A DNA stretch of 64,000 nt from Sinohyriopsis cumingii (taxonomy: Eukaryota; Mollusca; Bivalvia; Unionida; Unionidae): NCBI GenBank assembly GCA_028554795.2, contig CM068827.1:138514493-138578492 (forward strand). Direction: 5' to 3'. A program made the position numbers and the translations under genes. The notes under the pieces were generated by a model. It saw nothing but the letters and a program-made list of their open reading frames with translations, did no database searches and had not been told where the DNA came from. Every line of letters begins with the position of its first letter. Position 1 is the stretch's first letter. This document shows positions 1-64,000 of the stretch, one piece after another.

Positions 1-50
1 ATTTTAGGAACTTTTTAATAAATGTTATGTGCACCATGGAGATAATCTTG

Positions 51-211
51 TAACTGGTTTGTATATTGGACTGGCAAAACAATTTAAACCTAAATGGTTT
101 GTATCTTGGACTGGCAAAACAATTTAAACCCAAATGGTTTGTATCTTGGACTGGCAAAACAATTTAAACCTAACTGGTTTGTATCTTGGACTGGCAAAAC
201 AATTTAAACCT
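51..211. repeat. Minisatellite, about 40 bp x 4
   Basis: Four head-to-tail copies of a unit containing 'ggactggcaaaacaattta', nearly identical to each other. No function is visible. Confidence 0.9.
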
Positions 212-564
212 AAAACAAACCTTAATGAAAACCACCCTAAAATTTTAACATTGAATTGCGCTTCTAACCCCGTATCATGTGTCTGTATTGACAAGATGAA
301 TATTTCATAGCTGTCAACCCTCACAATTTTGGCATGAATTTCACGAGTTTTTCAGCGATTCATGGATTCATGTCGCATGTAAAAAAATCATGAATTCATC
401 AATTCTCAATTATTTTAAATCTTTAATAAAATAACAGATTTCCTGTTAAGTGCTTGTCATGATATCAGCAGTTGCTGAAATGGTCTGTTATTGCCATTCA
501 CAATATTATTAGAACTATAGCCAATTGATAACGTTGGCCCAGTAGCAATCATTTTAGCTTATTT

Positions 565-2613
565 CAGGGTTCCCACAACTATCGGGAAAAAGTTGGGAGA
601 GATGATGACTTTTTCCACACCGTGAAAAGTCATTGTATTTCTCAAATATTGATGAAAGTTGGGAAAAACACAGGCATTTTCCGCCACCACTTGACACCCG
701 AAACAATCACGTAATTGAATCGTAACTAAACTGATCGTGAGTTAAATTTATTGAGTTCTAACCAGAATATTCGGAAGGTGAAGTATGTATCATTTGGGTG
801 CTTGCAATAAACATATATGCTGAGTGAATCCAAATGCTCATTGGATTAGATTAGTATAATTTTATTTTCAAACTCGGCTCGATATCCGTATCTTTCATTA
901 TATAGAAGGTATGAAAACATGGTCATTGCAAAGCGTAGCTGCTTACCGGATGGCCGAGCAACTTAAACGTTGTTAGATTGATTGATAAATGCATGAAATC
1001 GATATGAAAATTACTTATGTTCTCAGAAATTTTGAGTGTTAGACAAGATAAAACTACGGTGTCAATGAAATGTGATCTGGTACTTGCGATTAGCATTGCT
1101 TGTCGCATGAGTACACAAATCTAACAACCCACATTTTCAAATCTTGTAGAGAAAAAAATAAAAAAAATATTAAATGAAAGTCCTATAATGGTTGCAGTAA
1201 AAAGAAAAAAATGAAAGAACACAATATTCTTCATATTTATATATTCTGAGAACAACTTCTGAAGTTTTGTTGTATCACGTGACTACGACATTGACATGTG
1301 CTCTCTGCTTGATAAATCAGACTGGCCAGATTGCTGGTTTTTACAAAAAGTGTCTGACTTTTAATTTAATATAATTGATTTTCTGTACAACAACATTATA
1401 AAGGAGTTTGTTGTTGATATATATTGGACTTCTGATGTCATCATTTGAGATTTATGAAGTCATGTGACTAATAATGCTAATGGCGAGTTCTGCATCAGGT
1501 TTCATCTACACCGTAGTTTTGTCTTGTCTGTCAGCAGATTATAGACATAACGTTTATAATACTTGCCATTTCTGAGAAAATAAATCCTTTTCTTATCGAT
1601 TTCCTGCAGGTATGAGTCGATGTAACATAATAACTTAAGTTTAAATTTGCTAGGCCCACTGGTAAGCAACTAAGATGTGTCGCTACGCACGGTTGCAGCA
1701 AATTCCAAATTTTCAGTATGCAATTGCAATGTCCCCACACCCGAACCTAATGGGGTGCGAATATTTGGAGGAAACCTGGATTAGAAAATGGACTGCTATT
1801 CGTTTTAAGCCATATTTGTAGTACAAATTTTTAAATCTCAGATCTGAAATGAGACATTTTTGTCCCTTGTATTGCATATAAAAAATCTATCAAAAGAGGT
1901 TTGGGGACTGGTTTAATGAATTTCAAGAAGACAAGTTGATTTTACAGAAACTTCAGTCCTTGTTTATACAGCAGTATATAATTTTGAAGGTATTTTGTCA
2001 AAATTTGAATCAACCCGTTTAAAATGTTTTTTAAATGATGGATTTTTAACCAGGTCATCTTAAGGAGATTAGGTTGTTTGAAAAATCTTGTTTGGGATTT
2101 TATTGGCTCAGAGAAATTTAGGTATAAACTCTTTTCATTACAAGACAAGATTTTAATTATTTGCATTTATTGTTTTTTTTTATCTGTAATAGGAAATGTT
2201 TCCTTTCTATAAGATATATATTGCTATAGAATTCTTTAGAATTAAAGATTTGAAAGGAAACAAAACTTATTTATGTTCATTATGTTGTTCCCACTTCGCA
2301 ACGTAATGCAGATCAAAATAAAGTTAAATTTTTATTCTATACATTGAAGTGATTTTGCATGCCATTTTATAGGAATATAATCAAACTTGTTTGTGTGATA
2401 CATTTTGTGGTTTTGTACACAATCATCTTTTTTGACTTAGATATTTTGGAGAGTCAAGAGAAAGAAACATGTTTAGATTTAGAAAATTCATGTTTTGCAA
2501 TCTAAAATGTTTTTCAATTCCAATCAGTAATGATCACATGTGAACCTTGAAAAAATTAATTTCTTCCTGGAAAAACCCTGGAAATTTATCTTTAGAAATG
2601 TGTGAGAACCTTG
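565..2613. mobile_element. Non-autonomous DNA transposon, copy A
   Basis: The left end reads CAGGGTTCCCAC and the right end, on the opposite strand, reads CAAGGTTCTCAC, giving imperfect terminal inverted repeats. The 6 bp flanking each end are identical (ttattt at 559-564 and 2614-2619), consistent with a 6-bp target duplication. The flank is AT-rich, so chance agreement is possible. No transposase frame survives inside. The sequence is homologous to 30710-32798, which has the same ends, and to 8540-9670, a partial copy. The CAGGG terminus suggests a hAT-related origin, but that is inference. Confidence 0.75.
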
Positions 2614-2744
2614 TTATTTTAATCTATATGTATAAAGTAGTTTTATAGTTACTTTTGAGAGAAACTGGGGCCTAACCGGAAGTTTGCTATGAGCATGTCC
2701 CACCAACACTGATTTGAATTGCCGTTCGGCATCGCATCTTGAAA

Positions 2745-3109
2745 ATGTCTTCACCATCAAGGAAAAATAACAGTATTGCACAAAAATTGAAGTTTATTTT
2801 GGAATATTCCAAAATTGGCCATTCATTCAGTCATCAAACACCGATATGCATCATGCTTTTTGCACACAGTGTGCCACAACTTTTAGCATTGGGCATGGTG
2901 GCAGAGACGATGTAAGAAAGCACATTGGTAGCAAAAAGCACATGGAGGTTGGGAAACTTAAGAACTCGCAGCAGATTTCAGCTCTGGAATATTTTAAGTC
3001 CTTGACGGACAACCTGCAAGCTACCAATGCTGAAGCATTGTTTGTGAGTTTTCTTGTTAAGCACAATCTACCTTTATCAGCTGGAGACCATGCTAAACTT
3101 TTGTTCTGA
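2745..3109 (+). pseudogene. hAT-like transposase N-terminal relic
   Basis: A frame beginning at 2846 contains FCTQCATTFSIGHGG, RKHIGSKKHME and a segment ending HNLPLSAGDHAKLLF. This is the BED-like CxxC...HxxxxxH zinc finger and following segment typical of a hAT-derived transposon protein family. An ATG at 2745 with a lysine-rich N-terminus is in a different frame, so the start is frameshifted, and the frame stops at 3109 just after the conserved block. It lies outside the TIRs of the adjacent element. A C-terminal piece of what is probably the same family is at 34935-35347. Confidence 0.65.
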
Positions 3110-3307
3110 CAAAAATTCTGGACTTGAAGATAGCTTCATGAATCCATGTCATAATTCACTCATTTTTATCCCTATTTTCTCTAATTGCGAGCCTAGAGGG
3201 TTGGCAGCTATGATACTCTCAGGAATGTGTTTGCGTTGGTTTTATCAGTGTCAGTATCAGTCATTTGAATCACCTTTTTGGATAATTCTGTTGATAAACT
3301 GTTGTCA

Positions 3308-3601
3308 ACTGCTCCGGTGGCCTAGTGGTTAGAGCATCCACCTCAGATGTGGGAGGTTTCAGGTTCGAATCCCAGCCAAATCATAGCAAAGACCTATAAA
3401 AATGGTAATAACAGCTGCCTCACTTGGTGCTCAGCATTAAGAGGTTAGTGTTAGAACTGGTTGGCCTGGTGTCGGGATAATGTGACTGGGCAAGACATGA
3501 CTTAGGCATTGCTAGGCATCACTGTAAACTGCCACATTAAAGAGATCATAGCTATATGACTGAATTTTTTTAAATGCTGTGTTAAAAATCCAAGTCATAG
3601 A
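3308..3601 (+). mobile_element. tRNA-derived SINE, family 1, copy 1
   Basis: A tRNA-like head carries an A box (ggcctagtggttagagc) and a B box (ggttcgaatcc), followed by a unique body and a tail ending near 'ttaaaaatccaagtcat'. Further copies in this window lie at 9271, 26730 and 50678, one is reversed at 23171, and there is a 3' fragment at 26437. Family assignment rests on this internal alignment. Confidence 0.9.
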
Positions 3602-4599
3602 AACTGTTATGTATATTTAATTTAATTATTTGTTTGTTTGTTTAAATTTTTTGTATTATTCCATTACATGTTATTGTAAGGTAACATTGTTTACTGGATT
3701 TGTCATTTTCCAGCAATTCAGTTCTGATTGACCTGACTGTTATAATAATAGAAACACTGTATCCAGTTTATGACCTTGATTCAAAAACAGGAGCAGTTCT
3801 GGTAAACAAGTTTTATTATTATTCTTTCCCAGAGTAAGAACCATTGATTTCAATTAAGGCCATACTGCGTGTACGTGATGTTAGGCATGTTAAAAGCTTC
3901 AGATTTGTTCTGGAAGGATGACCGTGTGACCCCCATCTGGGAATCTGTTTTGTGTCTTTGGGCTTCAAACTTTTGACAAGTTGTGTTGTAACCAGTTTGG
4001 GCATTGATTTTTTTAATTGAAATTATTGGATTTCAAGTGATTATTTTCTCTGGAAATACTAGTGCTCTAAATTAATTCTTGGACAAGGGCATTTATTGAA
4101 ATTTATACAGCATTCAAAAACTGGAATAATATTTTCTGTGATTCAACAAGAGACTGTTGACAATGTATCACTTTGCTGACTATTAATGATGTCATCGTCT
4201 TCCATTTTAGATTTTGTTGTGATTCGAATCCAGTTTCATTCAGGACTTTATATTACTAAGACTTCTATTTTTTTAGTTCCTGGATTGTTTTTGGATTTGA
4301 TTTGTAAAACCGTAAGTTCTTTTTTCTCATTTTTCACTTGATATTCTAGGGAAAAAAGTATTTGTTACGTTTGTTGCCTGTTGTCTTCACTTTTTTCCTG
4401 TTACTTTTTGTAAGAGCCTGGACTCGTAAAACACACACACACATAAACATGGGTCATGGTCATGTTGCAGTTCATTAGCTTTGCAAACCAAAGCATATCA
4501 CTGATTTCACTATTGCAACTGGATGCAGATGATGAGAATTTCAAAGATGGTCTGATGTCACCATGTGACAACTGTTGGATAGCACATGCAGTTGAACAC

Positions 4600-4765
4600 T
4601 GTCTAAAAATGATCTGCAATCTCCAGGTAACAGATGTTTGGTAGTTTTATATGCTGTTAAAACATTGTGTAAAGATGGTCTGCAATCTACAGGTAACAGA
4701 TGTTTGGTAGTTTTATATGCTGTTAAAACATTGTGTAAAGATGGTCTGCAATCTCAATGTGACAG
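4600..4765. repeat. Tandem repeat, about 64 bp x 2-3
   Basis: A unit spanning 'gtctgcaatct..aggtaacagatgtttggtagttttatatgctg' occurs twice almost exactly, with a third decayed copy. Intronic. Confidence 0.75.
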
Positions 4766-5094
4766 CTGGTGTGTAGTTTTTTTTATGCCATTCAACATGT
4801 AAAGATACTGCATCTCCACATGACAGGTAGTGGATGGTTTTGTATGGTTTTAATCATCCAAAAGACTTGAACTTGTGTGCTGTTAAAATTTCATTTCTAT
4901 GCAAGATTAGAATAAAACACTTTGTTTCAATTCTGTATTTATTTTTAACTTCTTGAGAATTAGTTCTGTTGTTGTCATTCTTTTTGTGCATAAAATAGTT
5001 ACATGTATTCAGAACTGGAGTAATATAAAATGTAAAACACTAGAAGAAGATTGATATGACTTTAGTATCAGATTATAGTAAATAATCATTTGGA

Positions 5095-5640
5095 GCCTTT
5101 AATCATTTACAGGTATGTAAAATTGAATTTATAAATGCTTTAAACTGATTATTATTTCAGTTTATCATTTACAGGTCATTAGATTATTTATATATGCAAA
5201 CAAATTAAATATTATTTCAGTGTATCATTTATGGGTAATTGTATCATTTACAAGTGCATAAAATTGAATATTATTTCAGTGTATCATTTTCAGGTCATTG
5301 TGTCATTTACAAATGCCTAAAATTGAATATAATTTCAGTGTATCATTTACATGCAGTTGTATCATTTATAAATGCTTAAAACTGAATATTATTTCAGTTT
5401 ATCATTTACAGGTCATTAGATTATTTATATATGCAAACAAATTAAATATTATTTCAGTGTATCATTTATGCGTAATTGTATCATTTACAGGTATATAAAA
5501 TTGAATATTATTTCAGTGAATCATTTATGGGTAATTTTGTATCATTTACATGTATGTAAAATTTAACATTATTTCATTGTAGCATTTTCAGGTATTTAGA
5601 ATTTATTTCAGTATAAAATCTACTGGTATGTAAAATTGAA
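5095..5640 (+). repeat. About 60-bp array of acceptor-like units abutting an exon
   Basis: Eight or nine units with a period near 60 bp each contain 'atttcagtgtatcattta'-like sequence, at about 5153, 5213, 5273, 5331, 5392, 5451, 5511 and 5571. The array ends at the true splice acceptor (5648), whose junction (tttcag then tgtggcattta) resembles the unit. The array therefore probably grew by duplication of the intron/exon boundary and leaves a series of decoy acceptors. Confidence 0.85.
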
Positions 5641-5648
5641 TATTTCAG

Positions 5649-5844
5649 TGTGGCATTTATGAAGATGCCAATCTAACTCTAAGTCCAGACCAAACAGAGT
5701 ATGTGAAGTACCAGCTGATGAACGATGAGGTGGGACCTACTAACGGACAACCCATGTTTTACAACAGTAACCTGGTTCTTAACAAAATTATCACTGTCTT
5801 CAATATCACTGGCAAAAGAGATACTTTGTTCCTGGTATCATCTA
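5649..5844 (+). CDS. Semaphorin-like gene, exon: late Sema domain
   Basis: The exon is bounded by tttcag/ and /gtaagt. It starts in phase 0 and ends in phase 1. The translation begins CGIYEDANLTLS and contains YQLMNDEVGPTNGQPMFY and LNKIITVFNITGKRDTLFLVSS. This matches the late blades of a semaphorin Sema domain, where a short 'LMN..V.P..G.P.F' segment precedes a strand ending in a hydrophobic 'LFL' motif. The next exon completes the motif in frame. Upstream exons are outside the window. A plexin or Met-type Sema domain is less likely because an Ig exon follows the PSI domain. Confidence 0.8.
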
Positions 5845-7675
5845 GTAAGTTATTTTTCTTTGAACTTATGTTGAAAGTTGCTTCAGAAGAAATAATTATC
5901 TCTGCTGTCCCTAATGAAGAATTCATTATACAGCATAATTTTGTATCGCCTTTGTTGCAGTCTTGTCTGCTTAATATGTATTTGTTTATCCAACTGTAAT
6001 TTGAACTCAGTGTCAGGCAGTGTATCCCCCAGGGGTGTAAAATTGAGGGTACAAAAAACCCCTAGGTGTCAAAACTGGGGGTCAAATAAAAAATGTGGGG
6101 GTCAAAAAAATACTGACAAATTTTCATACGACTCGTACTTTTTCAGCTTGAAGTAGGATACTGCAACGTGCACAACATGCTCTCTCTCTCTCTCTCTAAA
6201 CATACAAATATACCAACATGCACAATTAACAAACAAATGCATTGTCCATTTAAAGAATAATTGTATTAGTTCATTTTTCTTTTAAAGTCGTACTTTTAAC
6301 AGTCTCCTCAAGCAGTATTATAGCCCAACACATTACATATAAGCCAATACAGAAAGCCAAATAAATCTTTTTAACGAAATGGGAGTTAATTTACTGCCTT
6401 TCATAAAATGTATACTATCATAGGTTTCATTGTACTTCATCCTACAACACATTTATTCAAATATCCAGGAGGATAATGATTCATCTTCTTTCTAATAAGT
6501 TACACTTGAACATTAAGATCTTTCTTTTATTGCAGCAAAAGTTAAAAACAAACAAAATCTGCAATGACCCACTGACTTTGTAATCCAAAAAACGCATTTG
6601 TCTCTGCAAGTTTACTGATTTCATTGTTGTGAAATCATGTCTTAGGTTATGATGTGTTCTCCAGATATCTTATGGCAAACGAGGGCAGATTTTTGAAAAT
6701 TCTAAAATCCTGTCACGAAAAGATTATTCACTTTTGCAGTCTTTGCAATCACGCAATCAGAAGTCGCACTGGTAATCATAATGAATGTGCCGTATTCCAG
6801 TCAAGGGAATTATTTTCTTCATTTTTCATTAAAGTTAGTTCCACAGTTACTCTTTTGTGTTCTGCTTCTTTCACTTTCTTCGCTAATGCATTTTAGTGCA
6901 TAACGTTTTAATCTGGTGATCACTTTCTAGTGCAACAAGCCTTGAGATTAAACATCTAGATGACAGCTTGCTGAGCTCGATGGAAATCGCGAGAAGCTTG
7001 TGAGATTAAGGGAAGCTACTCTGTCATAACATTGCCTATGCTAGTCTGGTTCATTGTTTTATATGTTCCCTGTGTTGCACTTTGCTATACGAATAGAGGA
7101 GCGCAAGGCAGGGAGCAAACAAAGCGAGGAACCAGTCAATGCCTATACTCGAAGTATATACGATGCCATACATCGTCCAATGCATTGGGTATTAAATAAA
7201 TCCTGATAATATTATGAAAATCCTTTGCGTTAAAGAAACACACGGCAACAACATGTGTGCGTCAATTTTCTCCAGCGTGCGTCCCTGACGCACAATTGTG
7301 CGTAAAGGGAAACACTGATGTCAGGGATGAGGCTATTAAGATGGTCAATACTTGACTTGTTTTTCTGTCCAAAGGTTTTATGCTTTAGCCTATTAGTGTT
7401 TGGTTGATTCTGTTTTTTCATGTACATTATGCAGACATGATTTTTCTCCATTTTAAAGTGGAATTCTGCTTTTCTCCTGACGTGAATCCGATTTTTCTTG
7501 TTTATAGTCCATTTTTTATCATCTCCGATCCGGTTTTTTAAAAACAGTCTGTTCAGTCACATTCTGCAACAACCCTTGTAATGTATTCATTCCATATATT
7601 AGTTAGCCCAACGACTCTCATAAAGAGTATTCTGATTGGTCAAAAGTTTCAATTCATCCAATAAATATTCGTCTA

Positions 7676-8208
7676 ATGGAAACTGATGGCAGTGGAAAGA
7701 AGAAGCGTGCTTGCAGCACACAAACACAAAAATGGTGTCCCGAGTTGAACGTATGGAAATGGGAATGGCTGGAGCAAAAAGTTGACAGAAATTTAGTTGG
7801 TCAGTTTATAAGAAAACTGAACGCTAGAGGTCTGGCATTTTGTGACCTCAGTTCTACATCAATTGTGGTTGGAAGATTTTGGAATGGCACCTACAAAAGA
7901 AGCTGCATATGGAAAAAATGAAGCTTAGAAGGCATCTGGAAAAAAGTGCAATTAATTACTATAAGAAGAAAGATTTCTTGCACAAGAGAACATGTAGCTC
8001 TCTGTCTGAATATGCATACTGCATGTCTCCAATACCAGCAACAGCTTGGAAGGAAGAAAGGCTCTCATTGAGAAGGAAAAGAAACGATTGCACATTGAGC
8101 CGAAAATTTCAGTCAAAAAGGAAGGCTAAACAAATCTTTGCCAAAGCCGCAAAAAGAGCTCGACTGGAATATCAACATGTTGTGTCCATTGGAGAAAAAG
8201 ACAAGTGA
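7676..8208 (+). pseudogene. Degenerate transposon-type basic ORF
   Basis: Two overlapping open frames carry QKWCPELNVWKWEWLEQ, LVGQFIRKLNARGLAFCDL and then, in another frame, a lysine/arginine-rich segment. The 'F..KL...G.A.CDL' part resembles zinc-finger transposon-derived proteins. The cysteine/histidine ligands that should follow are missing and the frame breaks near 7880-7920. It is immediately upstream of the partial DNA transposon copy and may have travelled with it. Function is not assignable. Confidence 0.4.
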
Positions 8209-8539
8209 ATGTATGTGATAATTCTTATATAGTTGATGTACTTGGGTGTTTATTTTACAGATTTGTTATGAAAAGAGAGTAGTATAATATATTTGCTGCA
8301 AAAATTGAGAAATTATTTTGACTTAATTAGGATGTGAACACTTAGATGCACATGAAATAACTTAAGCACCAGTAGTATTGGAGAACAAATTCATGTGACA
8401 ATAAATGCTGTGAAGTTATTCAAGTCAAGTTGAAATTTTTTGGAAGGTTTGTAAGTTTTTCAAATGATTATTTTGTTATATATTATGATCACAAGTTGCC
8501 CCAGGAGCAGTTTTTTATGATTGTAAAATGCATTTCATA

Positions 8540-9670
8540 CATGGAAGGTATGAAAACAAGTCTAGCATCACAAGAGGCCAGCGTGGTGGCAAAGCCTAAC
8601 TGCTCACTGCATGGTATTGCAAACATTAAAAGTTAGATCAAGTGATGCATGCATGAAGTCAATATGAAAATTACTTATTTTCTCAGAAATTGGGAGTATT
8701 AAAATCGTTATGTCTTTAATCTGCTGAAAGACAAGATAAAACCACATTGTTGATGAAATGTGACCTGGTACTCGGGATTTCCATTGCTAGTGACATGAGT
8801 ACACAAATCCACATTTTCAAATGTTGCAGAGAAAAGTAAAAAAATATTAAATGAAAGTCGTATAATGGCTGTAGTAAAAATACAAAAATGAAAGAAAACA
8901 ATATTCTTCATATTTATATATTCCAAGAACAACTTCTGGAGTTTTGTTGTATCACGTGACTACCACGTTGACATGTGCTCTCTGCTTGATAAATCAGACT
9001 GGCCAGATTGCTGGTTTTTACAGAAAGTATCTGACTTTCATTTAATATAATTGAATTTCTGTACAACATTTTAAAGGAGTTTCTTGTTGATATCACGTTG
9101 TCGTCATTTGAAATTTGTGTAGTCATGTGACTAGCAATGCAAATGACGAGTACTGAGTCAGGTTTCATCTATGCCATAGTTTTTCTCTTGTCTATCAGCG
9201 GATTAATGACATGATTATAACATTTGCCATTTCTGAGAAAATAAATCACTTTTTGTGAATTTCATGCAGGAACTGCTCTGGTGGCCTAGTGGTTAGAGCG
9301 TCTGCCTCAGATTCAGGAGGTCGCGGGTTCAATCCCCAGACGAGTCATACCAAAGACTTTCAGAAATGGTACTAACAGCTGCCTCGCTTGGCGCTCAGCA
9401 TTAAGAGATTAGTGTTAGGTCTGGTCAGCCTGATGTCAGGATAATGTTACAGGTGAGACATCTTTACGATATGACTGAAAAATTGTTAAAGCTACATTAA
9501 AAATCAAAGTCATACACACATTTCATGCAGGTTTGAGTTGATATAAGTTTAAACTTTCTAGGCCCCCTGGTAAGCGACTACCAAATGTCGCTACCACACG
9601 GTGGCAACAAATTCCAAATTTTTTATATGCAATTGCAATGACCCACACACCCCAACCTAAATGTCCAAAT
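8540..9670. mobile_element. DNA transposon, partial copy B
   Basis: Aligns with about 905-1740 of the element at 565-2613, including 'gttttgttgtatcacgtgac' and 'ttctgagaaaataaatc'. Neither terminal inverted repeat is present. A SINE has inserted at 9271-9520. The two other copies (near 1600 and 31745) show the empty site. Confidence 0.8.
9271..9520 (+). mobile_element. tRNA SINE family 1, copy 2 (nested)
   Basis: The SINE body is flanked by a perfect 11-bp target duplication, tttcatgcagg, at 9260-9270 and 9521-9531. It lies inside the partial DNA transposon. The homologous positions in the other two transposon copies lack it, so it inserted after that transposon spread. A box (ggcctagtggttagagc) and B box (gggttcaatcc) are both present. 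Confidence 0.93.
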
Positions 9671-10834
9671 ATGACAAATAAATCTTAAAATACATGGCAC
9701 TCCAAATTTATTCCAGCTATAATGTACAATTTGTGTTTTTATGCTTAATGTATTTAAGCATACTTGACTCTTTTTATGTATACAATGTTTGTTCATATGG
9801 AGAGCCTCAGGGTAATTGACCAAGTTACCATCACAAAGTAAAGTATTTATTATTGTTTATTATTGTAATTATTATTATTATCACTATTATTGTTTATCAG
9901 TTCCAGTGTGAGATGGTATTAGGTCATGCATGTTGACCTTAAGAAGAATGATATCTGTACTATAACATCAATACCATTAGTTGTACATCATAAACCTAGA
10001 CTAAACTTGGAAGATGGCTTGCACTTCAGGCAAGGTACAACACTTTTAAATACTTAGGTCAGAGGTCAATATCACAGTGACTGGAGAAAAAAAAATGGCT
10101 TCTGCACAAAGTTATTGACCATGTACCATTCAGTTAGTGGATGACCGGCTGCATTGGGTTGAAAGAAGTCTATTTTTTGGGGTAGAAAGCCAAAGTTTAA
10201 GGTCACCGTGTCTTCTCAGGTGATAGCAGCAAACCATATGTGTATGTCTATGATATACCAATGATTTCCTTTTCATTGGCTGACATAAAATTTATAAATT
10301 TGATCTTGACATCTTTGAATTAAGTTTAGTTGGTGACATGTTTGTTGATTGTTCGATAAAATATAGTATGCAAACATAACATAGAGAACTTTGAATTTTA
10401 CTTCCTAAAGGTGTTCATTTTACAGTTTCATCCATAAACAAATCAAAGACAATTTGACATAATTATATTGTAGAATATCCTATATGCAAGGTTCAATTGA
10501 TCAGTTGCCTGTCAAAGCAGTTGTACTGCTGCAGATGTATGTCAAATACATGGATTTAAGGAGCCTGTTTGTGTGTGATCATTGAGATTGTGGGGTGAAA
10601 TTTTGGTTTATGTGTTAATAATGATAGGCACATTAAGCTTCGTTTCATTCCCCATTTAATGCCTCCCACATAATAGTCTTAATGATATTGGTGAGCCAAG
10701 CAACAGGTTAATCAAGATATTGTTTGAAGTGTGAACATATGCTGCTAAGCCTAATTATTCAGTTTGATCAAACAATGGGGAGATGCTGGCATATTCGTGT
10801 TACAGAAATCAGAAATGTTTTTTTGTTTTTTTAG

Positions 10835-10953
10835 ATGATGGATATATTTACAAGATTTTACTGGATAACAGAGCCAATCCACTTAAATCTGTGATGTTGA
10901 CAGGGTATGAAGTCTATCCAGACCACAGGCCAATATGGAATATAAAACTTGCA
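10835..10953 (+). CDS. Semaphorin-like gene, exon: last Sema blade
   Basis: Acceptor tttttttag/ and donor /gtaagt. The exon enters in phase 1 and leaves in phase 0. The frame reads DGYIYKILLDNRANPLKS and then TGYEVYPDHRPIWNIKLA. Joined to the previous exon this gives the common Sema-domain arrangement of a hydrophobic strand ('LFLVSS') followed by an 'xDGYIYKI' strand, then a variable loop and a return strand. Confidence 0.8.
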
Positions 10954-11247
10954 GTAAGTGTAGGTTGATCTAATCCATCCATCAAATTATGTATCTTCAG
11001 GTATGTCCATTCATCTGTTCACCTTTAAAGTGGTACATTCTCATACACTGAGTATAAAGTTTACAAGTAGATGCCAAGTTTTGCCCTTCAAAATGCATGT
11101 TTGAGTATCCGGTTTATCAGAAAAAGATAAACAAAGGAATGTTTTGTTCACAGTGCATCAGAAATGGGCTGCATTTTGGAATTTTGTGTCCATATCAGGG
11201 CCCCAGGTGTTATGGGCTGCATTTTGGAATTTTGTGTTCATATCAGG

Positions 11248-11465
11248 GCCCCAGGTGTTAGGTGGTCTAATGTGCTTGCCTTTATCGATCACTGCCATCT
11301 AACCTTGGTTTGAGTCTTTGGCTTGGCCAATGTGGGTATGTGTGAAAGTTTGCCAGTAGCTTCCTGTGGGTCATTGGTTCTTACCGGGGTTTTCCCTGAT
11401 TCTTCCTCAACCAGGTATATTGGTCTCCATGTATAGTCGTATGCTGAGAAATGGGATTAAATCCA
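11248..11465 (+). mobile_element. tRNA-like SINE, family 2, diverged copy
   Basis: Shares 'gatcactgccatct', a gtttgagtct B-box-like segment, 'aatgtgggtatgtg', 'gccagtagctt' and a final 'aaatgg..ttaaa' with the better copies at 23793-24039 and 50926-51148. It is the most diverged of the three and lacks a clear CAA-repeat tail. Confidence 0.75.
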
Positions 11466-11605
11466 AAATAACACAACATAGTGTATCAGAAAAGGGTTGC
11501 ACTAAAGAATGTTATGTTCATTGTTTATCAGAAAATTGCTTTACTATTGAATTTTGTATTCAGAGTGTATCAGAAAAGGGCTATACTAAGGAATTTTGTG
11601 TTTAA
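11460..11605 (+). repeat. Short tandem repeat, about 45 bp x 3
   Basis: Three imperfect copies of 'gtatcagaaaagggttgcac..aagaatgttatgttca'; a related unit lies near 11140-11165. Intronic; no function seen. Confidence 0.7.
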
Positions 11606-11736
11606 GATTATTTGTTGAAGTTGTCATGGAAGTCAACTTTGACTTACGGAGTGTTTATTTTGTTGAAATCATGGAGATGTAATAACTTAGTGTAAAGACG
11701 TAAGTAGTGATAAAATAAATCTGTTGGGTTTAATAA

Positions 11737-13494
11737 CCGTATTTACTTGTGTATAAGCCCATTCGCGTATTAGCCGACCCCCCCCCCCAACTTATCAGGT
11801 ATAAACACTAAAAAGTGCATGACCCGCGTAAAAGCCGAGTTACTACTCTGATGCATCTCAAGATGCACGAGGTAAGTTCTAAATGCATTTGTTTAGGCAA
11901 ACTTGTATTTTAAAAAATTACATGTATACTTGCGGTTGGCGTGCATGATTATTAAAAAGAAATTGTATAAACTTGTTTGAAAGTAATTTATTTAATTTTC
12001 TGTTTCTTATAAAGTTTCAGAAATAATGCTTCAAAAATTATGCTAATACCATAAAAGCGGAGTTGTAGTTTGCTTTGATGTAAGTGACCTTACACCATAC
12101 CTGTCAACTTTCACACCAGGAGTGAAAAAAATCTCCCGATTTTTGGGGTCACTCCACACCTACCTCCCAATTTCATAATATCTTCCGATGTTTGTAGAGA
12201 ACTCCTGATTATTACATTATGTCTTCGATTTTCATTTCTTCTAAACAAGAAAAGTCCTACATGTTCTGTTGTATCACCTGTGAATTATTGTTGGATGAAA
12301 TAATTATTTTAGTATAAGGCATTCGCTTCTTCACTAAATAGAATGCTACGTTTAAACATTATTCACATAAATTAATGATTATTATTACTTCTACAATAAT
12401 ACAAAAATAAAAAAATAAACCAGAACAAAATGATAAACCACAACAATAAAATTGTCCACAATTAATTTCAGTTTCAAGAATAATCACTACTAATGAAGTA
12501 AGCCCATATGCTATAGCTCCATTCCCACGAAAGAAACTTGCAAAAGTAAACACCTGGTATTTATATACTGTATATACCAATGTTAATCTGGTATAGTTAC
12601 CAGTCAAAATTCCCTCTTATCACAAGCCAGTTTCAGGTTTTTAATGATTAAGTGGCCTGTACTGCTGTCGCAAAAAGACAAATTCGCTGATAATCAACAT
12701 AGGAGACACCGAGCTATCAAGCTTTCCACTGTGTGGAAAGTTATGATGTTTGTTCAGCTAAAACACAAAACTAAAATTGATTGATGTTGATCTTAGTTAT
12801 CTCTGAGATTTTTAACCTTTATTATTACCACACTACGTGAACATGCAAATTATGATGGTTATGTGCCTTGTACAAATAAATGTGCGTACCTTTTTTTAAA
12901 ATATTACCTCAATTTGTAGGATTGCTTATATCATTGAAAATGAGTAACTTGTGAGCGCGTGATTCAACATAAATGAAGCTAGCTGAAATGTTATATGGAA
13001 AAATGCAATTTGGTCAAAACAATGGATAAAGCAAAATCTGCATCAATGTTTGGGAATAAGTAAGGATTTAAGTGATGCTATGCACGCTTTGCACTGTGTA
13101 AGTACTATACATTATAGTTCAGCATGGTCTCCCTGGTAAACTCAATAGGCCCACGAATTATGAAGTCTGTATTTACCTTTATTTAACTTCATGTTGGAAA
13201 AATAAGAAAATATACACATGCAAAATAATAACAAAATCAATCAAAGTACTTTATAACAGTTTAATAATTGATTGGTCACCGAAAGTTACATTTTTTTTAC
13301 ATGGGTATGTCTTAAGAAACAGGAACAAATTATTGTTCTGTGTCCCAAGATTTACAGCCATTACAGTAGTCAACAAAAAGACCTAAAGACTGTTAAGTTT
13401 ACACATTGGCCCGCAGATAAGCTGACCCCCCCCCCCCCTTCTTCCAGGTCTTTATTTTTCCTAAATTATTTGGCTTGTACGTGAGTATATATGG
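11737..13494. mobile_element. TIR DNA transposon, about 1.76 kb, non-autonomous
   Basis: The left end reads CCGTATTTACTTGTGTATAAGCC and the right end, on the opposite strand, reads CCATATATACTCACGTACAAGCC, giving imperfect terminal inverted repeats. Each is followed inward by a C homopolymer ('gacccccccccc' about 11770, and again about 13425-13437). The flanks (taa/taa) fit a TA-type target duplication but are weak. Only a short antisense frame (12359-12607) is open inside, with no transposase motif, so the copy is non-autonomous. A decayed related end may occur near 21,490-21,590. Confidence 0.75.
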
Positions 13495-14417
13495 TAATCA
13501 TTTTGGACTGCCTTGAAAATATTCTCATTTACCTCAATGATTGGGTTACCCATTAATAATAAATTTATATCTTTAATATGGAGCAAAATTCATATTGTTT
13601 GGTTTCTGAGGGTAAATATTTTGCACAGTCTAAGAAAATGATTTGCGGTTTCTTTTTCACTGCATGATCATCTGTTGCTAACTGACATGGTTTTGAAAAA
13701 ATCATAATTTAATAAATTACAACCAAGTCGATGTTTTGTGTGCATATTTTGTGCTGATCTGTTTCCTTGATACTAATGGATTCTGACATTTTCTTGGTTC
13801 TTGTTTAAGTGTGAGTTAAAAGAGTATAAGAATAGGCTGTTTTGAATTTTCAATGCAACGGACTTTGGTGATAATGAACTTCATTAGAGATTTGTCCAAA
13901 GGGTATATCAGAAAATTGTCAGTTATGTACTTGGGCCAAACCAAATTCCAGATGTATCCTTCAGCCATGCCATGATTGTGTTTGTAAAGATACTGCATGC
14001 CAGAGTTCTTTTAATTATTAAAATTTTCAATCTCGTCAGTGAAATGTTTGAGACCAGTACGTCACTTTGAACCTGAGCTTGGTGTTAAATATGAGTCCAG
14101 TGTTCATGCTAGTTGGACAAAAAGAAACATCATGCCAGTCAGCACCCCATTTCAGTGATATTTTGAAATTAAAGGCAGAATAACAAGCTGAATTGAAATG
14201 CAGAAAAGTTAAAAGAACAGTACAATATTCATGTCTTTTCACAAACAGTTTTTCCCTGCAGAATCTTGTGTTACAAATCTATGTAGCCAGTATGGGTTAA
14301 GATACATTTAAGAACCAAAAAACAGAAATTTATGATGTAAAGATTTTTATTTGATCAAAATACCTCTCTCTGAACAAGCACACTATGTCATTAATGTACT
14401 TTAAATCTTGATACAGC

Positions 14418-14602
14418 ATTATGGAACAGATAGTAAATATGGCATGGTAGTCAGTAAAGCACTGATTCAAAAATGTGAAACTTTGGCAGTTGGCAGAGTT
14501 TATGATAGTGAAAATGTTTATTTTGAGCTGAAGTATCGAAAGGATGATACTGTGAGCTGTGGCAACATAACCATAAACTTCAGTTTTCAAACTTGTTCCA
14601 GC
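14418..14602 (+). other. Unassigned open frame in intron
   Basis: An open stretch preceded by an acceptor-like 'gatacag' reads HYGTDSKYGMVV, then KCETLAVGRVYDSENVYFE and GNITINFSF. It has no Met near its start and does not fit the intron phase cleanly (the last possible donor would leave phase 1 before a phase-0 exon). It could be a relic of another gene or mobile element, or chance. I do not recognise it. Confidence 0.25.
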
Positions 14603-15785
14603 TGGCTATGTATATGCATCTTCAGACAGTGAAATGGGTTCAGAATATTCATGCAGAGTTAAGAAACATGAAGCATAGAAACATCAAAAGATTAATGCTT
14701 GAGCAACTAGAGACGACATCCTTCAATGATTTTGATTTCAGTGGGGTTCAAACAGAATGAAGCAGTTAGAAAGGGGTATGGATATTAAAATGTTAGGTAA
14801 ATAATGAACTATGGTGTTTCCTTGGCACACACACCCCCCCGGTTCTACTTCCCCCATATTTTTACCAACCATTACCAATATATACTGTTAACTCACCAAA
14901 CAGCTAGTCAACAGAAATTTTCATTATGGAAATGGGGAGTTCTCTGTCCTCTTGTCAGCTGTTTATATGTTGGAGAATCTCAGTACATGCACAGTCCATG
15001 TTAGGATGTGATTTAGGTGGAATAGTCACATTAGAGTCCGTCATATCACCTTGCATTGATTTCATGACATTATCACCTTACTGTTTTGTTTCAGTACAGT
15101 GCATTAGTAATTAAAGCAAATGTTGACTTCTGCATCAATTTTCCCTTCAGGTGGTAAATGGAAAAAGAAGTCTTATATTCTGGATCCATTTTTTGGTGCT
15201 AATTTTTTAGTTATAAATTATACCAGAAATTAGTTGCTATATACAGTATTTCCACTGACAATTCACTTACATTGAAAAACAAGTAAAGAATTTAATTTTT
15301 ATTACCTAATCTGAAGAAAATAATGGACATATCTAGGTCAATTACTAATAAAAGTAATAATTTTTATCTAATATTTCATCATAAACTTCTGACAAGAGGA
15401 CTTCTGCAATGGAAATGTTGCTGCTGATTGACTAACCTATGTTCAGAGTTACAGTTTTATGTTATACAGCATCTATGGTGAAGCAAAATAAGAAAAGTGT
15501 TAATATTTTTATAAACATTCAATATTTTTTCATAATTTTAATAATTTGACATGAAAATATGCAAAAAGTGTCTAAAGTGGCTATTTTTTATATTTGGCAC
15601 CAATTCACCCTATTTTTGTCAGCTTTGCCTGTTCTGGCTGGGAAGGTAATTTCATCTCGATATAGAGTCCAGTTTTGACCTAGACTTAATATGATTAAAT
15701 ACATTTAAGGAAATGCCAAGCTTTTGTATGATTAAGATGACTTCTTATAAAGAAACAGGTACAGTTATTGTTATGATCTTGTAGT

Positions 15786-15972
15786 ACATGTAACAGATAT
15801 GAATGGAATAATGGTAACATGTAACAGATATGAATGGAATAATGGTAACATGTAACAGATATGAATGGAATAATGGTAACATGTAACAGATATGAATGGA
15901 ATAATGGTAACATGTAACAGATATGAATGGAATAATGGTAACATGTAACAGATATGAATGGAATAATGGTAA
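15786..15972. repeat. 31-bp minisatellite x 6
   Basis: Six nearly perfect copies of a 31-bp unit containing 'catgtaacagatatgaatgg'. The near-identity indicates recent expansion. Confidence 0.95.
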
Positions 15973-16106
15973 AAGTTCTGATAAGATAAGATGTATTAAC
16001 CTTCAGTTGGGATATTAACCTTTAGTTGGGATATTTCAAAACAAAATTTCTGGGACCACAACAGAAATAGGGGCCACCAGGCAGCTGTATTTAATAAGGC
16101 AGAATC

Positions 16107-16236
16107 ATTCCTGCATTATACACTTGACCACTCCTACCCATGGGTCATTTCCTGCATTATACACTTGACCACTCCTACCCATGGGTCATTTCCTGCATTA
16201 TACACTTGACCACTCCTATCCATGGGTCATTTCCTT
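16107..16236. repeat. About 40-bp minisatellite x 3
   Basis: Three near-perfect copies of a unit containing 'ttcctgcattatacacttga' and 'ctcctacccatgggtca'. Confidence 0.93.
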
Positions 16237-17387
16237 AGATGGGTCATGAGATGAATGTGTAGAAGGCTTCTGAGTTCAAGTTTTGATTCCATCTCTTACT
16301 ACCTCATTGGTGACTCGGGGAACACTTTTCTAACATCAGTGCTGTTCTCATCATTGTTGTTGTTGTAGGTGGTTTACATTAGCTCAGTCCTCTAACAGCC
16401 ATAAAATTGCTTGGTCTGTTTATCTTGAAGGGTACTGCTTACGACAGGCATAAGTAGCCCACAGTGACTTTTTGTGTTCAAGTGATTATGTTAAGTTTTG
16501 CATTTAACTACAACCGGTAAATGTAGGTCACTTTCAGCATTATCCAGTTAAGTTTTCAGTGTGACATCATAACATCTTCTTGTACATATAGTCTCAATCA
16601 ATGTTCAACAGTTATTTGATTTTGCTGCCACAATAAGAAACATGGATCTGTTTGGTCCTCCAAAGGTGTCTTTTAGTGGTTACTTCAATAACACATGCAC
16701 CCATCATCAAAGGAAGCTGACTACAGTCTTCAATAGAAACAAATAACCTTTTGTCAAAGGAAGTCAGCACCAGACTTAAATAAAATCAATGGAATCTGAT
16801 AGATTGTTGCATTTTCCAAAGTGACTGGAACTTGTTTCTTGTGCCTTGAAGTTACATTTTTGTAGGGAATAAAATATGCTTACAGTTGCTACCAACGGTG
16901 GCATAATATGCAAATTAAATTTCCAATCTTTTCAAACCACAGATTTATGTCCGTCGAGTTAACTGAAGATGGGGTATCTTGCATAGATATTGGTTAAACT
17001 TTTAATTTGTTCTAGTTTTCATTTTCCTATCAGTTGCCTCATCCCTCAGCAAGATGATACTGTCTCCAACTGAACAAAAACTAGGCTAATTTAAGTACAT
17101 GTAGCATGTAAACAGCTGTAGCCTTGTGCTACTTGCAACAATTGTAGTGAATTGTTAAGTGATAATCGGATATAGATCAAAATGAAGACTGTCAATTAAA
17201 AACAAAAATGTGTTTGTGTTTTCCAGTGGGATGTGAGTCATACATGAAGTTTATGATGTGATCTATACTTGAATTCATGGATTTATTATATATAATTACA
17301 ATACTTAACAGGTTATGGACTGTACTACACAAATGTAAGTTGTCAATATACAAGTGTTTTTCTGACTAGTTTGTCTTCATTTAATCA

Positions 17388-18955
17388 AAATCACACTGCA
17401 CAGTCTTATTTCCATTTTCAACACAGTACACTGCAGTCTTATTTCCAGTTTCAATACAGCACACTACACAGTCTTATTTCCATTTTCAACACAGTACACT
17501 GCACAGTCTTATTTCCATTTTCAACATCACACACTGCACAGTCTTATTGCCATCTTCAACACAATACACTGCAGTCTTATTTCCATTTTCAACACAGTAC
17601 ACTGCAGTCTTATTTCCATCTTAAATACAGCACACTGCACAGTCTTATTTCCATTGTCAATGCAGTATACTGCACAGTCCTATTTCATCTTCAATACAGC
17701 ACACTGCACAGTCTTATTTCCATCTTCAACACAGCACACTGCAGTCTTATTTCCATCTTCAATACAGCACAATGCAGCTTTTATTTCCACCTTCAACACA
17801 GCACACTGCAGTCTTATTTCCATTGTCAACGCAGTACACTGCACAGTCCTATTTCCATCTTCAATACAGCACACTGCACAGTCTTATTTCCACCTTCAAC
17901 ACAGCACACTGCAGTCTTATTTCCATCTTCAACACAGTACACTACATAGTCTTATTTCCATCTTCAACACAGCACACTAGTCTTATTTCCATTTTCAATA
18001 AAGCACACTGCACAGTGTTATTTCCATCTTCAATACAGTACACTGCAGTCTTATTTCCATCTTCAACACAGTACACTGCAGTCTTATTTCCATTTCCAAA
18101 ACAGCACACTGCAGTCTTATTTCCATTTTCAATACAGCACACTGCAGTCTTATTTCCATCTTTAACACAGCACACTCTGCAGTCTTATTTCCATCTTCAA
18201 AACAGCACACTGCAGTCTTTTTTCCTTCTTCAATACAGCACACTAGTCTTATTTCCATCTTCAGCACAGCACACAGACTGCAGTCTTATTTCCATCTTCA
18301 ATACAGCACACTGCACAGTCTTATTTCCACCTTCAACACAGCACACTGCAGTCTTATTTCCATCTTCAACACAGTACACTACATAGTCTTATTTCCATCT
18401 TCAACACAGCACACTAGTCTTATTTCCATTTTCAATACAGCACACTGCACAGTCTTATTTCCATCTTCAACACAGTACACTACATAGTCTTATTTCCATC
18501 TTCAACACAGCACACTAGTCTTATTTCCATTTTCAATACAGCACACTGCACAGTCTTATTTCCATCTTCAACACAGTACACTGCAGTCTTATTTCCATCT
18601 TCAACACAGTACACTGCACAGTCTTATTTCCATTTTCAACACAGCACACTGCAGTCTTATTTCCATCTTTAACACAGCACACTGTGCAGTCTTATTTCCA
18701 TCTTCAAAACAGCACACTGCAGTCTTTTTTCCTTATTCAATACAGCACACTAGTCTTATTTCCATCTTCAGCACAGCACACAGACTGCAGTCTTATTTCC
18801 ATCTTCAACACAGCACACTGCACAGTCTTATTTCCATCTTCAACACAGCACACTGCAGTCTTATTTCCATCTTCAACACACCACACTGCACAGTCTTATT
18901 TCCATCTTCAACACAGCACACTGCACAGTCTTTATTCCACCTTCAAAACAAGCAC
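17388..18955 (+). repeat. 1.6 kb minisatellite, 32-38 bp units
   Basis: About forty-five units of variable length built on 'agtcttatttccatcttcaa' followed by 'cacagcacactgc(ac)'. Units alternate between forms with 'ctgcac', 'ctgc' and 'ctag', and higher-order blocks recur (compare about 18150-18400 with 18655-18870). The long open frames through it are a by-product of unit composition, not genes. It ends 28 bp before a true exon whose junction resembles the unit. Confidence 0.95.
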
Positions 18956-18982
18956 ACTATAATATTTTATTTTCTACTTCAG

Positions 18983-19137
18983 AATGATACACTGTATGTG
19001 GGCTCTGACAAATCAGTGGACCAGTTTAAACTGGACAGTTGTGACTATACCACCATAGATGTGTGTGGAGAGGATCCCTACTGTGTCTGGTGTGGTCTCT
19101 GTTCTGGAAGCTGTGTTGCAGCCAAACAGGCTTCAAA
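18983..19137 (+). CDS. Semaphorin-like gene, exon: Sema end and PSI start
   Basis: Acceptor ctacttcag/ and donor /gttaga (a weak but GT donor). The exon is phase 0 in and phase 2 out. It reads NDTLYVGSDKSVDQFKLDSC, the last Sema strand ('LYVGS') running into the PSI domain, then DVCGEDPYCVWCGLCSGSC. The DPYCVW motif is the hallmark of semaphorin and plexin PSI domains. The cysteine pattern is diverged from the usual C-x5-C-x2-C start: only one cysteine precedes the CGEDPYC block closely. The donor is confirmed by the frame of the next exon. Confidence 0.85.
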
Positions 19138-20219
19138 GTTAGACACTTATTTATGCATAATATGCATCTATTGTAGACAGTACAGATCCAAATCTCCTTT
19201 TATATGCAGTTTGCAAGTGGGCATGTACAATTCAAAACAAGCAAATAGCTGTGCAAAGTGGATAATAGACATACTAAGTAAAAATAAGTTCATACAGGTT
19301 TTCCATTGTCATTGTATCAGAAGTTAGCATCTGTAAAGTTAAATTAAAACATACCTTAAGATAACGAATTCTATCTGTCAACAATTAATATGTAACTATT
19401 TAGAACGTAGCACAATAATTTATCTTTTTTGTTTACTCCACATATCTCTGTTACTTTTTCCCTTCTTGCTTTCTTTCCATTTGTAAATTGTTTGTTTTGT
19501 TATACACTGTAAAATCTGGTTTGTAATTATAGAAATTTGACCAATAGTTATATTTTTGTGCATTTCATTATTGATAAATGCATATAAACAGGATGCTCAT
19601 ACACAGTCAATAATTTAAAAAATAAATGTATATATCACTCATTGTAATGCGCATCATTATAACATGATTCTAGATACAACACAGTACTGCTATGGGCATG
19701 AGGACCAAAATTAACATTTAATTTTGTTTTTAAATGTTCATCATCTATTACCTTAACTTTTAAGTAAGAAAAAGTTATTCTTGTGTATGTTTTGCTGATA
19801 ACCATGTCCAATTATATTTATTTGTTATATGTCAAGTTACACCTTTACGTCAAGTTTCACAGAAAGCTTCAGTTACAAATGCTGTGAAATGAGATATTCT
19901 GTATTATCATACTTGTTTGTGCCAATATTCACTTGTAAATTGTGCAAAAAGTGGACATCAATCACTTAGAGTAATCAGTAGAGCAAACAACATAGACCCT
20001 GATTTGCTGGCAGATAATGTGACAGCAGAGTTGGACCTGACTTTTATGTGAATATGTATGGTAATATGACATGCCATTTTTACAAAGATTTAGTTATTTC
20101 AGAATAATTCATAATAAGATCTGCATGTGATACCATTGTGTCATTTCAGTTTGGTAAAAATGTGTGAATTTTTTCTTGCCAACCTGTTTAATGGTTTCAT
20201 TATATTTTTTCCTCTTTAG
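19138..20219 (+). other. Intron
   Basis: A 1.1 kb AT-rich intron without recognisable elements. About 19950-20060 resembles 49890-50040 ('gcaaacaa.ata.accctgat.tgc.agc'), an old dispersed repeat. Confidence 0.6.
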
Positions 20220-20308
20220 CTGTTCAGGATCATTTAGGATCAGTGATGTTCCATCAGACATGACAGTTCATCAGTATCTTACTGAAAGAAAAAATTGTAA
20301 ATTATACA
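20220..20308 (+). CDS. Semaphorin-like gene, exon: PSI domain end
   Basis: Acceptor cctctttag/ and donor /gtgagt, phase 2 in and phase 1 out. Reads CSGSFRISDVPSDMTVHQYL then ERKNCKLY. The first cysteine closes the PSI domain and NCKLY leads to the Ig-like domain. An alternative AG eight bases downstream (ctgttcag) would put the exon out of frame, so 20220 is chosen. Confidence 0.75.
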
Positions 20309-20874
20309 GTGAGTATATTTTGTCTTGTTTCATTTTTGCGTGTTTGGCAGTGACTGCTCTATAGCCTCATTAGCTTTCATAGCTTTATTATAATAATAGT
20401 ACTTTATGTATGTGATTTTACTATAGAAATTGGGGATAGCACCCAGTTCCTGATTCAGAATGTGTAGGGTATTTATGTCCCGAAAATGTATGCCAAAAGC
20501 TGTGTGTAAATTGTCATCATCATCAAGCCTGCACGTGCCAGGTAGAGTTCCACAAGTTCTTGTGCATGTTTGACCTTATTTACTTGTCTTGTTAATACAT
20601 TACCCTCTTTGTTTTCTTGAATGACAATCCTATAATTGAGCTGTGAGTTGGATACTTGCTCAGTCTCAAGTAATAGAGGGTGGTTATTTGGACTCCCTGT
20701 GATCTTTATATGTGTTAAGTTGCAGCCATTAGTAAATATCACAGACAGTATGATCAAAGTGTTTATTTCAGAGCCCAAGCTCAGTCTCTATATAAGCAAA
20801 CACACATGACAGTGAATCTGAGGAATCGGAGATGAAGGATATTTACAGACTATGATGGTGATTTAAAATGACTA

Positions 20875-21120
20875 AAGGCTTTCAGAACTGTATTGTGAGA
20901 CAACAAGGATAAATTCTTAGACTTTGTAGCAGATGACACTAGATAGTGAGATTTACAGGCTTTCGGAACTGTATCGTGAGACAACAAGGATGAATTCTTA
21001 GACTTTGTAGCAGATGACACTAGAGAGTGAGATTTACAGGCTTTCAGAACTATTGTGAGTCAAGAAAGGATGAATTCTTAGACTTTGTAGCAGATGACAC
21101 TAGGTAGTGAGATTTACAGG
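20875..21120. repeat. About 80-bp tandem triplication
   Basis: Three copies of a unit containing 'acaaggatgaattcttagac' and 'tttgtagcagatgacacta', with small indels between copies. Confidence 0.9.
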
Positions 21121-21599
21121 ATACTGTAAATGACAAATATATCAGACTTAAATTTCGTTATTTATTCATAAGACATGTTCAATTGGCACATTATGGAATA
21201 TTGTGAATCTGATCCTTATTTACTGTTTTTATACTGGTATGTGACCTATAATTAAATTTGTGTTATCTTATAAATTGATTTAAAATGTCAAGCATTATGG
21301 ATTTTAATGGATTTAATAAGGACCAACTGTAAATTGTCAATTTATATGTGACATTTTTCACTCATTTGTATTCTCTACTGGTTTTGTCATTATTTTTCTA
21401 TTAGTTGATCTATCCAGTTTTGCTTGTTTATTTTTCCAAAACTCCAACTCACTGCAACAAGCTACTACATCAGATGGATTTGACTTGTAAAATACACCCT
21501 GACTTATATGTAGGTCAGAGAGAAATTGTTTTTTTGTAACCTTAAAAGGGGGAAGTCAGCTTATAATTGAATACATATGGTATGTCAAAGTGATGGAGG

Positions 21600-22820
21600 A
21601 ATTCCCATGTGGTCTCTCTGTCTACACTCTCAATGGCTATTTCAAAGTCTATAAAGTTTAAGTACAAAGCAAGACTGACATTCTAGGAACTGTTCAATCT
21701 TGATTCTGAAATCAGCTGTCTGGTCTGTGTAGGACATTTCTCCTCTAAATCCAGCTTGCTCTGGATGGAGTATTTGGTCTACTGCCTTCGTTAGCTTTTC
21801 AAGGATGATGCAGGTCAGGATTTTGCTAGAACAGACATCAGTTGGTTTCCTTTCTTGGATTGCTTGACTAAGTGGCCATTTCTCCATTCAGTGGGGATGT
21901 CCTGTTTTGTTTCCCAGATTTTTCAAAGCAGAGTATTCAGGATCTTTACTGATTTGTTCAGAATGGGCTTTAATTAATGCTTGTAGAGATATGTGTATGC
22001 TATTGGGTCCAGCTGCCTGCTGCTTTTTCATCTGTTTTAGTGCTTTATTGATTTTTGTCATTATGGGAGGGCTGTGTTTATGCTGAGCACTGTCTCTGCA
22101 GGTGTTATTTCTGGTAGCAGGAAGTTGAATAGTTCTTGAAAATACATAGTTCATCTGGCTCTCAGTTCTGCTTCCTTGATGATCACCTTTCCAGACTTAC
22201 TGTTTATCGGATTGGTCAGACACCTGCTCTTGCCAGACTATTGGATTGGTCAGACTTACCCTCTTGCCAGACTATTGGATTGGTCAGACTCTTTATTTTC
22301 CATTAAGCTGTTGATTTCCATGATCATTTCTTTTCCTATGTTATTTTAGCCAGCTTTACATTTATATCTTCCATTATGATCTTGTGTCTCTTTTTGGGGC
22401 CTGATCTAGTACACCCTGCAATCTTTCATAGAAGCAGTATTTCTGATGATAAATAGCGTTGTTTGTGGATGCATAAAACTGGATGATTGTAACCTTTCTG
22501 TCAGTAATAATCTGCAATGAAAATAATTCCCAATCTGTCAATAATAATGTGCAGTGAAAATAGTTCCCAATCTGTCAGTAATAATCTGCAATGAAAATAG
22601 TTCCCACTCTGTCATGGTTTTAGCCATGTTTGTTGATGTTGTGATGTCCACTCCTGTGTCTTTATGGCCTGAGTATATAATGTGCTCACTACTGGAAAGA
22701 GTTGTGGCCAGAGCCATTGATCTGCTCTTCCAGTTGGATACACATGGTATCTTCTCATTTCCTGGGTTACTTGCGCTACTTTTCTGGTCTTGTACATGGT
22801 ATAAACATTCCAGGATCCAA
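21600..22820 (-). pseudogene. Non-LTR retrotransposon EN/RT relic
   Basis: Read on the minus strand, the order is as in a LINE. An endonuclease piece comes first (TMYKTRKVAQVTQEMRRY then KTQEWTSQHQQ, about 22797-22612). Then comes a linker and the RT N-terminus (KALKQMKKQQAAGPNSIH, about 22060). RT blocks follow (SSKILTCIILEKLTKAVDQ then HPEQAGFRG, about 21840-21740), and a decayed 'NFIDFE'-like block near 21650. Multiple stops and frameshifts separate the pieces, and both ends are missing. I cannot fix the clade; RTE/CR1-like groups with this APE-RT layout are candidates. Confidence 0.8.
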
Positions 22821-23170
22821 TTCTAGAAGATTTGTCAGTAATATGACTTCCTTTTGAACTTTACCAGATTGCATCCTAAATCTCCCTGAGACACCTTACA
22901 GATTCAGGTGAATTTGCTGAATTGCTAAAGTTTCTGTGATAATTGGTTATCTGCAGAGGTGATTGGCCTGTCCTGCTTCACCAGGGCCCTAACTGTTAGC
23001 CAGCTCATTTCATTGTGGATCTAGGCAGACCATAATGGCTGCTGTGGTGGTCCAGAGAGATAAACCCTCCAATATACTTTGCTTTGTCTAATGATCCCCT
23101 ACTTTTCACAGTTCCTACCTCCCATGGCAAGGATGAGAGGTTGATAGACCTGTCAACCTATAAGATGTGT

Positions 23171-23410
23171 GTGTGTTTTTTTGATTTTTAATGTAGCTTC
23201 AACAATTTTTCAGTCATATCGCTACAATGTCTGCATTGTGGCAGTTTCTAGAGTTGTCTAGCACCCAGTCACATTATCCTGACACCAGGCCGACCAGTCC
23301 TAACACTAACCTCTTAATGCTGAGCGTCTAGCAAGGCAGCTGTTTGTTCCATTTTTAGAAGTCTTTGGTATGACTCAGCTATGGTTGAACCTGCATCTGA
23401 ACTGGATTCT
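23171..23410 (-). mobile_element. tRNA SINE family 1, antisense copy
   Basis: The reverse complement of the family-1 body and tail is clear ('tttttaatgtagcttcaacaa' through 'taacctcttaatgctgagcg'). The tRNA head is decayed toward 23400. No clean target duplication was found. Confidence 0.8.
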
Positions 23411-23669
23411 GTCATCACTAGGCTTCTGGAGCGGTCCCCACAGGATTTGACTCTAAGTCTTATGGAAATGACCCTTAAAATTTAGAATAATAGCAACACT
23501 TATGGAAATAATGATTGTTGCAGTAATATCTGGTTACTTGCTTGTTTGATTTGAATATAGGTTTCATGTTAGATTCAGTGGAATTGGTGATGAATATAGA
23601 CTAGTATAGACTACCATTATTACCATGTGCCTGAAAGACATTGCTAGAAGAAAAGGGAGAGAATTCAGT

Positions 23670-24722
23670 TTAGCAGGGAGTATCTGTACATCATGGCACA
23701 ACCCTGTGACAATTCAATAAGCAGGGAGTATCTGTATGTCATGGCACAACCCTGTGACAATTCAGTTTAGCAGGGAGTATATGTACATCATGGTGGGGCC
23801 CTGAGTGGTCTAAAGCGCTCTCCGTTACAGATCACTGCCATCTCACCTCTGTCTGCGTGGGTTCGAGTCTTGGATTCGGCTAATGTGGGTATGTGAGAAA
23901 GCTTGCCAGTAGCTTCTCGTGGGTCGGTGGTTCTTTCTGGGGTTTTCTCTGGTTCTTCCTCCACCATTAATACTGGCCACCATGTATAGCCTATCGTGTG
24001 CTGAAAAATGGCGTTAAACCCTACAACAACAACAACAGCTGTACATCATGTCACAACCCTGTGACAATTCAGTTTAGCAGGGAGTATCTACATCATGTCA
24101 CAACCCTGTGACAATTCAGTTTAGCAGGGAGTGTCTGTACATCATGTCACAACCCTGTGACAATTCAGTTTAGCAGGGAGTGTCTGTAGATCATGGCACA
24201 ACCCTGTGACAATTCAGTTTAGCAGGGAGTATCATGGCACAACCCTGTGACAATTCAGTTTAGCAGGTAGTATCATGGCACAACCCTGTGACAATTCAGT
24301 TTTGCAGGGAGTATCTGTACATCATGGCACAACCCTATGACTATTCAGTTTAGCAGGGAGTATCTGTACATCATGGCAGAACCCTGTGACAATTCAGCTT
24401 AGTAGGGAGTATCTGTACATGTCACAACCCTGTGACAATTCAGTTTAGCAGGGAGTATCTGTAGATCATGGCAAAACCCTGTGACAATTCAGTTTAGCAG
24501 GGAGTATCATGGCACAACCCTGTGACAATTCAGTTTAGCAGGTAGTATCATGGCACAAACCTGTGACAATTCAGTTTAGCAGGGAGTATCTGTACATCAT
24601 GGCACAACCCTGTGACTATTCAGTTTAGCGGGGAGTATCTGTACATCATGGCACAACCCTGTGACAATTCAGCTTAGTAGGGAGTATCTGTACATCATGG
24701 CACAACCCTGTGACAATTCAGT
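23670..24722. repeat. 49-bp minisatellite, about 16 copies, SINE inside
   Basis: Units of 'acaaccctgtgacaattcag' plus 'tttagcagggagtatctgtac' and 'atcatggc', some with the 'ctgtacatc' part deleted. The array is split by a family-2 SINE at 23793-24039, so array expansion both predates and postdates that insertion. Confidence 0.93.
23793..24039 (+). mobile_element. tRNA-like SINE, family 2, intact copy
   Basis: A head with 'gtggtctaaagcgctctccg' (A-box region) and 'gggttcgagtct' (B box), a body with 'gccagtagcttctcgtgggt', and a (caa)n tail. It is flanked by tgtacatcatg at 23782-23792 and 24040-24050. Because that sequence is also part of the host minisatellite, the flanks are suggestive rather than proof of a target duplication. 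Confidence 0.9.
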
Positions 24723-24979
24723 TTCAGTCTGTATCTTGTCGATCTTATTAAAAAAGTTGGTACATAGATTTAGAATTTAATGTGAATTATTGTAATAGTA
24801 ATAACAGTTTGGAGAGTACTTTTTCCCTTTAATAAAGACTGAATAATTTGTTTCTTGATAAAATTAAGAACCATACATTGATGCTTATTTAATTCAACAT
24901 TTATGAATCCGTTGGAATTGTTTCAACCTTTTCTTTCCACTAAACACTTACATAATGTTTTCTGTATTCTTTATTGCAG

Positions 24980-25228
24980 GTAATCAAACACAGATTGCTA
25001 TCAATGACACATACAGTATTCTGAAAATACAATATCGACTTACAGTATGTGGATCTGTTCAGTGGCAGTTAAATAATGCCACTGTTGACATTGGAGAAGA
25101 TTTCTTGCTATCAACAGATAATAGCTTGGTGATTAAAAATTTAACCAAATCAAAAGCAGGGTTATATACAGCATTGGAGGTATTAGATGGAACAGAGCGT
25201 CAAATTGCATCTTACAACATATCAGTTG
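24980..25228 (+). CDS. Semaphorin-like gene, exon: Ig-like domain
   Basis: Acceptor ttattgcag/ and donor /gtaagt, phase 1 in and phase 1 out, so the domain sits in one symmetric exon. The frame contains YRLTVCGSVQWQLNNATV (first Ig cysteine and the invariant Trp), DNSLVIKNLTKSKAGLYTAL (the L-x-I-x-x-L...D/AGxYT strand pair) and ends ASYNISVG. The second canonical Ig cysteine before 'Y-T' appears to be replaced (GLYTALEV), so the disulphide is not standard. A Sema-PSI-Ig order identifies a semaphorin rather than a plexin. Confidence 0.8.
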
Positions 25229-26436
25229 GTAAGTAATTTCTTGATATATTATTCTCACTTACCTTGTAATGAATGCATCTTAATGCGATGCATGGCTGTC
25301 TAATTGCAGTACAGTCTGGACATTTGGCACATACATGACAATATGGAATATACAGGACTTCAGATAGTCTTATAATAAAATTAATTATATGCATGCTCTG
25401 TGCAAAAAGAAACCAACTTTAAGACCATAACCTGGTTGACCTAATGCTCTTTTGTTCCTGACTATTTGATTAGTATGACTGTATATCTATTCTGATCCTT
25501 GCTTTGAGTCTTCTCTTTAATCAACTATGGATCAAAGTGGACTTGAATTGTACAAGTGACTTGTTTTGGACAGTACAGGGAGAAGTGAGAGTTGAACAGG
25601 GAGAAGTGGGAGCACGGAAACACCTTATATGGGTCACTTATTTTAACTGTCCTCAGTTATCTTATCATCCATATTTGCATTTAACATTGTTTTTAAGCCA
25701 TAATTTATCTTCAGGTAGAAAATTATTGTGTTGCATATATGTATCATAAACACATTTTGTAAGTGTATGAATGTGATGGAGAAATATTTTCATTGTATTT
25801 TGGCCAGATTGACTTCAAATAAAGCACAGCAGAAACTGTATGTTGCATTTAATTTTAACAGATAGGACTTCTAGATTTCATTAAAATAATTATAACCAAA
25901 TAAATGTACTTAATCATCTTCCACTTAAACAATTTGAGTTTTTAAGACTTCACAATAAACTGACGGTAAAAGCGTTTCGGAACTATTTTGAAACAGACCA
26001 GTAAAATGTACATGAGAACATATATACAACTTATACAACTACATATTTAGCGGGGTAATTCAAAAGTAACCATGAATCTTTTGAATTATCAATTTTTGGG
26101 GAAATTTTGAAATTTTAAGAAAAGAATTGCTTGTTTTAGTGGCAGTTGATTAGCTATTTTTTCCTATTTGTAAGGCAGTCTAGGTAATTTCATCAGAATG
26201 AATTACAATTTATAGCATTGGTTGTACTCGTGCATAGTCATATGGCCATCCATATTTGGTAGTATGTCCATGTAATTCCTGTTGATGATACTTGTACATT
26301 CCATTAAGTATCATTTTTTTAATAATGAATGTTGAAGACTGTTTTGTCAGCACAATTAATGTCAACACCTGCAAAGCCAAACATACATTGAGCATGGGAA
26401 TAGGGCACTATTACTATTCGACAGGACTGATTCACT

Positions 26437-26526
26437 ATATGCTACCATACTGCAGACATTGTAGCGATATGACTGGTTGGAAAATCGTTAAAGCTACATT
26501 AAAATCCAAATTACATACAAACACAA
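26437..26526 (+). mobile_element. SINE family 1, 3' fragment
   Basis: Only the tail remains ('tgcagacattgtagcgatat' to 'aaagctacattaaaatcc'), matching the ends of the full copies. No tRNA head. Confidence 0.75.
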
Positions 26527-26567
26527 TACATACTGACAAAATTATTTATATTTACCACTCACTTTAA

Positions 26568-26728
26568 CTAGTCTAGATATCTAACTTTCACTGAATGGTC
26601 ATAACTAGTCTAGATTTCTTTCACTGAATGATCATAACTAGTCGACATATCTCTCACTGAATGATCATAATTAGTCTATATATCTTTCACTGAATGATCA
26701 TAACTAGTCGACATATCTAACTTTCACT
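26568..26728. repeat. About 37-bp tandem repeat x 4
   Basis: Copies of 'ctttcactgaatgatcataa' plus 'ctagtc.a.atatct'. It is the landing site of the SINE at 26730, and the array resumes after it (27048-27068). Confidence 0.88.
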
Positions 26729-26729
26729 G

Positions 26730-27047
26730 GACCGCTCCTGTGGCCTAGTGGTTAGAGCGTCCGCCTCGGATGTGGGAGGTCGTGAGTTCGATCCCCGGCC
26801 GAACCAAACCAAAGACTTACAAAAATTGTACTAACAGCTGCCTCGCTTGGCGCTCAGCATTAAGAGGTTAGTGTTAGGACTGGTCGGCCTGCTGTCAGGA
26901 TAATGTGACTGGGTGGGGCATCATGCTACATGTCTGCGGCATGATGCCCCAGTGCTAGATATCACTATAAACTGTCACACTGCAGACATCGCAGCAATAC
27001 GACTGAAAAATTGTTAAAGCTACATTAAAAATCCAAATCACACACAC
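26730..27047 (+). mobile_element. tRNA SINE family 1, longest copy
   Basis: Intact A box (ggcctagtggttagagc) and B box (gagttcgatccc), and a full tail. It is flanked by a perfect 12-bp duplication, taactttcactg, at 26718-26729 and 27048-27059. The flank is part of a tandem repeat, so the exact duplication length is uncertain. It is longer than the other copies because of an extra 'atcatgctacatgtctgcgg' region. Confidence 0.92.
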
Positions 27048-27479
27048 TAACTTTCACTGAATGATCACAAATTCTGCATTGAGCATGACAATCATGTGAT
27101 CAGTTCGAGTGCTATATTACATCACTGTCAACAGAATATACTGAATCCAATAAAAACATTAGAAACGTTGACTAATCACATATGTGATGTCGAGATGCCC
27201 TCTCCATTCCCCATGAAAATGTCGAATAGTGCCAGAATCTACTGTATTTATGAAAACAGTAGAATCTTAGATTAATCTCATGGGTGATGTCCAGATGTAC
27301 TCTCCAACTCCCATGAAGATGCCGAATGGTACCAGGATCTACTGTATCCGTGAATAAAGTAGAAGCACAGGCAATTCCTATGAGGTACTGGAATCGCATA
27401 TGATAAAAATGACTCAAAAGACCTTGTCAATGAATAGATGTGACATTTATATATTGTAATCTCACTGGGAATAAGTAAA

Positions 27480-27900
27480 GGATCCTGCCAACGAGGCATG
27501 AGGGCTCAGAAACAAATAGGACTATGCCCATGAGGTGTGAGGGCTTACAAACAAATATAACCATGCATATGAGGCATGAGGGCTCACCAACAAACTGAGC
27601 CATGCCCATTAGGCATGAGGGCTCACAAACAAATAGAACAATGCCCATGAGCCATGAGGGATCACAAACAATAAAACCATGCCCGTGATGCATGAGGTTT
27701 TGCAATCAGTATCAACCTGCCTATGAGGCATAATGTTTTGCAGTCAGACTTGTCCTCCAGTCATGAAGCATGAGGGTTTACTGTCGAACTTGTCCTATGG
27801 TCATGAGGCATGAGGGTTTACAGTCGAACTTGTCCTATGGTCATGAGGGTTTACAGTCAAACTTGTCCTATGGTCATGAGGCATGAGGGTTTAACAGTAA
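27480..27900. repeat. About 38-bp tandem repeat, GAGGCATGAGGG units
   Basis: About ten diverged copies of 'atgaggcatgagggttcac' separated by variable spacers; the last four ('acagtcgaacttgtcctatggt') are nearly identical. Confidence 0.85.
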
Positions 27901-29689
27901 AACTAAGTCATTAGCATGCATAAGTATCATTTATCCCATCTGTGTATGAACATATTAAGAAAACAAGTTGGATGTGAAGGTTTCAAATTTCACCCATAGA
28001 GTACATCCAACCATACTGACCAACCTGCATCAGCCAGAATGATCACAATGCATACATCATCTTTCTGACGGCTGACCAACCAGTCTATCTGTTTGATCAG
28101 TATATATGGTTACAGTGGTCAAATGTTTTATCTCGGGCTAACAGGCCAGACATACCGCATAGTTAGCCGTTCATATCAACCATACTGTACTAGTCGACCT
28201 GACCAAGAGGCATATGCCATCTTTGGTATGCCATTATAACTGCAGAAGAGCCAGTCAAGCTGTACAAATCAGCAGGCATGAATCAGCAGGCATGCAAGGA
28301 GGGGGAAGATAGTGACACAGTTTCTCCTTCTCCAGGCCTTCTATCAATTATCAGTGAGACACCATTGGCCACCCCTATGGCAACCCCCATGAGGTGTCAG
28401 ACTGCTCTCTTTCCATCAGATTCATACCAGCTATTATCTGAAACAATGGCTGATCCAAACTGTGTAAGTTGGTCTTCAGATTTTATTATCTGAACCTCCT
28501 CACTTTTGATGTCCTACCTTCATGAAGGAACTCCCAATTACCTGGTAGTCCCATGAAGAGAGATGCTTTACACAAGAAAATTTAGTTGTTCTGGTTGTAA
28601 AGTGTAGTGTAAATGATATGAAAATCACACACACAGAGCTTCTACTCCAGAACATTTTGGGTTACAGTGATGAACTGTACCTAAGACCTGAGGCAGAGGT
28701 GCAATGAGTACACGATCGGTCTTGACATGTCTAATACTTGCTTCCATATACTTGTCTTTATGGCCCCACTATAAGCCCTTGGGCCTTCAGTAAGGTTCAG
28801 GATGTCAGCTGCAGAGATAGCTTCGCTTGTGCATGACACACAACAAAAATACATTTGGTAAGTTTGGTGTCTGGTTCACAACATGAAGAACCTTACTTTC
28901 CATATTGTATGGTGGATAATCAATGTCGAGAAATCTGTCCTTGTTCCTTCTCAACAGCCTGTCTATTTCGGTACAGAACCCTTAATAAATATCAGCTTGG
29001 TGTCCTCCTCCCAAATGCAATGAAAGTAATAGTCCATGCTTCAGATAAAGCATCAACCAAAATGTTGGACTTCGAAGCTTGACCACATCCATGACAGTTC
29101 AGGACATCCTCCATGGTGTTCCTGGATGACATACTGTAAAACCAGATAGTAAGAGTGGGTTTTGATTCACAACATAAACACCCTTACTCCCCTCATTTAC
29201 AGTTCAGGGTTGACAATCATTGTAGGAAGTTCAACCTTATCTTTCTCAACATTTTGACCATCTAGATATAGAACTCATACCATATATTAACTTGGTTTTC
29301 ATTCTCCTAAACACATTGAAGATATAGCTCAGAGAAAGCATAAGGCAAGATGTTTAGGCGAGGAAGTTTCTTACAGCTCCATGGCCTACTTGATGTGGTG
29401 TTGGACATGTTACATTGCCAGTTTACCATTAGACTTGTGATGGTCAGTGGACACTTCAGGAGTGGGCTCTTCATATCAGCCACTTGGAAATAAAGTCCAT
29501 TATCAGTGCGATCCACACATGGGTGGAACATATCCATGGATACGTGGTCCTGATAATATTGGACAGTTCAGTTGTGGTGACATACCTCTCCAATGGAGAG
29601 AATAATCAGCAGACCTTTGCCTCATAATAGGGGATTACCTTCACGATATTGTGATTCTAAGTGTTAAACTGTGTAACAAAAAGAAGCCA

Positions 29690-30350
29690 AACAAACAAGT
29701 ATAGTAAAATCAACAAGTTATTTAATTCTCAATTTTACAAAAGGAAAATTTAAGGAACACTTACAATATTATGAATCATATCCCAAATATTCCTAAATAA
29801 CCTATCTCAAGTCTATGAGTGTAGAATGTGCCAAATGAATTCCAGTAACCTTGCATGTCCTGATGTACCATTAGTCTTTAATATCTTGATGTGCCATCAG
29901 TCACTGAGTTCACAGTAATCCCAACGTAATGTGTTAGTCTGGAAAATAATGAGCACTTTGTAATTCCAGTGAATAATTCAAAAAAGTTCTCTAAAATTAT
30001 TTCTGAAAACAACTGTAAATGATTCCACAGGCTAATCTTAACAAAGGAAGGAATAATTTGTTTACCAAACCTCTGTTTATACTTATGTTACTGGATCTAA
30101 GACATAATAGAATGTTGTGGAAAACCAGTTATTTTGATGGAAAATTCCACTAACTCATAAACAAGGTTAGCCCTTGAATTTCGATTCTAATGAATATCAT
30201 ATTTACCACTTACAACCGTGACAAAAGATAGGTATGCAAACACTTTATCCACAACCTTCAGTCTTGGACAAAAAGTCAAGCACATACCATAAATCAATAT
30301 ACATATCAATGGGTACAACCAATATCAGGTTATTTTGAATTCCAACACAT
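29690..30350. repeat. Dispersed repeat, copy 1
   Basis: Homologous over about 650-700 bp to 40725-41450 (shared 'gaatgtgc', 'gatgtaccagtag/attag' and 'gatgtgcca.cagtc' blocks in the same order and orientation). No coding region or termini identified. It could be an LTR or a non-autonomous element. Confidence 0.65.
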
Positions 30351-30709
30351 GCCTGACCAGTTCATTGCCTTGGCTGACATATTCTTTAAGGATACATACA
30401 GAATTGTCCCTCTAGAAACTTTTAAAAGATCTGTGGCTTTTGGGGCCATTCTGTGCTTGACTTTATTTTTTGTTTTTCCCTAAATCCAGAAGCATGGGTC
30501 ATGCATATTTAATCAGCTGGGAGTTTATGTGGACATATGCCTTTCCAACATTAGTTTTTATTATGAAGATAATTAACAAATGAGTGACACATACTGCAGT
30601 AGCACTGATTGCCCCATAAGATGAAACATCCTGGGTCAGTGATCTGCGCTATTTAGCATCAGATGAACCCAGACAAGTTTTAGAAACCTCCACTCTGCTC
30701 AAGTAATTG

Positions 30710-32798
30710 CAGGGTTCCCATGCTACCGGGAAATCAGGAAAAACTGTGAAGTCCTTGTATTGATGAAAGTGGGGAAATACATGGAATTTTCCGCCAACGC
30801 TTGATGCCAGAAACATTATATAATTGAGTCATAACTGAACTGATCATGAGTTAAATTTAGCGAGTTCTAACCAGAATATTCAGAGGTTGCAGAATGGATA
30901 ATTTAGGTGCTTGCTATAAATATACTTGTTGAGTCAATCCAAACATTTCAGTGGATTAGATTTGACTAGTAGACTGGTTTTCCACAGACAGCTCAATATC
31001 GGCATTCTTTCTTAAATTTAAATTTGAAAACCAGTGTATCATCAGTTGAAGCCAACATGGTGTTGCCAAAGTAGTGCTGCTTACCAGATGTCCTAGCAAA
31101 CTTAAATGTGTTAATCTGCTTGAAATCGGTATGAAAATTTGACCTGGTACTTGTGATTTGCATTGCTAGCAGCACGAGTACACAAATTTTGCGACCCACA
31201 TGTTCATGACATCATAAATCCAGTAGTCAAATGATATCAGAAATAACCCATTTCTAATGCTGTAGAAAAAAAAAAATATTAAATGAAAGTCATATGATGT
31301 TTGTAATAATAAAGAACAAAATGAAGGAACACAAAATTCTTTATATATATTTATTCAGAAAACAACTACACTGGGTTGGTTATATCACGTGACTAACAGG
31401 TTTACATGTGCTCTATGCTTGATGAACATGACTGTCCAGATTGCTTCTACAGCGACACGTTTCTGGTCTGGATGTTCTTTCCGGGTTTTACAAAAGGCAT
31501 CTGACTTTACTTTACAAAAAGTATCTGACTTTCATTTATTTGAATTTTTGTACAGCATTTTAGGTGTTTTCTGTAATATCACATGATTATCGGATATCCA
31601 ATGTAGAAGTCATGTGACTAGTAATGCAAATGGCGAATACTGGGTCAGGTTTCATCTGTGCTGTCGTTTTGTCTAGTCTGTCAGTGAATTAAAGACATAA
31701 TGAATTCTTGCTATTTCTGAAAAATAAATCATTCTTAATGTTGATTTCATGCAGGTATGATTCCATGTAACAAATTTGCTAGGCCCACTGCTTAGCTACT
31801 ACCATATGCCATCACAATGCCATGGCAGCAAATTCCAATTTTTTAAAAGGCAATTTCTCTGATACCACATCCCAACCTAAATGTCCAAATGGGAAAAATG
31901 TGTTAGGAGCATTTGGAGGAAACCCGGATTAGAAAACAAGTCAAATTTGTTGTCCAGAATTTTGGATCTCTGAGCTAAACTATTATTGAATAGCACAAAA
32001 GCTCATGTGACTTTCAATACAGGTTTTTGGGACAGTTTTGTTGCATTATTAGCAGACATTGTTGATTTTACAGAAAATTCAATCCTTTTTCATACAGTAG
32101 TATATAATTGTGAAGGTCTTTTTATCAAAATTTAATCCACAATTTTTGTAAATCATTTTTTAAATCTTGTATTTTACCAACTCATCTTAATGAGTTTATG
32201 TTGCTTGAAAAATCTTGTTTTGGGTTTTATTGGCAAAGATTAAGTCAGGGTTTAAACTTTTTTCTTTACAAAATAATATTCTAATACTTTCCATTTAAGG
32301 GGGAGGGCTTACTTTGATGGGAAAGGTTTATTTTGTATAACATGCATATAGACTGTTATCTTGATTTACAACTGATAATTCTGATCTGTTTAAAATTAAA
32401 TGTTTGAAAGGAAACAAAAGTAATTTATGTTCCTTATGTTGTTTCCTCATACCAATGTAATGCAGGTCAGCCAAGTAAATTTAGAATTTATATTCTGTTT
32501 ATTAAAATGACTTTACATGTCAATCATTAGGAATATATAGTAGTTAAACTTGTTTCATGTAATATCTTTTGTGGTTTGGTTCATGATCATCTTTTCTAAC
32601 TTAGATGTTTTGGCAGTCTCGAAATAGAAACATCTTTCATGTAAATTTTAAAAAATGCATGGTTTTTTTAAGGCTAAAATGTTCTTTAATTCCATTCAGT
32701 AATGGTCATATGTGAATCTTAAAAAAATTAATTTCATCCTGAAAAAAGGTTTGGAAATGACCTGAAAATTTATCTTTAAAGAGTGAATGGGAACCATG
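30710..32798. mobile_element. Non-autonomous DNA transposon, copy C
   Basis: Ends are CAGGGTTCCCATG on the left and CATGGTTCCCATT on the opposite strand at the right. Flanks are taattg (30704-30709) and tagttg (32799-32804), five of six identical. Together with copy A this supports a 6-bp target duplication. It is homologous to copy A through most of its length. No transposase is encoded. Confidence 0.78.
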
Positions 32799-34934
32799 TA
32801 GTTGAGATCACCACTTATCTATCCATGCCCTTAGCCCTAGCTCCTTTCAGGGATGTCCTGATCAAAACGTTTGAAGCTTCAGTAGTGAGAGGATTACAAC
32901 AGCTGAAATTTCCCTACTTTGAGAACATGCAAGGGGAGACGGTGTGTTTTCAATGGCTTGTGTCATATCATTGATGTCATGCCACTCTCGCTACCCTTTT
33001 TCAGGTGTCAAATTCTTTCTCTTTCTCTTTGAAGGCAGAAGTTAGCACCTGTCACACTACTCTTCCATAACCTCAGAGACATTCTGACTTCATGGAAGAG
33101 ATGATCTAGGCTGCAGCAAGGTATCCTCTGACTTTGGATCCAATTTTGGCACATCCATACCGTGCTTACCCACTTTGTTCCCAAATGGGTTTTGACATGG
33201 TCAGACTTGTCTAAGTTTGAGCCACTGTCTTTCCCCACTGAAGCAGCTATCATACATGGCTTGCAATTTATGACAACACTAACTTCAACATGCAGAATGA
33301 GTGAGCTACATATATCCATAGATCCAAACTGCATAGAGTTCTGTTCTGATAGCTCAGTTGTTCTAATGACACAACCTGGTTTCTTTCTTAACAGCATGCT
33401 TAGTCACCCAGTAATAACTACATGTATATGTTTCCTCTCCTTGATCAATCTGTTGAGAGAGCAAAGACGAAGGACAAAGTACATACCTTCAACTGTTACC
33501 TGAGATGAATGGACAATATCTGCATCAACTGTAAAAGGCTGTTTTTGCACTGAAGGCTGGAATTAAAGACATAATCTCATGAGTGCTAGCTGTTTGGATA
33601 ATAGGAGTTATTAAATCAGTGAAATCTAAAATCTCATAGGTAGAGGTACACAAATGAAGATTTCAGCTTACAAAATTTGAGCAACTTCCTAGAGCCTGGC
33701 CTTGAATGTAATGTCTTAGTTCAGGATATAGTGGAGTCAGCTGACTGCATGTCCAGTCTGCCTTCTGTAACTTTCATTTGTTGACATGGCCTTGCTAAAG
33801 AGGGAACTGAATCTGGTTTTTTAGTGGTAGCTGCACAGACAATGACCACACCTGAATTTTGAAAGAACAGTTTTTAACCCAAACCTGAGTCTGCTACTTT
33901 AATTTAATTTGACTTGGAAACTTTTGATGGTGAGACAATAATCAAGTGCAGAATCCCACAGGAATCTCCCATGCAGGTGTATGAACAAATTGTCTTTTGT
34001 TTTATGGCAAACTAAGACTAGGAAAACTTTTAGTAAAGCAGACATTCTCCTGCTCGATGACAAAGGTAGAGGTATGATGCTCAGCATTTTTTCTTCTCGT
34101 ACCTATTCTGCTCATAGACTTTGGATTAATTAGCTGTGTTGGAATTGCTGTGAATTCATTTAAAGACAGTTTCAGCCCTGCCACCTCTTACGATTTTGCC
34201 GTAAATCTTACAAAAATTACTTTTAAAATATGGACTTATGGCAGACTAGCAAAAACTATGCAAAATTGATCATTGCCAAAAAATCTGTATAATAGGTTCA
34301 TCCGTGTTTTATTTGGATCCAGGTTTCATCTTAGAATTATGCAAATTAGTCAGGGAACCAGACTGACTTTATAGTAGCACCTAGACACTTTAAACTGCAC
34401 CTGTTTGTTCATTTGAAGCATCTGCATGATCAAACCGTTGATTGTAGAATTTTTCAAACTGGCGTTCAGAAAGCGATATATGTTAAAGGGAAAATAAGCT
34501 TCTTGAAAAGTGTTAATAATGAACACAGACGAATAAAAAGAGTATTCAGATTCTTGTGAATAAATGCTGGAAAGGACACAGTTACGTTTATTGGACATCA
34601 CATACCAATTTGAGTATGTCTCATGGCATGAGATATGATTGCTGTCGTCATGTGAAATGGAAAAGAATTTCCAAGAATTATGTCGATTTGAGAGATAGCA
34701 ACAAGCCATTGAGCTGCATAGGGTGTGGAACTAGAGTTTGTGCAGCTGTACTAGTGGTAAATAAGGTCTACATGTACTTAGTAAACTTTTCGGTTGAACA
34801 TAATGTTTATCATCGTTGCGATGAACTTTTAATTACGTTTTTCAACTATACAATAGCAGTTATTGATATTTTAGTACACCTTACTAAAAATTGGTCAATC
34901 TTACGGAAAAAAATCAACTGCCTTACTGAGATGG

Positions 34935-35347
34935 ACTCGTCAGGGTTGGCAGGTCTGCATTTTGGATTGTATGACTGTGATACATCAAGACTGTTAGCAC
35001 ATCAAACTATTCCAGACTATTGTCACATCGCAAAATAGTATCTTTTTTGTCAGGTTATGAAAGGAATATTGGTTCTTTACCATTCTAATTCTGACTGTGA
35101 GAGATTGTTCAGTATTGTTAACAAAAATAAAACTGAATTCAGATCTAGGCTTTGTAACCCAGCACTTAGTACTCTACTGGTGTGCAAAACATTCATAATC
35201 TCAGCTGGTACAAAGTGTTTTGAAATGCAGTATGAGAGTATGTTGCTTTTTAAAGCTCAAAGTGATATATATGGACAATTTGAAGCAGTAATTGATTTTA
35301 AAAGACCAGAAGGGGTAAATAAATCATTTTGTATGTATGTTCATTGA
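34935..35347 (+). pseudogene. hAT-like transposase C-terminal relic
   Basis: A frame at 35057-35347 reads ILVLYHSNSDCERLFSIVNK followed by KTEFRSRLCNPALSTLLVCK. This 'H/PHSN.D.ER.FS.V.K.KTEFR..L....L..LL..K' pattern is the C-terminal dimerisation region of a hAT-type transposon protein family. A piece just upstream ends at a stop at 35036-35038. No N-terminal part with DDE residues is seen. It is probably the same family as the relic at 2745-3109. Confidence 0.65.
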
Positions 35348-35889
35348 ATTTTATTGTGTTATATGTGACTTGCTCTGTTTTTGCTCAGATTACTCTTTTT
35401 GTCCACTTGGATTACACTTTTTCCTTGCCAGGGGTTGGCATGTATGCATACTGTAAGTTATTATTAATTTTCTACTTTGTATATTAGGGAACTAAATTGT
35501 TAAATTTTACCAAACTTTTTGATTTTTATTCTTTTCTGTTACTTAGCCTGAGTCCTAGAGTTATAACAAAATGTAAAAGCTGGTACATTCAGAGATAATG
35601 TCAACTACCCAGTTGGTAGAAAGGGGAGCTAACCTGTAAGAGTTGCCTCCCGTGGTCTATGTAATATATAGACAGCGGCTGGATTTGCAGTAGCAGATAA
35701 ATTTATCCTAGTGTGTAATCATATTCAAAGAAACACAATTTAGTTAAATAATTTGCTTTCCTTTTTGATAGACTTCCCACATCTTTCATCATCTGCTGTA
35801 AATTAGACACCTGAAATTGTCATTTGTTTTCTTGTACAAAATAACTGATTTTTGTTGTTGTCTAAATTCATAGTTCAACTGGTCATAAA

Positions 35890-36090
35890 CCATAAAGAAT
35901 GGACATATCAAACTTGGGGCTTTCATTAAAAGACTTTCTTGTTATTGCTGCTCCACCATCTTTGTATGTTGTCTATTTGGTCCCAAATGAAAACAGTGCT
36001 GATCCGACATACAGTACGGATGCCATCTTAAAAATATTGTTATTGCTACTTGTAACTGGAAAGTTGTATCACCATGAGGTTTAAACCAGA
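35890..36090. repeat. Old dispersed repeat (related to 47.8-48.5 kb)
   Basis: Shares 'ttggtcccaaatgaaaacag', 'tgctgatccgaca' and 'gccatctt..aatattg.tattgcta' with several tandem-like copies at 47820-48500; more distant relatives lie at 44.1-44.7 kb. No coding capacity is evident. Confidence 0.6.
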
Positions 36091-36114
36091 AGACTTCATA
36101 TGTTGGATACAATT

Positions 36115-36455
36115 GATAGCTATCAAACTGGTGTGTGTATGTGCATGTGTGTGTCCATCCATATGTCTATCAAACTGGTGTGTGTATGTGCATGTGTGTG
36201 TGTGTCCATCAATATGTCTATCAAACTGGTGTGTATGTGCATGTGTGTGTGTGTCCATCCATATGTCCATCAAACTGGTGTGTGTATGTGCATGTGTGTG
36301 TGTCCATATATATGTCTATCAAACTGGTGTGTATGTACATGTGTGTGTGTCCATCTATATGTCTATCAAACTGGTGTGTATGTGCATGTGTGTGTGTCCA
36401 TCCATATGTCTATCAAACTGGTGTGTGTATGTGTGTGTGTGTGTCCAACCATATG
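36115..36455. repeat. About 50-58-bp minisatellite with (GT)n core
   Basis: Seven units of 'tatcaaactggtgtgt', a GT-rich core, and 'gtccatccatatgtc'. Every frame stays open on both strands because of composition; these are not genes. Confidence 0.92.
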
Positions 36456-36699
36456 TCTGTCCACACAATATATTAATCACAATGCTAATGGTTTTCTTAA
36501 GCCTTTTTTAAACTCAGTAAATGCCCTCTTCATTACTCTCTTGGGTATGGACATGACATGAAAATATGGCCAGCTTGTTGTTTGGATTTTCAGAGTCACA
36601 GGTTCCATATTTGGTTTCTGGTTGATATTATCAAAACATGGGTTTGTCCAAGACCTGTTACACTTTTTTTCTTTCTTTAGCAAAACATGTGTGGGTATA

Positions 36700-36915
36700 A
36701 TGTATCATTGGCATATAATGTCATCAGCATATAATGTATCATTAGCATATAGTGTCATCAGCATATAATGTATCATTGGCATATAGTGTGCCATCAGCAT
36801 ATAATGTATCATTAGCATATAGTGTGTCATCAGCATATAATGTATCATTGGCATATAATATCATCAGCATATAATGTATCATTAGCATATAGTGTGTCAT
36901 CAGCATATAATGTAT
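36700..36915. repeat. About 36-bp minisatellite, GCATATAATGTATCAT units
   Basis: About seven units alternating 'catcagcatataatgtatca' and 'ttggcatatagtgt', ending about 180 bp before the last visible exon. Confidence 0.92.
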
Positions 36916-37096
36916 CATTTTCATTCTCACTTTCACACGTTGTGAATAAGACTTTTGGATTAAAATGAGAACTAATTGTTTCAATCATGGGTCTTTTCTT
37001 TATGGAGAAATATTTGTTTTTAAATTCAGAGTTTGCATTTAATTATCAAAAGCTCTTACTAAAGTTAAATTCCATGTACATTTTCTATTTTTGCAG

Positions 37097-37182
37097 AAGA
37101 AGATATTTTGACAGCCTGGAAGAATAGCTTTGTGCTCTGGTCAGAAAAGTTTACGGAGTACAAAGATTGTTTAAATCAGTTG
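37097..37182 (+). CDS. Semaphorin-like gene, exon: post-Ig linker
   Basis: Acceptor tatttttgcag/ and donor /gtaggt, phase 1 in and phase 0 out. The frame reads EEDILTAWKNSFVLWSEKFT then EYKDCLNQL. The phase matches the Ig exon exactly. A Trp-containing amphipathic helix after the Ig domain is known in semaphorins. It is the last exon I can place. Confidence is lower than for the domain exons because the segment has no diagnostic motif. Confidence 0.6.
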
Positions 37183-38183
37183 GTAGGTACACCATAAGTA
37201 CAGTAGTTTTGTATGTTGAGCTTGGGTAGACCTTTTTATAAATTTGATAAGTAAAAATGTGCAAATTGTCACAGTAGGGTGATATTGACATCTTGCTTGG
37301 TATATTATGATAGAATTATTATCTTAGTTGACTTATTACTATAATAAAATTCATAATGATGCTTATAGCACATCACAATAGTGTACACAAAAAAATCGAA
37401 GGTTACAACAGACATAACAGTGGAGTTAGATTGGCATTGATGGTAGAATTTAAATACAGGTATGAAGTAGTGAAATTTATCATATGCTAAGTGTGACTGT
37501 TAATAAAGATTAAATTTAATCTTTCCATCACAAATGTAGTTGTTGTTGTTGTGGATACGAACAGTAGAAAGTTTGGGCTGTTTATGTCCGTTTTCCAAGC
37601 AGCTTTGCTGGTTCTGGTTTATTTAAAGAGGATAATACAATTAGCTGAAAAACTAATATACCTTGAGGCCTTCGTACAAAGGCACTTAAATGCACACATA
37701 TAAATGCATATGCATACATATACATAGCAGCATGTACATGTATATACAACAGTGTATTCCCATTCTTCCTTTCTCTCCACAGATGGATACTCATCCATAC
37801 ATATTGAACCCACGTAGTCAACATACATGCAATATGCAATGAGTGACAGATAGATGGGTAGGATATTTAATGATGCCCGGAGGCATTCATCAATACAACA
37901 ATACCATTGTATTCCTTCTTATTTAACTACATATCTGAAGTCATTGGATATATTGGGGTTAAAAGAAGGGAATATAGCGGGCATTTCTAATTTCAGCTCG
38001 AATACTGTTCCAAAGCAAAGTTGCAGAGTATTGGAAACTTTTTAGGAATAATTCCATGTTCAGTTTGGGAATTTTATACTGTTTGGTAGACATGGATCAC
38101 AGGTGGGGAGTATTACCAGGTAACCTATACTGGTACAGTGACTGTAAATATACAGGAATACTGTTATTGGCTATATTGTACAT

Positions 38184-38360
38184 CACTGCTGCCCAACCCC
38201 TGGCCGGCAGGCTGCATGCGGCCCACAGGCTGATTTTAAATGGACGACCATTACTCAAGCAGCTATATAGTCGTTGCTTTTCAATTTTCTGCTGCGGCCC
38301 TCGGCTTCAAGAAAAACATTTTTCAGTGGCACATGGTGTCCAAAAGGTTGGACAGCACTG
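38184..38360. mobile_element. hAT-type MITE, 177 bp
   Basis: Ends are CACTGCTGCCCAACC and, on the opposite strand, CAGTGCTGTCCAACC, the classic short hAT inverted repeats. It is flanked by a perfect 8-bp duplication, ttgtacat (38176-38183 and 38361-38368), the expected hAT length. No coding capacity. Confidence 0.95.
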
Positions 38361-38929
38361 TTGTACATTAACTTAGCTTCTCTAAGGTGGATTTGGTTTT
38401 AATGGGTAATATTTTTAACTTGCCAGCAAAGTTTTCACTGCTTTCTGTTTGGATTGATATTGTCTGAAATGCTCTTTTTTGAAGATGTAATTGCGTTGCT
38501 ATGTTTTTATCATTTGAATTATGCCATACTGTATTACAGTAATCTAAATAGGGTTGTATGTAACCATTATAAAATAGATGTTGTGCTTTTCTGGGAGAAA
38601 ATGCCTTGTCCTACTCAGAAGCCATAGCCATGAATTAACTTATTTACTGATATATTTTAAATATGTTGAGTCCATGATAGGTTAATATCTACAAAAACAC
38701 CAAGTATAGACTATCATGACACACCATTTGCAAATTTATATCCATCCATATTGGACAAAGTTCATCAACATTTGATTGAAATAACAGCATGGATCATATG
38801 CATTCCCCAAAATTGTAACTGCTATGTTTCTGGCATCGACTGAGATCCAGAATGAAATTATTAATAAGTATTTGCTTGATAATAAACCCTTTAATGAAGA
38901 TGGCCTATTAATCAAGCATGCCCATTCAT

Positions 38930-40000
38930 ATTTTCTTCATGAAATTTGATTGACTGCAACAACATATAAATGCAGATATATCTCTATGATTTGACTGCAA
39001 GTCTTAATGACATGTCACTTACAATTTGACTGCAAGTCAGACTAATGTGGCCCTCATGATTTATCTGTAAGTCTTAATGACATGGCACTTACAATTTGAC
39101 TGCAGGTCAGACTGATGCAGCCCTCATGATTTGTCTGTAAGTCTTAATGACATGGCACTTATGATTTGACTGCAAGTCAGACTGATGCAGTCCTCATGAT
39201 TTGTCTGTAAGTCTTAATGACATGGCACTTATGATTTGACTGCAGGTCAGACTGATGCAGCCCTCATGATTTGTCTGTAAGTCTTAATGACATGGCACTT
39301 ATGATTTGACTGCAGGTCAGACTGATGCAGCCCTCATGATTTGTCTGTAAGTCTTAATGACATGGCACTTATGATTTGACTGCAGGTCAGACTGATGTGG
39401 CCCTCTTGATTTGTCTGTAAGTCTTAATGACATGGCACTTACATTTTGACTGCAAGTCAGACTGATGCAGCCCTCATGATTTGTAAGTCCTACTGACATG
39501 ACCCTTAAGATTTGACTGCAGGTCTAACTAACATGACCCTTATGATTTGATTGTAGGTGCAACTAACATGACCTTTATGATTTGACCGTAACTGCAACTA
39601 ACATGACCCTTATGATTTGACTGCAGGTCTAACTAATATGACCCTTATGATTTGACTGCACGTCTAACTAACATGACCTTTATGATTTGACTGCAGGTCT
39701 AACTAACATGACCCTTATGATTTGACTGCAGGTCTAACTAACATGACCCTTATGATTTGACTGCAGGTCTAACTAATATGACCCTTATGATTTGACTGCA
39801 GGTCTAACTAACATGACCTTTATGATTTGACTGTAAGTGCAACTAACATGACCCTTATGATTTGACTGTAAGTGCAACTAACATGACCTTTATGATTTGA
39901 CCATAAGTGCAACTAACATGACCCTTAAGATTTGACGGTAGGTCTAACTAACATGACCCTTATGATTTGACCACAAGTCTTACTGACATGACCCTCAATG
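38930..40000. repeat. 1.07 kb compound minisatellite (70-bp and 36-bp units)
   Basis: The left half repeats a 70-bp unit ('gtctgtaagtcttaatgaca', 'tggcacttatgatttgactg', 'caggtcagactgatgcagcc'). The right half repeats a 36-bp unit ('ctaactaacatgacccttat', 'gatttgactgcaggt'). The 36-bp unit is about half of the 70-bp unit, so the array shows a change of repeat period in place. Confidence 0.93.
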
Positions 40001-40724
40001 GCTGACTTGTAGAATAATAGTAACACTTTGATAAATACAATCATGTTGACTGAATTTGGATACTGACTTCCTCTGCTTTGGACTGGATCTGGGTTTTCAT
40101 ATTAGATTCACTGGAGATGGTCAGGGAATCAGACTAACTTTACCTGGTTACCTCAGATGCTTTAAACAGCTGATGCTTTTCATAACAGAAATGCCTGCTT
40201 GAACAAACTCACACCTGGATAACTGATGAACCCGTTTATTATATGAGGTCTGGCATGCATCCCTTTTTATTTTTTTTCTAGAAAATACTAAATCAATTGG
40301 CTCTTATTTGTTGAACACAAAAAAATTTGTGATCAAAACTAGTACACAGAACTTTCATATGCCACTCATTTATCATCAAAAACTGTAAGTGTCCAGAAAT
40401 CTGATTCAACATCAATGTACAACTTTTAATAAAAAGTCATATATTATTAAGTTTACACAAAAATGAGGGCAAGCAAGGACCATTGACCTTTATGGTGTAT
40501 GAACTGCATGTTCTGAAAATGACCTTGAGTTTATTAAGGAATAAGTGTACCTTACAAACTTTTACTTGAATTAAATGTTGCCTTTGGTACATCAGATCAC
40601 ACTTTTGAACTTCTCAAAGTCATGTTTTCCATGTTGTCAATAGCAGTACATATTTTGTTGAGCAGTTGGTTTTACTGAATAATTTTGTCTGCCTTCTGTG
40701 GTGTTGGACTCTATGGTCTTAAAC

Positions 40725-41450
40725 AAGGTAACAAAAAAAGCAAACCCAACAAGTTTAGTAACATTCAACAAATAATTTTTTCCCTGGAATACAAAGTTAA
40801 AATTTAAAAGGAACTTAGAGTATTGTGGATTAAATCTGAAATAATCCCAAAAGTTCTTTAACAAATCAAAAAATATAGAGTGTTCTGAATGACTTCCAGG
40901 TTTAGAATGTGCTGATGTACCAGTAGCTGATGTGCCAACAGTCTTGATGTATCCTAGTGGTATAATCCAGAATGTCTTTGAATGAATTCCAAATAATCCC
41001 CAAATAGTGTTTTAGTCCAAACAGTCCATGAGCACTTTTTATTTCCAATGAAGAATTTAAGTAAATGATTCCTCTCAAATTATACAAGAACACAACAGTA
41101 AGTGGTTCCAGACTGATATTAAAAGGAGGAATGAATTATCTTGTTGATCTCAAACTTTAATACATCCCATTTGACCTATGTCATGATCACCTTTTCAAAA
41201 AAAGTCAATTATCGTGATGGAAAATTACCCCCTGAGTGAAAACAGTTTGTTTTTTGTTGAATCTTATAAGATCATAATCAAGGCTTGATCTTGAACTCAA
41301 ACCTGAGTAAACAACCTATTTATAGCTTACTAACAAGACAAAGAGTCACATACCAAAACTCGATCCTCAATTATGGACAAAGGTCAAGCACACAAAATAA
41401 ATTAAAAATACATAACAATACAAGGTCTTGCTTGAATTGACAGGTCAGCA
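40725..41450. repeat. Dispersed repeat, copy 2
   Basis: Same-orientation relative of 29690-30350. It is AT-rich, with no coding region. Extent is approximate. Confidence 0.65.
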
Positions 41451-42419
41451 AACAACAGTACCCAGCAGTGTTACTGGCTCGGTCAATAAAAAGCAAACAT
41501 ATATGGCCATTAATTACATTTTTATTGTGAAAAAATTGCTACTTTGCACTTAGATGCATTCATAAATAGATCCAGGTCTTCTAACTGCTTCAACAAATGC
41601 AAATAGGCTTGCCATAATTACATCTTTCACTGAGGGGTCATTTAGTATTTGGCCCAAGTGCTTTGTTTCCACATCCATATGCAGTGCTACTACTGCTGCA
41701 GCTAATGCACTCTTTTTCTTATGAAATGCTTAAAAATGGCTCATGCAGTTGGACTTCTCACTGAAAATTACAGTACTTTTGTTTTTTAAATTAATGAAGT
41801 TTGTGTCAGTTTATTTATCAATGTTCATTAAATGTGAATAACAATGAAATTGTTTGTAAAGTATCAGATTTGATTAGATTTTAACAACAATGCATGTGTT
41901 TGTATAGTATGAATATTCATGCTGTTAGATAAGATTCAGGAAAATCTTGTATAAAAGAAACGTAGAAAGAAAGAAGGAAATAATAATATTAGATTAAGAA
42001 TACATGTAATATTTCACGCTATTCATCAGATAAGGTATAAAATTATCAATAATATGCACATACTTTTGGTTTTTAAAAGATAATAAACTGAGGACCAATG
42101 TGTTTTTAATTTCTATTTTTGTTTACCATCACGTTACTCACTCATTATTTCAATTTCATGCTTTGATGTTATGAGAAAACAAGCATCAGTTGTCACCATT
42201 GACTGTCATACCTATATTCACATAAACAGTGCAAGATCATGTGGAGACCATTATAAAATGCCCACATTCTGTGTAGTACCTTTGGTCACATTGAAGGTAT
42301 GAGATTATAACAAGACTAAGTATAAAATGCTCAAATGCTTTGTAGTGACAGTGTGAGTTTATCAGACAAGTATACGATGCCGACATTCTCTGTATTATTA
42401 TACCTACAGTCATGTTAAC

Positions 42420-42975
42420 AGTGTGCATTTATTAGACAAGTGTAAAATACCCACATGCTGTGTAGTAATTACAGTCATGTCGACAATGTGAATTTATGAG
42501 AAGAGAAGTATAAAATACCCATATGCTGTGTAGTAACTACAGTCATGTCGACAATGTGAATTTATGAGAAGTATAAAATACCAACATGCTGTGTAGTAAC
42601 TACAGTCATGTCGACAATGTGAATTTATGAGAAGTATAAAATACCCACATGCTGTGTAGTAACTACAGTCATGTCGACAGTGTGAATTTATGAGAAGTAT
42701 AAAATACCCACATGCTGTGTAGTAACTACAGTCATGTCGACAGTGTGAATTTATGAGAAGTATAAAATACCAACATGCTGTGTAGTAACTACAGTCATGT
42801 CGACAGTGTGAATTTATGAGAAGACAAGTATAAAATACCCACATGCTGTGTAGTAACTACAGTCATGTCGACAATGTGAATTCATGAGAAGTATAAAATA
42901 ACAACATGCTGTGTAGTAACTACAGTCATGTCGACAGTGTGAATTTATGAGAAGAGAAGTATAAAATACCCAAAG
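42420..42975. repeat. About 62-bp minisatellite x 8-9
   Basis: Units of 'tacagtcatgtcgaca.tgtg' plus 'aatttatgagaagtataaaa' plus 'tacccacatgctgtgtagtaac'. More diverged units extend left to about 42240. The long antisense frame across it is a repeat artefact. Confidence 0.93.
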
Positions 42976-45900
42976 GCAGTGTAGTACCTACATTCGCATA
43001 GGATGGAATCATTAGTAGTTAGGTATATATAGTCTGTGTGGTACCTGCATTCTGAAGTCATAAATGCTAATAGCTCACTGATCTAGACAGCAGAGGTATA
43101 AGCCCTACATTCATTGGTTCAAAGTGACTGTATGTTTTTCTTCCCCACTTATAGAAAAATTAAGTTTCAAAATACCTAAGGAAAAACAACCCTTGATCTT
43201 TAAAGCTGCGTGATTGCAGATCATAGGCTGTGAAGAGTTGTTGCAATTATTATATTTTTATTTTGCAGGGATATTGTCCAAGTAAGGGATAAGTGATATA
43301 TGGATCACAATATGGTACCTGGAGCAGCACAGAACCATCACATACAGGACATTGTAAATGCAAGCAGAATGTGGCATGACTATCGTAGCAGCATCCAAGA
43401 TTATCCAAATAAATTTTGAATTCCCACTGTGTAACTTTGTTAAATAAAATCTTGTTTAGGCTCATTTTTTGCTCCATCATGTAAAGAACAAAGTGACGGG
43501 CATTATACAGGTCTGTCAGTCTGACCATCCATCTCACATCTGTTTCCACTCTATAATTTTAAAGACGGTTGTGATTAAGAAATTAAATTTGGTTTACTTA
43601 TACATATTCATTAGAAGATGTGCTATATGCCACATTGGGGGTCTTCTCTTGAAAGTCAACATCTTAGTTTAGTATTTTGTATTGTTCCCATTCACACTTG
43701 AACACTAAAGCCATTGGAGATGAAGGGATGAAATGTGGTAAACGTATACATTATCACTAGAAGGTGTGGTATGTAAAATGTTTGGGTGATAATCTTCAAA
43801 TTCACAGCTCAGTATTCTAAGTTTCCTGTCACATTTCTCCATCTGCTCTATAATTTTATAGCCATTTGCCATCAATAGATAAAACTGCTTTATATTGTAA
43901 GCACTGTTGGAGGTACAGGGATGAACCATTATACACTTGTGCTTCTCATTTTCGTGGCTTCTAATGTATCACACTTAAAAATATTATCTATTTGGTCACT
44001 AATAAATTTTTTTACTTCATGTCTGGAGTTTTCCACTAATGCTATTTGAGAGAGGGCAACGAAACTTGGTTACTTTAAACATCTATCAAGCAACATTACA
44101 ACTCCATCCTAAAGGTCATAGTCCTGTTTCATTATTGTGGATTTTTCTGACCTATCATGGTGGGTTGGTGACACAGAATTCGCTTGTTTAGGTAGGAACT
44201 GGTGTTTAAATGCTTTTGTGGGAACCTTAGCTCACCCAACCAAAAGGCCAACTAAGCATGTTATGTTGCTTGATCCATCATCTGCCACAGCATTTGCTAT
44301 TTCTGATCTGATGTTAATCAAACTTGGCATACAAGCTTAATGTCCTTAACATCCCAGGCAGGTTTGATCATGAGTGAGATTAATGCAAATTATTGAAATG
44401 ATCTTATATCTGATTGGCTTTGTAACAACTCTGTAGACCATATTTCTGGGTTGATTTTGACCAGACTTGGAATCTAAGCTTATATCAAGCATCTCTGCAT
44501 ATTAATGGACTTATCTTGCCTCCGATTGACTTAGTTTTTTTTTAGCATTCTTGTAAGTATTTTTGAATCAGTTTTGATTGGACTTGGAAAATGGGCCTAT
44601 ATCAACATAATCTCACTTGGATTCAATATGGGCAGAGCTCTATGGATATCATTAATGTAATTTTGAATATGATTAGTAGAGCGTGTTACCCCTCAGAAGG
44701 CCAGATTTCTTACCGAATTTCATCACACTTGAAATATGGTCTTGTATCACCATGACCTTGAAGAAGTTTGAAAATGAGCGAAATCTGTTTATACTAATGA
44801 GGATGTCTACCATCTTACTGACAGAGACTGTTGCCACTCTGGAGGGAGATCTAGCATCTGACTGACAGAGACTGTTGCCACTCTGGAGGGAGATCTAGCA
44901 TATGACTGACCGAGACAGTTCCCACTTTGTAGATTTTATTTCTGATCTGTTTTTTACGTAATATAAAATAATTGCAGGTTCATGAATGAGTTCATTTAGC
45001 AGCATTAAAATATCTCTAAAAATCTACTCAATCATTGAGACAAGTGCTAAAACATTTTACCCTGGTTAAAATAAGGTCTTGTCAAACCATGTATTGCAAT
45101 AGAAACATAGAAGTTGTTGGTATTCACAACCTAAATTCGGTTGTGCAATAGTATTTTTCTTTCAAGAAGTTATATTTTTACCTTTGTAACACTAAATGGA
45201 GGTAATTACAAATTGAGACTTATCTGCTCTCTTTGGTAAGTGTTTACTGGTATTGAAGAGTGAGAGCAAAGTGTGGATTTCATTGAACTAAGTCAGCAAT
45301 AATCTGAACAGAACATTCCTTTTCTTTTGTGACGGTGAATGTATTTGAGGTCACTTAACTAGGGTGCCTAGGTGTCCAAACCCTTTATTCTAGTTGTAGT
45401 TGTGCCTGATTGTGATGCAGACAAATTGGATTCAATTCACAACTGTGACAGGTAGACTTTGTGTTCCCTCCCATTACAGTTCAAGCTTATCCAACTCAAA
45501 GTAGATAATTGCCTGATTGAGAAGAGATTAATCTGGGTGATACACACAGGTGAATGACAATAGGAGGAGTGTAGTGGCGTACATACATGAGACTTTTATT
45601 GCTTACCAGCCAAACTTGTTCTGACCTTTTTGTTTAGTGATAGGCATTCCTGCCCATGAGAAAAACCAGGTTCATTTTCCAAAAATGACAGATTAATTTT
45701 CCTATCCTGTAACACATAGATTAACACTGGTCAACCGTGAATCAGTGATTGGAAAATTAACTCAACTGACAGATTTTTACTTGCCATTTTGAGTTGGATG
45801 AGTGACTTTCCAACCCTATGAATAGCTCAGTTCATATTAAATTGATGGTCTTGTATCTGATTTGCTGTACTTTCACTTATTGGAACTCCTATTATCCAAA

Positions 45901-46489
45901 TCCCTGGTATTACCCTAACTATTTTCCTGGTCCCTGCTAAATTTGTTTGTTTTTACATCTTATTTACATATATTATCCAAACAGATATTATTCATGTACA
46001 CCCATTAATTGAAGTATTACATTGGTACAGAATCATAATCCTATTGAAATCACAATGTTTGAGCGGCATTATTGACTTCTCGAATTGTGACACTTGTCAG
46101 TCCAGACTGTGAGTATTGATTAATCAAAATTGGGTTATTGTTTATTGCTTGTCACTAATCCATCAATTGAACCTCCTTTAGATAAACCCTTTAATAATTC
46201 AGTTAATGGCAGAAACTTTATTTGAAGTAGGTTTGATAAAAAAGTGGGAAAGTCATATAAATCCTTTGAAACCAACATTCAGCTTTTCATGTATTTTTCA
46301 AAGAATTTATGGGAAGTTAATCTGCTTGCTACATTGCATCTGAATTACCATGGAAACTGGAAGAGGTACAGAGCAGAAGAGGGAGCTGAAGCATATAGAA
46401 CCCAAATACAAAATGCCACCATTGAATTAAAATGGGATCAGAAATAACTAAAATGTTACTTAGTTTTATTTCTGTCGAATATACATATA

Positions 46490-46493
<4 letters not shown>

Positions 46494-46563
<70 letters not shown>
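46494..46563. repeat. (TA)n microsatellite
   Basis: About 64 bp of uninterrupted TA dinucleotide preceded by 'acacaca'. Confidence 0.97.
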
Positions 46564-46566
<3 letters not shown>

Positions 46567-47819
46567 TTGGGTTTCGTCTTCTGAGATATGTTAAGATTTT
46601 CCTCAAACTAAACCGAGAATATCTTAAACACCATTATGTAGGAAAAGAAACATATTCAACTTTATACATACTTACACCTTCATGACCTTAAGTCATTCAA
46701 ACCATGGTAATATTTGAAGTTTTATTTTTATACCCCAGTCTTTGGATAATTGAGAGTTTAATTTATTTAAATATTGATTATAGATGTATTTTTTAACATT
46801 TAGATTTGTTTGTTTAATGGTGGAGAAATTTCGGTGATTAATTGTCAAAGATTGACAATGCACCAATAAATATCAAAATTTCTTATCCACTAAATTAAAC
46901 GCAGCTCCATGTTCTGTTATTTCATGAAACTTAGAAAAAAGGTGACCAATTAGAGAAAAGTTGGGTATCGTTAGTTCATGGTAAAAAAAAACCCAGTTTG
47001 CAAAGTACCTGAAGTAAATATTTTCTTTCTTTTATGGGACATGTCTTTGGTACTAGTAGCTTCATGACAAATGAGTAAATTCCCTTGCCAATAATTACTA
47101 CCATGGAAACTTTGAATAACAATCCAGGGGACTACAGTCTATCATGTTCTGTCGACAATGTTGAGGATAGTCACAGTTGTATGCCATGATTATTTACAAG
47201 CACATTAACATCGCAGCCAATTAAGCAAAGACAATCTTGTTTTCAGTTCCTTGGGAGTCATCAGCTTCAGTTAACATTATTATACTATTTTTGCTCATAA
47301 TTTAACCAAATGACATCACAGTTAATGAAATGTGATGTATTTCTGCTTGTTTGTCATATTCACCTTTAGACCTATTTCATAATGAAACATATGGGAGAGG
47401 GTCAAGAGACATCTACCATATAGGTTGTGGGTCAGGTAAACTAGACTGATCAAAAGTTAACGTTAAATAATCAAATACGAAAGAAATAACCTGTTTCCTG
47501 TTATAATGTGGGTTTTGTCATTTATAATAATAACAATAATATTAATGCTTTATTTCCTAAAGGTCACTTAGTGTATATAATGCTGTTCTCCATAGAAGCC
47601 TTGTTAACAATCTTGTGCAACATGTAAATTATTTAACGGGAGGTAAAAAGGAATACTTATTTTTTTATTTCACATGTAGTCTAGGAATTTATTTTTCAAA
47701 TCTCAGGATTTGTTTTATTTCTTCTACTGGTCATGATTCAGAGAACTTATGGAATGGCCTGTTGTCCATCATATGTCCATTAGCAAAAGTTATTGGTACT
47801 TCTAAACTACTTGGACGAT

Positions 47820-48500
47820 TGCTATGAAATTTGACACGCACATTCTAAATCAAAATGGTGCTGATCTGATGGCCACCATGTTATTATTGCTTCTCTTCCT
47901 GAACTGAAAGTGACACATCAGCATCAACTTGTCACAGGAAGACATCTTTTGATGTCTACTTGGCCCTAATGGAAATTGATCCAGTCTAAAATCCAGTCTG
48001 TCCATTGCTAGATAGTCTTGAAGAAAAGTTGTGCCAATCTAAGCCCCATTATGAGGACAGCAGTAACCATCCTGAAAATCTTGTTTCTACATGTGCACTT
48101 ATCTTAAATGGAAAGTCATATCAGTTTGGGGTTTTCAACTTCTTATGATGTCTAGTTGGCACTAAATGAAAATGGTGTTGATCTGACATCCAGTATGGCA
48201 ATGATAGCAGCCATCTTGAGCATCTTAATATTGCTACGCTACCTAAATGTCGTATTAATATTTAGTTTTCACCAGAAATCTTCTTATGATATCTAGTTGT
48301 TCTCAAATGAAAATGGTGCTGATCTGACCTCATATATGGCTGCCACATGAATATATTGAAAATATTGTCATTAAATTTCTTGAGTGGGTGGTGATATCTC
48401 TATAGGGTTTTCACCAAAAGCCTTTTAATTGTGTCAGGTTTGTCCTAAATGAAAATGGTGCAGATCTTGCATTCTACATGGCTGCCACAGTGGTTTATGT
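47820..48500. repeat. Old dispersed repeat, several copies in tandem
   Basis: Four or five diverged copies of a 120-140-bp unit with 'aaatgaaaatggtgctgatc', 'tg..atccagtatggc..' and 'gcc..ctt..aatattgc.a'. Related to 35890-36090. Confidence 0.6.
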
Positions 48501-48746
48501 GAAAGTTTATCTTTTAAAATTATCCAAATGGTTTCAGCACTTGGTTGTTTAAAAGAAGAAATGGTAAACTGCTGGAAATTCTTTTCAGCCACTAGATCAT
48601 GAGATTTTCAATGGACTTTAGTATTAAAAGGCAAGTTTTTTCTCCGACAAATACCTCTGACAGTCTAAAGCATTTCTAGGATTGGAGTAACTTAGGTTTT
48701 GTTTGCACATTTCCAGCTTCTACAGAGCATAGGGCCTAATTTAATT

Positions 48747-48863
48747 GTATGTAGTTAAACATGTCTTGTAGATTTTGTGGTACATGGTATGTGGTTAAAC
48801 ATGTCTTGTAGATTTTGTGGTACATGGTATGTGGCTAAACATGTCTTGTAGATTTTGTGGTGC
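48747..48863. repeat. 40-bp tandem repeat x 3
   Basis: Three near-perfect copies of 'gttaaacatgtcttgtagat' plus 'tttgtggtacatggtatgtg'. Confidence 0.95.
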
Positions 48864-50677
48864 AATATATCTGATGGAATTTGTAGATGTTGTTCAGTTC
48901 AATGTACAGCTTTTTATACTAAAACAGTTTTACTGAAATTCTTTTGTCAGTATCTATCGAACTTCATTATTTGAACAGAGAATAAGAAGATGATGAATCA
49001 AAAGGTTTTTCTGGAAATATACATACTGCTCTGTCATTTTAAAATTCTGTCTGAAGCAGTTTTCTATAGATTGGAAAAATAATCTACGAGTGATTGAATG
49101 TTTAACTATAAGACCTTGCATTAGGTGCGAGGTATTTTTAAAATTTTGCAAGCAATACAATCTTGATAAAAAAAGCAATTAACATAACATGATGAATCTG
49201 TATGCCCTAGTTAAAGTCGGCATGGATGCCAAAAAGTTGATGATTAAAAACATTTTCAGCAGTTGTATTTTAAATTCAAATGCTTCTGGTCGAAGCAAGT
49301 TAGTTTGTTTAGCAGTTATTAACACTCAGTCATTTTTTTAAAGAAGCATCTTCTTATTCTTCCACCATTATGTATTCTGGTTAGTGGCAAATCAGCACAA
49401 TAATGGCTATAAGGTGTCTATATTATTATGTAATAGCAAAACATACTTATCCTAAATGGAAAGTCCTAAGTTTTAAGTTATTTTTCAAGAAAAAAATTGA
49501 GGGGTAGAAAGAGTTCATTTATGTCAAATAACACGTTTTGTTTTCGTGCTATATATGAGAAATGGTTGTCTTTTTTATTTCAGTATTATTTTTCTTTCTT
49601 TGTGTTTAACAGAAACATAAAGTTATCAAAGACTGGCCAGAATTTCTGTCTTTTAATTGTATGTGAAGTATTACAGTCAATCTGATTGAGGAATGTTGAT
49701 AACTTGCAAATAGAATAACATAGATTTCACAGTTCTCATTGAAAATTCTATTGTATATTTATGGTATAGTTCTCTTTTTAGGCATGTACACAAAACATGG
49801 TGAATGACATGATACAAAAATTATTTTTATGATTTTCCTTATTACTGTGTATACCTGCTTTAAAATGAGATTCAACTGCAGACTGCATAGACCCAAGTCT
49901 ACAGTTGGATAATGCACCAACAGATCTGGGTCGATGCAGTTTGTTACGAATAATAAGCAGGGCAAACAATATATACCCTGATCTGCCAGCACATTATGTG
50001 AAGGCATATTGGGGTATTTTCTTTATTAAAATATATTATGGTAATGTACTTTATATACATGAACTGTTATTGGCAGTGTGGTGCAGCTTTAGATGTATAA
50101 AATAATTACTTTTGTATTGTTACATTATTTGGACTTACTTTGATTTTAAAAAAAAATAAAAAAAATAACTTGTTTCGTTGCTACATTATTTGGAATTACC
50201 AGACGAAAGAAAGAACTTTTTTGTATTGTTACATTATTTGAAATTACTTCAGGAAAAGAAAAGAAAATCTTTCATTGTTACATTATTTGGAATTAATTTA
50301 ATAAAATGCTGTAAAATGTAGATAATAATTATACATGTTTTTTGTTAACCTCTATCAAGTAAGAAATTAAACACTCATTGGTTGTGTGCAGAAGTTGCAA
50401 GCAAAAGACTGCAAGTTCAATTCCTACCATTAGATCAGCCCTGGTCAGCAACTGTGATATGTTCTTTGACAAGACACTATACACCTCAGTACCAACTTAC
50501 TGGTGTTCTGAGCCACAAATATATGTGTGTGTGTGTGTGTGTGATTGCCACAAATGTTCCAAACCAGACATTTTTTTAGGAGAGCTATTTTACTGCCTCT
50601 GGATTCAACAACACTATCATCATTTGTAGATATACAAATGTACAAGATAACTGTCAACTATTATCTCCTAGGTTGAA

Positions 50678-50865
50678 ACCGCTACGGTGGCCTAGTGGTT
50701 AGAGCATCCGCCTTGGATGCGGGAGGTCGTCATACCATAGACTTACAAAATGGTACTAATAGCTGCCTCGCTTGGCGCTCAGCATTAAGAGGTTAGTGTT
50801 AGGAAAAATTGTTAAAGCTACGTTAAAAATCCAAATCACACACAGACACATACACACACACACAC
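50678..50865 (+). mobile_element. tRNA SINE family 1, copy lacking the B box
   Basis: The A box is intact, but the sequence jumps from 'gcgggaggtcgt' straight to 'cataccatagactt', so the B box is deleted, as is a block after 'ttagtgttagg'. Flanked by tctcctaggtt at 50664-50674 and 50866-50876 (perfect 11 bp), so it is a full insertion that later suffered internal deletions, or it was copied from a deleted source. Confidence 0.92.
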
Positions 50866-50925
50866 TCTCCTAGGTTAAATCAATAGTTTGGAGGGGTGGG
50901 ATCATAGTTCTTACCTACCCACAGG

Positions 50926-51148
50926 GTCTAAAGCGCTCTCTGTTACGGATCACTGCCATCTCACCTCTGTCTGCGTGGGTTCGAGTCTCGGATTCGGCTA
51001 ATGTGGGTATGTGAGAAAGCTTGCCAGTAGCTTTTCGTGGGTCGGTGGTTCTTTCCGGGGTTTTCCCGGGTTCTTCCTCCAGCATTAATACTGGCCGCCA
51101 TGTATATCGTGTGCAGAAAAATGGCGTTAAACCCTACAACAACAACAA
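50926..51148 (+). mobile_element. tRNA-like SINE, family 2, intact copy
   Basis: Flanked by a perfect 12-bp duplication, cctacccacagg (50914-50925 and 51149-51160). It contains 'gggttcgagtct' (B box), 'gccagtagctt' and a (caa)n tail, nearly identical to 23793-24039. Confidence 0.95.
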
Positions 51149-51856
51149 CCTACCCACAGGCGAGAGGGCAAAGAGAGCTAACTTTAATGTACCTGGTACA
51201 TTAGTTTACATTCTTGTTTAAGATTTTGCATTTAGCACAGGTGTTTTGGAATGATGAAACTTGGTGAGGAGGATGCATCATGATAAGTAAATACACCATT
51301 ATCACAGTGTTGCAGTACACCAATACAAACCATGTTGCAATACACCCTCATCACAGTGTTGCAGCCAGTCATTTCTTAATGGGGTGGGGGGAGTTAGAGC
51401 AATTTTTTTTACCATAAAGGGCACGTTTTTCTGAGATTGGGCCTTTGTTGAGAGCCATAATATCACGATAGTTTCTAATTTAATAGTTGACATTTTCTTG
51501 TGATGTTGCAATTAAACAAGAAGAATTTATTAGGAAGAAAATGATTTAAAATGTGGGCACCTCGTTTCAATGTAAATTGTCAGATTCAACCCCCAAGAAG
51601 CAGAACCAGCTGTAGGAATGCGTCAGCTCACTTTCTGACCTCTGACTCCAATCGCCCTAGATCCCACTGTCCAGGTTTTATTTTGTTTATTTTTATTTTT
51701 TGGGTGTGAAAATGTCCAGGCAGTGGAATAAATGTACATCATAAAGGACATACTTACCATGATTCTTGATAATACACATTAGATTTCTTAAGATTTTTAT
51801 GCAACCTATTTTGCTTTGGTATGTTTGGTGAAGCAGGCGATATTAGTGAATAGGGG

Positions 51857-52073
51857 CACTAGAGCGACAATGGGAATTAGCATTAAAAACACCCCTGGGC
51901 AAATATAGCGACAATCGAAATTTAACATGGAGAAAAATCGTGGGCAAATATAGGGACAAGGGAAATTAACATGGAGAAAAAAAATCGTGGGCCACTCTAG
52001 CGACAAGGGGAATTGAACATGGGGGGAATAAAATGTGGGTCTATCTAGGGACAAGAGGGAATTGAACATGGGA
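51857..52073. repeat. Subterminal tandem repeat, about 47 bp x 5
   Basis: Five diverged units (starting at about 51857, 51901, 51946, 51993 and 52041) with the core 'tag(c/g)gacaa', then 'gaaatt.aacatgg' and '.aaatcgtgggc'. The array lies between SINE-bearing flank and the first gene of the element, where the terminal repeat of a Polinton is expected, so it is probably part of the terminal inverted repeat. The short open antisense frame through it is a repeat artefact. Confidence 0.8.
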
Positions 52074-52130
52074 TTTTTTTTTTTTTAAATTTTTTTTTAA
52101 ATTTAAAAAAGGGGTAGGCAATTGAAAGTC

Positions 52131-52146
52131 ATTCTCTTTTCGAGAA
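52131..52146 (-). promoter_or_regulatory. Histone downstream element (U7-like), gene 1
   Basis: On the minus strand, TCTCGAAAAGAGAATG, a purine-rich block about 8-10 nt after the stem-loop. This is where U7 snRNA pairs in replication-dependent histone pre-mRNAs. Confidence 0.6.
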
Positions 52147-52154
52147 ATATTGGT

Positions 52155-52170
52155 GGCCCTGAAAAGGGCC
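52155..52170 (-). terminator. Histone-type 3' stem-loop, gene 1
   Basis: On the minus strand this reads GGCCCTTTTCAGGGCC: a 6-bp perfect stem with a TTTC tetraloop, preceded by AAA and followed by ACCA. This is the canonical metazoan histone mRNA 3' stem-loop layout bound by SLBP. It lies 24 nt after the stop of the 124-residue coiled-coil gene. No AATAAA is seen between the stop and the loop. Confidence 0.85.
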
Positions 52171-52193
52171 TTTGGTTTCTTCTTCTTCTGCTT

Positions 52194-52568
52194 CTAATTT
52201 CTTCTTTTTCTCAACCAACTTCTTATTTTCTCTCCTACACTCTTTCTCTTCTTTTTTTTCTCCTCCTCTTCTTTCTTCTCCTCCTCTTCTTTCTTCCTCT
52301 TCTCATTTTCTTCTTCTTTTTCAATTTTTTCGTTCCATTTTCTTATCCTTTTACTTTCCTCTTCATCCTCCTTCTCCTCCTTTATCTCTTTCATGACACC
52401 ACTTATTATGTCCTTTTCTTTTCTTAAGTTATTAATCTCCATCTTTACTCGATGGGGACTATAGGAATAGTGGTCTTCATTGAGTCTCACTAACATCTGC
52501 TCCATTATTCCTAAATTGTCCAAAACGTCTTGTAATTTTTGCATTTTGTCAAGGTGGTTCGAAGCCAT
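52194..52568 (-). CDS. Coiled-coil protein 1 with histone-type mRNA end
   Basis: A 124-residue protein that I do not recognise. Residues 1-65 form a predicted helical head (KLQDVLDNLGIMEQML); residues 60-112 are almost only Glu, Lys and Arg (EEKEDEEESKRIRKWNEK and onward), a single alpha-helix or coiled coil; the tail is basic (KIRSWLRKRRN). The ATG is set by a promoter module 63 bp upstream that is conserved with the two neighbouring genes. The 3' end carries a histone stem-loop. Length and layout match the genes at 52988-53341 and 53849-54208, so they look like a tandem family. The charged tail could bind nucleic acid or chromatin; that is inference. Confidence 0.7.
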   Translation of the reverse strand: MASNHLDKMQKLQDVLDNLGIMEQMLVRLNEDHYSYSPHRVKMEINNLRKEKDIISGVMKEIKEEKEDEEESKRIRKWNEKIEKEEENEKRKKEEEEKKEEEEKKKKRKSVGEKIRSWLRKRRN

Positions 52569-52618
52569 CTTCTTTTTTATTCTTTGTAGAATGGTTTGAA
52601 CGACGAATACTGTGCGTT

Positions 52619-52656
52619 CTTATACGAAAAGCGCGGACGTGAAGGAAAACATCCCC
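52619..52656 (-). promoter_or_regulatory. Promoter module, gene 1 (26-bp element plus TATA-like)
   Basis: The plus-strand block 52631-52656 (core gcggacgtgaaggaaaac) is one of four identical 26-bp copies. Reading toward the gene, it is followed after 6 bp by TATAAG (52619-52624). The element starts 63 bp from the ATG. It includes ACGTC, a CRE-like core. Confidence 0.75.
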
Positions 52657-52699
52657 TAAAAACATAAAATTAATCTTACCTAGATCATGACCCAACAAC

Positions 52700-52725
52700 G
52701 CGCGGACGTGAAGGAAAACATCCCC
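52700..52725 (-). promoter_or_regulatory. Second upstream copy of the 26-bp element, gene 1
   Basis: Identical to the copy at 52631-52656 and placed 69 bp further upstream. Genes 2 and 3 have one copy each. The 40 bp between the two copies (ctaaaaacataaaatt and onward) is also found upstream of gene 2, so a small duplication of the promoter is likely. Confidence 0.75.
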
Positions 52726-52855
52726 CCTACTTTCTCATTTCATATAATAAAACCCTAACTATACTCTCCACATACGCTAAGAAACAATAAAGAAACCCAT
52801 AATCTACTATTCACACAAACTTACGTTATCAGTTACAAACACAAACACTCACACT

Positions 52856-52942
52856 ATGAGAAAAGAGTCAGTGTTTATATTCACACTACTCTACCTACAC
52901 ATTGGCAAATTGATGGTCATTTCTTTTCTAGAGTATTGGGGT
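52856..52942 (-). repeat. Duplicated 3' flank of gene 2
   Basis: About 85 bp after the stem-loop ('agtgtttatattcacactac', 'tctacctacac', 'attggcaaattgatggt') is nearly identical to 53722-53806 behind gene 3. It includes the U7-like purine block (minus strand AGAAAAGAAATGACC at about 52916-52930). Weaker similarity continues into the spacer to the next promoter, supporting duplication of a whole gene unit. Confidence 0.85.
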
Positions 52943-52958
52943 AGCCCTGAAAAGGGCT
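52943..52958 (-). terminator. Histone-type 3' stem-loop, gene 2
   Basis: Minus strand AGCCCTTTTCAGGGCT, a perfect 6-bp stem with a TTTC loop, preceded by AAA and followed by ACCCC. It lies 29 nt after the gene 2 stop, with a purine-rich U7-like block 12 nt further on (AGAAAAGAAATGA). Confidence 0.88.
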
Positions 52959-52987
52959 TTTTTTTTTGGAACTTCATGGACACCTGG

Positions 52988-53341
52988 TTAATGGTGGCAC
53001 CTTCCAGGCCTGGCGCCACATACGCATCTTGTTCCCCAGTTGCTTTTTACTTTTTTGGGAGAGAGAGCAGAGGCAGGATAAATAGCTTCAGAATCCCAAT
53101 TTTCTGTCTCTGGGATTCTGAAATTCCTTTTTCTTCTCTCCTTTTCCTCCTCTTCTTTGTTTCTTCTCTCCTCTTCCTCTTCTTTGTATCTTCTCTCATC
53201 CTCTTCTTTGTTTCTTCTTTCCTCCTCCTCTCTCATCCTTCCCTCTTCGACAATGGCCTCCGCGGCCAGTTCGTTCAACAGGCGCCTGGCATATTCCAGA
53301 TGCACACGAAGTTCCAACAGTTTCGCTAGTCTGGTGTTCAT
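52988..53341 (-). CDS. Coiled-coil protein 2 with histone-type mRNA end
   Basis: A 117-residue protein. The helical head has RLAKLLELRVHLEYARRLL, then a Glu/Arg/Lys run with an internal 9-10-residue repeat (EEERRNKEEDERRYKEEE), then a tail with three cysteines (TRCVCGARPGRC). The first ATG, at 53341, is chosen because the 26-bp promoter element lies 64 bp upstream, the same distance as in the sister genes. The head pattern (KL..L...L...R.LL) recurs in genes 1 and 3. Function unknown. Confidence 0.7.
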   Translation of the reverse strand: MNTRLAKLLELRVHLEYARRLLNELAAEAIVEEGRMREEEERRNKEEDERRYKEEEEERRNKEEEEKERRKRNFRIPETENWDSEAIYPASALSPKKVKSNWGTRCVCGARPGRCHH

Positions 53342-53391
53342 TCTCGTGTTGATCAATCAACAAGGGTAGCTGGACTGCCGAACGAGTTTTA

Positions 53392-53430
53392 ATTTATGGT
53401 GAAAGCGCGGACGTGAAGGAAAACATCCCC
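53392..53430 (-). promoter_or_regulatory. Promoter module, gene 2
   Basis: The 26-bp element at 53405-53430 is identical to the gene 1 and gene 3 copies. It is followed toward the gene by ATAAAT (53392-53397). The extended upstream block 'taaaaacataaaatt' to 'acctagatcatgacc' matches gene 1 with one difference. Confidence 0.75.
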
Positions 53431-53721
53431 TAAAAACATAAAATTGATCTTACCTAGATCATGACCAAAAAAACAACGCGCAGACCTAAAAGAAACACTC
53501 ACTCACTTTTTTATACTTCCCATCACTATTCTAAAACAATTTTTCATTAACCACTTCAATATACTATCCACATACGCAAAGTAATCTAACCTTAACTCTA
53601 CTCTCCCCACACCTCAAACACCAAAAAAAAACATGATCTTAATCTACTATCCACACCAACGTACGTGAGCACTTACAAACACACAATCCTATACACAAAC
53701 ACATACACTCGCACTATTAAA

Positions 53722-53806
53722 AAAAAGAGTTAGTGTTTATATTCACACTACTCTACCTACACACATTGGCAAATTGATGGTTATTTCTTTTTCTTGAGTA
53801 TTGGGT
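53722..53806 (-). repeat. Duplicated 3' flank of gene 3
   Basis: Near-identical partner of 52856-52942. It includes CAAGAAAAAGAAATAACC on the minus strand (about 53779-53796), close to the classic CAAGAAAGA histone downstream element. Confidence 0.85.
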
Positions 53807-53822
53807 AGCCCTGAAAAGGGCT
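53807..53822 (-). terminator. Histone-type 3' stem-loop, gene 3
   Basis: Minus strand AGCCCTTTTCAGGGCT, followed by ACCCA. It lies 26 nt after the gene 3 stop, with the purine-rich downstream element about 10 nt beyond. Third copy of the same arrangement. Confidence 0.88.
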
Positions 53823-53848
53823 GTTTTTTTGTTTGCTATGGCAATCAT

Positions 53849-54208
53849 TTAGTTTCTAAGAATGCGATGTCCTCTGAGGATAGACTTTCTGGCGATAGGT
53901 CTGCTTCTTCGGAAAGAGAAGAAGAACTCTTTGGTGTCGATACGACAATCGACAAAGCATCTGTCAGGTTCAGGTTGCTGCTGTTGTTGTTGTTGTTGTT
54001 GCTGTTGCTGCTGTCTCTGAAGTCTGTACTTCTCTGTCCATTCTTCTTTTTCCCTGTTCACTTCTTCTCTGAAGAGCTCTTCTATCAGGTCTTCAGTGAC
54101 TTTTAACATTCTCACATTCTCTATCTCTTCTGGCTTCGGTATCAGACTGTGTCTGACCCTATGCAAATTCACGTAGGCTTCGTTTAGCTTAGCTAGTTTG
54201 GAGCACAT
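53849..54208 (-). CDS. Coiled-coil protein 3 (polyQ) with histone-type mRNA end
   Basis: A 119-residue protein starting MCSKLAKLNEAYVNLHRVRH. The head resembles the other two (KL..L.....L...R..L). The middle is charged and the coiled coil runs into a pure glutamine run of about 13 residues encoded by mixed CAG/CAA, then a basic, Arg-rich C-terminus (ARKSILRGHRILRN). The open frame extends upstream of the ATG, but that part contains the promoter element, so the ATG at 54208 (67 bp from the element) is preferred. Function unknown. Confidence 0.68.
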   Translation of the reverse strand: MCSKLAKLNEAYVNLHRVRHSLIPKPEEIENVRMLKVTEDLIEELFREEVNREKEEWTEKYRLQRQQQQQQQQQQQQQPEPDRCFVDCRIDTKEFFFSFRRSRPIARKSILRGHRILRN

Positions 54209-54263
54209 CTTCGTAGGAGGATGAGTCGACAATGGATGGTTAGACTGGAAACTACCCCGGTTC

Positions 54264-54300
54264 TTAAAGTCAAAGCGCGGACGTGAAGGAAAACATCCCC
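54264..54300 (-). promoter_or_regulatory. Promoter module, gene 3
   Basis: Fourth identical copy of the 26-bp element (54275-54300) followed by TTTAAG (54264-54269), 67 bp from the ATG. Confidence 0.72.
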
Positions 54301-54545
54301 CACACGGTTTTCTTGCCGCAACGTTCAATGAGTGTCATGAGAGGGATAGTAAGAAATTAAAGAGCATGAATCCAGCATTCTCATAGTCAAACAAAAGACA
54401 AAGGCATTATTTTCAAAACACAACATTTTTTATTCAAAAAATCACTTAATACTAAACAACAACTCTAACATTTTTTAAACAATAATCCAACAATATAACA
54501 TCAAACATTTTTTTCAAATCACAAACATTTTTTTCAATTCACACT
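54301..54545 (-). terminator. Capsid/protease block 3' UTR with AATAAA
   Basis: AT-rich sequence between the protease stop and the gene 3 promoter, with 'aacattttttt' repeats. On the minus strand an AATAAA lies at 54429-54434, about 110 nt after the stop. This block therefore uses a conventional polyadenylation signal, unlike the three genes to its left. No histone stem-loop is seen here. Confidence 0.6.
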
Positions 54546-55106
54546 CTACTTTAAACAGGGCTGACAACGTTGTGAATGAAATTGTGATTTCCACTGTTGG
54601 AAATCATTAGGCCATTGATGGACACTACGTTTCCTAGCTTGACACAAAAGATAAACATAATGGTCACAAAACCATCGATCTACTTTCACATCATTTCTTG
54701 AAGAAGAACGAGGATCAAAATGAATCACTAAATGTTCTAAGGAATAGCCCAGGCTGCGATGATGCAGAAAATACACACAATATTGTCCACACACCAAAGA
54801 ATCTGTGCCTTGTAATTTCACATTATTGAATCGGGTGGTCTGAGCATTTCTTCTCATAAAGTCGATGATATCGTCTTCCAAAGGGGGCAATCCGTACGAA
54901 TCGAAATATTCCACACATCCTTCTTGAGGAAAGTAAACGGCTACCCAGTGGGTTCCTGGGAGATGACTGTCGTCCGTGTTGATGACATAAGCTAGATGGT
55001 CTTGAGGTTTGCGATGAGGGAGTTCATCTTTAGCACAGACAACGGGATTCCAAGAAGCCGTGTACGAACTGTGGTTCAAAAGGTAATAAAGTTCCCAGGT
55101 ATCCAT
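54546..55106 (-). CDS. Adenain-like cysteine protease (virion maturation)
   Basis: 186 residues. Catalytic residues sit in the adenain order: His53 (PGTHWVAVYF), an acidic Asp69 in EYFDSYG, Gln99 (KLQGTDS) and Cys106 in LVCGQYCVYFL. In adenoviruses and Polintons this enzyme cleaves capsid and core precursors in the virion. The ATG at 55106 opens directly on MDTWELYYLL; upstream in-frame codons contain no earlier ATG. It follows the Cys-rich gene by 17 nt, the last of the capsid block. The reading frame is intact and all key residues are present, so it is one of the best preserved genes of this element. Confidence 0.92.
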   Translation of the reverse strand: MDTWELYYLLNHSSYTASWNPVVCAKDELPHRKPQDHLAYVINTDDSHLPGTHWVAVYFPQEGCVEYFDSYGLPPLEDDIIDFMRRNAQTTRFNNVKLQGTDSLVCGQYCVYFLHHRSLGYSLEHLVIHFDPRSSSRNDVKVDRWFCDHYVYLLCQARKRSVHQWPNDFQQWKSQFHSQRCQPCLK

Positions 55107-55123
55107 TTGTGTGGTTTTTTTCT

Positions 55124-55609
55124 TCACAGGTAATAATAAGTCGTCAATTCGATCCTGACTCTTTGTTTGAAAATGTCTGACAAATAACCGTTTCTTCGTT
55201 TCGTCTCCTCACTCTGATTCAGGAGAGCTTCGATACGATGGATCTCTTGAGTGGTTAATGGTGGACAAGAATGTTCACGCAAGTCTTTATACCACTGGTG
55301 CCACACGTCTTCGTCCGAGATGAGACTCCAAGCCTCGTCCAGATACTCGTCCAATTTTTCTTCTTGACTCAGCATCAGGCATTTATCGTGTTGAATTTGA
55401 CTGGGATGATCGTTTTGACATCCATAGCAATTTTTCTTGATCAATTCCGTCATTTTTTCGACCAAGTGTTTGGCAAAACAGCAGACTAAATGGGCTTCTT
55501 GTTCTGGCCATCGTGACTTCATCATGATCACTTCTTCTTTTTCCATGGTCTCCTCACATTCCATCTCCAAAGTTTCTCCACTAGGTAAAGAGGGATAACA
55601 GTCTTCCAT
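55124..55609 (-). CDS. Cys-rich conserved Polinton protein, unknown function
   Basis: 161 residues. The most notable segment is NCYGCQNDHPSQIQHDKCLM (about residues 60-79), a possible C-x2-C-x9-H-x2-C zinc site, followed by LDEAWSLISDEDVWHQWYKD. Proteins with this CYGC...H..C pattern are commonly seen next to the capsid and protease genes in animal Polintons, but none has an assigned role that I know. It sits 6 nt after the capsid gene. The frame is intact. Confidence 0.75.
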   Translation of the reverse strand: MEDCYPSLPSGETLEMECEETMEKEEVIMMKSRWPEQEAHLVCCFAKHLVEKMTELIKKNCYGCQNDHPSQIQHDKCLMLSQEEKLDEYLDEAWSLISDEDVWHQWYKDLREHSCPPLTTQEIHRIEALLNQSEETKRRNGYLSDIFKQRVRIELTTYYYL

Positions 55610-55614
55610 GGTTT

Positions 55615-56928
55615 CTAATAGTCTAGAATGACTTCTCTCAAACTGTTGATTTCTATGGTATTATCGAATTCTGCATACAGGATGACGTTCACCGTTACAT
55701 CAGGGTCTCGGGTTGCAAACTGAATTTCCACACGAATCTGGCCGGATTTTATAGGGTGAAAATGTCCCTCGTCGCTGCCTTGGTCTGGAGTGAAATCGAA
55801 AGCCCACAAAGCATAGCCTCCTGCATAATCCTCGTACGTAATGCCATGACTGGTGTTGGTTCCTAACTGTCCGGTAGCTTCGTACAAGGACAAGTACGAT
55901 CTCAAGTAATTCTTCTTCTCAAAGTTAGGTTCGAAAGGTCGGGTACACAAGGTTTTGCCATCGCGACTGACTTCGATCTTGGACACACCAAAGTGTTGAA
56001 AGTAGAAAGGATTTTTATCGGCAGCTCCGTTGAAGGCTGTATTCTCGACCATACCAACGATCAAACGTTTGGGTAACTGTCCTTGGAACAGATGATCTTC
56101 GATCATGGATCGCTGTCCCTTGGGAATGGTGAAGGTTTTCACTTCCACGCGTCATATGGGATACTTGGCGGTCGTTCTGCTTAACGTCTGACTGATGTCG
56201 TTTCCCACTTTAGGTAACACTTCTACGCGTCGTACGTAGAGTCTGGCTTCCTCGATGACAGTTTTGCAAGCAGTAGTACCTATCAAATGGAAAGCGGCAC
56301 TGCTACGATTCAGTCTCAGGCGAACATTCACCCCATTCAGCAAATATTTATCTTGCAACCACATGTCCAAATGCAAACGATCCATCAGTTCTAAACTTTT
56401 GTTGGCTCCCATGATTCTGTTTCTTCGTTCTACAAATCCATCATTGTTGTCTTTGGTTGCATTAGTTTCGAATGTTTCAAACTTGTCAGCTTCGTCAGCT
56501 TCCCATAGCACACAGGCATTGAGATGAGTGTTCTTGGCATCTATTCCGTACGTCAAGAGATTTTCCAGGTAGGCACGATAAGGGTAAGTATCCATGCTGC
56601 TACTAACTAGTTTGTTATTCAAGTACAAGTCCACTCCACTGAACAAGGAATGCATGAAATTGTTGACGGGAGCTATTACCTCATCGCCATCTAGGGGCGA
56701 ATTGTCCTTATTGACAACTTTGACTTTCAAGTACAAGTAACTGCTATTCAGATCGATGTAATCTTCTGGCTGTCCTTTAATTTCAAACTCGATGGGAGCT
56801 GAGGCTGTCAATGAGGAGACGGGGTGAAATTCCACCCACTGAGATTCTTGCATGGTCATCATGGTGGGGGGCATGGCAAACAGGTCCAGTTCCGACTTGG
56901 AACAGGCACAAGATTCTTGGTGCATCAT
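55615..56928 (-). pseudogene. Major capsid protein (double jelly roll), split by in-frame TGA
   Basis: The first half (56928-56152, about 258 codons from tandem ATGs) contains CSKSELDLFAMPPTMM, QWVEFHPVSSLT and DYIDLNSSYLYLKVKV, the start of the hexon-like capsid protein of Polintons. The second half (56151-55615) contains KTFTIPKGQRSMIEDHLF, GQLPKRLIVGMVEN, and near the end YAEFDNTIEIN. Both halves are in the same reading frame, separated only by the TGA at 56152-56154. Together they have the usual family length (about 440 codons). So a single nonsense codon breaks the gene between the two jelly rolls. The codon is followed by C, a context known to permit some readthrough. Neighbours are the pVI-like gene (17 nt upstream) and the Cys-rich gene. 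Confidence 0.9.
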
Positions 56929-56945
56929 TTTTTTGTTGCTGTTTC

Positions 56946-57353
56946 TCAATAGTCGAAAACGTCTAAGTCTCGAACGGTTCTTCTTTTCTTGGCCTTTCTA
57001 GCTTGAAGTCTGGTGAAAGGGTGTTTTCTTCGTCGTTTCTTTCTGCCTTGTCCTTGCTGAATGCCTGACTCGGTAGCGTGCAGGGCATTTATAGGTGTGT
57101 CTCGTCGGCCTAAAATGTCTTTGCCTGTTTGCAGCAAGACATTTTTGCCTGCCCTCATGAAGGCTGCTTTAGGATTTTGTTTGTCGATGATGACATTTTC
57201 GAGAAATTCTTTGCCTTGCGTCAGTGCCGCATCTTTCAAGGCGTGCAATCCGCGTGTCACCATCGGTTTCAACACCGGGGCCACCGAACGAAAGGCCGAT
57301 TTTAACATATCTCCTAAACCGTGTCCTCGCTGTCCAGCAACCCCTCGGTACAC
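56946..57353 (-). CDS. pVI-like minor capsid/membrane-lytic protein, no ATG
   Basis: 135 codons. The N-terminus has the family pattern (YRGVAGQRGHGLGDMLKSAF) followed by an amphipathic helix region (VAPVLKPMVTRGLHALKDAA), as in adenovirus protein VI-like proteins of Polintons, which disrupt membranes and bind capsid. The C-terminus is strongly basic (GRKKRRRKHP, ARKAKKRR). The frame is bounded upstream by the TAA at 57366-57368, which is also the stop of the penton-like gene. The codon where a start is expected (57351-57353) is GTG, and the next Met is residue 16. Either initiation is lost, a GTG is used, or splicing supplies the start. Confidence 0.75.
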   Translation of the reverse strand: MYRGVAGQRGHGLGDMLKSAFRSVAPVLKPMVTRGLHALKDAALTQGKEFLENVIIDKQNPKAAFMRAGKNVLLQTGKDILGRRDTPINALHATESGIQQGQGRKKRRRKHPFTRLQARKAKKRRTVRDLDVFDY

Positions 57354-57365
57354 TGGATACCTGAC

Positions 57366-58295
57366 TTACGAGTCGTGAGAGAACCGCTTTCGAAAATGGA
57401 GTTTCACTGTGACTTTTCCTTTGGTGAATGGAATATTTTGTCCCAAATCTCCTTTTATAGCAATGTTGACCGTGTCCAAATACGACTTGCTGACAGGCAA
57501 ATAGTGAGGATGGACAAATTCGCGGTGAACGTGATAAGTGTTTCCACCTTCCTCGTCAGCGTTCGTGGCAGAATCCACTTTGAAAGGAATGACACGCAGT
57601 AACGGTACAGAGGTGTGTCCCACCACGTTGTACTCCACCACATCGGAGTACACAAACATCAAATTCAGTCCTTGATTCATTTCTACCGGGGCACGAAATA
57701 ACTTGCTAAAAGACTCGTTGTCGTAAACGATGGGTAATTCGTTTTTCTTGATCATGGCAATTCTCATGTCCATGTCTCCGCCCAACATGTCAAACAATTC
57801 AGAACAAAATAGAATGGACAGGATTTTACTCCCGTCAAATTTCATCAAGAAGCGACGAGCTGTTTTGTGATATTCCATGGTGACACTTTTTGTGACACTT
57901 TCCAAAGCTTTCAGAAACACGACATTAAACCTGGAGGTAATGGTGCTCACCAAATGTTGACCACTAAAATAATACCCTGGGGGAATGAACAAGTGATAGG
58001 TGGTGTACTTTTGATTTTGTAAACGGGTTTTCTTGTCATATTTGCCATGGGTATCCAAGTACTGTTGCATTTGCTCGTCATAAACTTCCACATCAAAAGA
58101 ATTTTGATTGGGAAGGACATTGAGGACTTGGGTCGGGTGAATGATTTCCACTAAAGCCACTTCCCAATGGGCTTCGTGATCTAAAGGGATGGCCTGAGGT
58201 AATTTGGCTGTGTAACAGCACAACGTGTTGTGGGGAAACACCTCCATGGAACTGTCACTGGGTAAGGTTAAGTAAAATTGGTTTTGGTGACTCAT
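57366..58295 (-). CDS. Penton-like minor capsid protein (single jelly roll)
   Basis: 309 residues from ATG to TAA, uninterrupted. The start (FYLTLPSDSSMEVFPHNTLC, then KLPQAI and HWEVALVEIIHP) and the end (GKVTVKLHFRKRF) are typical of the Polinton penton-type protein, which forms the five-fold vertices. The ATG overlaps the stop of the upstream transmembrane gene (ATGA). It is followed by the pVI-like and major capsid genes, the usual order of the morphogenesis cluster. Confidence 0.88.
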   Translation of the reverse strand: MSHQNQFYLTLPSDSSMEVFPHNTLCCYTAKLPQAIPLDHEAHWEVALVEIIHPTQVLNVLPNQNSFDVEVYDEQMQQYLDTHGKYDKKTRLQNQKYTTYHLFIPPGYYFSGQHLVSTITSRFNVVFLKALESVTKSVTMEYHKTARRFLMKFDGSKILSILFCSELFDMLGGDMDMRIAMIKKNELPIVYDNESFSKLFRAPVEMNQGLNLMFVYSDVVEYNVVGHTSVPLLRVIPFKVDSATNADEEGGNTYHVHREFVHPHYLPVSKSYLDTVNIAIKGDLGQNIPFTKGKVTVKLHFRKRFSHDS

Positions 58296-58708
58296 AATTC
58301 CAGAGTTCTGTGGCTGTCCGAGGGGTTACTGGACGTCAGAGGTGTGTCTCCGCCCAAAATGGGGTTCTGGTTGTGGTTGTTGTTGGAGTGGTAACTGGCA
58401 CTGGCACTGGATACAAGGTTCCCGTGGTTCCCGTTCGAGGTGAATTTCAGGGAGGGATTAGGAAGCAGGTAACCGATGCAACTGCTCAATAAAATGGTCC
58501 ACAATTGTTTGTCTCCTTGTTGCAAACTCAAATTGGCAATGGCTGCCCCGATGACACAATACACCACGAAGATTTGGCAGAAAAAGACGATTTGCGTTTT
58601 AGGCACACGTTCTCCACACCACACCCACAAGGGTTGTTTTTGTAAATCTTGCAGAGAAGAACTAGGTGAAGGAGTGGTCGACGTAGCTGCGTCTGTGTGA
58701 AAGGGCAT
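58292..58708 (-). CDS. Two-segment transmembrane protein of Polinton capsid cluster
   Basis: 138 residues from ATG 58708 (the open frame starts three codons earlier with a GTG). Two hydrophobic segments, TQIVFFCQIFVVYCVIGAA and TILLSSCIGYLLP, are separated by a short polar loop. They are preceded by a Trp/Cys-rich VWCGER and followed by a Ser/Asn-rich tail. The stop overlaps the penton start by the ATGA arrangement. A small membrane protein with this 'LWT.LLSS..GY.LPNP' segment next to the penton gene is common in invertebrate Polintons. Its role is unknown; an envelope or membrane-scaffold role is conjecture. Confidence 0.75.
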   Translation of the reverse strand: MPFHTDAATSTTPSPSSSLQDLQKQPLWVWCGERVPKTQIVFFCQIFVVYCVIGAAIANLSLQQGDKQLWTILLSSCIGYLLPNPSLKFTSNGNHGNLVSSASASYHSNNNHNQNPILGGDTPLTSSNPSDSHRTLEL

Positions 58709-58713
58709 GATGG

Positions 58714-59824
58714 TCACTTCTTTTTATAGTCGATGACTTGCGAAGCGTCGATCCAAGAATCAAAACTGGGTGGATATCCTTTCCAACGTACTTTGACTTC
58801 TTTGACACGTCGTTTGCCCACTTTACGGGTTCTGCGTTCGAGAATGCTTTCGATGTCGTACACGTCGTCTTCTTTTTTGGTGACACGTTGTAACTCGGGC
58901 AAATAAAACGTTCCTTTGAGCACTTCTCCGTTCATGTCTTCCAATTTATAGACGGTAGGATGACGGCCATGCACTCGTCCAGTGACGCGAAACAATTCGG
59001 TCGTCCAGTTAGGTAAGTAACCTTTGTCGAAAGTGCGTTTGGTTTTGCCAATGCGCACCCAATCTCCTACGGCCAACATTCCACTTTTCTTGGGGACAGC
59101 CCTCGTCGGGGACGTACCAAACAGACGCTCAAACACCAACACTTCGTTCTCGGGAGTCACGTCTTGCGGGGAACGTCCGATGCTTCGATGGTAAGATTGG
59201 TTGTACGCTTGCACCAGGTGCGGTAAGATGTCGATGTACTTCAGAGTGTGGTGATGCGTGAAATATTTCCACATGCGTTCTTTCAAACTGCGTTGAAAAT
59301 GTTCCACGATGCTGGCTTTGGTTTCTGGATTCTCGGTGGTAAAAAAAATGAATGTCACGTTTCTTTAATTCTTTTTGGAAAGCTTGATTCAGAAATTCGG
59401 TACCTTTGTCCGTTTGCCATCGAAGAGGGTGACGACCGCTTTGTTTCAACACTCGTTGCAGGGTTCGTACTAACTCGCTGCTCGATTTGGAAGTCAAGGG
59501 CACGACCCAGGCAAATTTGGAAAAGACGTCGATGACACAAAACAAATATTTGTAGCCACGATTGTAGCTGGCCAAATGAGAGACATCGGCTAAATCGGCT
59601 TGCCATTGATGATCGATGCCTTCCACTCGGGTGCGACTTCTGGCAAACTTGCGTCGAATGGGTTTGTGTAAAGTGTAGGTAGCTTGTTCTCGTAACCATT
59701 GTTGCACTTGAGGTAAACGGAGACTTTTCAGTCGAGTTTTGGCAGCACGATACAATTTTTGAACTCCTGCGTAACCTGCAGGATGCGAGGGATCGTAGTA
59801 AATGCTGGCTAAGACTTTTTCCAT
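58714..59824 (-). pseudogene. Retrovirus-type DDE integrase with chromodomain, frameshifted
   Basis: The N-terminal piece starts at ATG 59824 (MEKVLASIYYDPSHPAGYAG), the zinc-less Polinton type of N-terminus. The first two catalytic residues are present: Asp77 in WQADLADV and Asp139 in WQTDKGTEF. The reading frame changes at an A8 run on the plus strand (59341-59348; T8 in the gene). The remaining frame (to 58714) carries the third catalytic residue (Glu in SIVEHFQRSL), at the expected spacing of about 35 from Asp139, an SH3-like C-terminal region, and a chromodomain (VYDIESILERRTRK, then VRWKGYP and DSWIDASQVI). The enzyme would insert the element; the chromodomain would steer it to modified chromatin. 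As given, no single frame contains all three acidic residues. Sequencing error in the homopolymer is possible. Confidence 0.9.
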
Positions 59825-59872
59825 TTTTTGTGTTGGTTGGTGTGTTAATAAGGCACCCACTCTTGGAGGATG

Positions 59873-60490
59873 CTACTCTTTTTCTCTTCGGGTATTTTCT
59901 TGGATTGCAATGCTTTGCGTGTGCAACCGGCAATAGGTGTTGAAGAGGAGGATGTCTGAGCAGGGGGATATCGGTTCTTGTTTCACTTCTGTCTTCACTT
60001 CTGTCTTCACTTTCTTTTTCTCTTGTGATGAAGAAGGGGTGGCCATAATCTTTGTAATCCATCCAATTCTGGAGGTAGGTGGTGTTGTTAACTTGCGTAC
60101 TTTTTCTGGTGGAGTTTGAAACCCTTCTTCTTCTTCTTCTCCTTTTTCTGTCTTGGTCACTGGTAGTGGTGGTACTGGTACTGGTACTGGTACTGGTGAT
60201 GGTGCTGGACTTTTCATCAAGGTCTTAAAATCTTTCAGAGTGGGTAGAGCTGTTTCGTCTAAAGCTTTCTGGTGAAAGAGTTGCAGTCGTTGCAAGAGTT
60301 GACCGTACTTTTGCGATTTTTCTCTTTCGGACAAATCTTGGCGATCCATCAAGGACTGCAATTCGTGTTGTAACTGGGACATCTCGCTCAAATGGGGATT
60401 GGGAGGTAAATGCGGGGTGCGTTGTTCTTGCCACCGATGGTATTCCATCCATCGTTTGTAAGGCACTAAAGCCAGTTTTCGTCCTTCCAT
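59873..60490 (-). CDS. Conserved Polinton coiled-coil protein, unknown function
   Basis: 205 residues. The N-terminus is GRKLALVPYKRWMEYHRW. A helical core follows (LSEMSQLQHELQSLMDRQDL, then REKSQKYGQLLQRLQLFHQK), a pattern often seen in Polinton proteins next to the integrase. A Pro/Val linker (PVPVPVPVPPLP) encoded by a short DNA repeat follows, then an acidic run, TP motifs (GFQTPPEKVRKLTTPP) and a basic tail. An interaction or core protein is plausible, but I know no assigned role. The stop is 48 nt upstream of the integrase ATG. Confidence 0.7.
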   Translation of the reverse strand: MEGRKLALVPYKRWMEYHRWQEQRTPHLPPNPHLSEMSQLQHELQSLMDRQDLSEREKSQKYGQLLQRLQLFHQKALDETALPTLKDFKTLMKSPAPSPVPVPVPVPPLPVTKTEKGEEEEEGFQTPPEKVRKLTTPPTSRIGWITKIMATPSSSQEKKKVKTEVKTEVKQEPISPCSDILLFNTYCRLHTQSIAIQENTRREKE

Positions 60491-60538
60491 GGGGTTGTCA
60501 GGGGTCGATTCTGAGATCTTGGGACTTCCGAGGTCTTT

Positions 60539-60925
60539 TTATCTTGCTCCCACCAGTCCTCCCAACATGGTTCCCAAGACTCCTTTCAGTATGGGACCTA
60601 ACAAGAGGGGTAAAATTCCTCCACGTTGGACCAACATCTTCTTTTTTTGACGAATGGGAATTTTCATTTGAACCATTTGGCGAAGAACGTGACGATGTTT
60701 GCCTAAGCATTGTTTCTGGTGTTTGGACAAAGGGATCATGCCTTTCAAGACGTTCAAACAACATTCGCACACGGTATCGATGACCTCTTTGGAGGCCGAT
60801 TGAATGAGTTTTTTTTGTAGAGGTGGAGAAGCTTTGGACAGGACAGATAACATGTCCCATTGTTTGACTAAACGTGGTGGTAGTCCTTTCCTTTTCTTTC
60901 CTTGGGGTTTTCTGGAGGGTGACAT
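60539..60925 (-). CDS. Small basic virion-type protein with hydrophobic tail
   Basis: 128 residues, intact. The core has LSKASPPLQKKLIQSASKE, a Cys-rich helix (DTVCECCLNVLKGMIPLS), a basic stretch (RQKKKMLVQRGG) and a Gly/Leu tail (ILPLLLGPILKGVLGTMLGG). Animal Polintons commonly carry this type of protein, often compared to adenovirus pX/core-like basic proteins; true homology to a named adenovirus protein is not established. A TATA-like box lies 57 bp upstream of the ATG. It is related to the broken gene at 61560-61892 (same helix-basic-GG-hydrophobic plan). Confidence 0.75.
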   Translation of the reverse strand: MSPSRKPQGKKRKGLPPRLVKQWDMLSVLSKASPPLQKKLIQSASKEVIDTVCECCLNVLKGMIPLSKHQKQCLGKHRHVLRQMVQMKIPIRQKKKMLVQRGGILPLLLGPILKGVLGTMLGGLVGAR

Positions 60926-60981
60926 CTTTGTGTCTTCAGGAGCACCAAAAACACTGATACCCCGACTTGGTCACAGGCCTT

Positions 60982-60989
60982 TTTTTATA
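60982..60989 (-). promoter_or_regulatory. TATA box of small basic protein gene
   Basis: TATAAAAA on the minus strand, 57 bp upstream of the ATG at 60925, leaving room for a start site about 25-30 bp downstream. The region 60926-61124 is otherwise non-coding. Confidence 0.6.
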
Positions 60990-61124
60990 CTGGAACACGT
61001 CGCCACTGATTGTCTTTACGGCGTATCAACTTGAGGACAGGCATGACACTCGTGCAGGAGTACGCAACGGACTAAATCGAGCCAGTTCTTGCTTGGACAA
61101 ATCCAGTAAACTTTGTAACATGCC

Positions 61125-61557
61125 CTATCTTTCTTGAACTTTGATTTTGGGAGAAGGTACGTTGTGAGCAGCAGCCACTGCCACTAAATTGGAGGGTCCT
61201 GCCACTGGGGAAGTTCTTGGTGTGATCAACGTCTCCAAGTACTCTTCAGTTCCTGGTGTCATCAACGGAGAAGTGGATGAACGTGAGGATGCCGGAAACG
61301 CAGTCACTGGTTTGCGAGTGTAAAGTTGCGTCCTGGCCGAAGTGCGTCTCTTGCGACCAGTTTTCTTCTGTGGACTTTTCTTTTTCTGGGGACTTTTTCT
61401 CTGTTTCTTTTTCTGGGGGCTTCTTTTCTTCTTCCGGGGTGGTGTTTGGAAAGAGGAGGGTCCCGCCACTGGAGAAGTTCTCCTTGGGGACCTGGTCTTT
61501 TTCTTTTTCTTCTTGGGGCTTCGTTGGACTTTTTCCTTGGGTATAACTTGGGGGCAT
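61125..61557 (-). CDS. Lys/Ser/Pro-rich basic protein, frame uncertain
   Basis: Three overlapping open frames run through this A-rich, low-complexity region. The likely product frame ends at 61125 and reads KKKRSPQKKKQRKSPQKKK then GRKRRTSARTQLYTR and EEYLETLITPRTSPVAGPS; it is strongly basic with S-P and T-P motifs, like a DNA-condensing core protein. That frame has no early ATG. The only nearby ATG (61557) is in another frame, and the change would have to fall within the A-rich run around 61490-61515. The motif RTSPVAGPS occurs twice in the same frame (about 61465 and 61205), which favours that frame. Confidence 0.5.
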
Positions 61558-61559
61558 TA

Positions 61560-61892
61560 GGATCCCATCTTAAGAGAGAGCGAATGATGACCCCTCCTAG
61601 AGTACCGCTCCCTCCAGGTTTCAAAATGATTTGTTTTTTGGTTTGAGTGTCGATGCGGGGATCGGCCAGTTGGACCAAAGCGACTTTGTTTCTATCGAAA
61701 AAGCGTTTGGTTTGATGAGGAATCTGAATGATTCCTTGGAGTATTTGACGTGCCGTCACCGTGAACCATCGTAAGACTTCTTTTGAGACTAGCTTCTAAG
61801 ACACGAGCTCGTATTTGTGGATTTTTTTCTCGACTGATGCCATACAAGGCACGAATCAATTTGACGGGAAGATGCGACTGAAGGGACGTCAT
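61560..61892 (-). pseudogene. Second small basic virion-type protein, frameshifted
   Basis: The start is ATG 61892 (MTSLQSHLPVKLIRALYGIS). The frame runs to about 61770, after which the matching continuation lies in another frame (LQGIIQIPHQTKRFF, then VALVQLADPRID, KKQIILKPGG and TLGGVIIRSLL). The pieces follow the same plan as the protein at 60539-60925: N-terminal helix, ILQG/VLKG, basic stretch, GG, hydrophobic end. I read it as a diverged paralogue broken by a frameshift near 61765-61780. The overlapping long Arg-rich continuation to 61304 is probably not part of it. A TATA box lies 39 bp upstream. Confidence 0.6.
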
Positions 61893-61930
61893 GTTGACGT
61901 TGTGTGAGACAGACGAAAAAGGGTCTGAGG

Positions 61931-61938
61931 TTTTTATA
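61931..61938 (-). promoter_or_regulatory. TATA box
   Basis: TATAAAAA on the minus strand, 39 bp upstream of the ATG at 61892 and 23 bp after the stop of the ATPase gene. It indicates a separate transcript for the basic-protein genes. Confidence 0.6.
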
Positions 61939-61960
61939 GATTTTTTTATGTGGAGTGAAA

Positions 61961-62689
61961 TTAAGTCGAGGACGGAGACGTGTACAGGACAGGCCCTCCG
62001 TCTTGGCGCCAGTGGTGAAACAAGTGGGTACGAAATCGCAAATCCTCGGGGGTTGTAGGTTTCAAATCGACGAGTAAATAGGCGTGTGGAGTTTGAGTGG
62101 CATCGTCGTACGCCTGAGTCAGCCAAGGCGTTCCTAACTGTTTGGCTAAGACTTGCACTTGTGATTTATCTCGAGGGCTTTTAAACAAGACCACGTAATG
62201 CTCATTGACACTGATGGTGCGATGGGCTTTACTTTGTTGAAACAAATTTTGGTTGATGTAAACGACACTGGCATTACGATGATGCCCTTTGCGCGTGAAC
62301 CACAGTTTAATTTCTTCTTCGTCTTCTCCTAACATGTCGTCAAAAATGACCAAATGGGTTTGACGGGAGTCAGAGACGATGTCATCGTCTTCTTTAGGAA
62401 TGCCTTCCACAAACACGATGGAATCGCCTTGACTCTCTCGCAAGAGGGTGTACGCCGATTGCCACTCTTTGTAACACCACACGATCCGTTGAGGTGGCCG
62501 ATCGATCAAATGATGTTTATGTTCGATCAAACGTTTGACGAATTCGGTTTTGCCTGAACCGCTAGGTCCAGCAATGAGCATGTTAAAGGGATGGCGAAGA
62601 TACAAAGCCTCCCAACTGGCACGATCTAAGTGTTCGTCGATGACTTTGACAGTAGAGGAAGAGGGAGCAGAGACAGCAGAGGTAGCCAT
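61961..62689 (-). CDS. FtsK/HerA-type packaging ATPase (A32-like)
   Basis: 242 residues, intact. Walker A is GPSGSGKT (41-48) in HPFNMLIAGPSGSGKTEF; Walker B is LVIFDD (113-118); a sensor-type motif follows (SVVYINQNLF, 141-150). This is the DNA-packaging ATPase family of Polintons, poxviruses (A32) and relatives, which pumps the genome into preformed capsids. The N-terminal 20 residues are Ser/Ala-rich and variable. The ATG at 62689 lies 47 bp downstream of a TATA box. Confidence 0.93.
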   Translation of the reverse strand: MATSAVSAPSSSTVKVIDEHLDRASWEALYLRHPFNMLIAGPSGSGKTEFVKRLIEHKHHLIDRPPQRIVWCYKEWQSAYTLLRESQGDSIVFVEGIPKEDDDIVSDSRQTHLVIFDDMLGEDEEEIKLWFTRKGHHRNASVVYINQNLFQQSKAHRTISVNEHYVVLFKSPRDKSQVQVLAKQLGTPWLTQAYDDATQTPHAYLLVDLKPTTPEDLRFRTHLFHHWRQDGGPVLYTSPSST

Positions 62690-62735
62690 AGTGTGAGAAA
62701 TGTCACTTGTGACACGAAAACAAACAAGACAAGAG

Positions 62736-62743
62736 TTTATATA
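62736..62743 (-). promoter_or_regulatory. TATA box of ATPase gene
   Basis: TATATAAA on the minus strand in AGTATATAAACTC, 47 bp from the ATG. It lies between the AATAAA of the upstream gene and the ATPase start, so one transcript ends and another begins within about 80 bp. Confidence 0.7.
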
Positions 62744-62760
62744 CTTTCTTTCAGAACACG

Positions 62761-62766
62761 TTTATT
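62761..62766 (-). terminator. AATAAA polyadenylation signal
   Basis: AATAAA on the minus strand, 7 nt after the stop of the membrane protein gene at 62774. It probably serves the whole right-hand cluster of small genes. Confidence 0.6.
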
Positions 62767-62773
62767 GAATGTT

Positions 62774-63064
62774 TCAAACATGAATACGAAAGACAAAAAT
62801 ACATAAAAGCCAAAGGCTTAAGTACAAGGATAAAAGGCACATGATAACCATTAACGTGGAATAAACACAAGTGTCTCTACAACAACATGTTTTGGGTAAT
62901 GTTCTAACCAGTTCTATAGTAGGGGGTAAGGTCACACAAGTGTCCGCCCGAAAGGGTCTTTCAGGCCTGTCCACGACGGTCCCGTCCTGGGTGACGGGTT
63001 CTTCTGGCACCGTCACTAACACGGGTTGAAAAGTAACTTTTTTCCTTGAACAACTCTCGTGCAT
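62774..63064 (-). CDS. Single-pass membrane protein, unknown
   Basis: 96 residues from ATG 63064 (an earlier in-frame ATG at 63121 would add 19 residues). A polar N-terminal part (KKVTFQPVLVTVPEEPVTQ) and a Cys cluster (TLPKTCCCRDTC) are followed by one strong membrane segment near the C-terminus (STLMVIMCLLSLYLSLWLL). It overlaps the previous gene by about 100 nt in a different frame. Not recognised. A small envelope-like or accessory membrane protein is possible. Confidence 0.55.
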   Translation of the reverse strand: MHESCSRKKVTFQPVLVTVPEEPVTQDGTVVDRPERPFRADTCVTLPPTIELVRTLPKTCCCRDTCVYSTLMVIMCLLSLYLSLWLLCIFVFRIHV

Positions 63065-63284
63065 ACTGGGCCACTTCTTGGGTCCAAGCCTCAAAATCCC
63101 ATTCTTTCCAGGCACGGACATCTGTCCAATGGGGATGTAAGTCACAAGCTACACACACATAGTCATACACGTCTTGGGTAGCTAAAAGTTGACGAATCTT
63201 TTTTTCCTGTTGAGGTCGAGAAGTATCCAGATGTAAACGTAAGGCTTTGAGCAAAAGGAGTTTTTCGTGATCATTTAAGGCCAT
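62961..63284 (-). CDS. Small helical protein, unknown
   Basis: 107 residues. It starts MALNDHEKLLLLKALRLHLD and contains QEKKIRQLLATQDVYDYVCV and WTDVRAWKEWDFEAWTQEVA, predicted mostly helical, with a basic C-terminus (ARRTRHPGRDRRG). The ATG at 63284 is chosen over the longer open frame because it overlaps the stop of the preceding gene by about 10 nt, as in the other tightly packed genes here. Function not recognised. Confidence 0.55.
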   Translation of the reverse strand: MALNDHEKLLLLKALRLHLDTSRPQQEKKIRQLLATQDVYDYVCVACDLHPHWTDVRAWKEWDFEAWTQEVAQYARELFKEKSYFSTRVSDGARRTRHPGRDRRGQA

Positions 63285-63502
63285 GGGGGATGTGGTAAGT
63301 ACTGATGGTAAAGAGTCCACAAAGAATCGGCTGGTAAACGAAATCCCAGAAAACAAGTCACTAAGACACACACCACTTGTCGACCCCAATTGAATGGATA
63401 CAGTTCTTGTAATAATCGATGGCAATTATCCACGGTTTGAATATGGTCATTGAGTTCCTTCCACGGAATCTGTTCAATCACTTGTGACATAAGCCGTGGC
63501 AT
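63275..63502 (-). CDS. Small protein with one hydrophobic segment, unknown
   Basis: 75 residues: a helical N-terminus (VIEQIPWKELNDHIQTVDN) and one hydrophobic segment (RQVVCVLVTCFLGFRLP). ATG at 63502, 18 nt after the previous stop; its end overlaps the next gene. It is supported mainly by gene packing. No family recognised. Confidence 0.45.
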   Translation of the reverse strand: MPRLMSQVIEQIPWKELNDHIQTVDNCHRLLQELYPFNWGRQVVCVLVTCFLGFRLPADSLWTLYHQYLPHPPWP

Positions 63503-63520
63503 GGATTCCTGTTTTTGTAC

Positions 63521-63952
63521 TCACTTTTTTCGGAAGCAATACACGTACATTCGACCCAGACATCTTCTTTCTCCAGAAGGAAATCTAGAATACTGTAACC
63601 TACAGTTCAAACTTCGATTAGAAGTTTTCTCTTCCACTAAGTAGATTCCATGTAACATATGTTGGTAATCCTTTAACTCGTCTTCCTCAATGCGTTGCTC
63701 TAGGTGAATCTCGAAGCAACCAAAATGATGAACATTTCGTTCATTCACTAACTCACTAACAAGGTCTGACCACTGAAACAATTTCTGACGAATCAGTTCT
63801 TTGATACCATTCAGGTACCAGTGATTAAAGATCTGGTGACGTAACGGATGCAATTGTTCTTTACGTTTGACTTGTATTTTCACCAGCTCTCGGTAAATCC
63901 TTTCTCTCAACTCCTCAGGCAAGCCCAAAATGTTCTCTTGTAAAGTATCCAT
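63521..63952 (-). CDS. Protein with F-box-like N-terminus, unknown
   Basis: 143 residues from ATG 63952. The N-terminus (NILGLPEELRERIYRELVK) fits an F-box-like pattern (LPxEL..RI...L). The rest is helical (KELIRQKLFQWSDLVSELVN, then FEIHLEQRIEEDELKDYQHM) and ends with Cys/Arg-rich residues. F-box proteins recruit targets to SCF ubiquitin ligases, and some DNA viruses use them; that role here is conjecture from about 15 residues. It is the rightmost gene in the window, and the 48 bases beyond it show nothing clear. Confidence 0.5.
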   Translation of the reverse strand: MDTLQENILGLPEELRERIYRELVKIQVKRKEQLHPLRHQIFNHWYLNGIKELIRQKLFQWSDLVSELVNERNVHHFGCFEIHLEQRIEEDELKDYQHMLHGIYLVEEKTSNRSLNCRLQYSRFPSGERRCLGRMYVYCFRKK

Positions 63953-64000
63953 AAGTATATACACTGTTTTTGGAATCGTTGGGTGGTGGCCAATAGCCTC

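What the first reader, a model, noticed from the sequence alone, without database searches (positions are those of the whole stretch)
52131..54300. Three non-histone genes of a virus-like element end in perfect histone mRNA 3' stem-loops
Seen directly: three tandem minus-strand genes of 124, 117 and 119 residues are each followed, 24-30 nt after the stop, by GGCCCTTTTCAGGGCC or AGCCCTTTTCAGGGCT. Each has AAA before and ACC after the loop, then a purine-rich block 8-12 nt further on (one is CAAGAAAAAGAAAT). Known: stem-loop plus downstream element is the SLBP/U7 signal of replication-dependent histone genes, which yields mRNAs without poly(A) that accumulate in S phase. The proteins are charged coiled coils, not histones. 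Inference: the element couples a gene family to host S phase, while its capsid block ends at AATAAA. I know of no described Polinton or adintovirus with this arrangement.
Basis: partly seen in the sequence, partly recalled or inferred. Interest (0 to 1): 0.9.

Follow-up and report, generated by a model that had tools for sequence, protein, structure and literature searches.

The report
Virus-like genes dressed as histone genes
A virus-like mobile element in what is probably a freshwater mussel genome puts several of its own non-histone genes under the same start and stop signals that the host uses for histone genes, which would tie their expression to DNA replication.

Summary
Three non-histone genes (g1-g3) of an adintovirus/Polinton-like element each end in a histone 3' stem-loop, followed 13-14 nt on by a purine block, as in the host's own histone genes. 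The same 3' module ends two further genes (g4, g5) at the element's other end, just outside the window. g1-g3 also carry a 26-nt promoter motif shared with the host's H1 and H2B promoters (3 and 4 mismatches). So g1-g3 carry histone-type signals at both ends, g4 and g5 at the 3' end only. The genome holds 33,933 exact matches of the loop pattern and 30,300 of the promoter core (reversed-pattern controls: 0). Of 179 typed loops in fetched copies, 148 are unchanged. Intact gene copies show median dN/dS 0.10-0.44. I found neither signal among the capsid, integrase and polymerase genes. Best reading: the element expresses a set of accessory genes through the host's SLBP/U7 and histone-promoter machinery, i.e. 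in S phase and without poly(A). No RNA was available, and host SLBP and U7 were not found, so processing and timing are inferred. Ten literature searches listed no precedent.

The parts
52194..52568 (-). g1: 124-aa highly charged, probably coiled-coil protein gene; not a histone
   Evidence: ORF; no Pfam family above cut-off; one homologue, P0074 from Sinanodonta woodiana, 78% over 88% of residues 1-66; median dN/dS 0.11, with 9 of 36 copies intact
52155..52170 (-). g1 histone-type stem-loop GGCCCTTTTCAGGGCC
   Evidence: RF00032 match 52130-52175, 40.8 bits, above gathering score; fold of the 51-nt stretch -16.1 kcal/mol, z -3.8
52136..52141 (-). g1 purine block GAAAAG (candidate histone downstream element), 13 nt after the loop
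   Evidence: host histone genes have it at 13-14 nt
51979..52178 (.). left terminal inverted repeat as far as compared; its inner edge holds the g1 stem-loop
   Evidence: 193 of 200 positions identical to the inverted right end in L079:7811-8008
52631..52656 (-). histone-type promoter motif upstream of g1 (near copy), followed by TATAAG
52700..52725 (-). histone-type promoter motif upstream of g1 (second copy)
52988..53341 (-). g2: 117-aa charged protein gene
   Evidence: ORF; median dN/dS 0.21, with 34 of 52 copies intact
52943..52958 (-). g2 stem-loop AGCCCTTTTCAGGGCT (A-U bottom pair)
   Evidence: RF00032 52918-52963, 30.2 bits, below gathering score
52923..52928 (-). g2 purine block GAAAAG, 14 nt after the loop
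53405..53430 (-). histone-type promoter motif upstream of g2
53849..54208 (-). g3: 119-aa helical protein gene with a polyglutamine tract and a basic tail
   Evidence: ORF; 9 homologues, 72-85% over the searched part, from metagenomic and NCBI sources; model helices 3-20 and 25-75, mean pLDDT 72; median dN/dS 0.10, with 10 of 39 copies intact
53807..53822 (-). g3 stem-loop AGCCCTTTTCAGGGCT
   Evidence: RF00032 53782-53827, 32.6 bits, below gathering score
53787..53792 (-). g3 purine block AAAAAG, 14 nt after the loop
54275..54300 (-). histone-type promoter motif upstream of g3
   Evidence: a compatible motif can be read in the translated leader of homologue P0067
54429..54434 (-). AATAAA after the protease gene: an ordinary poly(A) signal ends the capsid block
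54546..63952 (-). core block in which neither signal was found: protease candidate (54546-55106), capsid-like proteins, integrase and chromodomain in two ORFs of different frame, packaging ATPase (61961-62689); polymerase B follows in L079
   Evidence: Pfam: C5 protease E 0.022 (below cut-off), rve 7.9e-15, Chromo 3.5e-08, Pox_A32 1.2e-07; no RF00032 match beyond g1-g3 in 51000-64000 up to E 5; promoter motif only upstream of g1-g3 at up to 3 mismatches

Best explanation
An adintovirus/Polinton-like element, present in thousands of copies in a bivalve (probably unionid) genome, expresses a subset of its genes as if they were replication-dependent histone genes. SHOWN from sequence: five genes (g1-g3 at one end, g4 and g5 at the other) end in the metazoan histone stem-loop plus a downstream purine block, with the host's own histone sequence and spacing. 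g1-g3, and g1' (an alternative gene at the g1 site), also carry a promoter motif found in the host's H1 and H2B promoters. The proteins are not histones, and their intact copies show the mark of purifying selection. I did not find these signals among the capsid, integrase and polymerase genes. INFERRED: host SLBP and U7 snRNP cut the pre-mRNAs a few nt after the loop, giving mRNAs without poly(A). The shared promoter motif recruits the host's histone transcription factor (ACGTCCGC resembles the HINFP site, recalled). These genes are therefore made in S phase and fall when replication stops, while the core genes use ordinary poly(A) signals. The proteins would be needed while the element's DNA is being copied, for example as replication helpers or DNA-packaging partners. 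The 3' module was probably taken from a host histone gene.
For: RF00032 on g1-g5, and on all five genes of the host histone unit L078 (H3, H4, H2B, H2A, H1), 35.0-39.4 bits. Loop-to-[GA]AAAAG spacing: host 13,13,13,14,14; element g1-g5 13,14,14,13,13. Stop-to-loop: host 27-38 nt, element 21-29 nt. All 60 stem cells of 10 sequences pair; 2 of 6 pairs are changed on both sides, one within the element and one in host H1. Past the purine block g4 resembles host H2A (0 of 2000 shuffles as good), g2 and g3 likewise (p 0.005 each), uncorrected for 25 comparisons. Promoter motif: 3 and 4 mismatches in the host unit, 108 and 110 nt before the H1 and H2B ATG; the best of 1000 shuffled motifs had 7. Motif with at most 2 mismatches upstream of g1 37/37, g1' 8/8, g2 44/44, g3 21/23. 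179 typed loops: 148 unchanged, 170 with the purine block. Genome counts 33,933 and 30,300, controls 0. No host histone coding sequence in 70 element loci. Median dN/dS 0.10-0.44.
Against: No RNA data: processing, lack of poly(A) and timing are unproven. Host SLBP was not found at its cut-off, and no U7 candidate stood out. The g1 and g5 loops lie inside the terminal inverted repeat, so their conservation could have another cause. g4 and g5 lack the promoter motif (0 of 18 and 0 of 19). In the host unit the motif is clear at H1 and H2B only: H2A has it reversed with 7 mismatches, H4 only its end (9 mismatches), and none was listed at H3. I did not test whether it also serves host promoters other than histones. 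g2 and g3 score below Rfam's gathering threshold. A weak poly(A) variant, TATAAA, lies 108-109 nt after the g2 and g3 stops. Many copies are broken: 9 of 36 (g1) and 10 of 39 (g3) have an intact ORF.
Confidence: 0.82

Rival explanations
1. The hairpin is a DNA-level feature of the element's ends (replication, integration or terminal structure), and its likeness to a histone stem-loop is incidental.
For: The g1 and g5 loops sit at the inner edge of the terminal inverted repeats, 193 of 200 positions identical.
Against: The g2, g3 and g4 loops lie inside the element. All five stand 21-29 nt after a stop codon, on the coding strand, with the host's spacing to the purine block. A histone promoter motif stands at the other end of g1-g3.
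Confidence: 0.07
2. The histone signals came with a captured host histone gene whose coding part was replaced or lost; the signals are passive leftovers and the mRNAs are in practice polyadenylated.
For: The 3' module of g4, g2 and g3 resembles host H2A past the purine block. Some genomic copies of the motif, lying beside element loops, match 23 nt of the host H2B promoter exactly.
Against: The modules stay in copies whose g1 coding part has been replaced by g1'. No AATAAA lies within 400 nt after g1-g3. The stem shows a compensated G-C to A-U change. Capture as the origin is compatible with the best explanation; passivity is not.
Confidence: 0.08
3. The loops act as decoys: transcripts from tens of thousands of stem-loops titrate host SLBP or U7 and disturb host histone supply, and the encoded proteins are secondary.
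For: 33,933 genomic loop matches against 150 scored histone matches, the latter a lower bound.
Against: Intact g1-g3 and g5 copies show low median dN/dS, 0.10-0.21; a decoy needs no ORF and no matched promoter.
Confidence: 0.03

Closest known systems
Replication-dependent histone genes of animals (stem-loop, SLBP, U7 snRNP)
   Same: Stem-loop sequence, purine block, spacing and, for g1-g3, a promoter motif shared with the host's own histone unit L078
   Different: The proteins are not histones; the genes lie dispersed in a mobile element, not in the histone array; poly(A) status untested
Adintoviruses / Polintons (Mavericks)
   Same: Type-B polymerase, retroviral integrase with C-terminal chromodomain, A32-like ATPase, adenovirus-like protease candidate, terminal inverted repeats
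   Different: Five genes with histone-type 3' ends, three of them with histone-type promoters, and two BIR-domain genes. No such signals appeared in my search listings or in the passages I saw of PMC11071296
Viral histone genes (for example histone H4 of bracoviruses; recalled, no call)
   Same: A virus-related element with a link to histones
   Different: There the product is a histone; here it is not

Membership tests
Replication-dependent histone-type 3' end | 6-bp stem, 4-nt loop matching RF00032 | tested here: met
   g1 40.8, g4 34.6 and g5 40.8 bits, above the gathering score of 34; g2 30.2 and g3 32.6 below it but matched over all 46 positions
Replication-dependent histone-type 3' end | U7-binding purine block at the host's spacing | tested here: met
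   [GA]AAAAG at 13-14 nt in 5 of 5 host and 5 of 5 element genes; pairing with the host's U7 not tested, because U7 was not found
Replication-dependent histone-type 3' end | mRNA ends just after the loop, no poly(A), S-phase specific, SLBP-bound | not testable with these tools
   no RNA or binding data
Histone gene | encodes a core histone or H1 | tested here: not met
   no Pfam family above cut-off for g1-g3 and g4; none of the five host histones matches any of 70 element loci by tblastn at 1e-3
Adintovirus / Polinton | type-B DNA polymerase of the viral family | tested here: met
   DNA_pol_B_2 1.4e-26 and 3.8e-16 in two pieces of L079; the N-terminal OTU-like domain named in PMC11071296 gave no Pfam match in the N-terminal piece and was not tested otherwise
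Adintovirus / Polinton | rve integrase with C-terminal chromodomain | tested here: met
   rve 7.9e-15, Chromo 3.5e-08, in two ORFs of different frame in this copy
Adintovirus / Polinton | hexon recognisable by sequence to known adintoviruses | tested here: inconclusive
   no informative Pfam match for the capsid-like ORFs; no relatives in IMG/VR; one capsid-like protein has 64 unnamed homologues in the protein database

The most novel reading that the evidence does not exclude
This is the first known class of non-histone genes placed under full histone-gene control, promoter to 3' end. A virus-like element took over the host's histone expression signals and spread them to tens of thousands of places, so that most histone-type stem-loops in this genome belong to the element and its accessory proteins are made only in replicating cells.
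Probability: 0.7. Interest if true: 0.93.

Novelty: new variant of a known kind. Interest (0 to 1): 0.9.

Why it matters
Histone stem-loops are usually described as unique to histone mRNAs (recalled). A mobile element that uses the histone signal set for other proteins would show that the SLBP/U7 pathway can be hijacked. It would explain how an integrating virus times gene expression to host replication, and would give a natural test of how many stem-loops SLBP can serve. It also warns that stem-loop searches and poly(A)-selected RNA data can mislead in such genomes: of the 30 best-scoring RF00032 loci, all carry genes of this element and none a host histone gene. S-phase coupling of an endogenous virus becomes directly testable by 3'-end sequencing of total RNA.

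Tried and rejected
Relatives in IMG/VR by two capsid-like proteins, a capsid alignment, a g3 alignment, a polymerase piece and the loop pattern: none. g3 alignment in prokaryote contigs: none. Phage records: none. So conservation outside this genome rests on proteins: 9 g3 homologues, 1 g1 homologue and the leader of P0067. No outside DNA with the loop was seen.

Host U7 by Rfam: no match, controls silent too. By a typed consensus pattern: 16 matches against 26 for the reversed control, and none of the 16 looked like U7 on folding; rejected as chance. Host SLBP: best partial match 21.4 bits, below the cut-off of 27, and by eye its frame did not look like SLBP; rejected.

The first classification of genome-wide loops ignored the strand of minus-strand matches. 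It was redone and checked; only these are used. In one search the 191 loops of class '?' were dropped before counting. 148 of them are the two exact hairpins read on the opposite strand; a few more are variants of these; one is an untyped exact GGCCC hairpin (one search shows the loop at the main hit of L072 untyped); the rest look like chance. One of the 18 g4 loops is also an opposite-strand reading. L001-L008 were left out of that count because they repeat the window and L009-L015. In one search only full-length intact ORFs and pairs with dS between 0.08 and 1.5 were used.

The g3 model (mean pLDDT 72, two helices) was not searched against structure libraries, since long helices match widely. 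HINFP as the promoter factor is recalled; a text search for its site found nothing.
Full report
OBSERVATION. The three ORFs and hairpins exist as described. Rfam's histone stem-loop model RF00032 matches all three over its 46 positions: 40.8 bits (52130-52175), 32.6 (53782-53827) and 30.2 (52918-52963). Only the first passes the gathering score. The core hairpin occurs three times in the window; none of 100 shuffles gave three. No other place in 51000-64000 matches RF00032 up to E 5. The three genes are tandem paralogues with alignable flanks, so the loops are not three independent events. g1 has a G-C bottom pair, g2 and g3 an A-U pair, i.e. a difference on both sides that keeps the pair.

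THE ELEMENT. The genes sit at the end of an adintovirus/Polinton-like element. Pfam finds an rve integrase and a chromodomain (in two ORFs of different frame), an A32-type ATPase and a sub-threshold C5 protease. The next 8 kb of the chromosome (L079) hold type-B polymerase pieces, two BIR-domain genes and a CCHC-knuckle ORF. The left end and the inverted right end agree at 193 of 200 positions. Several core genes of this copy are split, so it is probably not active (inference).

TWO MORE GENES WITH THE SIGNAL. L079 has two further RF00032 matches above the gathering score: 34.6 bits on the minus strand after a 189-aa ORF (g4), and 40.8 bits on the plus strand after a gene of the 77-aa type (g5), which in this copy has a stop at codon 2. 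g4 and g5 are divergent. The g1 and g5 loops stand at the inner edges of the terminal repeats; g2, g3 and g4 are internal.

THE HOST'S OWN HISTONE GENES. The host genome (G000, 2.9 Gb, unnamed) has histone arrays with a unit of about 8.3 kb. One unit, L078, holds H3, H4, H2B, H2A and H1; each ends in an RF00032 match of 35.0-39.4 bits. The purine block [GA]AAAAG lies 13, 13, 13, 14, 14 nt after the loop in these host genes and 13, 14, 14, 13, 13 nt in g1-g5. Stop-to-loop distances are 27-38 and 21-29 nt. Over ten sequences all 60 stem cells pair, and two of six pairs show two-sided changes, one in g2/g3 and one in host H1. Past the purine block g4 resembles host H2A (0 of 2000 shuffles as good), g2 and g3 likewise (p 0.005 each). 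Of the 25 gene pairs tested most are unremarkable, and the p values are not corrected.

THE PROMOTERS. Upstream of g1-g3 stand four exact copies of a 26-nt motif. The host histone unit has it with 3 mismatches 108 nt before the H1 start and with 4 mismatches 110 nt before the H2B start. A reversed form with 7 mismatches lies near H2A, and near H4 only the end of the motif (9 mismatches); none was listed at H3. Among 1000 shuffled motifs the best match in the unit had 7 mismatches, mean of the best 10.2. Some genomic copies beside element loops are identical to the H2B promoter over 23 nt. In the fetched copies the motif (at most 2 mismatches) precedes g1 in 37 of 37, g1' in 8 of 8, g2 in 44 of 44 and g3 in 21 of 23, but g4 in 0 of 18 and g5 in 0 of 19 (counted where the protein match starts within 6 residues of the gene start and at least 200 nt upstream were held). 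The leader of a metagenomic g3 relative, P0067, reads GVFSIASAL, compatible with the motif at 24 of 27 bases (0 of 5000 shuffled peptides). ACGTCCGC resembles the site of the histone H4 factor HINFP (recalled). HINFP's link to cyclin E/CDK2/NPAT appears in PMC3771687, partly as a cited title (passages seen). Whether the motif also serves other host promoters was not tested.

GENOME-WIDE. A 2.2-kb query gave 45 matches from 40 scored of 9,946 candidates, a lower bound. The pattern SCCCTTTTCAGGGSNACC has 33,933 exact matches and the promoter core 30,300, with 0 for both reversed controls. With a few signals per element this means several thousand copies (inference). 75 RF00032 matches were scored out of 589,472 first-look candidates; the best 30 were fetched. 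All 30 loci contain genes of this element; at the main loop 29 of 30 are typed g1, g1', g4 or g5, and the last (L072) has g1 in the locus. None of 70 element loci matches a host histone protein. Among 179 typed loops in the fetched loci 148 are unchanged and 170 have the purine block (g1 36/36, g1' 14/14, g2 49/52, g3 36/39, g4 16/18, g5 19/20). In ten of the fetched copies the g1 site holds g1' instead, and in nine of these a typed loop follows it. Since this module is in the terminal repeat, that is weaker evidence than g2-g4.

SELECTION. Among intact full-length ORFs the median dN/dS is 0.11 (g1; 9 of 36 intact), 0.21 (g2; 34 of 52), 0.10 (g3; 10 of 39), 0.44 (g4; 11 of 18), 0.12 (g5; 15 of 20) and 0.21 for the single usable g1' pair (4 of 14). 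Choosing intact ORFs removes stops but would hardly lower dN/dS this far (inference). The genes were kept as proteins while the element spread.

HOST. The only g1 homologue in the protein database is from Sinanodonta woodiana, a unionid mussel. Its best match in G000 is 93% (150 of 8,914 candidates scored), so G000 is probably another, related species (inference).

MECHANISM. Most likely g1-g5 pre-mRNAs are cut by the host's SLBP/U7 pathway, and g1-g3 are also transcribed through the histone promoter system, giving S-phase expression. The core block ends in an ordinary poly(A) signal (AATAAA 111 nt after the protease stop; none within 400 nt after g1-g3), but a TATAAA lies 108-109 nt after g2 and g3. 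How the pathway works in known animals is from PMC1924863 and PMC3771687 (passages). Not shown: RNA ends, timing, and SLBP and U7 of this host.

LITERATURE. Ten searches listed no paper that by title or abstract start deals with histone stem-loops in Polintons, adintoviruses or other non-histone mobile genes. Of PMC11071296 I saw passages only; the 2021 adintovirus paper is not held. The claim of absence is limited to these searches.

Noticed in passing
L079:682-1320 and 1379-1837 (minus), right-hand continuation of the element: Two neighbouring BIR-domain (inhibitor of apoptosis) genes in the adintovirus-like element (Pfam 4.4e-22 and 1.9e-13).
   Followed up: no
L079:7300-7560: g4 and g5 are divergent; the stretch between them holds CACGTGACGTCA and two ATTGG (reverse CCAAT) boxes, but not the 26-nt motif.
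   Followed up: partly
L079:6032-6499 (plus): An ORF with two CCHC zinc knuckles followed by a charged tail, on the strand opposite to the polymerase.
   Followed up: no
window 58714-59824 and 55615-56928: The integrase is spread over two ORFs of different frame, and two neighbouring ORFs look like halves of a hexon-like protein (by eye); described only.
   Followed up: no
L035, L036, L038-L043, L046, L047: At the g1 site these ten copies carry g1', a different gene (182-204 aa where intact), instead of g1: gene turnover at a fixed, histone-regulated site.
   Followed up: partly
window about 52839-52901 and 53701-53763: A block conserved between the g2 and g3 downstream regions (repeat D8, 83%) contains TATAAA, 108-109 nt after the stops; it could be a weak backup poly(A) signal.
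   Followed up: no
window 3311-3383 and about 50680-51150: A tRNA-like match (31.9 bits) and a similar tRNA-headed repeat seen by eye, probably SINEs.
   Followed up: no
window 51877-52013: Three copies of a 45-nt tandem repeat in the terminal region of the element (repeat D6).
   Followed up: no
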